This document shows positions 1 to 64,000 of a stretch of DNA of 64,000 bases, piece after piece. Below the pieces are notes generated by a model that had not been told where the DNA came from, ran no database searches, and worked only from the letters and a program-made list of their open reading frames with translations. The position numbers and the translations under genes are program-made. Origin of the DNA: Siphonodentalium dalli. Lineage: Eukaryota; Mollusca; Scaphopoda; Gadilida; Siphonodentaliidae. How positions within the stretch are numbered: position 1 is the first letter of the stretch; every line of letters begins with the position of its first letter. The stretch is taken from contig CP136067.1 in assembly GCA_032622095.1 (NCBI GenBank), forward strand, positions 96,152,707 to 96,216,706, written 5' to 3'.

Positions 1-658
1 TAAATTTGTATAATACATACAGTAAACGAAACAGATTTTATAAATCCCGAACACGAGAGCCAGCAACGAAAGAGTGAATGAGCACACACTGCCCTAAAAT
101 TCCCGGTAGTACTTCCTCCTTGGTGTACTTATTAATGGGGGTTATGAGAAGTACACAGCACTGACAGTAGTCCTATAATTTGTGTGTAGACAATTTAATG
201 GGCCAGCAGCCTCTGTAATCCTGTATAAGAGATGTGTCATTTGTCCGAGTACCTCAGGAGAGGTTACCACAAGGGGGAACGGTTACATGCTGTGCTGGAT
301 GAGGTTACCACAGTGGGATGGTTACATGCTGTACTGTATGATTCAAACATATGGACACATGCATGCGTCCAAACACCATACTTCCAAGTCATGATATCAT
401 ATGTTCTATTCTGTGAAATTTAACCATGTTGTTATATACTGTGGTTACTAATTCCTTTGAACCTTAACACCTTTATAATGTAAAATATATATTGGAGGGA
501 ACGTGAATTGAAAGAAAGCAGATTTGTTTCAATTTTAAATATTATGAAGAAAAATATAACAGACATATCTCTTTCGATATATTCTGTTTCAATGTTTGTC
601 GGAGGGAATTAATTAATATAAAAAAAATCTTTTCTCTTTTAAATAATATATTACTACA
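1..658. other. AT-rich non-coding stretch, no gene seen
   Basis: I see no convincing exon here. The only repeated item is a short dispersed motif, GGTTACATGCTGT, near 280-330, which recurs at about 940-1035 in similar surroundings. The short open frames have no recognisable domain and overlap one another. Confidence 0.5.
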
Positions 659-848
659 TACAGTAATGCCCTAAATAATCGACTCCTTAACCATAGCCGA
701 ATTATGGGTAATTTTTCAGGATTTAGTCGGAAATATGGCTTGTTACCATTCATCGGAAAGCTCTCACTGAATATTTATGACTAAATCCTGAAAAATTACC
801 CATAATTCGGCTATGGTTAAGGAGTCGATTATTTAGGGCATTACTGTA
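659..848. mobile_element. MITE family A, copy 1 (Tc1/mariner-like)
   Basis: The element starts TA-CAGTAATGCCCTAAATAATC and ends with the reverse complement of the same sequence followed by TA. The terminal inverted repeats run about 60 bp and continue into GGATTTAGTCGGAAATATGG and CATTCATCGGAAAGCTCTC. TA target duplication and ends starting CAGT are hallmarks of the Tc1/mariner group. There is no coding capacity. The right arm lacks the mirrored inner part seen in full palindromic copies. Confidence 0.85.
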
Positions 849-929
849 TATACTATAGTTTATAGCTTTGAAACCAGACATAATATGAGGGGGGTGGTGA
901 TTTATACATTTAAGAAGAGTTCTTACCAT

Positions 930-1095
930 TAGCACAGGGGAAGGTTACATGCTGTGCAGGCTGATTCACATCTGGTCAGACACATGTTAGATGGGATTCT
1001 CTCACCAGGGGGGTGGTTACATGCTGTGGCTGTTCACTCATACATCTGGACTGGCACATGCATCCAACAAGATACATCTGGACATGATATGATAT
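930..1095 (+). repeat. Dispersed GGTTACATGCTGT repeat
   Basis: Two copies of GGTTACATGCTGT lie about 70 bases apart, followed by ATCTGG and CACATGCATCCAA-like sequence. The same arrangement occurs at 270-375. This looks like a short, old dispersed repeat of unknown class. Confidence 0.4.
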
Positions 1096-1819
1096 GTTTT
1101 ATAACTGGTATGAAATTTAACCCTTGGTATTTTGATTACTCTGAATGCTTTGTTAAAGACAAGAATTTCATTAAATTCTTAAAGCTACATATAGAAAATT
1201 AAATTTTAATAGCGCTTTTCAGCATAGACGTCATCATATGTGGGCGGAGCCAATTTAGCATCAGGGTCGGACATTCATTGGAGCCAGTATTCATATCTCT
1301 GTCTAGAAACAATGCCCGGTCGTCCTTTTTAAACTCAAAATTGATGCAGGGTGAAGTGCCCGGCACTAAATTTCAACATGTAGTGAAACAATCAATGACC
1401 ATTAGGGCCTATATAAATTGTAAAAACGATCGGAATAATTTACCAGATGTTAGGTATATTATCTTACAACAGAACGCCTGTTACTGCATGCGGTCATGTC
1501 TGCACCTGGACACAAGGGTTTCTACTGTTTGCGGACGTATGACATGTATAAAACTCATTAGTCGGCGCCCTATTGAGATTTGAACATTTAGAGTAATAAA
1601 ATTTATGTCATGTCGCGAGCTTATTTGGACCATTTTGTGGCCGTCGGAATGTAAACATGCCAATATGTAAGGGTCACGGTGGTATTCTTGAAACTGTCAC
1701 ACATGCCACAGGTTGTAAAACTCAATGGGTGCATGTATACATTGGTTTATTTGATATTTTATTTTCATTTTAACAACAACAACAACAACGTGCGTTTACA
1801 ACAAGATATGCCTACACAT
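1096..1819. other. Non-coding stretch with a short inverted match to 3.4 kb
   Basis: No gene is supported. The segment 1203-1226, TTTTAATAGCGCTTTTCAGC and following bases, is the reverse complement of 3400-3428. GGGTCGGACATTC near 1266 also has an inverted match near 3340. A 101-codon frame at 1278-1583 has no recognisable domain and overlaps an open frame on the other strand. Confidence 0.4.
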
Positions 1820-2682
1820 CCCTGAAACATTAATTTTGTAAATATCAAGATCCAGTTTTGCAGTAGGCCTGTCTTATCCTGAATATGTAAATTAACTGTC
1901 ACCTATACATGTAAAATACAAACTGATTTGAAAATGTCTGTGATATATGAACGATAAAATACTGTAAAATGTTGCACATAGTTGAAAGCACGGTGTTCTC
2001 AAGCCAAAATTGTCAAACATTATATAAGGTTATTTATAACACGTAGGACAATGTTATAATAAGAAATGTCAACAGCAAGCGTCCCCGTGCATGCATGCAG
2101 GTGTTTGATATTCAACCAAATCAATTATATCATATTTTGTGGTGATTTTCATATTATCACTAGATCCATGATTATATAACGAAAGCATATTTATGGTGAT
2201 GTTGCCTTACAGCTTTGCCATCAACACCAGTTCCCTGAAACATTAATTTTGTAAATATCAACACCAGTTCCCTGAAACATTAATTTTGTAAATATCAAGA
2301 TCCAGTTTTGCAGTAGGCCTGTCTTATCCTGAATATGTAAATTAACTGTCACCTATACATGTAAAATACAAACTGATTTGAAAATGTCTGTGATATATGA
2401 ACGATAAAATACTGTAAAATGTTGCACATAGTTGAAAGCACGGTGTTCTCAAGCCAAAATTGTCAAACATTATATAAGGTTATTTATAACACGTAGGACA
2501 ATGTTATAATAAGAAATGTCAACAGCAAGCGTCCCCGTGCATGCATGCAGGTGTTTGATATTCAACCAAATCAATTATATCATATTTTGTGGTGATTTTC
2601 ATATTTTCACTAGATCCATGATTATATAACGAAAGCATATTTATGGTGATGTTGCCTTACAGCTTTGCCATCAACACCAGTT
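1820..2682 (+). repeat. Near-perfect 450-bp tandem duplication
   Basis: The sequence from CCCTGAAACATTAATTTTGT at 1820 to CCATCAACACCAGTT is repeated from 2270 with an offset of 450 bases. I see one substitution (TATTATCAC against TATTTTCAC). A 37-base partial unit lies between the two copies at 2233-2269. The near identity implies a recent duplication, or an assembly duplication. No coding frame runs through it. Confidence 0.9.
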
Positions 2683-3135
2683 CTTAGTTCACAAAATACA
2701 TGTTTATTCTTCACAAATCAGTAATGCATCGACGGCATCTTTGGTCCCTGTATTATTCTCCACGCGTAATTGACATAGCTAAAAATAACCAAGGGACATC
2801 TGGCGACATAAGCATTTCTGTGGCATCACTTTCCCTATAGGGCCTACATGTTCTCGGGCTTTGCATGCACCTATACATTGTACATATGCATATAGTACTA
2901 TATCACTTGACACTATAGTAGTACAGTTCGAATTTTGTGAATCCAGTCGTATTTTGACGTCTATACAAATATGTCATAATTTGCTCGGAAGTTTGCCGTA
3001 TGTGACAGGAATTGGGTCCGGGAACTCCTTAGTGGGACTACGGACACGAACAAAATATTTGCTGCACAAATTTAACGGTATACACAGTTAATTTCTCGTA
3101 TTAGCAACAAATAATTAATCCATAAATCACATATT

Positions 3136-3471
3136 TTATCTGTTTGATTTTAGCTTAGGAAAGGCGTCAAAGTTAATTTTTCCAAGTGATTTCCCCCACA
3201 TTTCTTCTGCCATTGTTGCATAAGCCATACCAATAATTGTGGTGGCACATTTTTTATTATAAGACCTACCATCGCTGTTTAATGTGATGACATCTTTACA
3301 TTGCACAAGGAAGGGCAACGTATTGTAATACCGGAGAATGTCCGACCCTCTGTTTATAAACAACGCCACGTGCTCTCGCTGTTCTATAAATAGCATCATT
3401 TCGCTATGCTGAAAAGCGCTATTAAAACCTGCAATATGACATATCATTGTATTAATGGCAAGTGACTTCAT
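3136..3471 (-). CDS. Hypothetical 111-residue open frame
   Basis: This frame reads from an ATG to a stop with a fairly ordinary amino-acid mix and no low-complexity run. The later part includes EEMWGKSLGKINFDAFPKLK. I recognise no domain, signal peptide or membrane segment. It has no neighbours that support a gene and no clear splice sites. The start of the frame overlaps a 25-base inverted match to 1.2 kb, so it may belong to an unrecognised mobile element. It could also be chance. Confidence 0.25.
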   Translation of the reverse strand: MKSLAINTMICHIAGFNSAFQHSEMMLFIEQREHVALFINRGSDILRYYNTLPFLVQCKDVITLNSDGRSYNKKCATTIIGMAYATMAEEMWGKSLGKINFDAFPKLKSNR

Positions 3472-3591
3472 GTTAATTCATATCCCAACCTAGCTGTTTC
3501 TACAACTCATGATTTTGGCAGAATATTGTGAAGATATCGGGCACTAAATACTGCTATAGAATCGTTCAATAGTTTTGTTGTTTCAGGTATT

Positions 3592-3764
3592 TAGTAATGC
3601 CCTAAATAATCGACTCCTTAACCACAGCAGAATTATAGGTAACTTTTCAGGATAAAGTCGGAAATATGGCTTGTTGCCATTCATCGGAAAGCTCTGTGAG
3701 TAAATCCTGAAAAGTTACCCACAATTCTGCTGCGGTTAAGGAGTCGATTATTTAGGGCATTACT
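3592..3764. mobile_element. MITE family A, copy 2
   Basis: Ends are TAGTAATGCCCTAAATAATC and its inverted partner GATTATTTAGGGCATTACTTA. The inner arms AACCACAGCAGAATTAT and GTCGGAAATATGG are present. The outermost bases have drifted from the CAGT/ACTG ends of better copies. Confidence 0.8.
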
Positions 3765-3929
3765 TACAAGGCCATAGCCATTTTATTAGGTGGTTCATGA
3801 ACAGGGGAAAAATCTCAGCAATAAAAACCCAGGTAGCTGCAGGTCTTGTGTAAATGTAATTCTTTTCCATGGCACCAACTGCCGTCACATGAACATGTTT
3901 GCCTACCCATTCTCAGATAAGATTCACAA

Positions 3930-4066
3930 ACTGCATCAAAGTGTTCAATGAAGTATGAATGCACATTGTTATGGGTGTCATTTATGTCACTGTTAGATCA
4001 TATTATCTAAATTTTACTTCGGTCTCCATTTATGTCACTGTTAGATCATATTATCTAAATTTTACT
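3930..4066 (+). repeat. Dispersed repeat with a two-copy 46-bp unit
   Basis: CATTTATGTCACTGTTAGAT followed by CATATTATCTAAATTTTACT appears twice in tandem. The upstream part, AAAGTGTTCAATGAAGTATG, occurs again near 7700, so the block is a dispersed repeat of unknown class. Confidence 0.6.
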
Positions 4067-4242
4067 ACCACTATGCATTTATTATTTATATGTTAATGAA
4101 TTAAAGGGACAATAAAATTCAATTAGACAGCAAATACTATGGTTGGAATTTATAAACCTCCTTTAAATCCCTGCAAGGCATTCATAATAAGAATGGAATG
4201 TCACTGGAATATCACCGTTGGAACTGACAAATAACAAGTTAC

Positions 4243-4410
4243 AACTGGTATGAACTATAGAGAGTAGTAAAGCAGCCAGGATGGTCGAAGTGATCGAGTG
4301 ATCTTCTCCTTAACCCCACACAACTGGTATGAACTGTAGAGAGTAAGTTGGGCACATGAAGTGCCTGGGATGGTCGAAAATATCAAGTGATCTTCTCCTT
4401 CACCACACAT
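4243..4410 (+). repeat. Two-copy imperfect tandem repeat
   Basis: CTGGTATGAACTATAGAGAG and AGTGATCTTCTCCTTAACC blocks occur twice about 78 bases apart, with GGATGGTCGAA between them. GGATGGTCGAA recurs near 14739. No coding potential is seen. Confidence 0.6.
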
Positions 4411-4720
4411 TTATACGAATATATCGTACAGCGGTATATCAACTGAAATCATATGTTCTTCTTGGGATGTCCAAATTTTACATATTACGGTATTTGCCAG
4501 AATATGTGCAAAAAGTGCTACAACTGATGATTTCTTGTGTTTAAATACCAAGAAATAAATGTAAGGCGACTTGGTCACCATCATTCAATGCTGCTAGCTA
4601 TATTTTAGTGAATAAATTTGCAGCGAAAAACATCTGTTCGTAGCGATCGTTATCTCGATTTTTGAGTTAACATTCTTCAGTTTTATACAGCTAAGTTTGG
4701 CTACAAATGATTTGAACACA

Positions 4721-5370
4721 CTGTATCCAATAACTGAGAGATCAGCTGCATCCCATAACTGAGGGATCAGCTGCATCCCTAAACTGAGGGATCAGCTGTA
4801 TCCCGTAACTGAGGGATCAGCTGCATCCCGTAACTGAGGGATCAGCTGCATCCCGTAACTGAGGGATCAGCTGTATCCTGTAACTGAGGAACCAGCTGTA
4901 TCCCGTAATTGAGGGATCAGCTGTATCCCATAACTGAGGGATCATCTGTATCCCGTAACAGAGGGATCAGCTGTATCCAATAACTGAGGCATCAGCTGTA
5001 TCCCGTAATTGAGGGATCAGCTGTATCCAATAACTGAGGCATCAGCTGTATCCCGTAATTGAGGGATCAGCTGTATCCAATAACTGAGGCATCAGCTGTA
5101 TCCCGTAACTGAGGGATGAGCTGTATCCCGTAACTGAAGGACCAGCTGTATCCCATAACTGAGTGATCCATTGTATCCCATAACTGAGGGATCAGCTGCA
5201 TCCCGTAACTGAGGGATCATCTGTATCCCGTAACAGAGGGATCAGCTGTATCCAATAACTGAGGGATCAGCTGTATCCCATAACTGAGGGATCAGCTGTA
5301 TCCTGTAACTGAGGGATCAGCTGTATACAATAACTGAGGGATCAGCTGTATCCCATAACTGAGGGACCAG
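4721..5370 (+). repeat. 25-bp minisatellite, about 26 copies
   Basis: The unit TAACTGAGGGATCAGCTGTA plus TCCCG is repeated with point variation (CAGCTGCA, AATTGAGG, CCAATAACTGAGGC). A higher-order pattern is visible: the variant pair CCAATAACTGAGGC and CCCGTAATTGAGGG alternates three times at about 4975-5100. Confidence 0.95.
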
Positions 5371-5450
5371 TGATAATGAAAATAAGAACAAAGTTTTTAT
5401 ATTTTTCCACTCTTGTGATAATGGTTTTACAAGCTTTGTATTATTTTTCA

Positions 5451-5861
5451 GCTTAACCCACCACCAACACCTTAACCCACCACCAACATCTTAACCCACA
5501 CCAACACCTTCCAAATACATCTTAACCCACACCAACACCTTCCAAATACATCTTAACCCACCACCAACACCTTCCAAATACATATTAACCCACCACCAAC
5601 ACCTTCCAAATACATCTTAACCCACCACCAACACCTTCCAAATACATCTTAACCCACCACCAACACCTTCCAAATACATCTTAACCCACCACCAACACCT
5701 TCCAAATACATCTTAACCCACCACCAACACCTTCCAAATACATCTTTACCCACCACCAACACCTTCCAAATACATCTTAACCCACCACCAACACCTTCCA
5801 AATACATCTTAACCCACCACCAACACCTTAACCCACCACCAACACCTTCCAAATACATCTT
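5451..5861 (+). repeat. 32-bp minisatellite with short 18-19 bp variants
   Basis: The unit CTTAACCCACCACCAACACC plus TTCCAAATACAT is repeated about 12 times. Some units lack the TTCCAAATACAT half, mainly at both edges. A long minus-strand open frame over it is only the repeat read as Val-Gly-Gly-Gly-Leu blocks. Confidence 0.95.
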
Positions 5862-5914
5862 TAAGTGTCAGGTGTTATATTTTGTTTAGCGAAAACACTA
5901 GTAAAGTGGACAGT

Positions 5915-6175
5915 GGAAGTCGATAGCCGAGAGGTAGCGTACTGGTCTCTCGTGCTTGTGGATCAAAGATCCAAACCTTGTCAGGGTATTCTGACACAAA
6001 TCAGAACTCGATCAGGTACCAAGTTTGTCAGGATGAAAAGGCTCATTCGATATCATTGAATAAAGATCCGAATGCAACAGTAGGTCAGGCAGGAGATTAA
6101 TGACTGACCCGTGTACATGCCTATGTGTGCATGTTAAACGAGAGGCCGATCACGATCGGCAGATGTTAACCCATC
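5915..6175 (+). mobile_element. tRNA-derived SINE, diverged copy
   Basis: The left part resembles a tRNA head with an A-box-like TAGCCGAGAGGTAGCG and a degraded B-box region around GGATCAAAGATCC. The body contains TTAATGACTGACCCGTGTAC and GTGTGCATGTTAAACGAG. This body matches the clearer SINE at 44.1-44.5 kb (TTAATGGCTGTCCCGTGTAC). A conserved central domain shared by two copies with tRNA-like heads supports a SINE family. The promoter boxes look too decayed for activity. Confidence 0.6.
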
Positions 6176-6189
6176 CCTTGGCGATAAAA

Positions 6190-6958
6190 ATTTAACATGA
6201 TCGGATAAATGAGAATTTTGGTGTTGAATTATAGAGTATACTGTTATGTACTATTATAGACAAATGTACATAACACAAATTATTGGAATTTATGGGTCAC
6301 TGGCATTTATATAAGAGAATGCACTGGTACAGGATCTGTAATGCTAAACCGCCACAGCCAGCAAGCCCATGGGTTAAATGTGTAGGTGTGACCTGGACAT
6401 GGAATACTTGGGTTAAGAGAGTCCAATTTAAGTTTACAATAATAATGTGTCCTAGTATACAGATAAGCAACCTCACCACTGACCCATTAATATCAATTAT
6501 ATAGCAGAGCTGTCAAAATATCACAGGAATTGTTTATGTTGAACACTGACCTCTGATGTCTGATGTCAATTATAATGATATCAGACCATCTGAAGAAATA
6601 ACTCTGCAGCAGAGATGTCTACTGTTAATATCATGTGATGTTTATTGTTGAATCTTTATTTTAAATTAGATACCATAGCCTTCTTTATCAGATTATTTGC
6701 ACATTGGCATAAGAGACATCAGAAAATAATATAGCCTTATCAATAGCTAAGTAGTCCAAAGGCAATTGGTGAATTGGATTTAATGGCAGAATGTGTGAAT
6801 TCTAAGTTGAAAAAGGGCCATAACTCTGTAACAAAATCTCAGATAAAACCCAAATTCGAACTCGATCTGTATTTTGGGATGAGAAACCCATATACAAAAT
6901 TTGGTTCTGATTGGATAGAAAATGTTTGAGTTATCGCATTACTCGTAAAGTGTCTACG

Positions 6959-6989
<31 letters not shown>

Positions 6990-7065
6990 GGACGAACGAC
7001 GAGTGGTCAATCCGGGCAACGACACTATGTTTACCATACTATGGAATGGGTAAACATAAAAACGC
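6190..7065 (+). mobile_element. Dispersed element E, copy 1
   Basis: This segment is the reverse complement of 60845-61871, with indels. Shared landmarks are GTTATGTACTATTATAGA, CACATGATGTTTATTGTTG-like sequence, GAATTGGATTTAATG, GGGCCATAACTC, a GACAGACAGACGGACGAACG tail and ACTATGTTTACCATACT. Near 6301-6338 it contains half of the GAGAATGCA(C/T)TGG hairpin used by family C. The GGCCATAACTC...GGACGGAC part is a repeat type I associate with molluscs. The exact ends and the class are not resolved. Confidence 0.65.
6952..6995 (+). repeat. GACA/GACG microsatellite
   Basis: A short run of GACAGACAGACAGACAGACA and GACGGACGAACGACG lies inside element E. The same type of tail occurs at 20335-20360, 27460-27520 and 60900-60930. 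Confidence 0.85.
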
Positions 7066-7182
7066 TATAGAGTCACCACAGGGTTATAAAATTACTTGAC
7101 AGTGGTAGCTACCTGGACCTTCGCATAATCTTCAGAAAATTGAAGAGTAATATGTCGAAGTGGAAGTAAAAGAAAAATTCTT

Positions 7183-7582
7183 TTAACCCTTTACCCAACA
7201 GAACGGCCCTGTGCCAATGCATTCTCTTATATATGCGAGTCGACCATAGGTCGCCTCGCATATATAAGAGAATGCATTGGCTTAACACATTAAAAATTAT
7301 AAAATTGTTAAAGAATGTAAGAAAAAATGGTAAAAAGTGTTAAAAAAAGATTTTTTTTAGGCCAATGCATTCTCTTATATATGCGAGGCGACCTATGGTC
7401 GACTCGCATATATAAGAGAATGCATTGGCACAGGGTATAACTGTAACCATCACAATGTGGTCAATGAGCCGGTTCCAATGATATCCATATTTGTATGGTT
7501 TTATTGAGACAGACCGAAGATATTTTAGGCTGTTGAAGCTTTATTTGGCCGGTTTTGGCCGGTTTGTTGGGTAAAGGGTTAA
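7183..7582. mobile_element. Family C, copy 1: TTAA element with two hairpins
   Basis: Ends are TTAA-CCCTTTACCCAACA and its exact inverted partner TGTTGGGTAAAGGG-TTAA. TTAA target sites with CCCTTT-type ends are typical of piggyBac-like elements. Inside are two near-perfect hairpins, 7212-7280 and 7361-7429, each built from GCCAATGCATTCTCTTATAT with a CGACCATAGGTCG-type centre. They are separated by an AT-rich spacer. There is no coding region, so the element is non-autonomous. Confidence 0.85.
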
Positions 7583-7999
7583 AATGTTTGTCGTGTCATT
7601 GCATGGGAACATGTGTACATACCTACCTGTTCCTACCTCAAGCACGTTATTAACCCACTAGGGCATGTAACATTTATTAATATATTCATGTCCACATTAA
7701 AGTGTTCAATGAAGTATGAAAGCGCTGTGTTGTAATGGACAGTGAGGGGTAATTAATGTCTGTGTTAGGGCCTATTATCCACATACTGTCACCATCTCAA
7801 TGATTTAAGTACACCTGTTGATTAAGCTGTCACACACAGGTGTTATCACCTGAGAACATGGCCTACTGCAATAGATGCTATCATATGACACAATCATGAC
7901 CAATTTCATTCAAATTTTACAATGAACTCTTTTTACGGATGAGATATTTTTATCAAATGATAACATTCTAATGCAACAGATATATTCTAATGCAACAGA
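7583..7999. other. Non-coding, partly dispersed repeat
   Basis: AAGTGTTCAATGAAGTATGA near 7700 matches the block at 3930. Nothing else recognisable was found. Confidence 0.4.
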
Positions 8000-8149
8000 T
8001 ACAGTAATGCCCTTCATAATCGACTCCTTCACCATAGCAGAATTATGGGTAATTTTTCAGGATTTAGTCGGAAATATGGCTTGTTGCCATTCATAGGAAA
8101 GCTCTCGGTGAGAGCTTTCCAATGAATGGCAACAAGCCATATTTCCGAC
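8000..8149. mobile_element. MITE family A, copy 3, right end lost
   Basis: The left terminal repeat (TACAGTAATGCCC) and the central hairpin GAAAGCTCTCGGTGAGAGCT are present. The right arm stops after CAAGCCATATTTCCGAC, so the outer right repeat is missing. Confidence 0.8.
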
Positions 8150-8172
8150 CAATATTTACACTGACTTTGCAA

Positions 8173-8213
8173 ACCAATGCATTCTATAAGAATATATAAG
8201 AGAATGCACTGGC
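8173..8213. mobile_element. Family C hairpin fragment
   Basis: CCAATGCATTCTATAAGAAT and ATATAAGAGAATGCACTGG form a shortened version of the family C hairpin, without the TTAA ends. Confidence 0.6.
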
Positions 8214-8214
8214 A

Positions 8215-8451
8215 TTACCAAATTCACCCTCTGGGGACCTCATTCTGCTTAAGCCTCATCTTGATTGGAATTATCTATAGTCTCAAATTAAAAAAAAAAT
8301 TATTACTTCTTCCCTTCTTTTTTTTCCTTCTGGTCGGTTTCAGATCAAATGCATAATCGAGGTGACAAAGGTTGAATTTGGTGAAGCTAGCCCACCATGC
8401 GGGATAGAATACACTTAATTCACTCTCTGGGGACATCATTATGCAAATGGT
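8215..8451. mobile_element. MITE family B, copy 1, incomplete
   Basis: It contains CACCCTCTGGGGACCTCATT, the ATCTATAGTCTCAAATTA block and GGTTGAATTTGGTGAAGCTA, all landmarks of family B. Both outer CAAGCCTTG ends are missing. No coding capacity. Confidence 0.7.
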
Positions 8452-8562
8452 TATCATTAATGTTGGTGCATATATCAAGTTGGAATAGCTCCCCACATGT
8501 CTGGGAAATAAATAGCACCCCCCCCCATATGACCTGCCCACAGACTAAGAAGGGTTATTTAT
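8445..8562 (+). repeat. Isolated unit of the 121-bp tandem repeat
   Basis: AAATGGTTATCATTAATGTT, CTCCCCACATGTCTG, AAATAAATAG, a C-rich run, TATGACCT and GACTAAGAAGGGTTATTTAT follow in the same order as one unit of the array at 10.04-10.87 kb. It directly abuts the end of a family B MITE. Confidence 0.75.
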
Positions 8563-8639
8563 TTTGCCCTCCGGGTGTATTATAAGCTGCTGTCTCTTGG
8601 TAATCTATGGGCGCATGGGGGTTTTATTTACAGAAATTG

Positions 8640-8900
8640 GAATTTTTGGGACGCATTAAAAGTTGTAGTGCGACCCTGAGGCCGAGTCCGGTAAAAGGTG
8701 TAGTTGGGAATTTCGTTTATTGTCATTTACATGCAGCGGGCGTCTCTCGAGACAATGCTTGATTGACCGACCCATTGTTTGTTATTTGCATGCCAAGAAG
8801 GGCAAAGTGATTAATTATAACGGGAATTCGCGCATTAACCATTAGCGTGCTGCACGTTGTGTGTTTCTATTATTCTTTAACCTGCTTTGTTGCAATGTTA
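8640..8900 (+). promoter_or_regulatory. Possible conserved non-coding element
   Basis: This is a stretch I could not match to any repeat in the window. It contains ATTTGCATGCC (octamer-like), TTGATTGAC, CATTGTTTG (SOX-like), TGATTAATTA (homeodomain-like), a CGAGAC palindrome and GCATTAACC. No open frame covers it. The density of such sites in otherwise unique sequence is what enhancers often look like, but this is only a guess without cross-species alignment. Confidence 0.2.
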
Positions 8901-9103
8901 TTTGAACATCTTTCGTTTATTTTCAAGTGACATAAATCGGAATGCTATCTACTATTATACTGCACAGGGATTTGATGATTGTATAAGAAATTTTGTTCGA
9001 ACATGAACCCTATGAGATGTTTGTTTTTTTGGTGTTTAACATGTTATTAAATATAATTTAGTGAATGCTATATGAATTGAAGAATGTTCAGAAATTACCC
9101 CCC

Positions 9104-9640
9104 CCTTCTTGTGACCATGTTTTAATTGATCCTCATGGGGGAGTGGGCATACTATAATTAGTCCTCATTGAACCATATTTTAATTGACCCTCATGGGACT
9201 ATATTGTATTTCACCCAAGTGGGACTGTAGTTTAGTCAACACTGATGACACCATATTTTAATTTTAATTAACCCCTCATAATGGGACCATATATTTATTC
9301 TTTAATTAAGTCACGTTACCATATTTTAATTGACCTTAATCGGACCATATTTCAATTACCCCCCATGGGTCCATATTTTCGTTAACCCTCATGGGACGAT
9401 ATTTTAATTAACAATCAAGGATCAATTTTAGTTAACCATCATGGGACCATATTTTGACCCTAATTGGATGATATATTAATTAACCCTCATGGGACCATAT
9501 TTTATTTAACCGTGATGTGACCATATTTTGATTTACCCTCATCGGACCATATTTCAATTAACCCTCTCTGAGTGTGACCATATTTTAATTTACACTCATG
9601 TAACCATACATGTATTTAAATTAATCCTTATGAGAGGTCA
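9104..9640 (+). repeat. Degenerate minisatellite, about 25-50 bp
   Basis: The block TTAATTGACCCTCATGGGAC followed by CATATTTTAA recurs many times with heavy drift (AACCCTCATGGGACCATATT, CTCATCGGACCATATTTCAA). It is an old, diverged array with no clear fixed period. Confidence 0.8.
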
Positions 9641-10037
9641 TATCAGGTGTGCATTACCTGAGGCCATTCTTAGATCAGCATTATGCCCTCCTAGGTTGTA
9701 TATTGGCAAGTTTATCTAACCCTGTCGCAGGAGGTGGTGGACTAAATGTGATTAAAACATACTCGGAATTTGCATAATTGGAAACTAAATGTGATTAGAA
9801 ACGTGCTCGTACTTGAACCATTTTACGAAGATCGCAAATTTTTGCCTGATTATTATTCTGCATGCTATTTCATGCGCTACTCAGATCACTATTTCAAATG
9901 AAATTAAAAAAAAAAATCACATATAATCAACTACATAGGCGTTACCTATATACATATTTTTCACAATCACCACATTAAAGTTGTTATATTGTATATATGG
10001 CTAATAATATGATCTCGAGGGTGTTACCATTTCTGAC
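9641..10037. other. Non-coding, nothing recognised
   Basis: AT-rich sequence. ACTAAATGTGATTA occurs twice near 9740 and 9785. No gene or element ends are visible. Confidence 0.4.
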
Positions 10038-10875
10038 TATGGTTTTCTTTTTATAAATGGTTATCATTATATTCATGCTGGTGTATAAATCATGTCTTCT
10101 AGCCGGGCCACATGTCTGAGAAACATATAGATAGACCCCCCCCCCCCCCCCCTATATGACCTACAACAGACTCAGAAGGGTTATTTATTATAAATGGTTA
10201 TCAATAATGTTCGTGTATAAATCATGCATACTGGCTCCCCACATGTCTGAGAAATAAATAGTACCCCCCCCCCCCCCCCCCCCCTATATGACCTACCTAC
10301 AGACTAAGAAGGGTTATTTATTATAAATGGTTATCATTAACGTTGGTGTATAAATCATGCATACTGGCTCCCCACATGTCTGTGAAATAAATAAATAGAT
10401 CCCCATATATGACCTACATACAGACTGGGAAGGGTTATTTATTATAAATGGTTATCATTCATGTTGGTGTATAAATCATGCATACTGGCTCCCCACATGT
10501 CTGTGAAATAAATAAATAGATCCCCATATATGACCTACATACAGACTCTGAAGGGTTATTTATTATAAATGGTTATCATTCATGTTGGTGTATAAATCAT
10601 GCATACTGGCTCCCCACATGTCTGTGAAATAAATAAATAGATCCCCATATATGACCTACATACAGACTGGGAAGGGTTATTTATTATAAATGGTTATCAT
10701 TCATGTTGGTGTATAAATCATGCATACTGGCTCCCCACATGTCTGTGAAATAAATAAATAGATCCCCATATATGACCTACATACAGACTCTGAAGGGTTA
10801 TTTATTATAAATGCTTATCATTCATGTTGGTGTATAAATCATGCATACTGGCTCCCCACATGTCTGAGAGATAAA
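10038..10875 (+). repeat. 121-bp tandem array, about 7 units
   Basis: Successive copies of ATTATAAATGGTTATCATTC start at 10441, 10562, 10683 and 10804, a period of 121. Each unit contains CATGCATACTGGCTCCCCAC, ATAAATAGATCCCC and ATATGACCTACATACAGACT. The last units alternate GACTGGGAAGGG and GACTCTGAAGGG, a two-unit higher-order pattern. The first units carry poly-C runs (10137-10152, 10265-10284) where later units have ATCCCC. Confidence 0.95.
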
Positions 10876-11014
10876 CATGATATCAGTTTCAGCTTGAGGG
10901 AAGATAAATGGCCCAGGCAGCAGGACTAGACAATGAAACATGCTTCCAGCTTATCTGGAATAAATTCCCACATCAAGTAGGATGAAAACTCTCACAGCAT
11001 CTGGAGTGTTCTCA

Positions 11015-11234
11015 TACAGTAATGCCCTAAGTAATCATCCCCTCCTTAACCACAGCAGAATTATGTGTAACTTTTCAGAATTTAGTCGGAAATAAGGCTT
11101 GTTGCCATTCATCAGAAAGCTCTCGGCGAGAGATTTCCAATGAATGGCAACAAGCCATATTTCCGGCTAAATCCTGAAAAGTTACCCATAATTCTGCTGT
11201 GGTTAAGGGGTCAATTATTTAGAGCATTACTGTA
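11015..11234. mobile_element. MITE family A, copy 4, full palindrome
   Basis: Ends TACAGTAATGCCCTA and TAGAGCATTACTGTA flank a nearly complete palindrome centred near GAAAGCTCTCGGCGAGAG. TA flanks each end. No coding capacity. Confidence 0.9.
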
Positions 11235-11574
11235 TTACACATGCCCTTCTTTACTTTGGTTAACTTTCCATATTTATGTTGATTAGAGAATCAAGGATAT
11301 CCAAAATTTTGAAACAAAGTAATGTTAAATCAGATGTAAATCACAGGTCACCAAAACTGGGGGACATTCTGAAATTTCCTAGTTAAGAAAGAAAATGATG
11401 TATATACTACAAACTTTGTAAAACAGATTTGAAAAAATATTCCACCCAAGAAACACTAAAACCATCAAATGACATCATAAATATAAAAATATTGAGAAAT
11501 CATTATCCCATGATTCATACCTCAAATTCAACCAAATGGAATCACCCATAAGTTGTGAGATAAGCAATTATCTT
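11235..11574. other. Non-coding, nothing recognised
   Basis: AT-rich sequence between two MITEs. No exon, hairpin or repeat was found. Confidence 0.4.
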
Positions 11575-12010
11575 CAAGTCTGAATATAGTGTGTCTGTCA
11601 TTTGCAGAATGAGGTCCCCAGAGGGTGAATTTTGTAAAGCAATCCCACATAGTGGCCTAGGTTCACCAAATTCACCATCTGTGAACCTCATTCTGCTTAG
11701 GCCTCAACTGCTATTGGAAACCAGATTGAAGTTCCCAGTTGAAGTTGGTGATGTTCACCTGTTAGTCACCTCGATTATAAATGTTATCTTCTGCAAATTA
11801 GGTAATATAGAAACTGAACAGAAGGGAAAAAGTAACTAAAACAATGTTAATTTGAGACTATAGATACTTCCCAGAAGATGAGATTGAGGTCCCCAGACGA
11901 TGAATTTGGTTATGCTAGCCCATTGTGCAAGATAGCATCACCAAATTCACCCTCTGTGGACCTCATTCTGCAAATGACAGACACACTATTTGTCACTATA
12001 TGCAGACTTG
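11575..12010. mobile_element. MITE family B, copy 2, long form
   Basis: Ends are CAAGTCTGAATATAGTGTG and the inverted CACTATTTGTC...GCAGACTTG. Subterminal arms are GTCATTTGCAGAATGAGGTC and GGTGAATTTGGTGATGCTAG-like sequence. The interior holds GTTGGTGATGTTCACC, ACTGAACAGAAGGGAAAAAG and GAGACTATAGATACTTCCCA, which recur in the long copies at 35.7, 36.7, 39.9 and 45.7 kb. No transposase frame. Confidence 0.85.
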
Positions 12011-12500
12011 ATCTGAGTGACTTTTATTTTATATATCAAATTTCTGCACTTTACTTCAAGGATGATTGAGACATGAAACTGTTATTTTTAAGTGCATGTG
12101 TCTGGAGGGTGCAACAGAGATAGGAGATTCATGTGTTAAGATTTAAATTTATTTATGTTTGACTGCCTTCTTTTTTACTCGGCATGAAACGCGCTAATGC
12201 ATTTTGAAGTGACTCACTCCCTTCTTTTGTTGATCTGTTTCATATTACTCCATAAATTACACAATTCAATCCCAGACTCTCATGTAAAACCTGTGCTATT
12301 CCGCTCCCTAAAATTACCAAAATAAATCCAAATTATTTATTAGGCATAAAATCTAATTATAGGATTGTCACCAACACATAGAGACGACATAATAAGAGGA
12401 CAATTAAATGTATACAATCAAGTACATAAATGTGTAGATTTAATATTTTAAGTATTCATGAGTTGCCTACATCTTTTATTTATAATGGAGCTTACTAATA
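12011..12500. other. Unique AT-rich non-coding sequence
   Basis: No repeats from the rest of the window were found here. Several homeodomain-like cores occur (AAATTATTTATTAGG, CTAATTATAGG, GCTAATGCATTTTGAAG). It could be regulatory, but nothing decisive is seen. Confidence 0.3.
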
Positions 12501-12501
12501 A

Positions 12502-12619
12502 TAGTAATGCCCTAAGTAATCGACTACTTAACCACAGCAGAATTATGGGTAACTTTTCAGGAAAAGTTACCCATAATTCTGCTGTGGTTAAGGAGTCGAT
12601 TACTTAGGGCATTATTGTA
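12502..12619. mobile_element. MITE family A, copy 5, minimal hairpin
   Basis: This 118-bp copy has lost the whole centre: the arms TAGTAATGCCCTAAGTAATC to AACTTTTCAGG meet their inverse directly. The result is an almost uninterrupted hairpin with about 55 paired bases. Confidence 0.9.
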
Positions 12620-13636
12620 CCTGTGGAAGTTTTTACAGTTAGGAGATAAGCATTTTTTGTTGAGTTGGATAGTGAGTATGAAAATAGTTTGTGAACGAGC
12701 CGGCTTGTCAGCTTCCACCAAAAACTTTGAAAGAAACTGCACAAATTTTATTTGTTATCAACATGCTTTGAAAAGAGATATCCTTTTTGCAGTTATCATA
12801 ATCTGTGGGTTCTTTCCATGGGGGTTACTCATACAGCTCCCGAACAACTTTCTGTTAACCGTATCTACACTAAACAACATTCCGGTTGACTCAATTATGC
12901 AACTCCTGGCATTGCAGTAACATATTTTATACACCTTGCCCATGATACAATTTGCTCCATTCAAAATTTGTCCTCCGATCAACAGTCGATTCTGGTGAAT
13001 CGGAAACTAATGCTAGCAGCTCTTGTCCATTAGAATGCGCGTTTCAGTGACAAATATTCAACTTTAACTACAGTGTCCAATAATAGCAGAGGGATGTCAG
13101 GTTTCCAAGGCTTTTTCGTGAGTTTGAGAGGATTGCTTTGCCAACATTCGGGGAATAAAATTAAAAAAAAATTCATTCTTCACCAAGCTATATTTCCTTG
13201 ACCTCAAAATACAAACCAAGTGATTGAAATTGATTGCTGCAACTAGGATCAACTAGCGACGCTTCAACTAGGATCAACTAAGTTCAACTAAGTTCAACGA
13301 GCGGGCTACAAACTCATCTCGGTGTATTGAGAGTGAGGACAAGCAGAAAATACTAACCACTACAACACCGATCTCCTAAGCTTTCCATTTTTTATGTTTT
13401 TTTTTCAACCAGATAACTTTTATTTGAATATGATTTTCTGCCGTATTTATACTAAAATATAACATTTATCATTAATTTATTAAAAATAATATAATTAAAT
13501 TAAAAAAATATTCTGCGAAAAGACTTATTTTGTCATAGAATTTAATTAGGCATGAAACAATGAAGAGCGTTCATTGTTAGGATATTCCTGAGAATTATGT
13601 ATATGTATCGTTTGAGGAAAAGCCATGTCCATTTGA
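12620..13636. other. Non-coding, weak open frames only
   Basis: A plus frame at 12615-12920 and minus frames at 12557-12742 and 12758-12982 overlap and show no domain. A short block of AACTAGGATCAACTA repeats is at about 13240-13305. No gene is supported. Confidence 0.35.
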
Positions 13637-13770
13637 TACGAGTTATGTTGGGATATAAGATTTTATGAAAAGAGTTTAATAAATTTGTTTCATAACGAGT
13701 CGTAGACGAGTTGTGAATCAAATTTATCAAACAAGTTTCATTAAGTTTTACATCCCAACATAATGAGTTG
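13637..13770. repeat. Imperfect 134-bp hairpin
   Basis: GAGTTATGTTGGGATATAAG on the left pairs with TTTTACATCCCAACATAATG on the right. TTAATAAATTTGTTTCATAAC pairs with the inverse around TTGTGAATCAAATTTATCAA, and the loop lies near GAGTCGTAGACGAG. It is probably a small palindromic element. Confidence 0.75.
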
Positions 13771-13824
13771 AAGATCTTGTATATCACATGAAAAAAAATA
13801 GAACTGTATGCCTTTTTAACAAAT

Positions 13825-14280
13825 GTGACCCGCCATATCAAATCCAGTCGTAAGTCGGGATTTTTTTACCCTGTGCCAATGCATTCTCTTATATATGCGA
13901 GTCGACCATAGGTCACCTCGCATATATAAGAGAATGCATTGGCCTAACAATTTTTTATAATTTTTTTTAAATAAATGTTTGTTACAATTTTTAGGACATA
14001 AAATAAAAAACATCCATTACCCTGCAGGGAGCCCCACACATATATAGAAGCATATAGAAGAGTGTCGTCTGCTCATGTTTGTCTGGGGCTCTGTATGGGT
14101 GAAATTATAAAATTGTTAAAGAATACAAGAACAAATTATTAAAATTGTAAAAAATTGTTAGGCCAATGCATTCTCTTATATATATGAGGCGACCTATGGT
14201 CGACTCGCATATATAAGAGAATGCATTGGCACAGGGTAAAAAAATCCCGACTTACGACTGGATTTGATATGGCGGGTCAC
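13825..14280. mobile_element. Family C double hairpin inside different terminal repeats
   Basis: The outer inverted repeats are about 50 bp, starting GTGACCCGCCATATCAAATC and ending with its inverse GATATGGCGGGTCAC. They run through GTCGTAAGTCGGG into the CCCTGTGCCAATGCATTCTC hairpins of family C. There is no TTAA at the ends; AAAT flanks both sides. The spacer shares ATTATAAAATTGTTAAAGAA with copy C1. The spacer also holds GGAGCCCCACAC and TGTCTGGGGCTC, which are roughly inverted to each other. Confidence 0.8.
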
Positions 14281-15095
14281 AAATCATAATCCTAAAAGAA
14301 GTTGCAAAATTTACCTTTACAGCATTTACTGAGATGCTCACTACCGTTTATGACAGTATTGCGTTCTGTGGCTGGCAAAGAAAAATATAATCCCCCAATT
14401 TGCTTCTTTGTTTTTGTATCTATTACTTTAGTGCAACGAAGTTGGACAAGAATTTAACTTCAATGAACAAAGAAATCATTTTGCATTGTCTGTTGTTGGT
14501 ATCATGTGCGGCTTTTCGAGATAGTTTTAATCTGCCTGGATCAATTTAAAGTGATATGTAGCATGGGCCTATTCACCACTAGTGAGAGATAAGGAATTAT
14601 GTAATGGCTTTTTTATGATATAATAGGGTTTTTTATGTAATATATAAATATAGTATACTAAAATATTCACCGCAATATGTGTGACTGCAAAGTAAACAAT
14701 TATTGCGATAGAGAGTGTTTGGGGGGGGCTAACCCCAGGATGGTCGAAAGGGCCAATATTAAGTAATTAAAATATTTCAAGTCTTTTTATCCATTTCGAA
14801 AATTGAATGGAGAATGGATGGACCACAGATATTAGGATGGCCAGACAGGGTTGTGGGAGGAGACACAGGGTTGTAGGGGGGGTGGAGGGAGTTGGGGGAT
14901 TGTGTAGCCATATACATTGCTGTTGGAATTAATGAAATGTCAGCCACATAGATGGGTTTATATACATTTGATTGCAATTTTGAGTCAACTCTTCATCAAA
15001 TAATCAGCTTTCATGTGCAGCTGAATACAACATGTTTTACATTAGGTTATCTTCTGTGAAGACTGCCAGCATTTTAATTCATGGTCCAATTACAG
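14281..15095. other. Non-coding, nothing recognised
   Basis: AT-rich sequence. A short G-rich strip lies near 14720 and a GTTGTGGGAGG/GTTGTAGGGGG strip near 14850-14890. No exon is supported. Confidence 0.4.
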
Positions 15096-15680
15096 CTTGC
15101 AAGCTCCATAACAGATCTGATTCACAAACACACAAAAAAACAGAGACGTTTTACAGTGAGCATAGAAAACATATGGACTACTCATCACCCGCAATCAAAA
15201 TGGAAAGCAGCTTCTAATTTAACATCATTATTTGGTTCATTACTTTGGCAAAAGCTAAAGACCAAACTTAACAATGTTATTTTGTTGTGTCTATAGCTCC
15301 ATAATGGATCTAATTCATTAAGACACAAAACACAAGAGACCTTTAGACATACTCAAACAAACCATATGGTCGACTCATCACTGACAATTACCAAAAGACA
15401 GCTAGAAACATTGGAGTTTTTTTTCTTCTGTGAATTAAAATATTAAAGAAGTATTCATGATTATATACCTCCATTTATATCATACAGAATCTAATTTTAA
15501 TATTTCTATGGACTTCGTTGTTCTACTGAAAATGCTAAAAACCACACAAAACAAAGAAATTTTGTTGTGGGTAAAACGATTTGATTCATCAACACAAAAA
15601 ACCAAGCGATTTTTACAGGAATAATTTGTGAACTCACATAAAAAATATGAACGACTCATCACTGATAATTATGCCGAGAC
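15096..15680 (+). repeat. Degenerate three-copy repeat
   Basis: The pattern GATCTGATTCA, a run of ACACAAAAAAC, GAGAC...TTTTACAG, ATATGG and ACTCATCAC recurs at about 15110, 15300 and 15580 with strong drift. AAACTTAACAATGTTATTTT sits between the first two. Confidence 0.55.
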
Positions 15681-15728
15681 AGTGGCGTCATAGGAGGTTT
15701 ATAATCATGATCTGAAGCTGTGCCAGAT

Positions 15729-16008
15729 GGCGTCACTAAATTCACCCTCTGCTTGGGCCTCATCTTCTGGGAAGTGTTTTAATCTCAAATTAACATTGTT
15801 TTTAGCTACATAATGGGTGAACATCACCAACTTCAACTGGGGAACTCCAATCTGATCCTAGGTCTCCCATAGCAGTTGAGGCCTAAGCAGAATGAGGTCC
15901 CCAGAGGTTGAATTTGGTGATGCTATCCCGCTATGTGGGCTAGCATCACCAAATTCAACCTCTCGGGACCTCATTCTGCAAATGTCAGACACACTATATC
16001 CAAGCTTG
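15729..16008. mobile_element. MITE family B, copy 3, left end truncated
   Basis: Interior landmarks (GTTGGTGATGTTCACC inverse, AGCAGAATGAGGTCCCCAGA, GCATCACCAAATTCAACC) lead to a right end CACACTATATCCAAGCTTG. The left outer end is missing. Confidence 0.75.
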
Positions 16009-16312
16009 AATGGGTCATAATGGGTGATCATTTCATTAAAAAAAAACGCTCTCTGCTACAACAATTTCTAATTGCGAACAGGTTTAGCACCAGAAACTAG
16101 AAAGTAAAATGATTTTCTTTTGATGATGAATTTCAATATTAGCTGAAGAATGTATCGTGTTTCTTTGTATTACAGGAAATTATCTCGTAAGTGTCGAAGG
16201 TTTGAGTTTATTTTGGTAAAGTTTGGACATCTGCCAAATATTCTGTGATATTTTCTCCCTCACCTGCCGGAGAACTGGGTCTGATCGCACTGATTTATTT
16301 GTTCTAATTTTT
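16009..16312. other. Non-coding, nothing recognised
   Basis: No repeat or exon was found. Sequence is AT-rich with two short A runs. Confidence 0.4.
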
Positions 16313-16690
16313 AGGATGGTGTATGAATCAGAACGATGAGATCATATGAGTGCATCATCAGCCGTGTGTAGAGGGGGAGGGTTGTGGGGAGGGTGTTTAG
16401 GGGTGGGTGGGGTTGAGAGAAGGGGGCATGAGGATGGTATATGAATCAAAATGATGTCATATGAGTGCATCCAACAGATAGTGAAATGAATTAACTCCAT
16501 TTAATACACCCAGAATCAGCCATGTGGGGAGGATTTTTGTGGGAGGGGGTAGGGATGGGGGGGGGGGGTAAAGGAGGGGGGTATGAGGATGGTGTATGAA
16601 TCAGAATGATGAGATCATTAGAGTACATCAGAGAGTGAAATGAACTCCATTACACCCAGAATCAATCAGTCGTGCAGGGAGGGATTAATT
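16313..16690 (+). repeat. G-rich three-copy tandem repeat
   Basis: AGGATGGTGTATGAATCAGA starts near 16313, 16431 and 16587, each followed by ATGATGAGATCAT-like sequence, AGTGAAATGAA and CCAGAATCA. Between copies lie GGGGAGGGTGTTTAGGGG-like strips, which could form G-quadruplexes. Confidence 0.75.
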
Positions 16691-16790
16691 CTTAATTAAG
16701 ATTATTTTTGTCTGACATTATATACACCTCCCCTCCCCATCCACAGCCCATCAAACCAAGATGGTCTGACTATGTGCCTGCATGCATGCT

Positions 16791-19340
16791 TTAACTCTTT
16801 CATCCCTGAATATACAGTTATAGATATCCCAGAACCCTGAATACACAGCTATAGATATCCCAGAACCCTGAATATACAGCTATAGATATCCCAGAACCCT
16901 GGATTTATAGCTATAGATATCCCAGAACCCTGAATATACAGCTATAGATATCCCAGAACCCTGAATATACAGCTATAGATATCCCAGAACCCTGAATATA
17001 CAGCTATAGATATCCCAGAACCCTGGATTTACAGCTATAGATATCCCAGAACCCTGAATATACAGCTATAGATATCCCAGAACCCTGAATATACAGCTAT
17101 AGATATCACAGAACCCTGAATATACAGCTATAGATATCACAGAACCCTGGATTTACAGCTATAGATATCCCAGAACCCTGAATATACAGCTATATATATC
17201 CCAGAACCCTGAATATACAGCTATAGATATCCCAGAACCCTGAATATACAGCTATAGATATCCCAGAACCCTGAATATACAGCTATAGATATCCCAGAAC
17301 CCTGGATTTACAGCTATAGATATCCCAGAACCCTGAATATACAGCTATAGATATCCCAGAACCCTGAATATACAGCTATAGATATCTCAGAACCCTGAAT
17401 ATACAGCTATAGATATCCCAGAACCCTGAATATACAGCTATAGATATCCCAGAACCCTGAATATACAGCTATAGATATCCCAGAACCCTGAATATACAGC
17501 TATAGATATCCCAGAACCCTGAATATACAGCTATAGATATCCCAGAACCCTGAATATACAGCTATAGATATCCCAGAACCCTGAATATACAGCTATAGAT
17601 ATCCCAGAACCCTGAATATACAGCTATAGATATCACAGAACCCTGAATATACAGCTATAGATATCCCAGAACCCTGGATTTACAGCTATATATATCACAG
17701 AACCCTGAATATAAAGCTATAGATATCCCAGAACCCTGAATATACAGCTATATATATCCCAGAACCCTGAATATACAGCTATATATATCCCAGAACCCTG
17801 AATATACAGCTATATATATCCCAGAACCCTGAATATACAGCTATATATATCCCAGAACCCTGGATTTACAGCTATAGATATCCCAGAACCCTGAATATAC
17901 AGCTATAGATATCCCAGAACCCTGAATATACAGCTATAGATATCCCAGAACCCTGAATATACAGCTATAGATATCCCAGAACCCTGAATATACAGCTATA
18001 GATATCCCAGAACCCTGGATTTACAGCTATAGATATCCCAGAACCCTGAATATACAGCTATAGATATCCCAGAACCCTGAATATACAGCTATAGATATCC
18101 CAGAACTCTGAATATACAGCTATAGATATCCCAGAACCCTGAATATACAGCTATATATATCCCAGAACCATGAATATACAGCTATATATATCCCAGAACC
18201 CTGAATATACAGCTATAGATATCCCAGAACCCTGAATATACAGCTATAGATATCCCACAACCCTGAATATACAGCTATAGATATCCCAGAACCCTGAATA
18301 TACAGCTATAGATATCCCAGAACCATGAATATACAGCTATAGATATCACAGAACCCTGAATATACAGCTATAGATATCCAAGAACCCTGGATTTACAGCT
18401 ATAGATATCCCAGAACCCTGAATATACAGCTATAGATATCCCAGAACCATGAATATACAGCTATAGATATCACAGAACCCTGAATATACAGCTATAGATA
18501 TCCCAGAACCCTGAATATACAGCTATAGATATCCCAGAACCCTGAATATACAGCTATAGATATCCCAGAACCCTGGATATACAGCTATAGATATCACAGA
18601 ACCCTGAATATACAGCTATAGATATCACAGAACCCTGAATATACAGTTATAGATATCCCAGAACCCTGAATATACAGCTATAGATATCCCAGAACCCTGA
18701 ATATACAGCTATAGATATCCCAGAACCCTGAATATATACAGCTATAGATGTCCCAGAACCCTGGATTTACAGCTTGCCTATGTAAATTTATGTGTCCTTG
18801 ATGTATTGTTTCCATACTACCTTTATAGTGATGTCGGATATGGCAAACTGCAAGTTTTATGATCGTTAGTAAGTGTCCTTCAATATGTGTTATATACCAG
18901 TTGGTGATGTCACCTCAAAATGATATCTCAGGTGTGTACAGGTGAGAACTGAGAAGGGACATTGAACACCAATATATACTATAGTTTTGCATGCATCACC
19001 TCTATCTGGAATATCAGTACTAACCTAGTATGCCCAAAAATGTTATTTGACCAAAATAGACATATGTTCCCACATTTAGCCATTTCAGGCCTGAGGATGC
19101 TGAGGATTTATAAGTAACATTCCAATTAAAATGTACATGTTAGGTATGCGTATGCACCAATCAATTAGTATTGATTCCGAATATCACACAAAGGATATAC
19201 AAGTCGCTAACCAATAAAATCATTTGTATATCCCTGGAAATATTGTATAATACCGAAAATAGTGTTCTGCCCGCTAAAGCGGGCTGCCGGAATGAATGGA
19301 ATATACATCGTAACCCAGGCTGCCGGGTTGAAAGAGTTAA
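16791..19340. mobile_element. TTAA element carrying a 31-bp satellite
   Basis: The satellite block lies between TTAACTCTTTCATCCC at 16791 and GGGTTGAAAGAGTTAA ending at 19340. The outer 12 bases form an inverted repeat, CTCTTTCA(T/A)CCC, flanked by TTAA on both sides. This is the pattern expected of a piggyBac-like non-autonomous insertion. The satellite begins straight after the left end. The right 560 bases (18773-19336) are not repetitive and contain CCCGCTAAAGCGGGCTGCCG. No transposase frame was found. Confidence 0.6.
16803..18772 (+). repeat. 31-bp satellite, about 63 units
   Basis: The unit is AACCCTGAATATACAGCTAT plus AGATATCCCAG. Variants are GGATTTACAG in place of GAATATACAG, ATATATATCC, and ATCACAG. 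The GGATTT variant starts at 16901, 17025, 17149, 17304, 17676, 17862, 18017, 18389 and 18763. The spacings are 4, 4, 5, 12, 6, 5, 12 and 12 units (the last with a 2-bp insertion), so the array grew by duplicating multi-unit blocks. Confidence 0.97.
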
Positions 19341-19379
19341 TTGAACAACATTAGAATGTTATAGCTTAATTGAGTTAAC

Positions 19380-19595
19380 TACAGTAATGTCCTCAATAAT
19401 TGACTCTTTAACCAAAGCAGAATTATGGGTAACTTTTCAGGATTTAGTCGGAAATATGGCCTGTTGCCATTCATTGAAAAGCTCTCACTGAGAGCATTCC
19501 GATGAATGGCAACAAGCTATATTTTCGACTAAATCCTGAAAAATTACCCATGTTCTGCTGTGGCTAAGGAGTGGATCATTTAGGGCATTACCTTA
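19380..19595. mobile_element. MITE family A, copy 6
   Basis: TACAGTAATGTCCTCAATAA and CATTTAGGGCATTACCTTA form diverged ends. The centre GAAAAGCTCTCACTGAGAGC and the CAACAAGCTATATTTTCGAC arm are intact enough for a full-length palindrome. Confidence 0.85.
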
Positions 19596-19687
19596 TCTAT
19601 TCTTGTAGCAGGATTGAGAACAGCAATCTTGGCATCAGTCATCAAAGACAATAATCTTAATTCACTACAGACAGCAGGAGCAGTCTA

Positions 19688-19942
19688 CAAGCCTTGAAAT
19701 AGGATGTCTTGTCATTTGCAGAATGAGGTCCCCAGAGGGTGAATTTAGTGATGCTACCACGCATAGCGGGCTAGCATCACCAAATTCACCCTCTGTGAAC
19801 CTCATTCTGCTGAGGTGTAAGCAGAATGAGGTCCCCAGAGGGTGAATTTGGTGATGCTAGCCCGCTATGCGGGGTAGCATCACTAAATTCACTCTCTGGG
19901 GACCTCATTCTGCAAATGACAGACACCCTATTTCAAGGCTTG
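19688..19942. mobile_element. MITE family B, copy 4, short palindromic form
   Basis: Ends CAAGCCTTGAAATAGG and CCTATTTCAAGGCTTG are exact inverses. Two arm sets, each AGAATGAGGTCCCCAGAGGG and its inverse, make a double palindrome. The long interior found in other copies is absent. Confidence 0.88.
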
Positions 19943-20169
19943 GGAGCTCAGCAGACCAAGTGAAATACTCAGACAGCCGGAGCAGACCTCGGAAGTGAAA
20001 TACTCAGACAGATGGGGTACTCCAGCAGTCAATACCTCTAGCTTTAATGGGACATACACAATGGCCTACCAGTCAGTACTTCTAACATCGGACTCTATCA
20101 ATGAACTCATCGCTTTAAATCACAAAATGGAACAAAAGCATCGCTTGGGTATGGCAAAATATGTCCATG

Positions 20170-20362
20170 GTAATTCAAACAAAGGGACATAACTCTGCTG
20201 AATATTGGTGGGCTGAACCCAAATTTTATCTTGACCTGTATTTTCTGCTAGTAAACTTACATACCAAATTTCATTCCATTCAGTTCAGACTTAAAAAAGT
20301 TATAGATCATCTGGAAATGAAAAAATCGACCAGATGGATGGACGGACAGATGGATGGATAGA
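20170..20362 (+). repeat. GGACATAACTC-type repeat with GGAT/GGAC tail
   Basis: AAAGGGACATAACTCTGCTG, ACATACCAAATTTCATTCCA, AAAGTTATAGATCATC and a GATGGATGGACGGACAGATG tail follow in the usual order of this repeat type. It is distantly like part of element E. A short coding-like frame here is a consequence of the repeat. Confidence 0.6.
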
Positions 20363-20557
20363 CCAATAACATAATTGAGAATGATAATAGCCTTTCAACT
20401 GAGTCATTTTTATGGTTTTCGTGATATTCTCATTATATATTTTTCACTGGAATATGGCCATAACGTCAACGGCCCAGCCTCGACATCATAACGTCATTAG
20501 CAGGAGGTTAAAAGTATGATCAATCAGTTGAGAATGGAGAGAGGAGAATGATTAACA

Positions 20558-21985
20558 ATTCCACCTTAACCTAATGGTAGAGTGCATCATTTACAACAAA
20601 AAAAACAAGAACCAGAAAGTATTCTCGAAAAAACACACAAAACTTATTCAGGAAATGAGTTAATAAGACTCAAGACAGCAATAACAACATCATAATAATG
20701 AACAGCAGATTCAATATAAAGAACTTTTTCTTACCGAAAAGTTATTATCCTGTTTTCAGTCCAAAACAATAAGGGGAGAGCAAACTCACAATCTACAAAT
20801 GGCTAACTGGATGCCGGAATTTAGAACTTTTTAAATTTAATTAATTTAATTAAAATATTTGTTGTTGTTGTTGTTATTGTAAGTGGAGGTCTGGCATCGT
20901 TATCATCCCTTAAAACATCCATAACCAGACAACACAGTAAAAATTTAATAATTAGATTCTCTAAACCTAGTTTATGGGTCACATGTGATTTCTAACAAAT
21001 TTTCAGTTGTAAAAATCTAATATTAACTTGAAGGCAAAACTGGGTCCGATTAACTTGAAGGCAAAACTTAGTAAGTTAGTAATATTAAAGTCAGTGAATA
21101 AGTAATAAATTACTTAAAATAGTGACTTTGTTGGTAATATTAATATAACATAATGAGTGCATGTTGAGGCAAATGATAGATAACAGAGTACCACCTTAAT
21201 ATATGGGTAGAGTGCACATCATTTACAAAGGAAACAGCAAGAACCAGAAAGTATTCTCGAAAAAACACACAAAACTTATTCAGGAAATGAGTTAATAAGA
21301 CTCAAGACAGCAGTAACAACATCATAATAATGAACAACAGATTCAATACCAAGAAGTATTTCTTACCGAAAAGTTATTATCCTGTTTTAAGTCCAAAACA
21401 AGAAGCAGAGCAAACTGTCTACAAATGGCTAACTAGATGCCGGAATTTAGAATTTTTTTAATTTAATTTATTTAATTAAAATATGTGTTGATGTAAATAT
21501 AAAGGTCTAGAACCTTTATAACACATTAAAACATCCATAACTGAACAAAACAGTCTGCAATCGGTTATCTTAATGCCTTTCAGATCTATTCAGACCACAT
21601 TAAAGGCCTAACTTACTAGTAATATTATAATAAAGTAATATTATAAAAGCAGCTGGATACGGTACTCAAAATAGCAAGTTCACTTAAAACAGAGGCAAGT
21701 GATTGTTAACATAGGGTTCCACCTTAACCTATAAATGGTAAGAGTGCATCATTTACAAAGGAAACAGCCAGAACCAGAAAGTATTCTTGAAAAAACACAC
21801 GAAACTTATTCAGGAAATGAGTTAATAATATCCCATACAGCAGTAACAACATAATAATGAACAACAGATTCAATACCAAGAAGTATTTCTTACCGAAAAG
21901 TTATTATCCTGTTTTAAGTCCAAAACAAGAAGTGGAGAGCAAACTGTCTACAAATGGCTAACTAGATGCCGGAATTTTGATAGTG
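20558..21985 (+). repeat. Three-copy tandem repeat, about 530-630 bp period
   Basis: Copies start at about 20560, 21189 and 21716 with CCACCTTAAC and AGAGTGCATCATTTAC. Each continues through ACCAGAAAGTATTCTCGAAA, ACTTATTCAGGAAATGAGTT, TTACCGAAAAGTTATTATCC and CAAATGGCTAACT(G/A)GATGCC. The sequences between the copies diverge more. No coding frame is conserved across copies. Confidence 0.9.
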
Positions 21986-22253
21986 TATATAAATAGTCTG
22001 CAGCAGAAGATGGAATCAATAGGAAGCTTAGCAGCCAATGCCAGGCCACAGTACTATCAGAGTTTAAAATCAGAGTGCTCCTGCCTGCTGATCAAATTAC
22101 CCACCATTTCATGTGTGTGAGGGGGTAACTTTATCAGGCCACAATAACATTATACTCTTGTTCCCCTGGCCCTGTCTCACTCACACAAATTTTCCCTAGC
22201 ATCCAGTTCAAAGGGGTATAAATTCCACAAAAGGCATTTTTTTTGTCAGAGGA

Positions 22254-22477
22254 TAACCCTTCCATCACTATGCCAATGCATTCTCTTATATGTGCGAGTC
22301 TCCCATAGGGACCCTCACATATATAATAGAATACATTGGCCTAACAATATTTACCTTGTCGCCAGTGATTCTCTTATATATCCAAGGCTCCCTATGGGCG
22401 ACTAGCATATATAAGAGAATGCACTGGAACAGGATCTTTAATGCTGCAACATCACAGCTCTCATCATGAAAGGGTAA
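22254..22477. mobile_element. Family C, copy 3
   Basis: Degraded outer ends TAACCCTTCCATCAC and TCATCATGAAAGGGTAA flank two hairpins: CCAATGCATTCTCTTATATG with its inverse, then CCAGTGATTCTCTTATATAT with its inverse. The spacer CTAACAATATTTACCTTG is the common short form. Confidence 0.8.
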
Positions 22478-23834
22478 AGCAGAAATCAAGAAAAGAAAAA
22501 AAAGGTAACTTCAGTCATGTCAGAATAAATTAGACTCTCCCAAAGTCCTGTATCCTGCACTTACATAAAGTTCTCCTCAGCAAGGAAAAGGGGGGTATAA
22601 ATTCCAGAAAAGGGCATAAATGTATTTAGTCAGAATATAAGAATAAATCCTGAAAAGATGAAAGGTAAATTATTCAGGCCAGAATAAAATTATATGTTTC
22701 CCCTGTTTTATAGGTAGCCATTATCGGTAAGTGGGTGTTTGAGTCTGACCTGGTGCTCTATCCCCCTACACACCTATTCAAGTATTCAAGGAACATCTGT
22801 GTGTCATATTTTGAAAATATTTCAAACAAAATTAGATTAAAAAGAATAACAAACACCATAAAATAAAAAAAAATGACTTCTCTACCTGCCCTAACTTGAC
22901 AAGTTCCCCAAGATGCAGAAAGTTAACCTATTCACTGCTGGATGACGTTATTATGTCATGTGCTGGGCTGTTGACATTATTGCCATTTTCCAGTAGAAAA
23001 CTAATACGGGAATATCACAAGAACCATAAAACTGACTCAGTTGAAAGCCTATTATCGTTCACAATCGTGGAACATCATACACTGTTTGAAACTTCAAGAT
23101 ACAGTTATTCTGATACTCTGAGTTAGTTATGAATAATGACCTATTGCTATGCTGGCTACACCTATGGCCGAGGTGGTGTAATTTGGAGCGTATTGTAATG
23201 CGATGTCACTTTCCCCACGAAGATCGGTTGTCAACTGAGAAAGCACATGGAAAATATTTATGTAATGGATTAAATGAATTTTATTTTTAATAATTTGTCA
23301 TAAATATGTAATGTTTCAGAAATATATAATTCAATTGAATGACAGTTAAAATTATTTATCCAAAGTTTTAGATGCTTAGTGTCAAGGTTGTTCTAAAATT
23401 AGATATATTTGCTTGTTCGATAAAAGTCAAAATTCTCGTTGGTTTCATTGTGAATATCAGGTATTTTTGCTCATTTATTTAAGTCTACGTCTTTTCGACA
23501 TGCCCAATGTGAGTTTTGTCAAATTTTCTCAATAAAATATTGTGTTTTGTTCGCAGTTGTAACTATGCTGTTTTTAGATTACTCGGGTCACCAAAAATCA
23601 TTCCATTCATTTTTGCCCAGGGTAATTTACCCATTGTAGCCAAGCGCAATGAAAGGAATCGCCCACAAGGAGAATTAAATGAGCTGACATCGGCATCACA
23701 GGGTTAATAATGAAGGTTAAAAACAACGAAGAAAACCTGTAAGAACGCATGGAATTGCTTTTTTTATGTGACCTTGTCGTTCTATCTCTATATTTTGATT
23801 TTTGTGGGAAATCGAGTTTAAAGTTTTGCCACCC
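22478..23834. other. Non-coding, no supported gene
   Basis: Short frames at 22896-23126 and 23516-23707 have no recognisable domain. The second is preceded by an acceptor-like TTTTGTTCGCAG at about 23546-23557, but no donor or homologous product was seen. GGGGTATAAATTCCA occurs near 22215 and 22592 with similar surroundings, a weak dispersed repeat. Confidence 0.35.
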
Positions 23835-24094
23835 TTAACTCTTTCATGACAGAAGCTGAGCTGGTGCCTTATTAAAGATCCGGTTGCAATGCATTCTCTT
23901 ATAAATGTGAGTCTCCATGAGGGAGCCTCGCATATATAAAGAGAATGCACAAGCTTACAAGGTCAAGGTAATTATTGTTAGGCCAATGTATTCTCTTATA
24001 TATACAAGGATCCCTATGGGAGACTCGCATACATAATAGAATGCATTGGCACAGTGTTTTCGCAAAATTTTAGGAAGCTCCGGTCATGATTTAA
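23835..24094. mobile_element. Family C, copy 4
   Basis: TTAACTCTTTCATGACAGAA at the left and GCTCCGGTCATGATTTAA at the right are degraded TTAA ends. Two hairpins (GCAATGCATTCTCTTATAAA and CCAATGTATTCTCTTATATA with their inverses) flank the spacer CAAGGTCAAGGTAATTATTG. Confidence 0.8.
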
Positions 24095-24807
24095 ACATAT
24101 TTTTATTACTATTATGTATAAAGAATACATTACATATAAGGGATTGGAGGACAAGTTTGTAAAACTTGCAAGGACCTCCACTCACTACAGATAATACATA
24201 AAGCATGAATATAACAATTTATTTTTGATTTATTTCAGGTTTTGGTAGGACGGGTAGCTCCAGTCATGGAAGGGTTGGATAAAACTTGAGGTAGGGACAT
24301 GAAGACAAACATATTTTAGCTGTGGCCCCAGTGATGGTGAGAGAGTAACTTTATCAGCTCCTGTTTACACATCTCACTCACCACCCCCTGCTCTGGCCAG
24401 ACTCATGGAATTTATCTCATCAAAGACCCTAATGAGGTTAAGTGATTTTCATTTAACTACAGATGGCTATGCACATTTTTGAACATGTGTGGTGTGTGTT
24501 ATTACCAATTTAGTGTAAAGTACATCCACAGTGTTCAAGCACCCAATCATAATATATACTTTTGTTTCTGCATTATATACCATTTGAAAGAATAAAGTTT
24601 AAAAAAAATTATTTATCAAATTATTTAGCACTTTCTGTTCTAAACAATGATTCCCTTAAGAAATGTTCAGATATTAAGTCTCTTTGGAATTTATGCCAAT
24701 AGCTCTGACTGAATGAATTAAGTGCACCCCTGGTTTATTCAAAGACCTAAAAAAAACACGTCATTTTCATGTAACCAAAAAAAATAAATGTAGAACGGAA
24801 AACACAA
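24095..24807. other. Non-coding, nothing recognised
   Basis: AT-rich sequence. No repeats, element ends or exons were identified. Confidence 0.35.
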
Positions 24808-25379
24808 ACAAAATGATTGAACACTCAATTGATTGCGATTATAATAGTGAACATCCACACCAAATTTCATTGATATCCGTCAACCGGACAAAAACCAAGA
24901 TTTCCAAATATACAAATATGAATAAATCCAAAAATACCAACGGGTACGCATCTAAGATGCTTTTGTCGAGTTTTTTGGCAGTCGAACCAAACTTCTCCCA
25001 ATAAAGTGCACAACTCCGGGGAAAAAAGTTGGACGCAGGGTTCGCGCTGCCTATTGCCAAATTAGCAAATTGCTACAAAAAAAATTAAATGGCTCCAAAA
25101 TAATCCCGATTGGCAACAAAAAGTGGCACCTAGCTTTTTGACATTTGGCAATTTGTACCCATCGGGCATATAATAAAAAAAATATTAAGCTTACAGTCAA
25201 TCGGTCGGAAACAAAACACACATTGATATCCGGTCGCGGCATAGCTAATTGGGTCCTAATTAAAAGCTTATAATAGATTCGCGGCTTATGTCAGATCGAC
25301 TTATTTTATCGCTGTGGTGAAAGGGTTTCGAATTTCTACTCGATAATAAAACTAAGCATGGCTATTGACTCAAATTTGA

Positions 25380-25797
25380 CAAACATTAGCCAAACAAAGG
25401 GCTTCCTTGAATCGTAAGCGCAAGTTAGATTTTAGCAACAATGCATCAGACACGCAACATCCTCCTAAAATGAAGAAAGTTACTGATTTCTTCGGACATT
25501 CAGATAATACCGATAGTCCAAATACAGTGGTTGATTTAACATCGACGTGTGCTACACCACCTAAACCGAGCAACATATTAGTGTCAAATGTCAAGAGAAC
25601 GCCACAAAAAGTTGCAAGTTCGCCAAAACGAAAATTCCGAAATGAGTGGAAAATATCTCGCGAATGGCTATCATTCGATGGAGACAAAAATGTTATGTTC
25701 TGTTCTACATGCCGCGCTGCGAATGTTAACAACATGTTCGTAACTGGTTGTAGTATCCTGAAGAAAGATCTTATTCTGAAACACGAGCTAACCAAAG
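25380..25797 (+). pseudogene. hAT transposase, N-terminal BED-like zinc-finger exon
   Basis: The open frame reads KRKLDFSNN, then KKVTDFFGHSDN, then a BED/TTF-type finger near W-x3-REWLSFDG, KNVMFCSTCR, NNMFVTGCS and LILKH. The F-C-x2-C pair and the later H fit zinc ligands. The frame ends at AAAG|GTATGT, a good splice donor at 25797/25798. No in-frame ATG is present before 25470, so the true start is in doubt. This domain order is known from ZNF862-like hAT transposases. Confidence 0.75.
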
Positions 25798-26065
25798 GTA
25801 TGTATACTATGTTTATAATTATATTTAAATATCACGCTATGTACAACGGGGAGTAACTCTATCATTCATTTCTGTCATTTTCACACCAATTGTATTCGAT
25901 ACGTCACAAGTAAGAAATTGCCGAGGATATCCGATTGTTTAAAATGGGATGTAACTCTACCATTTATGTTCATCAATATTGTTAATCGGAACTTCTCGGG
26001 TTTACTCGGATCGTCCGAAAATCTTCGATATTAATTTTGACAAAGTGACACATATAGTGTAGTGG

Positions 26066-26295
26066 CAGGTTTCGCGGAAACACTTTATTGTGTTCTGGTC
26101 TCCACAGTTGATTGTGAGAAGGCGTTCTCGTATCAGAACATGATTAAGACGAGATTGAGAAATAGACTGTCAGTGCCTCACTTAAATGTTCTTATGAAAA
26201 TTGCCATTGAAGGACCTTTAATGTCAGAATTTGACTTTGGCAAGGCATTTCATAAATGGTCAGAAATGAAATCACGAAGAATTTTCAACAATTGA
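26066..26295 (+). pseudogene. hAT transposase, C-terminal dimerisation region
   Basis: The frame contains VSTVDCEKAFSYQNMIKTRL, RNRLSVPHLN and IAIEGP, then FDFGKAFHKW and a stop. This is the conserved hAT dimerisation block (usual form VSTADCERGFS...IKTKLRNRL...L..ISIEGP). An acceptor-like AGTGGCAG lies just upstream. Between this and the N-terminal exon only about 270 bp remain, so several hundred codons of the core have been lost. Confidence 0.8.
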
Positions 26296-27297
26296 TATAT
26301 ATATATTACTATTAGTGTTGTAATGTTGTTTCTCTGAACTGTTATGATTACTTTGTATTTCTTGTTAATTGTGGCACATCATTGATAAAATAAATATATA
26401 CATATAATAGGTAATTTGCTTGTTTGTGTTTTTTTTCAAAAGTGGCTCCAAAAAATATTGGTCGGAAAGAAAGTGGCAACAGAAAGTATAAAGTGGCTCT
26501 AAAAATAATGCAAATGGCAACATTGTTGGCACCTGGAAATTTTGGGCCAGCGCGAACCCTGGTTGGACGGTGGTATATTATTGCAATAGACCTATATACC
26601 AAATATCAATTGAATCCGTTAATAATTCATTGAGTTATCGCACTAACGGTGATAAAATTGTGATTAAAATAGACAAACTAAGACCCATAACTCCGGAATT
26701 TTTTTTCGGACAAACCAGGTTTTCGAACTCGTCCGAGATATTGTTGCAATAGACTCATATACCAAATATTGTTTAAATCGGTTAATATTTAATTGAGTTA
26801 TCGCGCTAACGGTGATAACATTGCTAAAAATAGACAAACTAAGACCCATAACTCTGCAAAAAAAATCGAACAAACCTGGTTTTCGAACTCGTCCGAGATA
26901 TTGTTGCAGGAGACTCATACACCAAATATTGTTGAAATCGGTTAATATTTCATCGAGTTATCGCGCTAACGGTGATAAAATTGCTCAAAATAGACAAACT
27001 AAGACCCATAACTCCCAGTAACTCCGGGAAAAAAGTTCTGACAAACCTGGTTTTCGAACTCGTCCGAGATATTGTTGCAAGAGTCTCATATACCAAATAT
27101 TGTTGAAATTGGTTAATATTTGCATGAGTTATCGCGCTATCGGTGAAAAACTTAACTAAAAACCATCTAAGATGGATAACTCTTGTAAAAAAGTTCGGAC
27201 GTGACCCATTTTCTACAGGTAGTAAATAGTCATTGGGAGCAACTGCCATACCAAAATTTTGAATCCGTTCACAAATGTCAAAGTTATAAGGCATTCT

Positions 27298-27350
27298 TTA
27301 GGTCTGCCTGCCCGCCGCCCCCGCCCGCCCGCCAACCGTCCCTCGCCAAA
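27298..27350. repeat. GC-rich CCCGCC strip
   Basis: GCCTGCCCGCCGCCCCCGCC followed by CGCCCGCC is a short GC-rich simple repeat, out of character with the AT-rich surroundings. Confidence 0.7.
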
Positions 27351-27559
27351 CCATAAGTCGAGTTTTTGAAAAACTCGACTCGACTAAAAAACAATTGAAC
27401 ACTCCATTGAATACCCTCATAATAGTGAACATCCGTAACAAATTTTATTGAGATATCGGCCCGGATGGACGGACGGGTGGAAAAACGGAGGGATGAATGG
27501 AAGGATGAATGGAAGGAAGAGGTCAATCCAGTATACCCCACTCCATTCACTTCGATAGT

Positions 27560-27622
27560 GGCGAGAGTGTGAGCTATAAAATTTTCCCAGGTTTTGTACT
27601 GGTGGAATATGATCTCTACCGG
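27560..27622 (-). repeat. Fragment of dispersed family D
   Basis: CCCAGGTTTTGTACTGGTGG and AATATGATCTCTACCGG match the right part of the block at 42.1-42.4 kb and the inverse of 30.8 kb. Confidence 0.65.
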
Positions 27623-27624
27623 CA

Positions 27625-27768
27625 TACAGTAATGCCCTAAATAATCGACTCCTTAACCACAGCGGAATTATGGGTAATTTTTCAGGATTTAGTTGGAAAT
27701 ATGGCTTATTGCCATTCATCGGAAAGCTCTCTGTGGTTAAGTAGTCGATTATTTAGGGCATTACTGTA
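27625..27768. mobile_element. MITE family A, copy 7, asymmetric deletion
   Basis: The full left arm TACAGTAATGCCC...GGAAAGCTCTC joins directly to the last 45 bases of the right arm (GTGGTTAAGTAGTCGATTAT...ACTGTA). An internal deletion removed most of the right arm. Confidence 0.85.
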
Positions 27769-27991
27769 GCTGGAGTAGAGATTCATGGCATGATCTAGCC
27801 TTTTTCATGAATATATGACATTTCCAGTCGGAAAAGAAATGTTCACTGAATCGAATAATAAACTGTGTGTAATCTGGTGTCTAATGTCAAGTCCATTGAA
27901 GATAATGTCTTATTTCATCTCGAGTTACAAGGCTATCTGTCAACATTTAAATGTTAAAACATGAAGAGAGCTAATTCATGCCATACACATG

Positions 27992-28211
27992 TACAGTAAT
28001 GCCCTATTAAAGTAATCAACCCCTTAACCACAGCAGAATTATGGGTAACTTTTACGGATTTAGTCGGAAATATGGCTTGTTGCCATTCATCGGAAAGCTC
28101 TCGGGGAGAGCTTTCCGATGAATGGCAACAAGCCATATTTCCGACTAAATCTTGAAAAGTTACCCATAATTCTGCTGTGGTTAAGGAGTGATTACTTAGG
28201 GCTTTACTGTA
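27992..28211. mobile_element. MITE family A, copy 8, full palindrome
   Basis: TACAGTAATGCCCTATTAAA and ACTTAGGGCTTTACTGTA ends, with a long inner hairpin centred on GAAAGCTCTCGGGGAGAGCT. Confidence 0.88.
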
Positions 28212-28259
28212 CAGACAGATCGCAGTGGAAATGGACCACACATAAAACCAGCAGGATGT

Positions 28260-28561
28260 CAAGCCTGCATATAGTGTGTCTGTCATTTGAAGATTGAGGT
28301 CCCCAGAGGGTGAATTTAATGCATCACCAAATTCACCCTCTGGGAACCTCATTCTGCTTAGGCATTAACTTCTATAGGAGACTTTGGATCAAATTGAAGT
28401 TACCCAGTCGCAGTTGGTGATGTTCACCCACTAGTCACCTCGATTATGCATTTTATTTTCCGCAAATTAGGGGATAGTCCACTGTGTGGGTTAGCATCAC
28501 TAAATCACCCTCTGGGCGGGACCTCATTCTGCATATGACAAACACACTATTTGCAGGCATG
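28260..28561. mobile_element. MITE family B, copy 5
   Basis: Ends CAAGCCTGCATATAGTGTG and CACACTATTTGCAGGCATG. Interior carries CAGTTGGTGATGTTCACCCA and a shortened TAGTCACCTCGATTATGCAT block. Confidence 0.85.
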
Positions 28562-29185
28562 AGTACAAGAAAATACATACTGTACACAACATTGTACCAG
28601 AAAACCATAGTCAGAAATGGTAAGTGGCTCAAGATCATATATTATATACCCATGATTGTAATTATAGAATATAAAATATATTGGTTTTGCGATTACCAAC
28701 TCAGAATTCCGTTAAAATAACAACAACAATATTAATTTTTAACCAGCACCTAATTAACGAACCAGCGGCCGACTCGGCCGTCTCCGACCACAACCCCCAG
28801 TGGGCTGCAGAACGAAAAATGTCTATAAAAGTTGAAATATAAGACTTACAAATTATCTTTTTCATTTCTTTTGTTTGTATTTGGCATAGCTTATCACAAA
28901 CTAAAAATCAACATAATTGACATAATGTTAACAACAATAATCGAAATTGAAATTCCCAACTACACCTTTTACCAGACTCGGCCTTGCAGTTTGACTGGTC
29001 GCAGTTCGACTTTTAATCCTCCAAAAAATTCCCATTCTATAAATAAAACACCCATGCGCCCAGGCAAAACAAGAATCTCTACATTAGTATACAAGCGGAG
29101 CGTGCGTAATAATGACATGTTTATTATCCATCTGTATGTTTATCAAAATGACGTCACCCGGAGTCCTGATAACTTTTATAAAAGT
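28562..29185. other. Non-coding, nothing recognised
   Basis: The open frame at 28832-29209 has no recognisable domain. A GC-richer strip with CGGCCGACTCGGCCG lies near 28763-28785. Confidence 0.35.
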
Positions 29186-29984
29186 CATATTGTACTGATG
29201 CCAATATGACTTTCGTATTGTACTGATTCCAATATGACTTTCGTATTGTACTGAGTCCTATATGACTTTCGTATTGTACTGAGTCCTATATGACTTTTGT
29301 ATTGTACTGAGTCCTATATGACATTCGTATTGTACTGATTCCAATATGACATTCGTATTGTACTGATTCCAATATGACTTTCGTATTGTACTGAGTCCTA
29401 TATGACTTTCCTATATGACTTTTGTATTGTACTGAGTCCTATATGACATTCGTATTGTACTGAGTCCTATATGACTTTCGTATTGTACTGATTCCAATAT
29501 GACTTTCGTATTGTACTGAGTCCTATATGACATTCGTATTGTACTGAGTCCTATATGACTTTCGTATTGTACTGATTCCAATATGACTTTCGTATTGTAC
29601 TGAGTCCTATATGACATTCGTATTGTACTGATTCCAATATGACTTTCGTATTGTACTGAGTCCTATATGACATTCGTATTGTATTGAGTCCTATATGACT
29701 TTCGTATTGTACTGAGTCCTATATGACATTCGTATTGTACTGATTCCAATATGACATTCGTATTGTACTGATTCCAATATGACTTTCGTATTGTACTGAG
29801 TCCTATATGACTTTCGTATTGTACTGAGTCCTATATGACTTTTGTATTGTACTGAGTCCTATATGACATTCGTATTGTACTGAGTCCTATATGACTTTCG
29901 AATTGTACTGATTCCAATATGACTTTCGTATTGTACTGAGTCCTATATGACTTTCTTATTGTACTGAGTCCAAAATGACTTTCA
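29186..29984 (+). repeat. 28-bp minisatellite, about 28 copies
   Basis: The unit TTTCGTATTGTACTGAGTCC plus TATATGAC is repeated. Two linked variants alternate: GAGTCCTATATGAC and GATTCCAATATGAC, and also TTTCG against ATTCG. A 14-bp truncated unit lies near 29400-29413. Long minus-strand frames over it are repeat artefacts. Confidence 0.95.
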
Positions 29985-30448
29985 GGACTCCTGTGATGAC
30001 AGGTAGTATATTCTTGACACTTTCAGGAGTCCGGTATGACTTTTTCCAGGAGCATCATGTGACAGATTTTGCTCAATCAGAAATAGTGTCAGTAAAGGGA
30101 TGGGTAATAATTCTTTATATACATCATATCAAGACGTTTTCAAGACATCATACTATTAGCAGGAACACTGGTACTGTATCCAATCGAAATAATAAAATGA
30201 AAAGCCCATAATATATATACTCTCTTAATATTCAGATAAATTTGTTTATTTTGATAATGATGATGTTAATACAGAAGGGACTACATTAAAATCTAATAAA
30301 GACCACAACACCACACTCCAATGTTTAATGGACAGCATTTATGATAAGTAGAGACATTATTTGGTGATATAGCCAGCAACTTATTGATTTATAATGGCCA
30401 CAATGTAAATAGCTCTTAACTTATCTGGGTTAGTGTATAAGTTAGAAC
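29985..30448. other. Non-coding, nothing recognised
   Basis: AT-rich sequence after the minisatellite. No exon or element was identified. Confidence 0.35.
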
Positions 30449-30709
30449 TTAACCCTTCCATGACTGGAGCCTCTTGATTTTTTACAATAACCCTGTGCCA
30501 CAGCATTCTCTTATATATGAGTCTCCCAAATGGAGCCTTGCATATATAAGAGAATGCATTGGCCTAACAATATTTACCTTGACCTTGTAAGCCAGTGCAT
30601 TCTCTTATATATGTGAGGCTTCCTATGGGAGACTTGCATATATAAGGGAATGCACTGGCACAGTATCTTTAATGATGCATCAGCACAGTTCTTGTCATGA
30701 TAGGGTTAA
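30449..30709. mobile_element. Family C, copy 5
   Basis: TTAACCCTTCCATGACTGGA and TCTTGTCATGATAGGGTTAA are inverted ends with TTAA. The two hairpins are ACAGCATTCTCTTATATATG and CCAGTGCATTCTCTTATATA with their inverses, separated by AACAATATTTACCTTGACCT. Confidence 0.9.
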
Positions 30710-30799
30710 ACGTAGAGTGTCTGAATTTGGTAGCTGGGGTGGATCGGGGCTGTCGGAAGTCAGAATGAGGGGATGTGGGGGTGATGGAGGCGAGGTAGA

Positions 30800-31275
30800 T
30801 CATGCCATGAATGTCTACTTATCTACACCCATAGAGATCATATTCCACAAGTACAAAACCTGGGAATTTGTTTTATGTACTGACCCGTTCTGACGGGGAA
30901 CTTAATAGCATTGAACAAACAAGGCAGAGAATATACTTCTTTGTTAATATTTGTTCCTCAATAATCTACTTCACAGTAGGGATGGTCCCAGCTTGAGATT
31001 GCATGGTTTTTGGTGACATATTTGAGGCGATATCGTAATAAACATTGAATTAATCACCTGGGAGAAATTCCATATGTGTATAAAGCGATGCAAAGCAAAA
31101 TCGCTCACAAAGTGACCTTCACCTAGCGCGATCTACATTATTAAGGAACAGACTGGTATTAACTAAGAAATATATTACCTGCACTGTTTTTTCAATGTTA
31201 TAAACTTAATCAACATCAAACAGTTCCCAGGTTTCTGAACATGTTGAATATGATCTCTATGGGCATAGCTGGAGT
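30800..31275 (+). repeat. Dispersed family D, long copy
   Basis: CATGCCATGAATGTC, GAGATCATATTCCACAAGTA, AATCACCTGGGAGAAATTCC, AAGCGATGCAAAGCAAAATC and GAACAGACTGGTATTAACTA recur at 42.1-42.4 kb (opposite strand) and 49.1-49.5 kb (same strand). It ends with a second GAACATGTTGAATATGATCT-like copy of its own start in inverse, so it may have inverted ends. Class unknown. Confidence 0.65.
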
Positions 31276-31341
31276 AGAGATGAGATTACAGTGATAGGGC
31301 TACAGTCATTACAGTCAGTGACCATGAAATAACTCTTGAGT

Positions 31342-31592
31342 TACAGTAATGCCCTAAGTAATCGACTCCTTTAAACCACAGCAGAATTATGGGTAACTTT
31401 TCAGGATTTAGTCGGAAATATGGCTTGTTGCCATTCATCGGAAAGCTCTCGGTGAGAGCTTTACGATGAATGGCAACAAGCCATATTTCCGACTAAATCC
31501 TGAAATACAAGCCATATTTCCGACTAAATCCTGAAAAGTTACCCATAATTCTGCTGTGGTTAAAGGAGTCGATTACCTGGGGCATTACTGTA
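31342..31592. mobile_element. MITE family A, copy 9, with an inner duplication
   Basis: Complete ends TACAGTAATGCCCTAAGTAA and CTGGGGCATTACTGTA. The right arm contains CAAGCCATATTTCCGACTAA twice, 31 bases apart, so it suffered a short tandem duplication. Confidence 0.9.
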
Positions 31593-31597
31593 TCTTG

Positions 31598-33020
31598 GTC
31601 AGGATCCTGGTGTTACCAAGGACCCCAAGGTTTTTGATACTTTTAATCCAGGTAGTGATGTGCGGTCTTGAAATTTCATTTCGGTTTTGGTATGTTTTTT
31701 GTAGAAAAACAAGGTTTTGGTTTGGGGTTATGGTTTTACTCAGGACACCAATTACTATATGCATAGAGCAGATGGTGTAATATTTGACATAATATTTGCA
31801 GCCATTTTCCAGTGATTTCCATATTCAAAGGCAATATGTGCCATTATCGCTCATATGATATCCAAATGTTCCAAATTGAAACTGCTGCTAGTAATGGTGA
31901 CAAATAGCAGATGACAATAGTGTGCGCTTACCACACGTCTTCAGCGACATTCAGTGACCAGCAGTGTCAGTTAATTGAAGCCAGAAGAATAGGTTTTATA
32001 GAATATATTGGTTGCAGTTTGGTTTTGAAATAAAACTGAAAGAAAACCGAGAAACCGTACATCACTTTATCCAGGACATAATCTTCATACCCCCAATGAC
32101 TCCTCGATTAAGCTAGTCCTGCTGAAAGCACACAATGACATGTATCTACGACTAGGTTTTTAACATTGCCGTAATATCAGTTTCAGGTTCATGGTATTCC
32201 CCAAGAGCCCAATGTTTTTAGTACATAACACTTTCTATCCAGGACATGATCTTCATTTTCAATTTCTGAAATACCACAGAGAGAAAGTCATGGTGAAAGC
32301 ACCAACAATTCCACTCCAATTATGCAACAATTCCACACTCCAATTATCGTATGACAGACAGAAGTTAGGTTATTGCCTGGGACAGAGCTTCCCAGATGGG
32401 TAAAAAATGTGGAGCTCATTAAAGAAGAATAATAATGCTTGAACCTGAATCCCAAATTCTAAGACTTACACAACTGACACTAACCTAACTGCGGGATCAT
32501 TCAGCTATCAAACAGAAAAAACATTTGAGAAATATAAAGACTTGCCACCATGACCTGAATGAACGACTATTTTTTTTTTACATAGCTTTGGCCCGTGATA
32601 TCGGAATCAGGATCCTGGTGTTACAAAGGACACCCCCCCCCCCCCAGGTTTTTTTTAAATAAAACACTTTTAATCCAGTATATAATCTTCATTTAAAATT
32701 GTCGAAGTACCCCCAATTACTCTTCGATTTATAAGATAGTCCTGCTGAAAGCACACAATGACATGTATCTAGGACTAAATTTTTAACATTGCTGCAATGT
32801 CAGGTTCATCGTATTCCCAAGAGCCCAATGTTTTTAATATATAACACTTTTTATCCAGGACATGATCTTAATTTTCAATTTCTGAAATACCACAGAGAGA
32901 AAGTCATGGTGAAAGCATGCAACAATTCCACTCCAATTATCATATGACAGACAGAAGTTAGGTTATTGCCTGGGACAGAGCTTCCCAGATGGGTACAAAA
33001 TGTGGAGCTCATCAAAGCTT
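31598..33020 (+). repeat. Tandem duplication of a 410-bp block
   Basis: Copy 1 (31598-32420) and copy 2 (32604-33020) share ATCAGGATCCTGGTGTTAC, CTAGTCCTGCTGAAAGCACA, CAATGACATGTATCTA, CACAGAGAGAAAGTCATGGT and GGGACAGAGCTTCCCAGATG. Copy 1 is longer because a 415-bp transposon sits inside it. A short duplicated CAACAATTCCACTCCAATTA is also present only in copy 1. No coding frame is conserved. Confidence 0.9.
31653..32067 (+). mobile_element. hAT-like MITE with 8-bp target duplication
   Basis: Ends TAGTGATGTGCGGT and ACCGTACATCACTT are inverted repeats that fit the hAT terminal pattern. The flanks AATCCAGG (31645-31652) and TATCCAGG (32068-32075) are an 8-bp target duplication with one mismatch. 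The second copy of the surrounding duplication, near 32660-32690, reads straight through this site, so the empty site is preserved in the window. No transposase frame. Confidence 0.85.
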
Positions 33021-33231
33021 AATAATGGGATGAGAGGGAACTAATATAATTACTGTTATATCGATGGTTCAGAAGGGACAGACAGCTGAAGTAGCACATA
33101 ATTAGCAATTACTTGTTAATTAACCTAATAACCTTATCCTTATGGTGTCTGAAAGTGCAGTACAAAAGCACTAGATAAGGTTAGGAAGAATGAAGTACAA
33201 TAGGTGGTATATTTACAAGCAAGCAACACCC

Positions 33232-33247
33232 ACCCCCCCCCCCCCCC
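33232..33247 (+). repeat. Poly-C run
   Basis: A run of about 16 C residues. Similar runs occur at 10137, 10265, 32630, 48609, 56993, 57055, 57527, 59515 and 59859. Confidence 0.9.
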
Positions 33248-33282
33248 AATACTTATCAAACACTTCTCAAGTTGTCCCGTCA

Positions 33283-33545
33283 TTAACCCTTTCATGACTG
33301 GAGCTTACTGAAATTTTGTGAAAACATTGTGCCAATGCATTCTTTTATATATGCGAGTCTCCCAAAATGAGCCTTGCATATATAAGAGAATGCATTGGCC
33401 TCATTATATTTACATTGGCGTTATAAGCCAGTGTATTCTCTTATATATGCAAGGCTCCCTATTGGAGACATGTATATATAAGAGAATGCACTGGCACAGG
33501 GTCTTTAAAGCTGCATCAGCGCAGCTCCCACCATAAGAGGGTTAA
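33283..33545. mobile_element. Family C, copy 6
   Basis: TTAACCCTTTCATGACTGGA and CTCCCACCATAAGAGGGTTAA-type ends with TTAA on both sides. Two hairpins, CCAATGCATTCTTTTATATA and CCAGTGTATTCTCTTATATA with inverses, are separated by a TTATATTTACATTGGCG spacer. Confidence 0.9.
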
Positions 33546-34094
33546 TAACAATAAATAACAATCATTGTATCATTCATGATGCATAAAGGTGGTTTTTCAA
33601 ACATATTTAGTCATGTGTTTACACCCCCCATGCCCCAAGCAAGGTGTTTTAACACTTTCTAATCATCATATTGACAAGTAGTTATCCCATAGGAAATGTT
33701 CAGATAATAATTTCTGTACTTTTATTTATCTGTCGTCTGCTTATATTACCTGTGCATGCCTCCAAATCAATAATAGACCATTCCGATCACACTATTTAAC
33801 TGACTTGGAGAATCCATTTAGTATAGAAAGGTTTATTCATCATGAATAAATGGGAAACTCGGTGTCGTTATTCATGCAATCTCTATCCTTATGTATATCA
33901 TTACACCCACCCCACCCCACCAGACCTGACTAGTTCCTGCCTAGTGAACACAATTAATCACTGCTATGCTAAAATGAAAACAGTGCTGAGTGTGTGCATG
34001 GCATGCCTTATGGTGCTAAAAGAATACATATATACAACCTCTGTAAGCTAAAAATAAATGGATATGGCACACGTATATAATATTTATGTTATAC
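33546..34094. other. Likely intron sequence of the minus-strand gene
   Basis: This is the sequence just downstream of the 197-bp exon on the minus strand. No next exon was recognised. The plus-strand open frame at 33842-34051 has no domain. Confidence 0.35.
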
Positions 34095-34291
34095 CTGTGA
34101 ATCCATATTGAAATCGCCGAGAAGGTCGATTCCGTTAGAATAACTCATGTCTGTGTTGCTGGCAGGACTGAAAGGGTCAAATTCCAGCAAATTGTCATGT
34201 GACGTTGGCGTGACTTTCTTACTGATGGCTGCAGGCTGTTCTCCAAACTCCAACAACTCGTCAAACTGCGACATGGTCCGCTGGACGGCTT
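34095..34291 (-). CDS. Exon of an unidentified gene with clathrin/AP-2 motifs
   Basis: On the minus strand the exon follows TTTTCTTCAG and ends CAG|GTATAA, a good acceptor and donor. It is 197 bp, entering in phase 1 and leaving in phase 0. The 109-bp exons upstream end in phase 1, so the reading frame joins without a break. The product reads AVQRTMSQFDELLEFGEQ, later DNLLEFDPFSPASN, then DLLGDFNMDSQ. LLEFD fits the clathrin-box pattern and DPF the AP-2 alpha-appendage motif, so an endocytic adaptor tail is plausible. I do not recognise the gene. A MITE lies 15 bp upstream of the acceptor. Confidence 0.65.
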
Positions 34292-34306
34292 CTGAAGAAA
34301 ACCATA

Positions 34307-34535
34307 CAAGCCTTGAAATAGTGTGTCATTTGCAGAATGAGGTCCCCAGAGGGTGAAATTAGTGACACTACTCCACACAGCGGGCTAGTATCACTAAATC
34401 ACCCTCTGGGGACCTCATTCTCCTTAGGCCTCGTCTTCTGGGAAGTATCTATAGTCTTAAATTAAAAAATTTACTTTTTCCCTTCTGTTCAGTTTCTATA
34501 TACAATAATTTGCAGAAGATAAAATTCATAACTCA
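34307..34535. mobile_element. MITE family B, copy 6, right end truncated
   Basis: Left end CAAGCCTTGAAATAGTGTG and the arms AGAATGAGGTCCCCAGAGGG and CTCTGGGGACCTCATTCTCC are present, followed by ATCTATAGTCTTAAATTA and CTTCTGTTCAGTTTCTATAT. The right outer end is missing. It lies within the intron immediately beside the exon at 34095-34291. Confidence 0.8.
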
Positions 34536-35006
34536 GGCGACAATTTTTTTTGCAAAAACTTTATAAAATGAAAAACTCTGCTCAAATAATGTCATAATCA
34601 CATGTATTTCCTATGGCAGCAACTATCTGTACCAAGTTTGTTTTAATTTGACCAGAAAATGAAGGAATACACGCTTGGACAAAGTTGCATCCACAGATGG
34701 ACAGTCAGATGGATGGATGGATAAACAGAGAGATAAGCTGTTTCCAGTTTACTCATCCGTACAACTTGTTGCAGGAAGCATAAATAGTCAGCAATACTGA
34801 CACTGCAGCACATATGAAACAACAACTTACCACACTGTAGCCTTCTAAAACTGAGAAACAACATGAAACTCAATTCCTCCCCATATAGATGACCAAAGCG
34901 TTCATACAGGGACAAGCATAGAGGATTTAAATTGGGAGAAGTCACTTGTCCCTATAGATTATTAGGGACAAATGGACTGACTGTTATCAAGGAGAAGTCA
35001 TAATCA
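34536..35006. other. Intronic non-coding sequence with an old repeat
   Basis: Near 34610-34720 the inverse of the ATAACTC/GGATGG-type repeat is visible (CAGATGGATGGATGG tail). No exon is supported by splice sites. Confidence 0.4.
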
Positions 35007-35040
35007 GGGTTCGAGCTGCTACTTGCCAAATTTCCCCAAT
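35007..35040 (+). mobile_element. Truncated hAT end
   Basis: CAGGGTTCGAGCTGCTACTT followed by GCCAAATTT closely resembles the left end of the hAT element at 25036 (CAGGGTTCGCGCTGCCTATT). It breaks off at a family A MITE after about 34 bases. Confidence 0.55.
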
Positions 35041-35187
35041 GGAAATATGGCTTGTTGCCATTCATCGGAAAGCTCTCAGTGAGAGCTTTCCGATGAATGG
35101 CAACAAGCCATATTTCCGACTATATCCTGAAAAGTTACCCACAATTCTGCTGTGGTTAAGGAGTCGATTATTTAGGGCATTACTGTA
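35041..35187. mobile_element. MITE family A, copy 10, left outer arm missing
   Basis: Starts within the arm (GGAAATATGGCTTGTTGCCA), passes the hairpin centre GAAAGCTCTCAGTGAGAGCT and ends with a full right arm to CATTACTGTA. Confidence 0.85.
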
Positions 35188-35559
35188 CACCATTATAATC
35201 AGCCTTCTATGGTCCAATAAGTATTATGCAAATACAATAGCTCATTCATAAAATGATTGCCATCAGTAAGGACACCATTATGATGGTTCGATAAGTATTA
35301 TGCAATACAATAGCTCATTTATAAAATAACTGCAATGAGTTAGTACGCCATTATAATCAGAAAATACAGTTTAAATATACTGTAGGGGTATATGCATACT
35401 GACATAGGAGAAAGAAGTCACTAAATCTCACAAGGACAAAATTAGGGAGAAGTAACACATTTTAGGGATAGATATGTCCTAATTTGCCCTCTAGGCTGGT
35501 CCCTGTCAGGTGATATATCTTTTACATATACCCCACCCTACTAATAAAGATACAAATAC
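35188..35559. other. Intronic non-coding sequence
   Basis: CACCATTATAATCAG, ATAAGTATTATGCAA and AATAGCTCATT(C/T)ATAAAAT occur twice about 75 bases apart, a short tandem repeat. Otherwise nothing was recognised. Confidence 0.4.
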
Positions 35560-35668
35560 CTTCAAAAGTTTCTGTTGCGTATTCCGTGGAATCCATGTTT
35601 ACAGAAAGTCCATCTATTTTACATTCAAATGAGGTGAAATCCCCAAACAAATGGATTGGACACACAAA
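35560..35668 (-). CDS. Alternative exon, version b (109 bp)
   Basis: On the minus strand it follows AATCTCAG and ends GAAG|GTATTTG. It reads FVCPIHLFGDFTSFECKIDG, then LSVNMDSTEYATETFE, in phase 0 to phase 1. Version a at 37359-37467 differs at only a few residues (ESKIDALSANMDSMEYATES). Both versions keep splice sites, length and frame. At 109 bp the exon cannot be included twice without a frameshift, so the pair is likely used one at a time. The family is not recognised. Clear protein-level conservation against freer change outside argues both are under selection. Confidence 0.65.
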
Positions 35669-35682
35669 CTGAGATTACTGTG

Positions 35683-36111
35683 CAAGCCTGCAAATAGTGT
35701 GCCTGACATTTACAGAATGAGGTCCCCAGAGGTCACCCTTTTAGTTTAGTGACGCTCTACCACACAGCAGGCTAGCATCACCAAATTCACTCTCCGGTGA
35801 CCTCATTCTGCTCATTCCGGGAAGTATCTATAGTCTCAAATTAACATTGTTTTTAGTTACTTTTTCCCTTCTGGGAAGTTTCTATATCCCCTAATTTGCA
35901 GAACATAAATTGCATAATCGAGGTGACTATTAAATGGGTGAACATCACCAACTTCAATTGGGGAACTTCAATCTGATCCCAGATCTCCCATAGCAATTGA
36001 GTCCTAAAGGGTGAATTTGGTGATTCTAGCCCATTGTATGAGATAGCATCACTAAATTCACCCTCTGGGGACCTCATTCTACAAATGACAGACATACTAG
36101 TTGCAGCCTTG
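35683..36111. mobile_element. MITE family B, copy 7, flanked by a 22-bp direct repeat
   Basis: Ends CAAGCCTGCAAATAGTGTG and CATACTAGTTGCAGCCTTG with the usual long interior (GTGAACATCACCAACTTCAA and others). The bases on either side, 35661-35682 and 36112-36133, are the same 22-mer with one mismatch (CACACAAACTGAGATTACT then G/C TG). This repeat includes the first bases and the acceptor of the 109-bp exon. The beginning of the sequence after it matches the upstream flank of exon version a. Confidence 0.85.
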
Positions 36112-36133
36112 CACACAAACTGAGATTACTCTG

Positions 36134-36467
36134 CAAAGGTTACAGGGACTTCTCAATCAACATCGTGTCAATTTGTCCCAAATCAGTACGCAGTAAACGA
36201 GATCTGGAACTGTTCAAATAAATTAATTTAAAAATGATATTCATTGTTATCTGGCAAGATTGCTATAATTAACGAATAAAAAATTATATTTATTGAGAAA
36301 TATAATTTTGATCATAAGTCGTTGACTTGATTTACTTGTAAACGTGGCTGTCATAGTTGATTTGAACCCGCAGTTATACAAGGAATGGTCTATTATTCAT
36401 TTGCAAGGGTTTTCAGGATACATATAAGACGGCAGACATAAATTCAGATAATACAAGAGAAGAATGA
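36134..36467. other. Intronic non-coding sequence
   Basis: The first 55 bases (GGTTACAGGGACTTCTCAAT...GTGTCAATTT) match 37481-37530, so the exon duplication extended into the intron. The rest is unique and AT-rich. Confidence 0.5.
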
Positions 36468-36553
36468 TTCATATTTATGGCGAGGCTCCCTATTAAAGGG
36501 AGACTCTCAAATATAAGAGAATGTATTGGCACATGGATTTCACAATAGGTTAA
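36468..36553. mobile_element. Family C fragment, copy 7
   Basis: GGCGAGGCTCCCTATTAAAG, TATAAGAGAATGTATTGGCA and a right end ATAGGTTAA remain from the right hairpin. The left half is missing. Confidence 0.6.
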
Positions 36554-36687
36554 AAGGTCTCTACTGCCATCTTATATTTATATTTCTTATATTTGTATTT
36601 CTTATATTTATTCTGATATTTTCTTTCCAATTTTAGCCATGAATATACTAACATTTCATTTATACCCATAAGATGTGCCCAGATTTA

Positions 36688-37333
36688 CAAGCCTTGAACT
36701 AATGTGTCTATCATTAGCAGAATGAGGTCCCCAGATGGTGAATTTTTAGTGACACTATCCCGCACTGTGGGCTAGAGTCACCCAATTCACCCTCTGGGGA
36801 CCTCATTCTGTTTAGGCATCAACTGCTATGGGAGACCTGGGATCAGATTGAATTTCCCCAGTTAAAGTCGGTGATGTTCACCCATTTAGTTACCTCAATG
36901 ATCCAATTTATCTTCTACAAACTAAGGGATATAGAATCTGAACAAAAGGGAAAATGTAACTAAAAACAATGTTAATTTGAGACTATAGATATTTCCCAGA
37001 ATATGAGGCCTAAGCAGAATTATGCTTAGGCCTCAACTGCTATGGGAGACCTAGAATCAGATTGAAGTTCCCCAGTTGAAGCTGGTGATGTTCACCCATT
37101 AGTCACCTCAATTATGCAATGTATCTTCTGAAAATTAGGGGATATACATAGAAACTGAATAGAAGGGAAAAAGTAACTAAAAACCATGTTAATTTGAGAC
37201 TATAGATACTTCCCAGAATATGAGGTATAACCAGAATGAGGTCCCTAGAGGGTTAATTTAGTTAATTAATTCACTAAATTCACCCTCTGGGGACCTTATT
37301 CTGCAAATGAGAGACACACTATTTCAAGGTTTG
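36688..37333. mobile_element. MITE family B, copy 8, longest form
   Basis: Ends CAAGCCTTGAACTAATGTG and CACACTATTTCAAGGTTTG. The interior block (TCAACTGCTATGGGAGACCT to GACTATAGATACTTCCCAGA) is present twice in tandem, which explains the 646-bp length. Flanks CCAGATTT and CCAGATAA may be a decayed 8-bp target duplication. Intronic in the minus-strand gene. Confidence 0.85.
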
Positions 37334-37358
37334 CCAGATAACCAGTCTCTATATATAC

Positions 37359-37467
37359 CTTCAAAGCTCTCAGTTGCATATTCCATGGAATCCATGTTTG
37401 CAGAAAGTGCATCTATTTTACTTTCAAATGAGGTGAAATCCCCAAACAAATGGATTGGACACACAAA
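37359..37467 (-). CDS. Alternative exon, version a (109 bp)
   Basis: On the minus strand it follows AATCTCAG and ends GAAG|GTATAT. It reads FVCPIHLFGDFTSFESKIDA, then LSANMDSMEYATESFE, in phase 0 to phase 1, and so joins to the 197-bp exon at 34095-34291 in frame. It is the upstream member of a tandem exon pair about 1.8 kb apart. The upstream intron flank (AAGTAACCGTAAACCTTTGC on the minus strand) is shared with version b. Upstream exons of the gene were not found in the window. Confidence 0.65.
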
Positions 37468-37863
37468 CTGAGATTACTGTGCAAAGGTTTACGGTTACTT
37501 CTCAATCAACATTGTGTCAATTTAACATTTATCGCAATGGGTTTGGTAACATCAATGTCAACAGGGTTAGCGACCCAAGTCTTCTGTATCAACCAGCCCC
37601 CATAAATCACTCATGAAACATGTGTATCACAATAAATCTTATTATATGTCTAGATATATCCATATTAGCCTGGTCACATCATCCTACCCAGAGCTGGACC
37701 TTCTCTGATGTGACTTATTGAGTAAGCTAAGATGTTGGTGGGTCAAAAGCAGTCCTCAAAATTGGACATGGCAATAAGCAATGTGGGAAACACTGTTCCA
37801 CAGCATTAAATTTGCTGAGTGACATTTTTCCTAATTTCGAGGGCTGGTCCAGGTCGTACTTAG
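37468..37863. other. Non-coding, probably intron
   Basis: No exon was recognised. GGCTGGTCCAGGTCGTACTT and nearby bases lead into a family C element. Confidence 0.35.
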
Positions 37864-38138
37864 TTAACCCTTTGAGTAAAGAAAGGATTAACCCTTTATG
37901 GAACCCCAGACAGAGAGAACAATGCGATGTTGACTGTCGTCTGCTTGGGTTCGTTTGGGGCTCTATACAGGAGTTTTATATAAAACTCCCATGATGGGAG
38001 CTGTGCTGGTGCAGCAATAAAGATCATGAGCCAGTAGATTCTTTATATATGCGAGTCTCCCTCGCATATGTAAGAGAATTCACTGGCTTACAAGGTCAAG
38101 GGCTAAATTTCAGGAAGCTCCAGTTATGAAAGGGTTAA
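37864..38138. mobile_element. Family C, copy 8
   Basis: TTAACCCTTTGAGTAAAG and a second TTAACCCTTTATGGAACCCC lie at the left; CAGTTATGAAAGGGTTAA is the right end. Only one reduced hairpin (CCAGTAGATTCTTTATATAT with GTAAGAGAATTCACTGG) remains. ACTGTCGTCTGCTTGGG and TTGGGGCTCTATA also occur in the element at 13825-14280. Confidence 0.7.
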
Positions 38139-38438
38139 TAATGATGTTGTTGAGTCTTGCCGATTGATTTAATTATGATGTTGGGCTATTGTTGAGAACA
38201 AGAAGGTGGTAAATAAAGTATGCACTTAAATGTAGTCTGTGGATATTGGCTCTGTCTTAGATTACTTTTTTAGTCCCTGCTCAATTTACAACAACCAAAA
38301 CAGTATTTTTTCTAAAGGATGAGGCACCCTATTCATGAATTTTCAAAAACTTTCAATTTCTAACTATCAATTTGAAGGAAAAAAATCATTATTATAACAA
38401 CACATGTTTACCCTCACAATATGAGAGATGCATTTGAA
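38139..38438. other. Non-coding, nothing recognised
   Basis: AT-rich sequence between two TTAA elements. No exon or repeat was found. Confidence 0.35.
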
Positions 38439-38671
38439 TTATAACCCTAAGTTCATGACAGGAGATGCGCTGGAAATATGGCTTGTTGCTATTCATCGGA
38501 AAGCTCTCCCCAAGAGCTTTCCGATGAATGGCAACAAGCCATATTTCCAACTAAATCCTGAAAAGTTACCCATAATTCTGCTGTGGTTAAGAAGTCGATT
38601 ACTTAGAGCATTACTGTAAGAGAAGCATTGGCACAGGTTTTTATGCAAAATTTCAGTCATGAAAGGGTTAA
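38439..38671. mobile_element. Family C, copy 9, interrupted by family A
   Basis: The left end TTATAACCCTAAGTTCATGA and CAGGAGATGCGCTGG, and the right end GCATTGGCACAGG...TCAGTCATGAAAGGGTTAA, are family C. Between them sits a family A fragment at 38472-38618, which has replaced the hairpins. The right TTAA is shared with the next element. Confidence 0.7.
38472..38618. mobile_element. MITE family A, copy 11, nested
   Basis: GGAAATATGGCTTGTTGCTA through the centre GAAAGCTCTCCCCAAGAGCT to a full right arm ending AGAGCATTACTGTA. The outer left arm is missing, as in copy 10. Confidence 0.85.
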
Positions 38672-39409
38672 CTGGTTCGCTGCTAAATATCCTACATACA
38701 CGTAATAAAATGCGTATATATATTTCAACAAACAGAAAATTATTGAATTTTATGCTCGCAGTTGATAATTTGCACTCTTTTCTCAAATTTGACATATATA
38801 CATTTGTGATTATGTTATGAGCCTGGATGTCTCACTAGGCTATGGTTATGAGCTTGGATGTCTCAATAGGCTATGGTTATGAGTCTGAATGTCTCATTAG
38901 GCTATGGCTATGCCTATGGGCCTGGATGTCTCATTAGCCATTCGGCTATGGGTCTGGATGTCTCATTGGGCAATAATTATGAGTCTGGATGTCTCATTAG
39001 GCAATGGTTATGAGCCTGGATGTCTCATTAGGCTATGTTTATGAGCCTGGTTGTCTGTTTGTCAAAGTAGGTTATCGATATGAGCCTGGATGTCTGATTA
39101 GGTTATGGTTATGAGCTTGGTTGTCGGCCGCCCTTAGGGCAAAACATTTGTAATTTACTCAAACTTTTCGCGATATAAGTACCTTTTCTGACAATTTTAT
39201 TGGTCAGCATCCATTCAAACTTCACAATATCCCAATTTAATTATATATGTAACAATATTTCTGAAATATTACATGACAAACGCTATTTAAATGATTAAAC
39301 TAAACAAGAGTTGACTAAACAAGACAGTGTCATTGCCAAAGCCCATATCTGGGCTTCCAGCACTCTTACATAGGGTCCAAATATGGGCTTTCAGCACTGA
39401 ACCAGTTAA
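38668..39409 (+). mobile_element. TTAA element G, copy 1, with 31-bp minisatellite
   Basis: TTAACTGGTTCGCTGC at the left and CACTGAACCAGTTAA at the right are inverted ends flanked by TTAA. A second copy lies inverted at 62034-62813 and has the same two boundaries, which confirms the ends. The interior holds a 31-bp array (38812-39125) and GCCCATATCTGGGC plus AATATGGGCTTTC near the right end. It is a non-autonomous piggyBac-like element by target site. Confidence 0.85.
38812..39125 (+). repeat. 31-bp minisatellite inside element G1
   Basis: Units of TATGAGCCTGGATGTCTCAT plus TAGGCTATGGT are repeated about 10 times with drift and two irregular insertions (near 38930 and 39055). The inverted copy at 62325-62660 shares the same irregularities, so the array pre-dates the spread of element G. 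Confidence 0.93.
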
Positions 39410-39935
39410 AGGGGGACTGTACCCCAATTTCAATAAATTCAGAATAATTAATAACAGCAACATTTTACTCCACCAACATCATAACTAAAATTAGCAGGAC
39501 CCACCAACATCATAGAAAATTAGCAGGACCACTTAACCAGGGGTGTATGCAGCAAGTATATACCTCAACATTCTATGGGATGGAGGAAATTCCATTCTGT
39601 TTGGTCAGAGGTAGTGATCTTGTTCACACAAATAATTCCTCAAAGATTTCCCAGATAACATAGTGTAAGTCTTGGAGATGTGAGGATAACATTTAGAAGC
39701 TTTCAGCAAACCATGGTCTATCTGTCTGCACATCTGTAACCATTTATCAACAAACCAATGCTAACTTCTGCAAAACTTTTTTACTGATAAATATTTAGAA
39801 CCATGGAAAATGAACTGTTTTGATGTCGGACAATAGCCCTGTGTACATGCTTGTACTGTATATTTCTTACTGAAATAAACCATCATATCTTAATTAATGA
39901 AGAGATTGAGCTTGTAAATTCCTATCTTGTAACAG
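39410..39935. other. Non-coding, nothing recognised
   Basis: CCACCAACATCATA and AAATTAGCAGGACC occur twice near 39470-39530. No exon was found. Confidence 0.4.
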
Positions 39936-40322
39936 CATGCCTGAAAATAGTGTGTCTGTCATTTGCTGAATGAGGTCCCCAGAGGGTGAATCTAACACAA
40001 TGGTCTAGCATCACCAAATTCACCCTCTTGGGACCTCACTCTGCTTAGGCATCATTATCTGCGAAGTATCTATAGTTTCCAAATAACATTGGTTTTAGTT
40101 ACATAACATAATCGAGATGACTTACAGGTGAACATCACCAACTTCAACTGGGGAACTTCAATCTGATCCTTAAGGTCTCCCATAGCAGGTTTATGCCTAA
40201 GTAGAATGAGGTCCCCAGAGGCTGAATTTGGTGATGCTAGACTGCTGTGTGGGATAGCGTCACTAAATTCACCCTCTGGGGACCTCATTCTGCAAATGAC
40301 AGACATACTATTTGCAGACTTG
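39936..40322. mobile_element. MITE family B, copy 9
   Basis: Ends CATGCCTGAAAATAGTGTG and CATACTATTTGCAGACTTG. Interior includes GTGAACATCACCAACTTCAA and TCTCCCATAGCAG. Confidence 0.85.
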
Positions 40323-40704
40323 TCTTTTATGAAATACTCATTGATTACTAGTACATGTACCCTTATGACATGTTCAGATAATGTTCAGCCTATGGCAGTT
40401 TCTTGATCTTATTATCTCTCACCAATGAATAGGAATTCTTCTGCCCCTATTTTCTTTTTGTCTATCTGCCTGTCGTATGATTTTATTTCCTGAACATCCA
40501 TTAAAATGAATAATAGACCATTCACATGTGTACTTTTATAACTGAATGGGAGAATCCATTTAGTAAAGAAAGTGTTAAAGAGGTGTGAAACATGGCCCTG
40601 AAAATATAGCCTGTATTTGATTTCGGGGGGGGGATAGGTCTCGAGGTGCATCATTAGAATAGGCAGAGGGTTTTGAACTTGTAAATTCCTATCTTCTTAT
40701 CATG

Positions 40705-40932
40705 TATAGTAATGCCATAAATTATCGACTCCTTAACCACAGCAGAATTATGGGTAATTTTTAAGGTTTTATTCGGAAATATGGCTTGCATCTAGTTGCC
40801 ATTCATCAGAAAGCTCTCACTCTCCGAGAGCTTTCCAATGAATGGCAACAAGCCATATATCCAACTAAATACTGAAAAATTACCCATAATTCTGCTATGG
40901 TTAAGGAGTCGATTATTTAGGGCATTACTGTA
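40705..40932. mobile_element. MITE family A, copy 12, full palindrome
   Basis: TATAGTAATGCCATAAATTA and ATTTAGGGCATTACTGTA ends; the centre CTCTCACTCTCCGAGAGC is slightly enlarged. A six-base insertion lies in the left arm. Confidence 0.88.
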
Positions 40933-41311
40933 ACATGTCATTTAACCCTTTCTATACTAAATGTATTCTCCTACTCACTTATAAAAATATACATTTGAAA
41001 AGGGCTATTATTCATTTGAAGCAATTTTCAGGAAAAATAAGCAGGCGACAGATGATATAAATGCAGAAGGAGTCCCATAGATTGGAGGGAAATGTTCAGA
41101 TAATATGTTCAACAAATGACTTGAACTTATTATCTGAACATTTCCTCAGGGAACTACTCGTCAATGAGTATTTATAGAAAGAGTTGAAGGCCCTCAAGTC
41201 ATTTGGGATGTGAATAGAAATTATTGAAATTTTGCCGAACGCCAATCAAAATACAACTTGCGCAAATGATACTGTATCAGCATATAATAACATATCACCT
41301 AAAGCCACATA
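40933..41311. other. Non-coding, nothing recognised
   Basis: AT-rich sequence. GAAATGTTCAGATAATATG near 41090 and TTATCTGAACATTTCC near 41140 form a short inverted pair. No gene. Confidence 0.35.
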
Positions 41312-41420
41312 TACAGTAATGCCCTAAATAATTGACTCATTAACGACAGCAGAAGTATGGGTAATTTTTCAGGATTTAGTCGGAAATATGGCTTGTTGCC
41401 ATTCATCGGAAAGCTCTCAC
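41312..41420. mobile_element. MITE family A, copy 13, left half only
   Basis: TACAGTAATGCCCTAAATAA to CATCGGAAAGCTCTCACTGA is one arm. The palindrome stops exactly near the centre. Confidence 0.85.
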
Positions 41421-42004
41421 TGATACATTTTTGATACTGAAATAAGACTTGAAATGAGTGTGGTAGCGGGAGTCCGGTTGATTCTGAAGTTGCCAGCTAA
41501 AGTAGGGGTATCTGTATTTATCGGCAGATTTTGATAAGAATTTCCAACAACTGTGGTCACCACAAAGACTGAAGTGAGCATTCAAGTCAGAAATGTTCAG
41601 GAGGATCAGGAGGAACAACTCTAAAATATTTCTACTAACATAGACATGACTTTCTTTTATCCCTTCAGGTTAAGAAGTTTATAATTATTTTGTTAAATTA
41701 TGGCAGGTCCAATGGCATCAATTCACGGGACTGATATTGGGTGTAATCATTTGGCCATCCATGATATTGGGTGTAATCTATTGGCCATCCATTAACACAG
41801 AGCTGTGCCTGGGGACAATGGTGTATAATATCCTCACATCTGGCAGTGTCTGGGCCAATCAATGACATCATGTCTCAAGCAGAGTCAAGGTTATAGTATT
41901 GATTTTAAAAAACTAGCACATGTCTGGCTGATTAAATGAGTTTAGGGACATTTCCATGTGTTATTCTGATTGTAACTACATGTATTTTGAACTAGCTACC
42001 ATAT
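41421..42004. other. Non-coding
   Basis: CTGATATTGGGTGTAATC and TTGGCCATCCAT occur twice near 41730-41790. A minus-strand frame at 41403-41618 starts in the MITE and has no known domain. Confidence 0.4.
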
Positions 42005-42117
42005 TTAACCCTTTCATTATGGGAGCTGCGCTGGTACAGCATTAAAGACCCTCTGCTAGTGCATTCGCTTATATATGCGAGTCTCGAGTCTCCCATGGGA
42101 CACTCGCATATATAAGT
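42005..42117. mobile_element. Family C, copy 10, left half
   Basis: TTAACCCTTTCATTATGGGA, GCTGCGCTGGTACAG and one hairpin CTTATATATGCGAGTCTC with its inverse are present. The right half is replaced by family D sequence. Confidence 0.75.
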
Positions 42118-42400
42118 CGAAACTAAAAATTTCACGATTTAAGTGACTTTATGAGCGATTTTAGTTTGCATCGCTTACAATTACGGAATTTCTCCTGGGT
42201 AATTAATTTGATGTCTATTGCGATATCGGCTGACAAAAGTCACAGAAAATAATGCAATTTCGAGTTGGGACATTATTAAGGAACATGTAATAACTAAGGA
42301 ATATATTCCCTGCGTTATTGTTTCGACTTTATAAGGTTCCCTGTCAAAACTTCAAAAAGTTCCCAGGTTTTGTACTGGTGGAATATGATCTCTACGGATG
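42118..42400 (-). repeat. Dispersed family D, copy on the minus strand
   Basis: TTTCACGATTTAAGTGACTT, GCATCGCTTACAATTACGG, TCTCCTGGGTAATTAATT, TTATAAGGTTCCCTGTCAAA and CCCAGGTTTTGTACTGGTGG are the inverse of the blocks at 49.1-49.5 and 30.8-31.3 kb. Confidence 0.7.
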
Positions 42401-43826
42401 TTATATGCCATTCCCTACAATGTGTACATAGTGGGAGTGGCATCTGGGGTCCACGCAAAATGTTGTGATAGTCAGCAAGGAATCATTTGAGTGATCAAGA
42501 ATTACAGGCGGTATGTGGACACTATATTATACCATGTTCCCCTAATTAGTCTGTGAAAGAATTGTTCATTCTCACAGAAAAACTACTTTTGTAACTTATC
42601 ACACATTCCACGTCTCTGTTTATGCAGGGTAGGGAAATTCTGCTCAATAACTTGGGAATTCCCCATAAGCATGACAGCAAAGTTTATAAATAAAACAATC
42701 CCAAAAGATATTTTTGACCAATCAGAGGTTGAATTGAATGCACGACGTGAGCTTTCGAACTCAAAATATTAAACAGTCATTCCACATTATTGCTATTTCA
42801 TCACAGCGCCCACATACTTATGTTAGTATTGAAACGACTCTGAGATACTGGAGTCGTTTAGCTGAACCCCAAAAATTTGAGTTGAAATAGACTAGTTGGT
42901 ACCTGCGGCCAAGAATTATATACAAGTAGCTAGAACCATATCAATATGCATGCCATTGTTTATGATACAGCATACATCAGTCCTGAAATCCTTGCAATAC
43001 AGTCATACAAGTAGTCATTGGTGACTATCAAATTAATAAATACTATTATACATGTATATATATACACACTACTCCAGTAGTCGAGTAGTGTATCTTCAGT
43101 AGTATATAATTATTCATTTTATAGTCAGCGTTATGTTAATTGCTTATAATGCTTCAGATGACTTATGTGTCACATGTAATAAGTGATATATTGTTTCGAT
43201 TTTCGTTCAAAAATAAAGTTGAGAAAGATGTCAGTCTGAGTCGCAAAAAGTTTGTCTGTGAACTCTGTCTTCGTTCTTTGTTTGACATTCGGAAAAAGTC
43301 TCAGCTGTTACGACAAATAAGTGAACAATAATTAGAAGGATATCCGATGGTCAGCTATGATTTCCTGATTTGATTCAAGATTCGATGTCGATGTCGACAT
43401 TGCCACATTGGACACCCGATTCGATTTGAGATTCTATTCATTGCCGAATTACCGATTCGCAGGGCCCTACCATCATGGAACTTGGAAAACCTGGTGCCCA
43501 GTTATCACGATTGTGCACGACTTATGTACTACATTTTGAAAATACTGACTATGTTGCATTTTGAATACTGTCACATCCACGGCAAGTGTTTGATCAATGT
43601 GCCATATACCTACATTATTGTCTTTTAACTCTTATTATGGGAAGTATATACAATGTTCCGACTAGTCAATGGCAATATACAGAGTCGACAGTGAGAGCTA
43701 TCAGCATCGTCTTTAGTCGACTAATCATTTCAACACGAAAAACTATCAAACATGCTGTAACTAAAGTACCAAATAACTGATTACGGAATATCTCATGATA
43801 TGCATGTTTATTTGGCTAAACCTAAA
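42401..43826. other. Non-coding, nothing certain
   Basis: No exon is supported. A small imperfect hairpin with TATACACACTACTCCAGTAG and CGAGTAGTGTATCTTCAG lies near 43055-43110. Short frames at 43140-43331 and 43586-43780 have no domain. Confidence 0.35.
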
Positions 43827-43930
43827 TACAGTAATGCCCTAAATAATCGACTCCTTAACCAAAGCAGAATTATGGGTAATTTTTGAGGATTTAGTCGGAA
43901 ATACTGTTTGTTGCCATTCATCGGAAAGCC
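43827..43930. mobile_element. MITE family A, copy 14, left half only
   Basis: TACAGTAATGCCCTAAATAA to GCCATTCATCGGAAAGCCCT; the right arm is absent, as in copy 13. Confidence 0.85.
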
Positions 43931-44135
43931 CTGCGCAATTGAGTAAAAAGTTAATTGTAAACGATTATTACAGGGGGCGACTCAACCCTATTGAATTAAG
44001 TGTGAGTATGTAGGGTTGAAATTTAACTAGCCTTGCCCCTAGGACATCTCAAGTAAACACTAGGACAATCGGAATGGCACAACACCAAGCTATCAGATAC
44101 ACCTTTAATATCTACATCTACCCAAGCAACCCCAG

Positions 44136-44505
44136 TGTGATGGCCGAGTGGTTAGCGTGTTCGACTACCGGCCAGAGGGTTCGCTTGGATCCCAGATCGA
44201 TTCACCTCAATCCTTGACAAAATAAAAGTCGGGAGCTCCGAGCGTGCCTATATAAAGTACCATGTAATGGCGTGTATGCCTCGCTGAGGTGTCGTTAAGC
44301 GGTAATCCTCTAAAGGGATGACACTTGTTTGATCACGCCATCCCATCGGGTGGGGGCGTTAATGGCTGTCCCGTGTACAACCATGCGTGCACGTTAAAGA
44401 ACCCTACTGTGGGCAATGATCCACAGGTTAATGGCAAAATTCCTGTCTAAATTCCTCCCTTCGGGGCATAAGCTTCTAGTACGTTGTAGATATGTAGATA
44501 GTGTT
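44136..44505 (+). mobile_element. tRNA-derived SINE
   Basis: The head GTGATGGCCGAGTGGTTAGC resembles a tRNA A-box and GGGTTCGCTTGGATCC a B-box with an insertion. The central part TTAATGGCTGTCCCGTGTAC and GCGTGCACGTTAAAGAACCC is shared with the decayed copy at 5915-6175. It ends near GTACGTTGTAGATATGTAG, with GATAAGATAAGATA nearby at 44768. A tRNA-like promoter, a conserved middle and a simple tail fit a SINE with a conserved central domain; I cannot assign the named superfamily. Confidence 0.7.
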
Positions 44506-44804
44506 AACTGCCTAACACTGGGTATGTACAAGTATAGACATAAAAGTTCAGGCCCGTCGAGTTGAGTCCCAGTATGGTTCGCAAGCGTGGTAAAATACTC
44601 CTCCAGGTATGTATATACATGTATGTAAAAGTACTAACAAGTCCTACTAAAAATCAAATACCCCTCCCTAGATTAACAATACTAACAAGATGTCTATACA
44701 GCTGTGTGGGTGTGGATGTCAAAGTTGGGCCATTGGTGTTCTCCTGACATAGGAGGTATTTACGATATAAGATAAGATAAGTAGACAATAAAAGATAAGC
44801 TACA

Positions 44805-45306
44805 CATTCTCAAATGGCCTACTCTTGGCAGAAGAAGAGACTTCTCCTCTTATTCTCTTCCATAAAATCCAATATAACCATGTAAACATCACCGACTCTG
44901 CTCCTCTTACACCTACACGAGACTACAAACTTCTCTGCCCCTTCTACCAACCAAAATACCTCAGTACTTCCTTCTATACTTGAACAATTTCTCTCTTTCT
45001 AGAACAATATCCCAACCGACACTGCCCATATCCAGGACGAATCAATGTTTAAGGATGCCCTCCACAATCATTTCTATGAACCCGGTAAAGGCAAGCAGGG
45101 CTCCTCCTCAAAACGACCACCAGCCCGATCACCTGCATAGTGCCAAAAGAATGGTACAAAATTTTTAATACTCTTATTTTAATAATGAAAAAAAAAATAA
45201 AAAATCTTTTACCCATATAAATATCTTTTATTCATGAGCCCCCTAATAATCCTCAGTTCATTGAGGGTATGGGGTATACTCGTAGATGTAGATGTAGATG
45301 TAGATC
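44805..45306 (+). mobile_element. Possible LINE 3' end
   Basis: The translated frames contain pieces such as FSLSRTISQPTLPIS that resemble the C-terminal end of non-LTR reverse-transcriptase ORFs (an RTI...W-N-LP region), broken by stops. This is followed by an A-rich stretch, a GAGGGTATGGGGTATACTCG segment and a GTAGATGTAGATGTAGATG tail. The GTAGAT tail is also hinted at in the SINE just upstream, as expected if the SINE uses this LINE. Confidence 0.4.
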
Positions 45307-45651
45307 GGGTTGGACTTGGCACTGAGGGAGTTAATACACCTTGATAAATCATAAAAGCAAATATACCACAAACTCATAAGACACATCAGATGCAGGAATT
45401 GATCAGAAAACTTGGTTAATAACAATACCTGTGATCACATGATATCATTCCAACCAATCAGGGTCCAGAAATATACAGAAGTAATCAATTTGAATAAGGA
45501 GTTCATATGTATAGAAATCCAATAATGGTTAAACCAGGTGTGCTCCATAGATAATAGTTGTGTAATTAATCTTGGGCTACAATAGTAAAGTAAACATTGA
45601 TATGGTAGATAGCCTTTAGATAGGTGAAGGTGGTGGTTATTTTAGTAAAAA
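45307..45651. other. Non-coding, nothing recognised
   Basis: AT-rich unique sequence. The last eight bases, AGTAAAAA, are the target duplication of the next MITE. Confidence 0.4.
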
Positions 45652-46097
45652 CAAGCCTTGAAATGGTGTGTCTGTCATTTGCAGAATGAGGTCCCCAGAG
45701 GGTGAATTTAGTGATGCTATCCCGCATGGCGGTCAAGCATCAACAAATTCACCCTCTGGAAACCTCATTTTGCTGAGGCCTCAACTGCTATGGGAGACCT
45801 AGGATCAGACTGAGGTTCCCCAGTTGAAGTTGGTGATGTTCACCCATTAATAGTCACCTCGATTATGCATTTTAGCTTCTGCAAATTAGGGGATATAGAA
45901 ACTGAACAAAAGGGACAAAGTAACTAAAAAAAATTTCATTTAAGACTATATATACTTCCCAGAAGATGAGGTCTAAGCAGAGTGAGGTCCCCATGAGTGT
46001 GAATTTAGTGATGCTAGCCCACGGTGTAGTAGCGTCTCTGAATTCACCCTCTGGGGACCTCAATCTGCAAATGACAGACAAACTACTTCAAGACTTG
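45652..46097. mobile_element. MITE family B, copy 10, with clear 8-bp target duplication
   Basis: Ends CAAGCCTTGAAATGGTGTG and CAAACTACTTCAAGACTTG. The flanks are AGTAAAAA at 45644-45651 and AGTAAAAA at 46098-46105, a perfect 8-bp duplication. That size points to the hAT group, although the ends only partly fit the hAT consensus. The long interior is intact. Confidence 0.9.
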
Positions 46098-46243
46098 AGT
46101 AAAAACATCTTCATATCTATCTACTATCAATATTGTACATATGGAAATATATAAAAAACGCTGGATCAATTTAAAGAGAGTTACTGAAAGCTTCTATATA
46201 CATAAACTATGACTGAGGCAGGGGCCAGCTCAGATGTTTCAAA

Positions 46244-46415
46244 TTAACCTTTTCACGATGGGAGCTGCGCTGGTGCAGTATTAACGATCCTGTGTCAGTG
46301 CATTCCCTTATTATCCTGCATATGCAAGTCTCCCACAGAGAGCCGTGCATAATATTATATAAGAGAATGCAGGCCAATGAATTCTCTTATATATTTGAGG
46401 TTTAAGCCCCCTCCC
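46244..46415. mobile_element. Family C, copy 11, rearranged
   Basis: TTAACCTTTTCACGATGGGA and GCTGCGCTGGTGCAG lead to hairpin parts CCAGTGCATTC-like and ATATAAGAGAATGCAGGCC. The right end is missing and a second element follows at once. Confidence 0.7.
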
Positions 46416-46625
46416 ATTAGCCCTCTCATGACGGGAGCTGCACTGGTGCTGTATTAAAGATCATGTGCCAGTGCATTCTCTTGTATATGCACTTCCATAG
46501 GGAGCCTTGCATATAAAACAGAATGCACTGGCCTACAAGTTCAAGGTAAATATTGTTAGGCCAATGAATTCTCTTATATATGCAAGGTTTTAAGTTCCTC
46601 CCCTTCCCCAGCCCTCTTCCAGCAA
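46416..46625. mobile_element. Family C, copy 12, right end incomplete
   Basis: TTAGCCCTCTCATGACGGGA, GCTGCACTGGTGCTG, the hairpin CCAGTGCATTCTCTTGTATA with its inverse, and the second half-hairpin CCAATGAATTCTCTTATATA. CCCCTCCC(A/T) strips follow both this and copy 11, so they may be a tandem duplication. Confidence 0.7.
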
Positions 46626-46680
46626 GGTTGGACAGAAAACCACTTTCGAAATAAACAATAAACAAAGAAGGATAACTCTA

Positions 46681-48008
46681 AGGCCTAAAAAAAATATGTT
46701 TGTTTCCGCTAACGAGCTGAAATAAAATTAGGGTAGGTAGGTCACATAAGGCTTAACTTCTTTTTTTTTGTTAACTTTTTTTTTTCAGTCTCTTTAAAAA
46801 TAACTATAATACTTTCACTAGCAATAACCCAAACTACATGTATGCACTTCTTAGCCCCAATCAGGATAACCCAGACGACAGAGGAACTAGAAACTCCAAT
46901 TCAATCTTACATGTACATATGCTTTAATATTTACATATATACTAGTCTATATACTAATATAGTCTTTGATAATCCTAATATTTCCCATATGGTCTGGCGA
47001 CAACTGGAGTCAGTCCAGCACCACTGCACTGTTCACATATTGAATCTTTTAATGATGGGTTCACAACACCACCTTCTCCTCCGCATTCAGTGAAGGATCT
47101 AGATATTTTTTGGGGACACCTGTTTTTGGGCAATGATATGCCGAACGCATAACCTGAAGGCCTGAGCGGAGGAATGTTTGGTAGGGGTGACCCCCTGATT
47201 ATGGTGGAGGTTCTCCCCCTGGAAATTTTTTGAAAATCCATTGCATTTAGAGCTATTAATCTAAGGCGCTTTGAGTCAGTATTTTGAATTTTATATAAAA
47301 GAATCATCACATATGAAAAACACGCCCTATATGAGTCTAAATAAACCTTCTAATCCTGTATTTTAATGCACGGATTCTAGGACGCGAAGCGTGTAATAAA
47401 CACAGAACGACACGATGTGTAACTGAGTTTGTCGATACGGCACTCGTACTGTCGCGGAAGGATAGAACTCGAGGCGCTTTCTCGTTCTATCCTTCCGCGA
47501 CAGCACTCATGCCGCATCGACAAACTCAGTTACTCATCGTGTCGTTCTGTGTATATATGGTACTAATTTTTATGTTAATTTTTCATTTGGTATTATGAGA
47601 TCCCACCTGATAACCAGGTTGATTTGATCAAATTGTTAATGTTCCTGTGATGTAATTGATTGAAATACTGAAGTCTGAACGCTGAAGGATAAATAACCTG
47701 AACTCAAATTATTTCACAGATGAAAGCTAGATAAAGCCAAACATACTTTACAGTATTATTCCAACTGTTAAACTTAAATCTTTTTGTAAACTTAAATTTC
47801 TTATGTCAATATATCTAAATATATAAATGTTTTGCATCTTATTATGATATGAATTGGGACCAAAATTTAAAAAAAATAAAATTTAAACTTTTTTTTTTTT
47901 TTTGGTCCAATTTTTGTTTGTTTTGCAATGGCAATAAAACGTTTAGGGTCGGGGTTTAAAATAGGGTCGGTCGGGTTAGCGGAAACAAAAGTCTTTTTTT
48001 TTAGGCCT
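46681..48008 (+). mobile_element. Foldback element F, about 1.3 kb
   Basis: AGGCCTAAAAAAAATATGTT followed by TGTTTCCGCTAACGAG at the left is mirrored by TCGGGTTAGCGGAAACAAAAG and TTTTTTTTAGGCCT at the right. About 35 bases pair with small gaps. The interior has no long frame but carries a strong hairpin at 47401-47551. I recall AGGCCT-A-run ends of this type from mollusc repeats, but cannot name a superfamily. Target duplication is not clear. Confidence 0.6.
47401..47551. repeat. Strong 151-bp hairpin
   Basis: CACAGAACGACACGATG, AACTGAGTTTGTCGAT and CTGTCGCGGAAGGATAGAAC on the left are mirrored almost completely on the right, leaving a loop around CTCGAGGCGCTTTCTCG. GC content is higher than the surroundings. 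It may be a separate palindromic MITE inserted in element F. Confidence 0.85.
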
Positions 48009-48121
48009 AAACAGAAAAAGCAAACAGTGTCATTGGGGCCCTCTTTTGAACAGTCCTGATGGCAAAACTCCTTACCAAAATTGTTTTATTTAGGTCTGAT
48101 AACAGACAGCTGACATACTTA

Positions 48122-48472
48122 TGGGAAGCCAAGTTGACATTTAATAAATAATTGAGCTTGAGCGCAATAAGGAATCTCTAATTGCGCTTAAGCGCAATAA
48201 GAATATTTCTTATTGTGCTTAAGCGCAATTAGATATTCCTTATTACGCTTAAGCAATAAGATATTCCTTATTGCGCTTAAGCACAATTAGATATTCCTTA
48301 TTGCACTTAAGCACAATTAGAGAATCCTTATTGCGCTTAAGCTCAATTATTTATTAAATTTCAGTTAATAGATCAGCACAATTAGATCTTCCATTATTGC
48401 ACTTAAGCACAATTAGAGAGTCCTTATTTCGTTTAAGCTCAATTATTTATTAAATGTCAGTTTGGCTTCCCA
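48122..48472. mobile_element. Foldback element with internal GCGCTTAAGCGC palindromes
   Basis: TGGGAAGCCAAGTTGACATT and AATAAATAATTGAGCTT at the left are mirrored by AAGCTCAATTATTTATT and TGGCTTCCCA at the right. TA lies on both sides. Between them, ATTGCGCTTAAGCGCAAT and variants are repeated about seven times with AGATATTCCTT spacers. Every unit is itself a palindrome, so the element has hairpins within a hairpin. No coding frame. Confidence 0.85.
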
Positions 48473-49089
48473 TAGATACTGAAGTAGACATTCAATTTGG
48501 TAGACTGACAAAAAAAATCTTAATTTCCAGATAAAGTGAGATATCTCTCCTTACCAGTATGGACATTGTAGACGAACTGTTTGACCAAAATTATAAATAT
48601 ATGTTACTATCACCCCCCCCCCCCCCTCACAATAACCCCCTCCTTTAAAAATGAGATGATCCATAGCATGTGACAAAAATGTCAAAATGTGGAATGATAT
48701 CACATTCTCGATGCTCAAAATCTTGCTAAGAAAATAGTCACCTGCTCCTATGAGTCAATAGACTCAGTCATAGATTATGATCTTTATCCCCTTGAAACGC
48801 CACATCTGTATCAAAACACAGGTACTACCCTCAATTTAAACAAACATAACATGCACAAGAACAATGGAGTAGTTGTCAATGTCAGCCATTTTCAATCAGT
48901 CGCACGCGCACGTGGGGGAATTCCCAGAAATACCTGGTCGGAATATTGCATTCACAAACGAGGGGTGATTGCAAGAAGGAAACTATCAAAGGCATCTTAT
49001 ACCTTTAATTTAACCCCAGAATTGTCTTTCAACAGTGGCCAGTGGGTAGGCGACTTCTATTTTCTAACAATCATTTAGTGCGCAGGGAT
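48473..49089. other. Non-coding with a poly-C run
   Basis: A C run lies at 48611-48626. An open frame at 48851-49078 has no known domain and no splice support. Confidence 0.35.
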
Positions 49090-49510
49090 GTGTCCAGAGG
49101 GTCTTCGTTGTCACGGTCCAGAGATGTGTCCAACTTAGAGCATGCCATGAACCTCCACTCTGACTAACTTGGAACTTTTTGAAGTTTTGACAGGGAACCT
49201 TATAATTCGAAAACATAACGCGAGGAATGTATCTCTTAGTTGATATCATTTCCTTAATAATGTACTTTACAGTAGGTGATTGTCCCAACTCAAAATTACA
49301 TGCTTTTCTCTGACTTTTGTGAGCCGACTATCGCATTAAACATCGAATTAATTACCCAGGAAACATTCCATAATTGTAAGCGACGCAAAGCAAAATAGCT
49401 CACACATTCACTTAAATCGTGAAATTTTGAGTTGCGACCTTCACGACCCGTCACCTACAGTGAAGTACCTAATTATTAAGGAACAGATACTAACTAAGAA
49501 ATCTATTCTC
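49090..49510 (+). repeat. Dispersed family D, copy 4
   Basis: GCATGCCATGAACCTCCACT, TTTGAAGTTTTGACAGGGAA, ATTACCCAGGAAACATTCCA, AAGCGACGCAAAGCAAAATA and AGGAACAGATACTAACTAAG match the other D copies in order. Confidence 0.7.
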
Positions 49511-49539
49511 CATGTTATTTTTTCGAATTTATATACACT

Positions 49540-50470
49540 AATATAGGGCCTGCTAATGTTCAGACATTAATAAAGGGCCTACTAATGTTCAGACGCTAAT
49601 ATAGGGCCTACTAATGTTCAGACATTAATATAGGGGCAACTAATGTTCAGACACTAATATAGGGCCTACTAGTTAATGTTCAGATATTAATATAGCCTAC
49701 TGATGTTCAGACAGTGATATAGGGCCTACACTAATATAGGGCCTACTAATGTTCAGACATTAATTATTTCACACTGATATAGGGCATACTAATGTTCAGA
49801 CACTTATATAGGTCCTACTAATGTTCAAACACTAATATAGGTCCTACTAATGTGCAGACACTAATATAGGGCCTACTAATGTTCAGACACTAATTATTTC
49901 AGACTAATATAGGGCCTACTAATGTTCAGACATATATTTCTCACTAATATATGGCCTACTAATGTTCAGACATTAATAAAGGGCCTACTAATGTTCAGAC
50001 GCTAATATAGGGCCTACTAATGTTCAGACATTAATATAGGGGCAACTAATGTTCAGACACTAATATAGGGCCTACTAGTTAATGTTCAGATATTAATATA
50101 GCCTACTGATGTTCAGACAGTGATATAGGGCCTACTAATGTTCAGATATTAATATAGGGCTTACTGATGTTCAGACAGTGGTATAGGGCCAACTAATGTT
50201 CAGACATTAATATAGGGCCTACTAATGTTCAGACATTAATATAGGGCCTACTAATGTTCAGACATTAATATAGGGCCTACTAATGTTCAGACGCTAATAT
50301 AGGGCCTAATAATGTTCAGACACTATATAGGGCCTACTGATGTTCAGACGCTAATATAACGCCTACTAATGTTAAGACCTTAATATAGGGCCTACTAATG
50401 TTCAGACGCTAATATAACGCCTACTAATGTTCAGACACTAATATAGGGCCTACTAATGTTCAGACAATAA
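49540..50470 (+). repeat. 29-bp minisatellite with a 404-bp inner duplication
   Basis: The unit CAGACATTAATATAGGGCCT plus ACTAATGTT repeats about 30 times with insertions. The stretch 49567-49729, including the rare AATATAGGGGCAACTAATG and ACTAGTTAATGTTCAG variants, is repeated in order at 49971-50133. This shows one large block duplication on top of unit-level change. Confidence 0.95.
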
Positions 50471-50503
50471 ATCTGCTGAAGTAGTGCCGATGACGTCATC
50501 ATT

Positions 50504-50748
50504 TTAACCCTTTCATGTATAGAGCTTCCTGAAATTAGGCGAAAACCCTGTGCCAATGCATTCTCTTATATATGCCTCGCATATATAAGAGAATGCATTG
50601 GCCTAACACTATTTACATTGACCTTGTAAGCCAGTGCATTCTCTTATCTATGCGAGGCCCCCTATGGGAGACTCGCATATATAAGAGAATGCACCGACAC
50701 ATGATATTAAATGCTGCACCAGCGCATCTCCCGTCACGAAAGGGTTAC
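50504..50748. mobile_element. Family C, copy 13
   Basis: TTAACCCTTTCATGTATAGA and CTCCCGTCACGAAAGGGTTA are the ends. The first hairpin is a compact CCAATGCATTCTCTTATATA plus inverse with a six-base loop; the second is CCAGTGCATTCTCTTATCTA plus inverse. Spacer is ACACTATTTACATTGACC. Confidence 0.9.
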
Positions 50749-51873
50749 GAGATATATTTATGAGACTGAATACCTCAAAGTTTGTCATTATGAGCTAGAA
50801 GTCAGCGTTCGCTCACCGGCCACTGTCACAGGTATTTGAGAGTGGCTAAAATGTACTGGCAAGCTTGACGGTTTTTGCATGAGGGAGATGACTAAAAGTC
50901 AAGCTTGGCTATTTGAAATTTTTTAAAAGCCTTTTAAATGCTGTTTTCGTGTGAATTATGTTGGAATATCTAGAACCAGTCAATTACCGGTACTTATATG
51001 GTCAATTTTCGTAAATTAATCGTTAAGCGGACTATTGACTTTGGAAAATTTGACTAATTTGCTCATTTTCAAATCAAAATCAAATATAGAGTGTCTTTCG
51101 TATATGATCACTTACCTTAAACGCTGTTATAAGATTGTATTCTTATATGGTATCAGGTAGGATATAATGTAGGCTAATCCAACCGAAAGATGCACTGCTT
51201 TTGGTCACAAATAACAAAAGAAGTATAGGCGTGGTTTAGGGTATATTCATGGGCTAATCCACCCGTTATAAACACTGCATTTGGCGACAAATGACAAAGA
51301 GGTTATGCCGGCGTGGTTTGTCTCTGAGAGTTCCAATCGATAAAGCATGAGACATGCGGGGCGGCTGAATCAGAATTATAATGAGCATCAGGGAAATCCC
51401 CGGCTAAATCAGGATAATGGGCGATATCGAACGCCACGCCAATCGATGACACCGCCCGATAGGATAGGTTCACACGCTGGCAAATTTGCAGGCAATTTAT
51501 TAGCGGCAGAGGACTGTGTGGTGTACCAGGATCCAAGTCTGCAAATAGTCGAGCTCCATGCAGAATTCAGTCCCTTATATACGCAGGACTTACCGCTGCC
51601 CGCACCAACATACACTGCATGTGAATTTAAAGAAATGTCACATTTAATTTTTTGAGACTTTTGTAGGTTACAATTCATTCTGCATTATATATTCTGAGAA
51701 ACTGTACTGTCCATATTCATTTGAAAAATTGTTTAGATCAAGCCAGAATGAATTGTAACTGACAAAACACCTCAATAAAAAATGTTTAGATTTTATTAAG
51801 AAAATACACATGCCGGCAGCGGTCAGACATAGCGTAGCGAGGGGATTGAACTCTGTTTTGCGGTTGGCAAAAG
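50749..51873. other. Non-coding, with a two-copy repeat
   Basis: GGCTAATCCAACCGAAAG, TTTTGGTCACAAATAACAAA and GGCGTGGTTT near 51170-51237 recur as GGCTAATCCACCCG, TTTGGCGACAAATGACAAA and GGCGTGGTTT at 51253-51320. Overlapping frames on both strands at 51300-51680 show no domain. Confidence 0.4.
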
Positions 51874-52060
51874 GCAAATAGTGTGTCTGTCATTTTCAGA
51901 ATGAGGTCTCCAGTGGGTGAATTTATTGACGCTATATATATCCCGCACGGCGCGGGCTAGCATCACCAAATTCACTCTGTTTGGAAACTCATTCTGCCGA
52001 GGCCTCAACTGCTATGGGAGACCTGGGATCAGTTTGAACGTTCCCCAGTTGATACGTTCA
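51874..52060. mobile_element. MITE family B, copy 11, right part missing
   Basis: GCAAATAGTGTGTCTGTCAT, AGAATGAGGTCTCCAGTGGG, GCATCACCAAATTCACTC and TCAACTGCTATGGGAGACCT are family B. It breaks off after CCCCAGTTGATACG. Confidence 0.75.
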
Positions 52061-52305
52061 CACGATGGCAATTAATTTGGGCGACAGAGGGTGCTAGGAT
52101 CACAGGGGTCCTGAGACTATTTTTATTAATATATTTTATGATATATATTAAAAGGTCTCAGCGTAGATTTTCGAGGAAATAACACCAAATCGAACCACAT
52201 ATAGTATACAAATGTCCTTGCACCAGATGCAAATAACAATACTATATCTATTATATATTTTGGAAGATCTGTGTGTGTGTGTGTGGGTGTGGGTGTGTTT
52301 ACCTG

Positions 52306-52410
52306 GGGTTGGGAGGACATACACATGTTTGCACACCAACGTTGTGAGTACAATTTGGTTTATGAGGACATTCCAATGTCCTCACAATGATGTCCTCGCA
52401 ATGGTATCAA
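52306..52410 (+). repeat. TGTCCTC-family repeat
   Basis: GGGAGGACATACACATGTTT, GCACACCAACGTTGTGAG, TTTGGTTTATGAGGACATT and ATGTCCTCACAATG. Related sequence occurs at 55431-55510, 56623-56705, 62880-62955 and 63588-63645, in both orientations. Confidence 0.7.
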
Positions 52411-52554
52411 AACTACATTCTGATTGTGTATTTCAATTTTAGGAACGGTCCCCATAACTCGGTTTGTATTCTGAACCCACACACACATACACAAAAATAT
52501 TCCATTGGCGAATCGCGGGTCGCTTCGCACAAACAAACTATATACACGAGTGTA

Positions 52555-52735
52555 TAGATAGCCAATGAAAACGCTCGACTCTTCGGAGTACTAACATTTT
52601 TAACCAATCAAAGCGGTCCTTCCGGTGACGATTTGTGAGTCGTCCAATCAAAGGTATGTTGTTTCCGCTTCATTTCTAGTGCATTTAGCAGCCATTTAAA
52701 AAAAAAAATCAGAAGTATTTTCTATCAAAGTAAGT
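52555..52735 (+). promoter_or_regulatory. Possible promoter and untranslated first exon
   Basis: AGCCAATGAAAAC, TTAACCAATCAAAGC and GTCCAATCAAAG are three CCAAT-type boxes within 90 bases. Between them lies CCTTCCGGTGACG, an ETS-type CTTCCGG next to a CRE-type TGACG. Downstream is ATCAAA|GTAAGTAT at about 52728, a strong splice donor. This arrangement is common at housekeeping promoters with a short non-coding first exon. No downstream exon has been linked to it. Direction is a guess from the donor. Confidence 0.3.
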
Positions 52736-53872
52736 ATAGTTAGTATAATTATTTAAAGAAATAAAGTTAAATATATATATTCTCTCTAATCTAAATGAGT
52801 TTATCTAACCGATCATATACCACTAGTACTATTAGGGGCGAGCAGGGTATAAGTTTCGGGAAAACGGGATTGACCATATGATTTTCATTTTTCGTGATTT
52901 GGAAATGTCTGTCGCAGCACCGTGTACAGCACATGTGATTGAACTTAAAGCACCAGAGAATACTTTTCAAACATTTATTAATTTAGTCAGCGAAGAGTGA
53001 CTACAGATTTAGTACAGAATCAAACAAACAAACATTGTCTGACTAAATTTGAGATTTTTTTTTTATTTAATTTTTAATATTATGCGAATCTGGATTGGTT
53101 TTTAGTAAATTTTAACGTCACAACAACTGGTATTTATGCGATAAAACTTCACATAAATGTAGATCATATACCCAGCAACACATACATACTAAACTTATTA
53201 CATAAATATACAGTTATTTAATAGTATTTGATCTGGATAACATATTTTTACCGAAAACAACAAAATGACAACAGATTACGTCACGTGACTAAACAGTCTA
53301 CAAAAAATCATTATACTATTGGTTTTTACAAAAAATAATTTGCGAGGGACTACCATCACTACGGGCGCGTTTGTCACTCAATTTTGGTCCCCGTTCTCCG
53401 TGACCAGTTTATTACTATTTTTACCTACAGCGCGAATTTTGTCATTCTCGGATTTGCGATTGTGGGTGAAAGACGCCGAGATTTAAAAAAAAAAACAGAT
53501 CGCTGATTATTGACATACACGTACCTGTAACTTGTAAGCTAATCCAAATGTGCCCAAATTAGGTAATCGTCGAGTAAATATACGTCCAGGGGCTGTCAGG
53601 AATCCGGGAATGACGCAACTAGACTAGAGTGATTGTTCTATTTTTAAATTTTTGTCTGTCTTGACCTCATCTGCTCATGCAATTGTGTCATGATTGTGCT
53701 TGTCAGTAATGTCACCCAACCCGGATATTTGTGGGAAAGTATGTAAGATATTTCCAGTGTATTCTTTTCAGCAAACAGATTCAAGTTCAGGTATTGTATG
53801 ATATCTGTTTCCAAATTCCATTGTCCAGGCCTGGTGTTTATATCAAATTCAGGGTGGCAGAAAATCGCTCCC
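52736..53872. other. Non-coding, possibly first intron
   Basis: Unique sequence with a GC-richer island at 53340-53500 (GGGCGCGTTTGTC, ACAGCGCGAATTTTG, AGACGCCGAG). No exon is supported. Confidence 0.35.
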
Positions 53873-53875
53873 TAA

Positions 53876-54198
53876 GTGCCACCGCACACGCTGCGATTAA
53901 AATCGTAAGTGGGGAAAATCGCAGGAGGAAGCATCCAATGCGCATGCCCACGACAATATCGTAGCCAAATCGTAGCAATCAAGCACTGTTTGATTTTACC
54001 AGGAAAATCGTGGCGTGACTTTGGCAACGCGCGCGATCGTAGCTGTCACATGACCACTGTCGCACTGGTCATGTTGTAAATACCACGAAAATCGTAGCTG
54101 CAAAGATCGCAGCACCGTAGCGTCTGCGGGCAAGCTACGATTTCTCCACCTACGATTTTCCCCACTTACGATTTTAATCGTGGCGTCTGCGGTGGCAC
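53876..54198. mobile_element. PIF/Harbinger-like MITE
   Basis: GTGCCACCGCACACGCTGCG, then ATTAAAATCGTAAGTGGGGA, is mirrored at the right by TCCCCACTTACGATTTTAAT and GCGGTGGCAC. The inverted repeat is about 45 bp. TAA lies on both sides (53873-53875 and 54199-54201), the 3-bp duplication typical of PIF/Harbinger elements. Interior carries several ATCGTAGC motifs and is GC-rich. No transposase frame. Confidence 0.8.
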
Positions 54199-54602
54199 TA
54201 ATACTAATAGTTACTAATATTTAGGAGGGCAAATCGCTCTCCTGAATATGTTGTGATTTTTGTATGTAATTCATTCCATTTTACATGAAAAGATAAATCA
54301 CAATACTAGTACATGCAGTGGAGTATAAAATCAATCCACTTTTTTCAGAACAATTAATAAATTAGTTCAATGCAGAAGATCTTGGAAAGACACATGACGA
54401 TCTTGTCAACCAGAGCACGCAGCACTTATGTCATAACCTATCGCTATAAAATATATCGGGACACTGATTTACAAAAGTCGGAACTCATTGGTGTTTACAA
54501 ATCAAAGCCTCGATGCTGCTCTGAACTCTATCCGAATACATGTGGTAACCGAAAGATGTCAACACGACTTCAAAGACTCGATGTCGCATGCAGTTTTGTT
54601 AC

Positions 54603-54720
54603 TAGGGGTGTAACGATACATTGATGTATCGATGCGACAGCAATACAGCACTGACGATACGGTCATCGATACGGGCGTTCAAATGATACGTACGTATCTC
54701 GATACACAAATTGCATATTG
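54603..54720 (+). mobile_element. hAT end with ATCGATACA repeats
   Basis: TAGGGGTGTAACGATACATT followed by GATGTATCGATGCG and further CGATAC motifs matches the familiar GGGGTGTAACGATACA hAT-type terminus. No right end was identified with certainty, so this is probably truncated. Confidence 0.5.
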
Positions 54721-56082
54721 TTATTACCAATTCAGGTATTAAGTAAGCAGCGGTCGCCACGAACGAGAACGATCAATGTTGAATCAGTATCTAACAAAAA
54801 ATTAAGGTAATCCCCCACAATAAGTAATAAAAATGATAAGCATTCAGTGTATCCCGCCGACCACCCACTAATAGAACCTAATGACCATGTCCCTATCGAA
54901 GGCAAGTGATTCAAAAGCGATGTCATTCGACCTTGACCGAATTTGGCCATCAACTTCATGAACGTCGACGTATGTCGGTCATCTTCAAAGAACATGAAAG
55001 GCTTCTATGTTTTTGATGTTCATCGCTGATCGCCAACAGAATAAAGCCATGATTTGGTTGATTTATCGGTCACGAATTATGGTTCGTCTCTCATTCCCAC
55101 CGTGAATCTGAACAAACTACTTAAATCGGTCCATACCCCTTCAAACATTAAACAAAAATGTCATACAAACAGTCCAATCTCTGGGGATATTTTGATGAAA
55201 GTCCTCAGACGTCTCATCTTGGATCAAAATAAGTTTTGAAAAATGAATTGCGAATGATGCATTTTAGTGTTTGAACGGGAACGGACGGTAATGTTGACCA
55301 CATAACATCGCTAAATGTGATTGAATTAGTGTAATCTTATTGTAATACTGCCTTTATCGCAAATTACTATTCGTTACCGGTTATTTCGATCCCTACGTCT
55401 CATTCATTCTACAGACATCCGATGTACACACAATGTCCTCATAAATAAAATTGTCCTCGCAATGTTGTTGTGCAAGCACATACATGTATGTGTCCTCCCA
55501 ACGAAAACGAACACAATCACATATGTGGCATTTTGCCCGGCCTTTTAATGTTGATGCATGCTCAGTATAATCCGCTCACAGTCTAGATATATTAGCACTT
55601 CATCTGTTGTCACACTCAACTTTTACTTTATCTACCAGTTGATAATAATCCCTGTTAAGTATGAGAGAGTTAGTTATCTTCTTGTCAATAAATCTTGTCT
55701 TCTGGATTCGATAGACGTCTCATCTTGGATCAAAATGTTTTGAAAAATGAATCGCGAATTGCTATATACTTTCAAATGAACATGAGTGTTGGACGATATT
55801 AGATTGAATAATTTTCCTATTAAGTTGGTTAATAAAAATATCACTGGATGTATTCACAAGTGTTTGTCACAAATTGTATTACGAGTGTGAGGATTTCTCA
55901 AGTTTACACTCTCCTCTGGTAAATAATTCCTCCAATGCAGTTTTGAAATAAAGAAGATAGGTTCCACAGAATGGGAGAGTCCTAATGCATTTTAGTGTTT
56001 GAACGGGAACGGACGGGGATGTTGACCACATAACATCGCTAAATGTGATAGAATGAGTGTAATCTTATGATTGTTATCGTAC

Positions 56083-56538
56083 TATAGGAGGGTATCACCC
56101 CCCCTCCCTCCTGAATCCTGAATACCAGTTAATTTTGGGGGGTGAATCCTGAATACATGTTAAGAAATAATATGCGATAAATGACATACAAATTGACTGT
56201 TTTAATATACCGGTAATTAAAAGTTTGGAATTGGAACACAAATCAAATATAGTTTCCGGACACTTTCCGGTTAACGACCGAAGAGACGCCGGTCGCGTTA
56301 TGATACGATTAATGATACTTTATGATGGCACGGCGGTCGAATATGCCCAAGAAGCTATTCTACCCACTCATTCATACAGATAACTAGCACAAAATATTAT
56401 TTTGCGCCATCAAAACCTGCGTCCAAGATGTTTTGCTTGAACCAGAATACCAGTTAATTCGGGGGTATGAATCCCGCGTACGGCTTCAAAACACCCTGAA
56501 TCCCGCGTACCGAAAAGGGGGGGTGATACCCTCCTATA
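56083..56538 (+). mobile_element. TA-flanked element H, copy 1
   Basis: TATAGGAGGGTATCACCCCC and GGGGTGATACCCTCCTATA are exact inverted ends with TA. The interior holds CCTGAATACCAGTTAATTTT and its inverted relative AATACCAGTTAATTCGGGGG, and ATCCCGCGTAC. Unit 1 of the surrounding duplication lacks it at the same point. A reversed copy is at 59504-59935. Confidence 0.85.
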
Positions 56539-56858
56539 GTGCCTTTATTTATCGCAAATTGCGATTCGTTACCGATTATTTCGATACCTACGTCTCATTC
56601 ATTCTACAGGACATCCCATGTACACACAATGTCCTCATAACTAAAAAATTGTCCTCGCAATGTTGGTGTGCAAGAACATATGCATCCTCCCAACGCAACG
56701 AAAATGAACACAATCACATATGTGCCATTTTGCCCGGCTTCTTAATGTTGATGCATGTACAGTATAAACCGCTCACAGTCTAGCTAATTTAGCACTTAAT
56801 CTGTTGTCACTCAACTTTTACTTTATGTACCAGTTGATAATAGACCCTGTTACATGTA

Positions 56859-57657
56859 CAGAGGTGGACTGGGCCAAAAAATCGGCCTGGGAAATGAATA
56901 TAATACTGGCCCATCTGCAAAAGGCAGTTGCCGAGGTGCCGAGTGGAGGAGGGTCTCTGTTCGGGGGGTGTCCACCTTGGAATTCCAACTGCACCCCCCC
57001 CCCCCCTCTTGAATCAAAATCAGACCAAATACATGTTTTTGCATAATTCCATTGCACCCCCCCCCCCCCCCCTTGCACCTCAGTGCTCTGGCCTAATATC
57101 CTATAAATTCATCAACCATGGTTCTATATATTCCCGGTATGAGACCATTCAGTTATTTTTACCTGAAAAATTGCATAAATTCTTACATCTAGCGGTCTAA
57201 CCTCAGACAAATGCACACGGCTACAGACAAGAGACCAGGACACCGGGCTGTCCATGGTTGTTTGGCCCCGGGGTGAGAAAATTTTGAAAACTATACAAGA
57301 AAATCGCTAATCCTAGGTACTAGTAGCATCTAGACTGGCCTCAATTTTTGGGGGATTTACAGCTGGGAGTTACCGTTAATATCTCGAGATTAACGGGGTC
57401 TTTACGTGGTGTTATATGATGCTGACAAGTTCATTTAATGACAAAATTATGATTAGCCAGTTAGGCTGGTTAAACAACACATGTGGCGGCCCACATCAGT
57501 TTCATTTGCGGCCCAACTACATATACCCCCCCCCCCCCCAAACTGTAAAAAAAAACCTCAGATTCTCGCTTGATAGAAAATCACGTGGAATCAGAATTTT
57601 CCGGCCTCCGGCCCATCGGGAATTTACCTGGTCTCCCAATCGGCCAATCCACCTCTG
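56859..57657 (+). mobile_element. hAT-type element with TACATGTA target duplication
   Basis: CAGAGGTGGACTGGGCC and the inverse-like GGCCAATCCACCTCTG are the ends, fitting the hAT pattern. TACATGTA lies at 56851-56858 and again at 57658-57665. At 799 bp with no transposase frame it is non-autonomous. Three poly-C runs lie inside (56993-57007, 57055-57072, 57527-57539). Interior GGCC-rich segments (GGCCTCCGGCCCATCGGG) are unlike the AT-rich host DNA. Confidence 0.92.
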
Positions 57658-58016
57658 TACATGTAGGTATCAGAGAGTTACTAGTAGTTATCTTGTCTTC
57701 TGGATTTGATAGACATTATTTTATTTAGCTACCGGTACTATATGTCCCTCAGTGAACATACTTTTGAGTTATCTGAAATTCTGTACCATTCTTCATCAAA
57801 TCTGCAGTCCGCTTAGGTACAACATAGATCATGGGCATTTTAATCAATAATCTATATACATGTAGAGTCCAATATAGATTATGTTTCCGGTAGCCGTCAT
57901 GTCCGAGCAATACTAATATTGTTTTGTTGCTTCAGAAGTTTTGATTAAGTGTAAACATTAAATATAACTTTCAAATCATTTATTTATTTATTCATTTATT
58001 TTTCAGGCTGTGTTAG

Positions 58017-58251
58017 ATGTTATATGTGGCAACTGTATCACAGATCATGAATTTGAAGAACAATGAGTTGGATGTGGCTAACTTTATGGGACATGATATA
58101 CGCACTCACAGAGAATATTACAGACTGCCGGAAAAGACCCTACAACTATGTAAATACAGTAAACTGCTTCGAGTGGTAGCGAAGGGGAATGTGCACAAGT
58201 ATCAGGGCAAATCTTTGGATGAAATAGAAATGGATGCTGATTCAGAAGTTG
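58017..58251 (+). pseudogene. Tyrosine-recombinase-like gene, exon with catalytic C-terminal motif
   Basis: The frame reads LYVATVSQIMNLKNNELDVA, then NFMGHDIRTHREYYRLPEKT, then LQLCKYSKLLRVV. GHD-x3-HREYY resembles the C-terminal H/R...Y block of tyrosine recombinases as found in Crypton-type and related uncharacterised invertebrate genes. The donor GTTG|GTAAGT at 58251 is strong. Upstream, TTTTTCAG at 58006 would bring in an in-frame TAG, whereas TTAG at 58016 would not. Exon phase 1 at the end fits the acceptor at 60332. The next exon is broken, so the gene is decayed. Catalytic function is not claimed. Confidence 0.6.
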
Positions 58252-59503
58252 GTAAGTAACTTTAGTTGTTATACATACACATTATCAATAAGTATAGTGA
58301 TATGGTCTGCCATATCACGTCGAGTTGAAGTCAGATCTGTATCAAACGAGCTGTTTTTGGCAGTGAGGTTGAACTTGATACAGCAATCTTATCTCAATGA
58401 GACGCGATACTGCGATACTTATCACTACCCTGTATAGATAAAGCGTTTATTATATGACTACTGGCGTTCTGAGTTGCCAAAAGTTCAATGAAAAATGAGA
58501 CTTTTCTCCCAACTTACTGGTAGGTGTAGGTCGATTGATATTCTGAGACTTCGACGATCAGCAAATAATAATTCCTCAAAGGTAATAGCTTGCGGATTGC
58601 TATAACAAAAGAATATTCATGATATGGTTCAATTAATTACTAAATGAACATCTTTTAGTTCAGATCGTAACATATTTAGGCCTAGAAACGAATGAATCGA
58701 TTTCTCGCTTCATTCAGTACATGATGTTTACAAAATGACGACATCGATGACATGCTGAGTAGCATAAGAAATCGGAGAAAAAAACACTCTTGTTTTCTAA
58801 TAGAAAAACTAGAACGCGTTTAAGCAAGATACGCGGAGAGAAAACTATAGTCATATAATAAATAACTTCAGTTGTTATACAGTCACTTGAAAGATATTGG
58901 TTTAAATTGTTACTGGATTATTTCTAGATTTTTAAGACCTTAATTAAAACAGCAAACTAATTTATCAGAATATTAATTCTATTAGTTTCTGACATATGCC
59001 CCTTTAAGTTTATAACTTGGGTCAGAATAAGGCGCATGCTTTCTCTTAATCAGGTACACTCGTAAACTATTGGGCCTATATCAACAAAATTTGCTATCTA
59101 AGGTATTTTGGGACTGGAAGGGTATAATTTGGGAATGCTGTCAAGATAATTTGCCCTTCCGATGTTCCTGTGACCTTGTGTATGACCAAGTGACTTTTAA
59201 CTGTCTCAGGAACTACATTGCCCATAGAGATTAAGTTTGGTATATAGAGGTATTTTGGGGTGGGCAGTAACCTCATCATGTCTGTCTGCCCATCCTTCCA
59301 TACAGGTACCCACAAATTACCTTTAACTTTATCTTGGAATCGATAATATATTTGGATAGACTTCACTTTTTGTATGCACTGTACAGAGTCATACTGCCCC
59401 TATCATATGACCTTGATGACATGAAATCTACCGCGGAGTCAGCGGGCACATAGCTAGTATACTTATATTATGAAGAAGTGTTTGTCCTTTGTCTGTCATG
59501 CTT
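58252..59503. other. Probable intron of the decayed gene
   Basis: The part 59090-59400 holds the inverse of the ATAACTC/GGACGG-type repeat (GACCTTGTGTATGACC, CTGTCTGCCCATCCTTCC). The rest is AT-rich with no exon. Confidence 0.4.
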
Positions 59504-59513
59504 TGATGGTATC

Positions 59514-59557
<44 letters not shown>

Positions 59558-59935
59558 TTCGGTACGCGGGATTCAGGGTGTTTTGAAGCCGTACGCGGGA
59601 TTCATACCCCCGAATTAACTGGTATTCAGGTTCAAGCAAAACATATTGGACGTAGGTTTTGATGGCGCAAAATAATATTTTTGTGCTAGTTATCTGTATG
59701 AATGCTGAATGAGTGGGTAGAATAGCTTCTTGGGCATATTCGACCACTATGCCATCATAAAGTATCATTAATCGTATCATAACGCCCATAATGTGACACC
59801 GGCGTCAATTTGTATGTCATTTATCGCATATTATTTCTTAACATGTATTCAGGATTCACCCCCCCCCCCCCCCAAAATTAACTGGTATTCAGGATTCAGG
59901 GGGAGGGGGGTGACACCCTCTTATATCACCTCTGT
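59504..59935 (-). mobile_element. TA-flanked element H, copy 2, with a 43-C run
   Basis: This is the reverse of copy 1: GGTACGCGGGATTCAGGGTG, GAATTAACTGGTATTCAGG and CATTAATCGTATCATAACG match in inverse order. An uninterrupted run of 43 C lies at 59515-59557 and a second run near 59859. Outer ends are TGATGGTATCACCC and GGGTGACACCCTCTTATA, more diverged than in copy 1. Confidence 0.85.
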
Positions 59936-60332
59936 TATTAAATTAATCCAATTTTGGACTACATGCTGGTACACGATCTCAAAACATTGGCATCAATTTC
60001 CTCACTAGCAGATGGGCATAGCCTAAATAAAGTAAATATAGCCAGAGAATTCTGGACTGTTATATTTATGGGCACAACAAATTTTCTATATTCAGCCCAA
60101 TTACATTGCCAGGTACCCGGTAACCTAATCAATATTGGGCAGTAAACAACATTGTGACCAACATTGGGTCAAATTTCTGACAAGCTAAGCTTTTGCATTG
60201 GCTGTTTCATAGCTCAGTGCATATGTGTTAAGTCAGTAAAGTGATCAATCAACGCACATTTCTCTATTAGAGGGCATTCAGGGTGCGCAGTTGTCATCAG
60301 AATGTAAAATTACCTCTTTGATAAATTGACAG

Positions 60333-60664
60333 AATTTGGTGATGCAGAACAATCAGAAGATATACAAGACATACATGTGCAATCACAAGAAATACAGACG
60401 TCTTCTACAAAACAAAGAACTAATGACGTCACACATGCCGCTTCTTCAGAACAACCAAAATAAAGACGGAGAAAATCAACCATCCGGAACAAATGGACTG
60501 ATGAACAAAAGGCTGCTATCCATATTTAAAGCATCTAGGAAAGTATTTCACTTGTAATAGCCTACCAGGGAAATTTCAATGTCTGGAGCCTATGAGGAAG
60601 GCTCCTGTCCTTAGTGCTTGACCCTGGGACCAGATTAAGTTTTTCATAAAAAACAATAAGTAAA
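60333..60664 (+). pseudogene. Tyrosine-recombinase-like gene, next exon, broken
   Basis: After TTGACAG the frame EFGDAEQSEDIQD continues in phase with the exon at 58017-58251. It passes a TAA near 60461, then NKWTDEQKAAI, then shifts frame through FKASRKVFHL and LPGKFQCLE to PWDQIKFFIKNNK and a stop at 60664. The order KWT-EQKAA, LPGK, and R-PW-IKFFIKN is the usual C-terminal layout of these invertebrate genes, as I recall it. A TGA stands where CGA (Arg) is expected before PWDQ, as a CpG transition would give. At least two frameshifts and two stops make it a pseudogene. Confidence 0.6.
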
Positions 60665-60691
60665 TTGTATGTCCACAGCAAGGAAACTTAA

Positions 60692-60779
60692 CCACAGGTC
60701 CCCGGAAAAAAAATTGACCCCACCCCCAATAATACTTCATTCTATAGAGTGGGGTCAATTTTTGTTCTGGGGACCTGTG
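60692..60779. repeat. 88-bp hairpin
   Basis: CCACAGGTCCCCGGAAAA and AATTGACCCCAC pair with GTGGGGTCAATTTTTGTTC and GGGGACCTGTG around the loop ATAATACTTCATTCTATAG. It probably represents a small palindromic MITE. Confidence 0.85.
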
Positions 60780-60844
60780 CTTTCAACCTGTAAGACGAGT
60801 ATACCGGTCAGAACCTTAGGCTTAAAAAATAACCTTTTTATGTT

Positions 60845-61871
60845 TACCCATACCACAGTATGGTAAACATAGTGTCGTTGTCTGGATTGACCACTCGTCG
60901 TTCGTCCGTCCGTCTGTCCATCCATAGACACTTTACGCATAATGTGATAACTGAAACATTTCCAATCTTATCGCAACCAATTATGGTATGTGAGTTTCCC
61001 AGCCTCAAATACAGATCAATTTCGAATATGGGTTTGATCCGACTAGTTTTCACTGAGTTGTGGCCCTTTTAAAAAAAAAATATTCACTCTTAAAAAAAAT
61101 AAAAAATATTTAGATTGATTTTCTTGCTCCACTACCAAAAACAAAAAAATTAATAAATAGAAAATATATAATAAAATATTTATTTTTTTTAAATAATTAA
61201 CCACACCAAATTTGTTTAAATCGGTCCAAAATCTTGTGTTATGTACTGGTAAATTTGTTTGGAGCGACATTAAATCCAATTCACCAATTCCATCCCATAC
61301 CTTTGGACTACTTAGCTAGTGATAAGGCTATGTTATTTTCTGATGTCTCTTATGCCAATTTATGTGCAAATAATCTGATAAAGAAAGCTATGGTATCTAA
61401 TTTAAAATAAAGATTCAACAATAAACATCACATGATATTAACAGTAGACTCGGATATCTGTGCTGTAGAGTGATATCTTCAGATGTCTGAGGTCATTATA
61501 ATTGTTATTGGTTTAATAGAGAGGTCAGTGTTCAACATAAACAATTCCTGTGATTTGTTGACGGCTCTGCTATATAATTGATATTAATGGGTCAGCAGTG
61601 AGGTGGCTAACCTGTATACTATATTGTTGGTATAATTTGATACAGTATTATTGTAAACTTAAATTGGACTCTCTTAACCCGAAGATTCCATGTCCAGGTC
61701 ACCTTTCACATCTAACCCGAGGTTGGGGTGGTTTAGCTGTACCAATGCATTCTCTTATTAAAATGCGAGTGACCCATAAATTCCAATAATTTGTGTTATG
61801 TACATTCTCTATAATAGTACATAACAGTATACTCTATAATTCAACACCAAAACTCCGATCATAGTAATTTA
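60845..61871 (-). mobile_element. Dispersed element E, copy 2, inverted, cut by the gap
   Basis: It is the reverse complement of 6190-7065 with indels, from ACCATACTGTGGTATGGG to CGATCATAGTAATTTA. The region 61075-61265 is an extra AT-rich insert absent from copy 1. It contains a GTCCGTCCGTCTGTCCATCC tail and the half hairpin CCAATGCATTCTCTTATTAA. It ends at the N gap. Confidence 0.65.
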
Positions 61872-61971
61872 NNNNNNNNNNNNNNNNNNNNNNNNNNNNN
61901 NNNNNNNNNNNNNNNNNNNNNNNNNNNNNNNNNNNNNNNNNNNNNNNNNNNNNNNNNNNNNNNNNNNNNNN
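61872..61971. other. Assembly gap of 100 N
   Basis: Exactly 100 N, the usual placeholder for a gap of unknown size. The order or orientation of the two sides depends on scaffolding rather than on sequence. Confidence 0.99.
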
Positions 61972-62033
61972 TCCGCACAGTCTACATGCTTCATTTATGC
62001 TTATTATGGCTCTTAGATCCCAGTCAATTATCC

Positions 62034-62813
62034 TTAACTGGTTCTGTGCTGAAAGCCCATATTTGGACCCCTATGTAAGAGTGCTGGAAGCCCAGATATG
62101 GGCTTTGGCAATGACTCTGTCTTGTTTAGTCAACTCTTGTTTATTTTAATCATTTAAATAACGTTTGTCAGGTAATATTTCAGAAATATTGTTACATATA
62201 TAATTAAATTGCGACATTGTGAAGTTTGAATGGATGCCGACCAATAAAATTGTCAGAAAAGGTACTTATATCGCGAAAAGTTTGAGAAAAATTACAAATG
62301 TTTTGCCCTAAGGGCGGCCGACAACCAAGCTCATAACCATAACCTAATCAGACATCCAGGCTCATATCGATAACCTACTTTGACAAACAGACAACCAGGC
62401 TCATAACCATAGCCTAATGAGACATCCAGGCCCATAACCATTGCCTAATGAGACATCCAGACTCATAATCATTGCCTAATGAGACATCCAGACCCAAAAT
62501 CATAGTCTAATGAGACATCAAGGCTCATAACCATTGCCTAATGAGACATTCAGGCCCGTAGGCATAGCCATAGCCTAATGAGACATCCAGACTCATAACC
62601 ATAGCCTATTGAGACATCCAAGCTCATAACCATAGCCTAGTGAGACATCCAGGCTCACAACATAATCACAAATGCATATATTTGGGGGGTAAAATTTGAG
62701 AAAAGAGTGCAAATTATCAACTCCGAGCATAAAATTCAATAATTTCTGTTTGTTGAAATATATATACGCATTTTATTACGTGTATGTAGGATATTTAGCA
62801 GCGAACCAGTTAA
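62034..62813 (-). mobile_element. TTAA element G, copy 2, inverted
   Basis: TTAACTGGTTCTGTGCTGAA at the left and GCAGCGAACCAGTTAA at the right. It matches 38668-39409 in inverse throughout, including GGGCGGCCGACAACCAAGC and the 31-bp array (62325-62660). The array has one more unit than copy 1. No coding frame. Confidence 0.88.
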
Positions 62814-62879
62814 TGACCAACAAATTTGAATGTTTACTGAATTTTAGTCATTTTTCAACTAGAATACAGCAGGTTCTTA

Positions 62880-63645
62880 TTGGTGTTCGGAGCACATGCA
62901 CATGTGTACACACCAGCATTGTGAGGACAATTTGGTTTATGAGGACATTTCTCCTTAATGAAGTCGTCGAAATTGTTTAAAAGTTCTAGTCAATAACAGT
63001 CTCTTTCGGGAAGGTGTTCATTGAATATTGATAATTAGTCATTTAAGGACCTAAATTAGATTATGCTGAATACATAAGGCTGTTTAAAGGATCAATTGAA
63101 TTGAAATAATCTGTGTGTATATCAATTTCTGATAACATGTGGTTTCAACGTGGTCCTGACCTGTTGTTTCTGACGTCAGTGCCGGACTTCCTTATTTGGT
63201 AAACTTGAATTGTCGCACATGCAGCTAAGTATTTTCACTGCCCATTCTATATTGATAAAACATGGGGAATTGCAGGAAAGTTGATTTTGACTAAAGAGCA
63301 GGTTACCTCAATAGAGTGAAAGAAATAATTCATATCTATCAATCAGAAAGGTTCTATCAGAACTTATTTAAGTGGCGAGCATTACGGTAGTGGTCATGTC
63401 ATTGCCTGTCATGATTGCTACATTGTCATTGACACTTACTTTTAGTTAAAAGAAATCTTTCACCTAGATTTTACAACTAGGTCAGGTGCTTAAGTGCTAA
63501 ATGAGCTGGATTAAAATACAAACTACTTCTCAAATGGAAATACACAATCAATCAGAATGTGGTTTTAAGATCTTCGTGAAATAAAAAAAAATTGTCCTCA
63601 CAATGTTGGTGTGCAATTTGTGCATGTCCTCCCAATTCCATGCAT
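62880..63645. repeat. Inverted pair of TGTCCTC-family repeats
   Basis: CACATGTGTACACACCAGCA and TTGTGAGGACAATTTGG at 62895-62940 are the inverse of AATTGTCCTCACAATG and TTGGTGTGCAATTTGTGC at 63590-63625. About 650 bases of unique sequence lie between. It could be an element with inverted ends, or two separate insertions. Confidence 0.55.
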
Positions 63646-64000
63646 ACAAATGCAGATTTGAAATATTCTGAACTTGTCTGATAATTGTTAACACAAAGAT
63701 GACACAAATAAACTAAATCCATGCTAATCATGAGTACACCCACAAGACGCTCTGTGTCGCTGACACATCTTCAAAGAATACCTCAATTGTCAAAAATTGT
63801 CTGGTGGCTGGGTGTCGTCGAATCAACCCGCACATATTCACTTGTGTTGGATGAGGGGGCGGTGGGAATTATATTCCACGAAGCGAATATATTTCGAGAT
63901 GAATTATCAGTTTGAAAGAAACAATGGACAATTGGAAACAGAAAAGGAAAGATTAAATTCCCATACATGTATGTAATAATGAATGAAATTTGCTAGCTTA
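63646..64000. other. Non-coding, nothing recognised
   Basis: Short frames overlap on both strands near 63720-63970 without a known domain. No splice-supported exon was seen. Confidence 0.35.

Follow-up and report, generated by a model that had tools for sequence, protein, structure and literature searches.

Duplicated exons in known genes and in the present window

In human PGM1, two alternative promoters serve the paralogous 5' exons 1-1 and 1-2, which arose through exon duplication; the segments encoded by these exons are about 51% identical, the two isoforms are both known, and the duplication dates back more than 420 million years (PMC7101342). UGT1 contains clusters of variable first exons, each with its own promoter (PMC3325998). 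A survey of human mutually exclusive exons (MXEs) based its candidate predictions on resemblance in sequence, comparable length, and reading frame and tested the candidates with junction reads; it also points out that seemingly mutually exclusive exons need not be MXEs and that terminal exons are included through alternative promoter usage (PMC5740500). It is well established that a gene can have a duplicated first exon and two promoters, and the finding described below is of a known kind.

We analyzed a window of 64,000 nucleotides from Siphonodentalium dalli (contig CP136067.1), on the minus strand of which an initial annotation had pointed out two versions of one 109-bp exon that looked mutually exclusive. 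Judging from the sequence, we rate it as somewhat better than even (probability of about 0.55) that this pair arose by duplication of a gene's first coding exon and provides alternative starts. As in PGM1, a first coding exon would be duplicated and each copy would join identical downstream exons, whereas only about 12 residues are encoded here and the promoters and their use are putative (compare PMC7101342). The locus shares with UGT1 tandem first exons joining common downstream exons, but has two copies only, whose separate promoters are putative (compare PMC3325998). With tandem-duplicated MXEs, as outlined in PMC5740500, the pair has in common homology, equal length, a common frame, and a frameshift if both are included; unlike MXEs, it had no convincing coding exon found upstream, and its copies probably carry a start codon and a leader. 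By this comparison, the pair would fit the PGM1 kind best, although membership is proven for none of these kinds. There is a pitfall here: duplicated first coding exons can satisfy most sequence criteria for mutually exclusive exons. The start context and the onset of synonymous change may separate first-exon pairs from mutually exclusive ones.

The duplicated block and the MITE inside it

The exons and the segment adjoining the distal copy are as follows.

37359 to 37467, minus strand: 109-bp exon, distal copy; probably coding over 37395-37359 (MDSMEYATESFE...)
35560 to 35668, minus strand: 109-bp exon, proximal copy; probably coding over 35596-35560 (MDSTEYATETFE...)
37468 to 37523, minus strand: 56 conserved bp adjoining the distal exon on its upper side, which may be a core promoter or leader
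34095 to 34291, minus strand: shared next exon, the top-scoring minus-strand candidate of the exon scan; both copies join it in frame

We confirmed the 109-bp pair at 37467-37359 and 35668-35560 on the minus strand; the distance from start to start is 1,799 bp, with a gap of 1,690 bp between the copies. As the initial annotation had described, both copies are preceded by a common acceptor-like AATCTCAG and end in GAAG|GTAT, and either can be joined in frame to 34291-34095. Both are stop-free in translation (36 codons plus one base). The copies differ at 9 of 109 bases and their translations at 5 of 36 residues (16, 20, 23, 28, and 34), which bears out the claim that the peptide differences are concentrated towards the second half.

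The match between the two copies (130 bp at 93%; E of ~2e-51 within the window) is far above chance, and the presence of two exon copies is thereby confirmed. Homology reaches beyond the exon: the shared block measures 169 bp, is present twice on the minus strand, and extends over 56 bp above the exon, the exon itself, and 4 bp on the donor side, with 37523-37355 aligning to 36174-36112 plus 35660-35556. Outside the block, the 200-nt flanks are no more similar than shuffled sequence (P = 0.27 above and, excluding the MITE, P = 0.25 below). This MITE interrupts the proximal copy, and further members of its family lie near the exons.

35683 to 36111: MITE with terminal inverted repeats inside the proximal copy (429 bp)
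36112 to 36174, minus strand: outer piece of the block in the proximal copy, severed by the MITE 8 bp into the exon
35661 to 35685, minus strand: inner 25-bp repeat copy of 36136-36112, with one mismatch; restores the acceptor-like proximal exon start
36688 to 37333: a longer member of this MITE family, with one end 26 bp from the distal donor
34307 to 34545: a third family member, with one end 16 bp from the shared-exon acceptor

The sequences at 36136-36112 and 35685-35661 form a 25-bp direct repeat (24 of 25 bases identical), 3 bp of which overlap the MITE end, and because this repeat lies on both sides of the element, a complete acceptor-like start follows the MITE. We compared the ends of seven MITE copies, with one end (12006) set by hand: the one at 45652-46097 is flanked by an exact 8-bp target duplication, that in the proximal exon by the 25-bp repeat, and the other five gave short or poor matches. 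The 25-bp repeat is unlike the 8-bp duplication. We considered whether the MITE had made the exon copy, which this comparison did not establish. The 8-bp duplication and the ends starting with CA suggest the hAT superfamily for the MITE. The window also holds hAT-derived gene pieces on the plus strand at 25380-26570, where PF25431, a C17orf113-type zinc finger, matches at E = 9.8e-9 and PF05699, a hAT dimerisation region, matches at E = 2.7e-5 (~26.04-26.21 kb).

The MITE family comprises 11 intervals over 60 bp in the window, 3 of which end within 26 bp of the three exons of this gene. Shift tests gave P values of 0.0004 (30 bp limit) and 0.0015 (50 bp) for MITE ends near exons; with two boundaries, the values at 17 and 25 bp were 0.003 and 0.005, all with limits picked post hoc, once the closeness of MITEs and exons had been seen. 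A preference of the MITE for insertion into open promoter chromatin is one guess. Other repeats in the window include a satellite at 16804-18774 (31-bp units, 63.5 copies), arrays of similar units of ~31 bp at 38814-39125 and 62320-62661, listed on opposite strands, and a 450-bp unit repeated 1.9 times at 1819-2683 (99% matches), which reflects either a recent tandem duplication or an assembly effect.

Splice sites, proposed start codons, and the choice among readings

Using a simple matrix, we obtained scores of -0.1 and -2.5 for the acceptor-like sites of the distal and proximal copies, corresponding to percentiles of 85 and 65 among all minus-strand AGs (outscored by ~15% and ~35%, respectively), compared with 98.6 (top 1.4%) for the shared exon acceptor at 34291. 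Another AG lies 9 bases above the acceptor-like site of the pair, and above the exon, both copies have an in-frame TAA with two codons in between. The donors of the two copies reach the 94th and 93rd percentiles, which is common to any spliced reading.

The internal-exon scan yielded 11 minus-strand candidates, and neither 109-bp copy reached the cut; apart from the shared exon, the candidates were repeats, a glycine-rich stretch, or weak. Above the pair, the scan gave repeats, the glycine-rich stretch (57100-56831), and a weak candidate at 47153-47073, which is in phase 0 at both ends and would fit before the distal exon. A three-frame Pfam scan of the minus strand gave nothing at E of 0.1 for 37468-57200 and no credible domain for 4400-34094. 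Matches to PF20291 and PF11306 in all three frames were repeat artefacts from the 31-bp satellite, a source of spurious Pfam matches, and four downstream matches below the curated cut-offs (E = 0.016, 0.2, 0.29, and 0.34) were dropped. The exon and Pfam scans above the pair are blind to non-coding exons. Since neither search found coding exons downstream of 34095 either, the missing upstream coding exon is weak evidence.

The start codons that we propose are as follows.

37393 to 37395, minus strand: proposed start codon of the distal copy, context AAACATGG
35594 to 35596, minus strand: proposed start codon of the proximal copy, context AAACATGG

This ATG stands at exon position 73 in both copies, and its context score is equalled by 0.4% of minus-strand ATGs. 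From the ATG on, four changes are synonymous and two are nonsynonymous (6.2 and 29.8 sites; P = 0.008 versus random substitutions), compared with none and three before it (15.0 and 57.0 sites). Changed synonymous sites number 0 of ~15 before and 4 of ~6 after the ATG (Fisher P = 0.0025 with rounded sites), in a small sample of nine changes total and with a split picked after the data were seen. The synonymous excess over the whole exon (P = 0.11) and the plain contrast in the number of changes across the ATG (P = 0.06) were not significant. Per codon, the coding score of the two copies was 0.06 and -0.06 ahead of the ATG as opposed to 0.31 and 0.25 behind it, the shared exon scoring 0.26; before the ATG, frame 0 is nevertheless stop-free in both copies and the best scoring of the three frames, which counts against a start there. 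Each copy holds a candidate start codon in good context, with coding constraint starting there, within the limits of a small sample and a split chosen afterwards. Taken together, the weak acceptor, the nearby in-frame TAA, the ATG context, the synonymous excess after the ATG, and the lack of a convincing upstream coding exon in the exon scan and in Pfam (37468-57200) make the pair look more like start-codon exons than like internal coding exons.

If the copies are duplicated first coding exons, each would begin with a conserved segment that is promoter-proximal or part of the leader. A 5' untranslated part including the first 72 exon bases would follow, and then a coding part with the start codon at position 73, 12 codons, and the donor GAAG|GTAT, spliced to the shared exon at 34291. 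Depending on whether the message begins at the distal or the proximal copy, the protein would have slightly different first residues (MDSMEYATESFE or MDSTEYATETFE), and the leaders would differ in their upstream ORFs. The sequence shows that the exon is duplicated, that the copies agree in frame and donor sequence, and what the ATG context, the change pattern, and the MITE are; a transcription start within the block, use of both copies, and a difference in translation between the leaders are our inferences. An acceptor-like AG is retained in both copies, which speaks against a first exon. It may instead be that the AATCTCAG acceptor is used and that the copies are second exons, a non-coding 5' exon further up or a trans-spliced leader being joined to either start-codon exon, in which case splicing would make the choice. 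We regard this as possible but unlikely: it retains the start-codon evidence, the acceptor-like sequence is identical in the copies, and the 25-bp repeat rebuilds the proximal one, but the acceptors are weak with an extra AG shortly above, and in the proximal copy the MITE occupies the sequence further up.

Internal mutually exclusive coding exons, with all 36 residues translated and one copy chosen, are a doubtful alternative. The two are homologous neighbouring exons of similar length and identical frame, and the equal length and phases, the 36-codon open frame, the frameshift upon joint inclusion, and the weak phase 0 candidate at 47153-47073 suit this reading; the lack of a convincing coding exon upstream in the exon scan and in Pfam (37468-57200), the absence of synonymous changes before the ATG versus four after it, and the weak acceptor do not. 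Besides, at a spacing of 1.69 kb, the choice would not be enforced sterically. The frame argument of the initial annotation invoked a phase-1 to phase-1 neighbour, which contradicts an exon whose phases are 0 at entry and 1 at exit; the rule requires an upstream neighbour ending in phase 0, for which the scans gave no convincing candidate. Its first half holds, as joint inclusion breaks the frame (from the distal ATG, both exons joined give 26 codons and then a stop), but the half concerning skipping loses force because the pair looks more like start-codon than internal coding exons. Either-or use of the two copies is plausible, as the annotation had proposed, but internal mutually exclusive splicing is not its best reading. 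We consider it quite unlikely that a single copy is used and that the other, most likely the MITE-split proximal one, is a decaying duplicate. The interrupted block and the lower acceptor score of the proximal copy agree with decay, and since nine random changes give a stop in only ~20% of trials, the open frame is no proof of use; both copies, however, retain the start context and the donor and show the synonymous bias after the ATG. An assembly artefact, in which two divergent haplotypes of one exon were placed in tandem, is hardly credible: 45% of the window bases are repeated within the window and there is one assembly gap (61872-61971), but this gap is distant from the exon pair, and the flanks are unrelated on both sides, whereas haplotypes should align past 169 bp.

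Putative leaders and the encoded product

With the inner copy of the 25-bp repeat used, the 56 bases above the exon show four substitutions and one gap, and the first 72 exon bases show three changes, giving seven substitutions and one gap in 128. The alignment contains 67 identical bases in a run, with 14 differences over 169 columns (P = 0.008 under even placement). The duplication would be old if synonymous change behind the ATG has come close to saturation (4 of 6.2 sites) and the outer flanks have lost their similarity. In an old duplication, such close agreement over the 56 bp and the first 72 bases suggests either that non-coding sequence is under constraint or that local gene conversion has occurred. 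The conserved segment could well be a core promoter followed by a 5' leader. The consensus of the Inr is TCAKTY, and an Inr-like TCAGTT is present at 37471-37466 on the minus strand, overlapping the distal exon start; such matches occur at 2.4 per kb on the minus strand, and the acceptor-like TCAG|TT as an Inr is therefore only suggestive.

The following upstream ATGs are present in the leaders.

37410 to 37412, minus strand: upstream ATG of the distal leader, opening a 66-codon out-of-frame ORF that overlaps the main ORF; T at -3, weak context
35611 to 35613, minus strand: upstream ATG of the proximal leader, with an ORF closed after 4 codons; T at -3, weak context

These two ATGs are counterparts of each other, and the proximal leader has an additional ATG with a stop immediately after it. 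Given the T at -3, the effect of the upstream ATGs may be small. If it is true that the upstream ORFs act differently, the pair would form a small natural comparison of leader effects on translation. A further idea, which we hold to be rather unlikely, is that the leader and core promoter stay near-identical while the codons behind them diverge synonymously, with the choice of start, through the overlapping distal and the closed 4-codon proximal upstream ORF, acting mainly on translation and setting protein output more than protein sequence, and with the MITE tolerated through the 25-bp repeat that rebuilds the exon start.

The 102-residue peptides of both versions had no Pfam match at E up to 1. 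The distal peptide matched three PDB sequences at E of 1.6 or worse, and the 78-residue product from the ATG matched one designed helical bundle in PDB (E = 1.4); these matches were taken as chance, as was one of 30 residues at 47% to a Bradyrhizobium MAG among prokaryotic genome contigs. Relatives were not found in a viral contig collection, and a text search for the string LLEFDPF returned no paper. By eye, the shared exon contains what we take to be a clathrin-box-like motif (LLEFD) and a DPF motif, and the residues preceding the ATG could extend a heptad-like helix, which would count against a start at the ATG. The shared exon is followed by GTATAA (34095-34089, minus strand), an in-frame stop if the donor is unused, and could be the last exon. 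Without splicing at 34095, the protein would end in ...NMDSQV.
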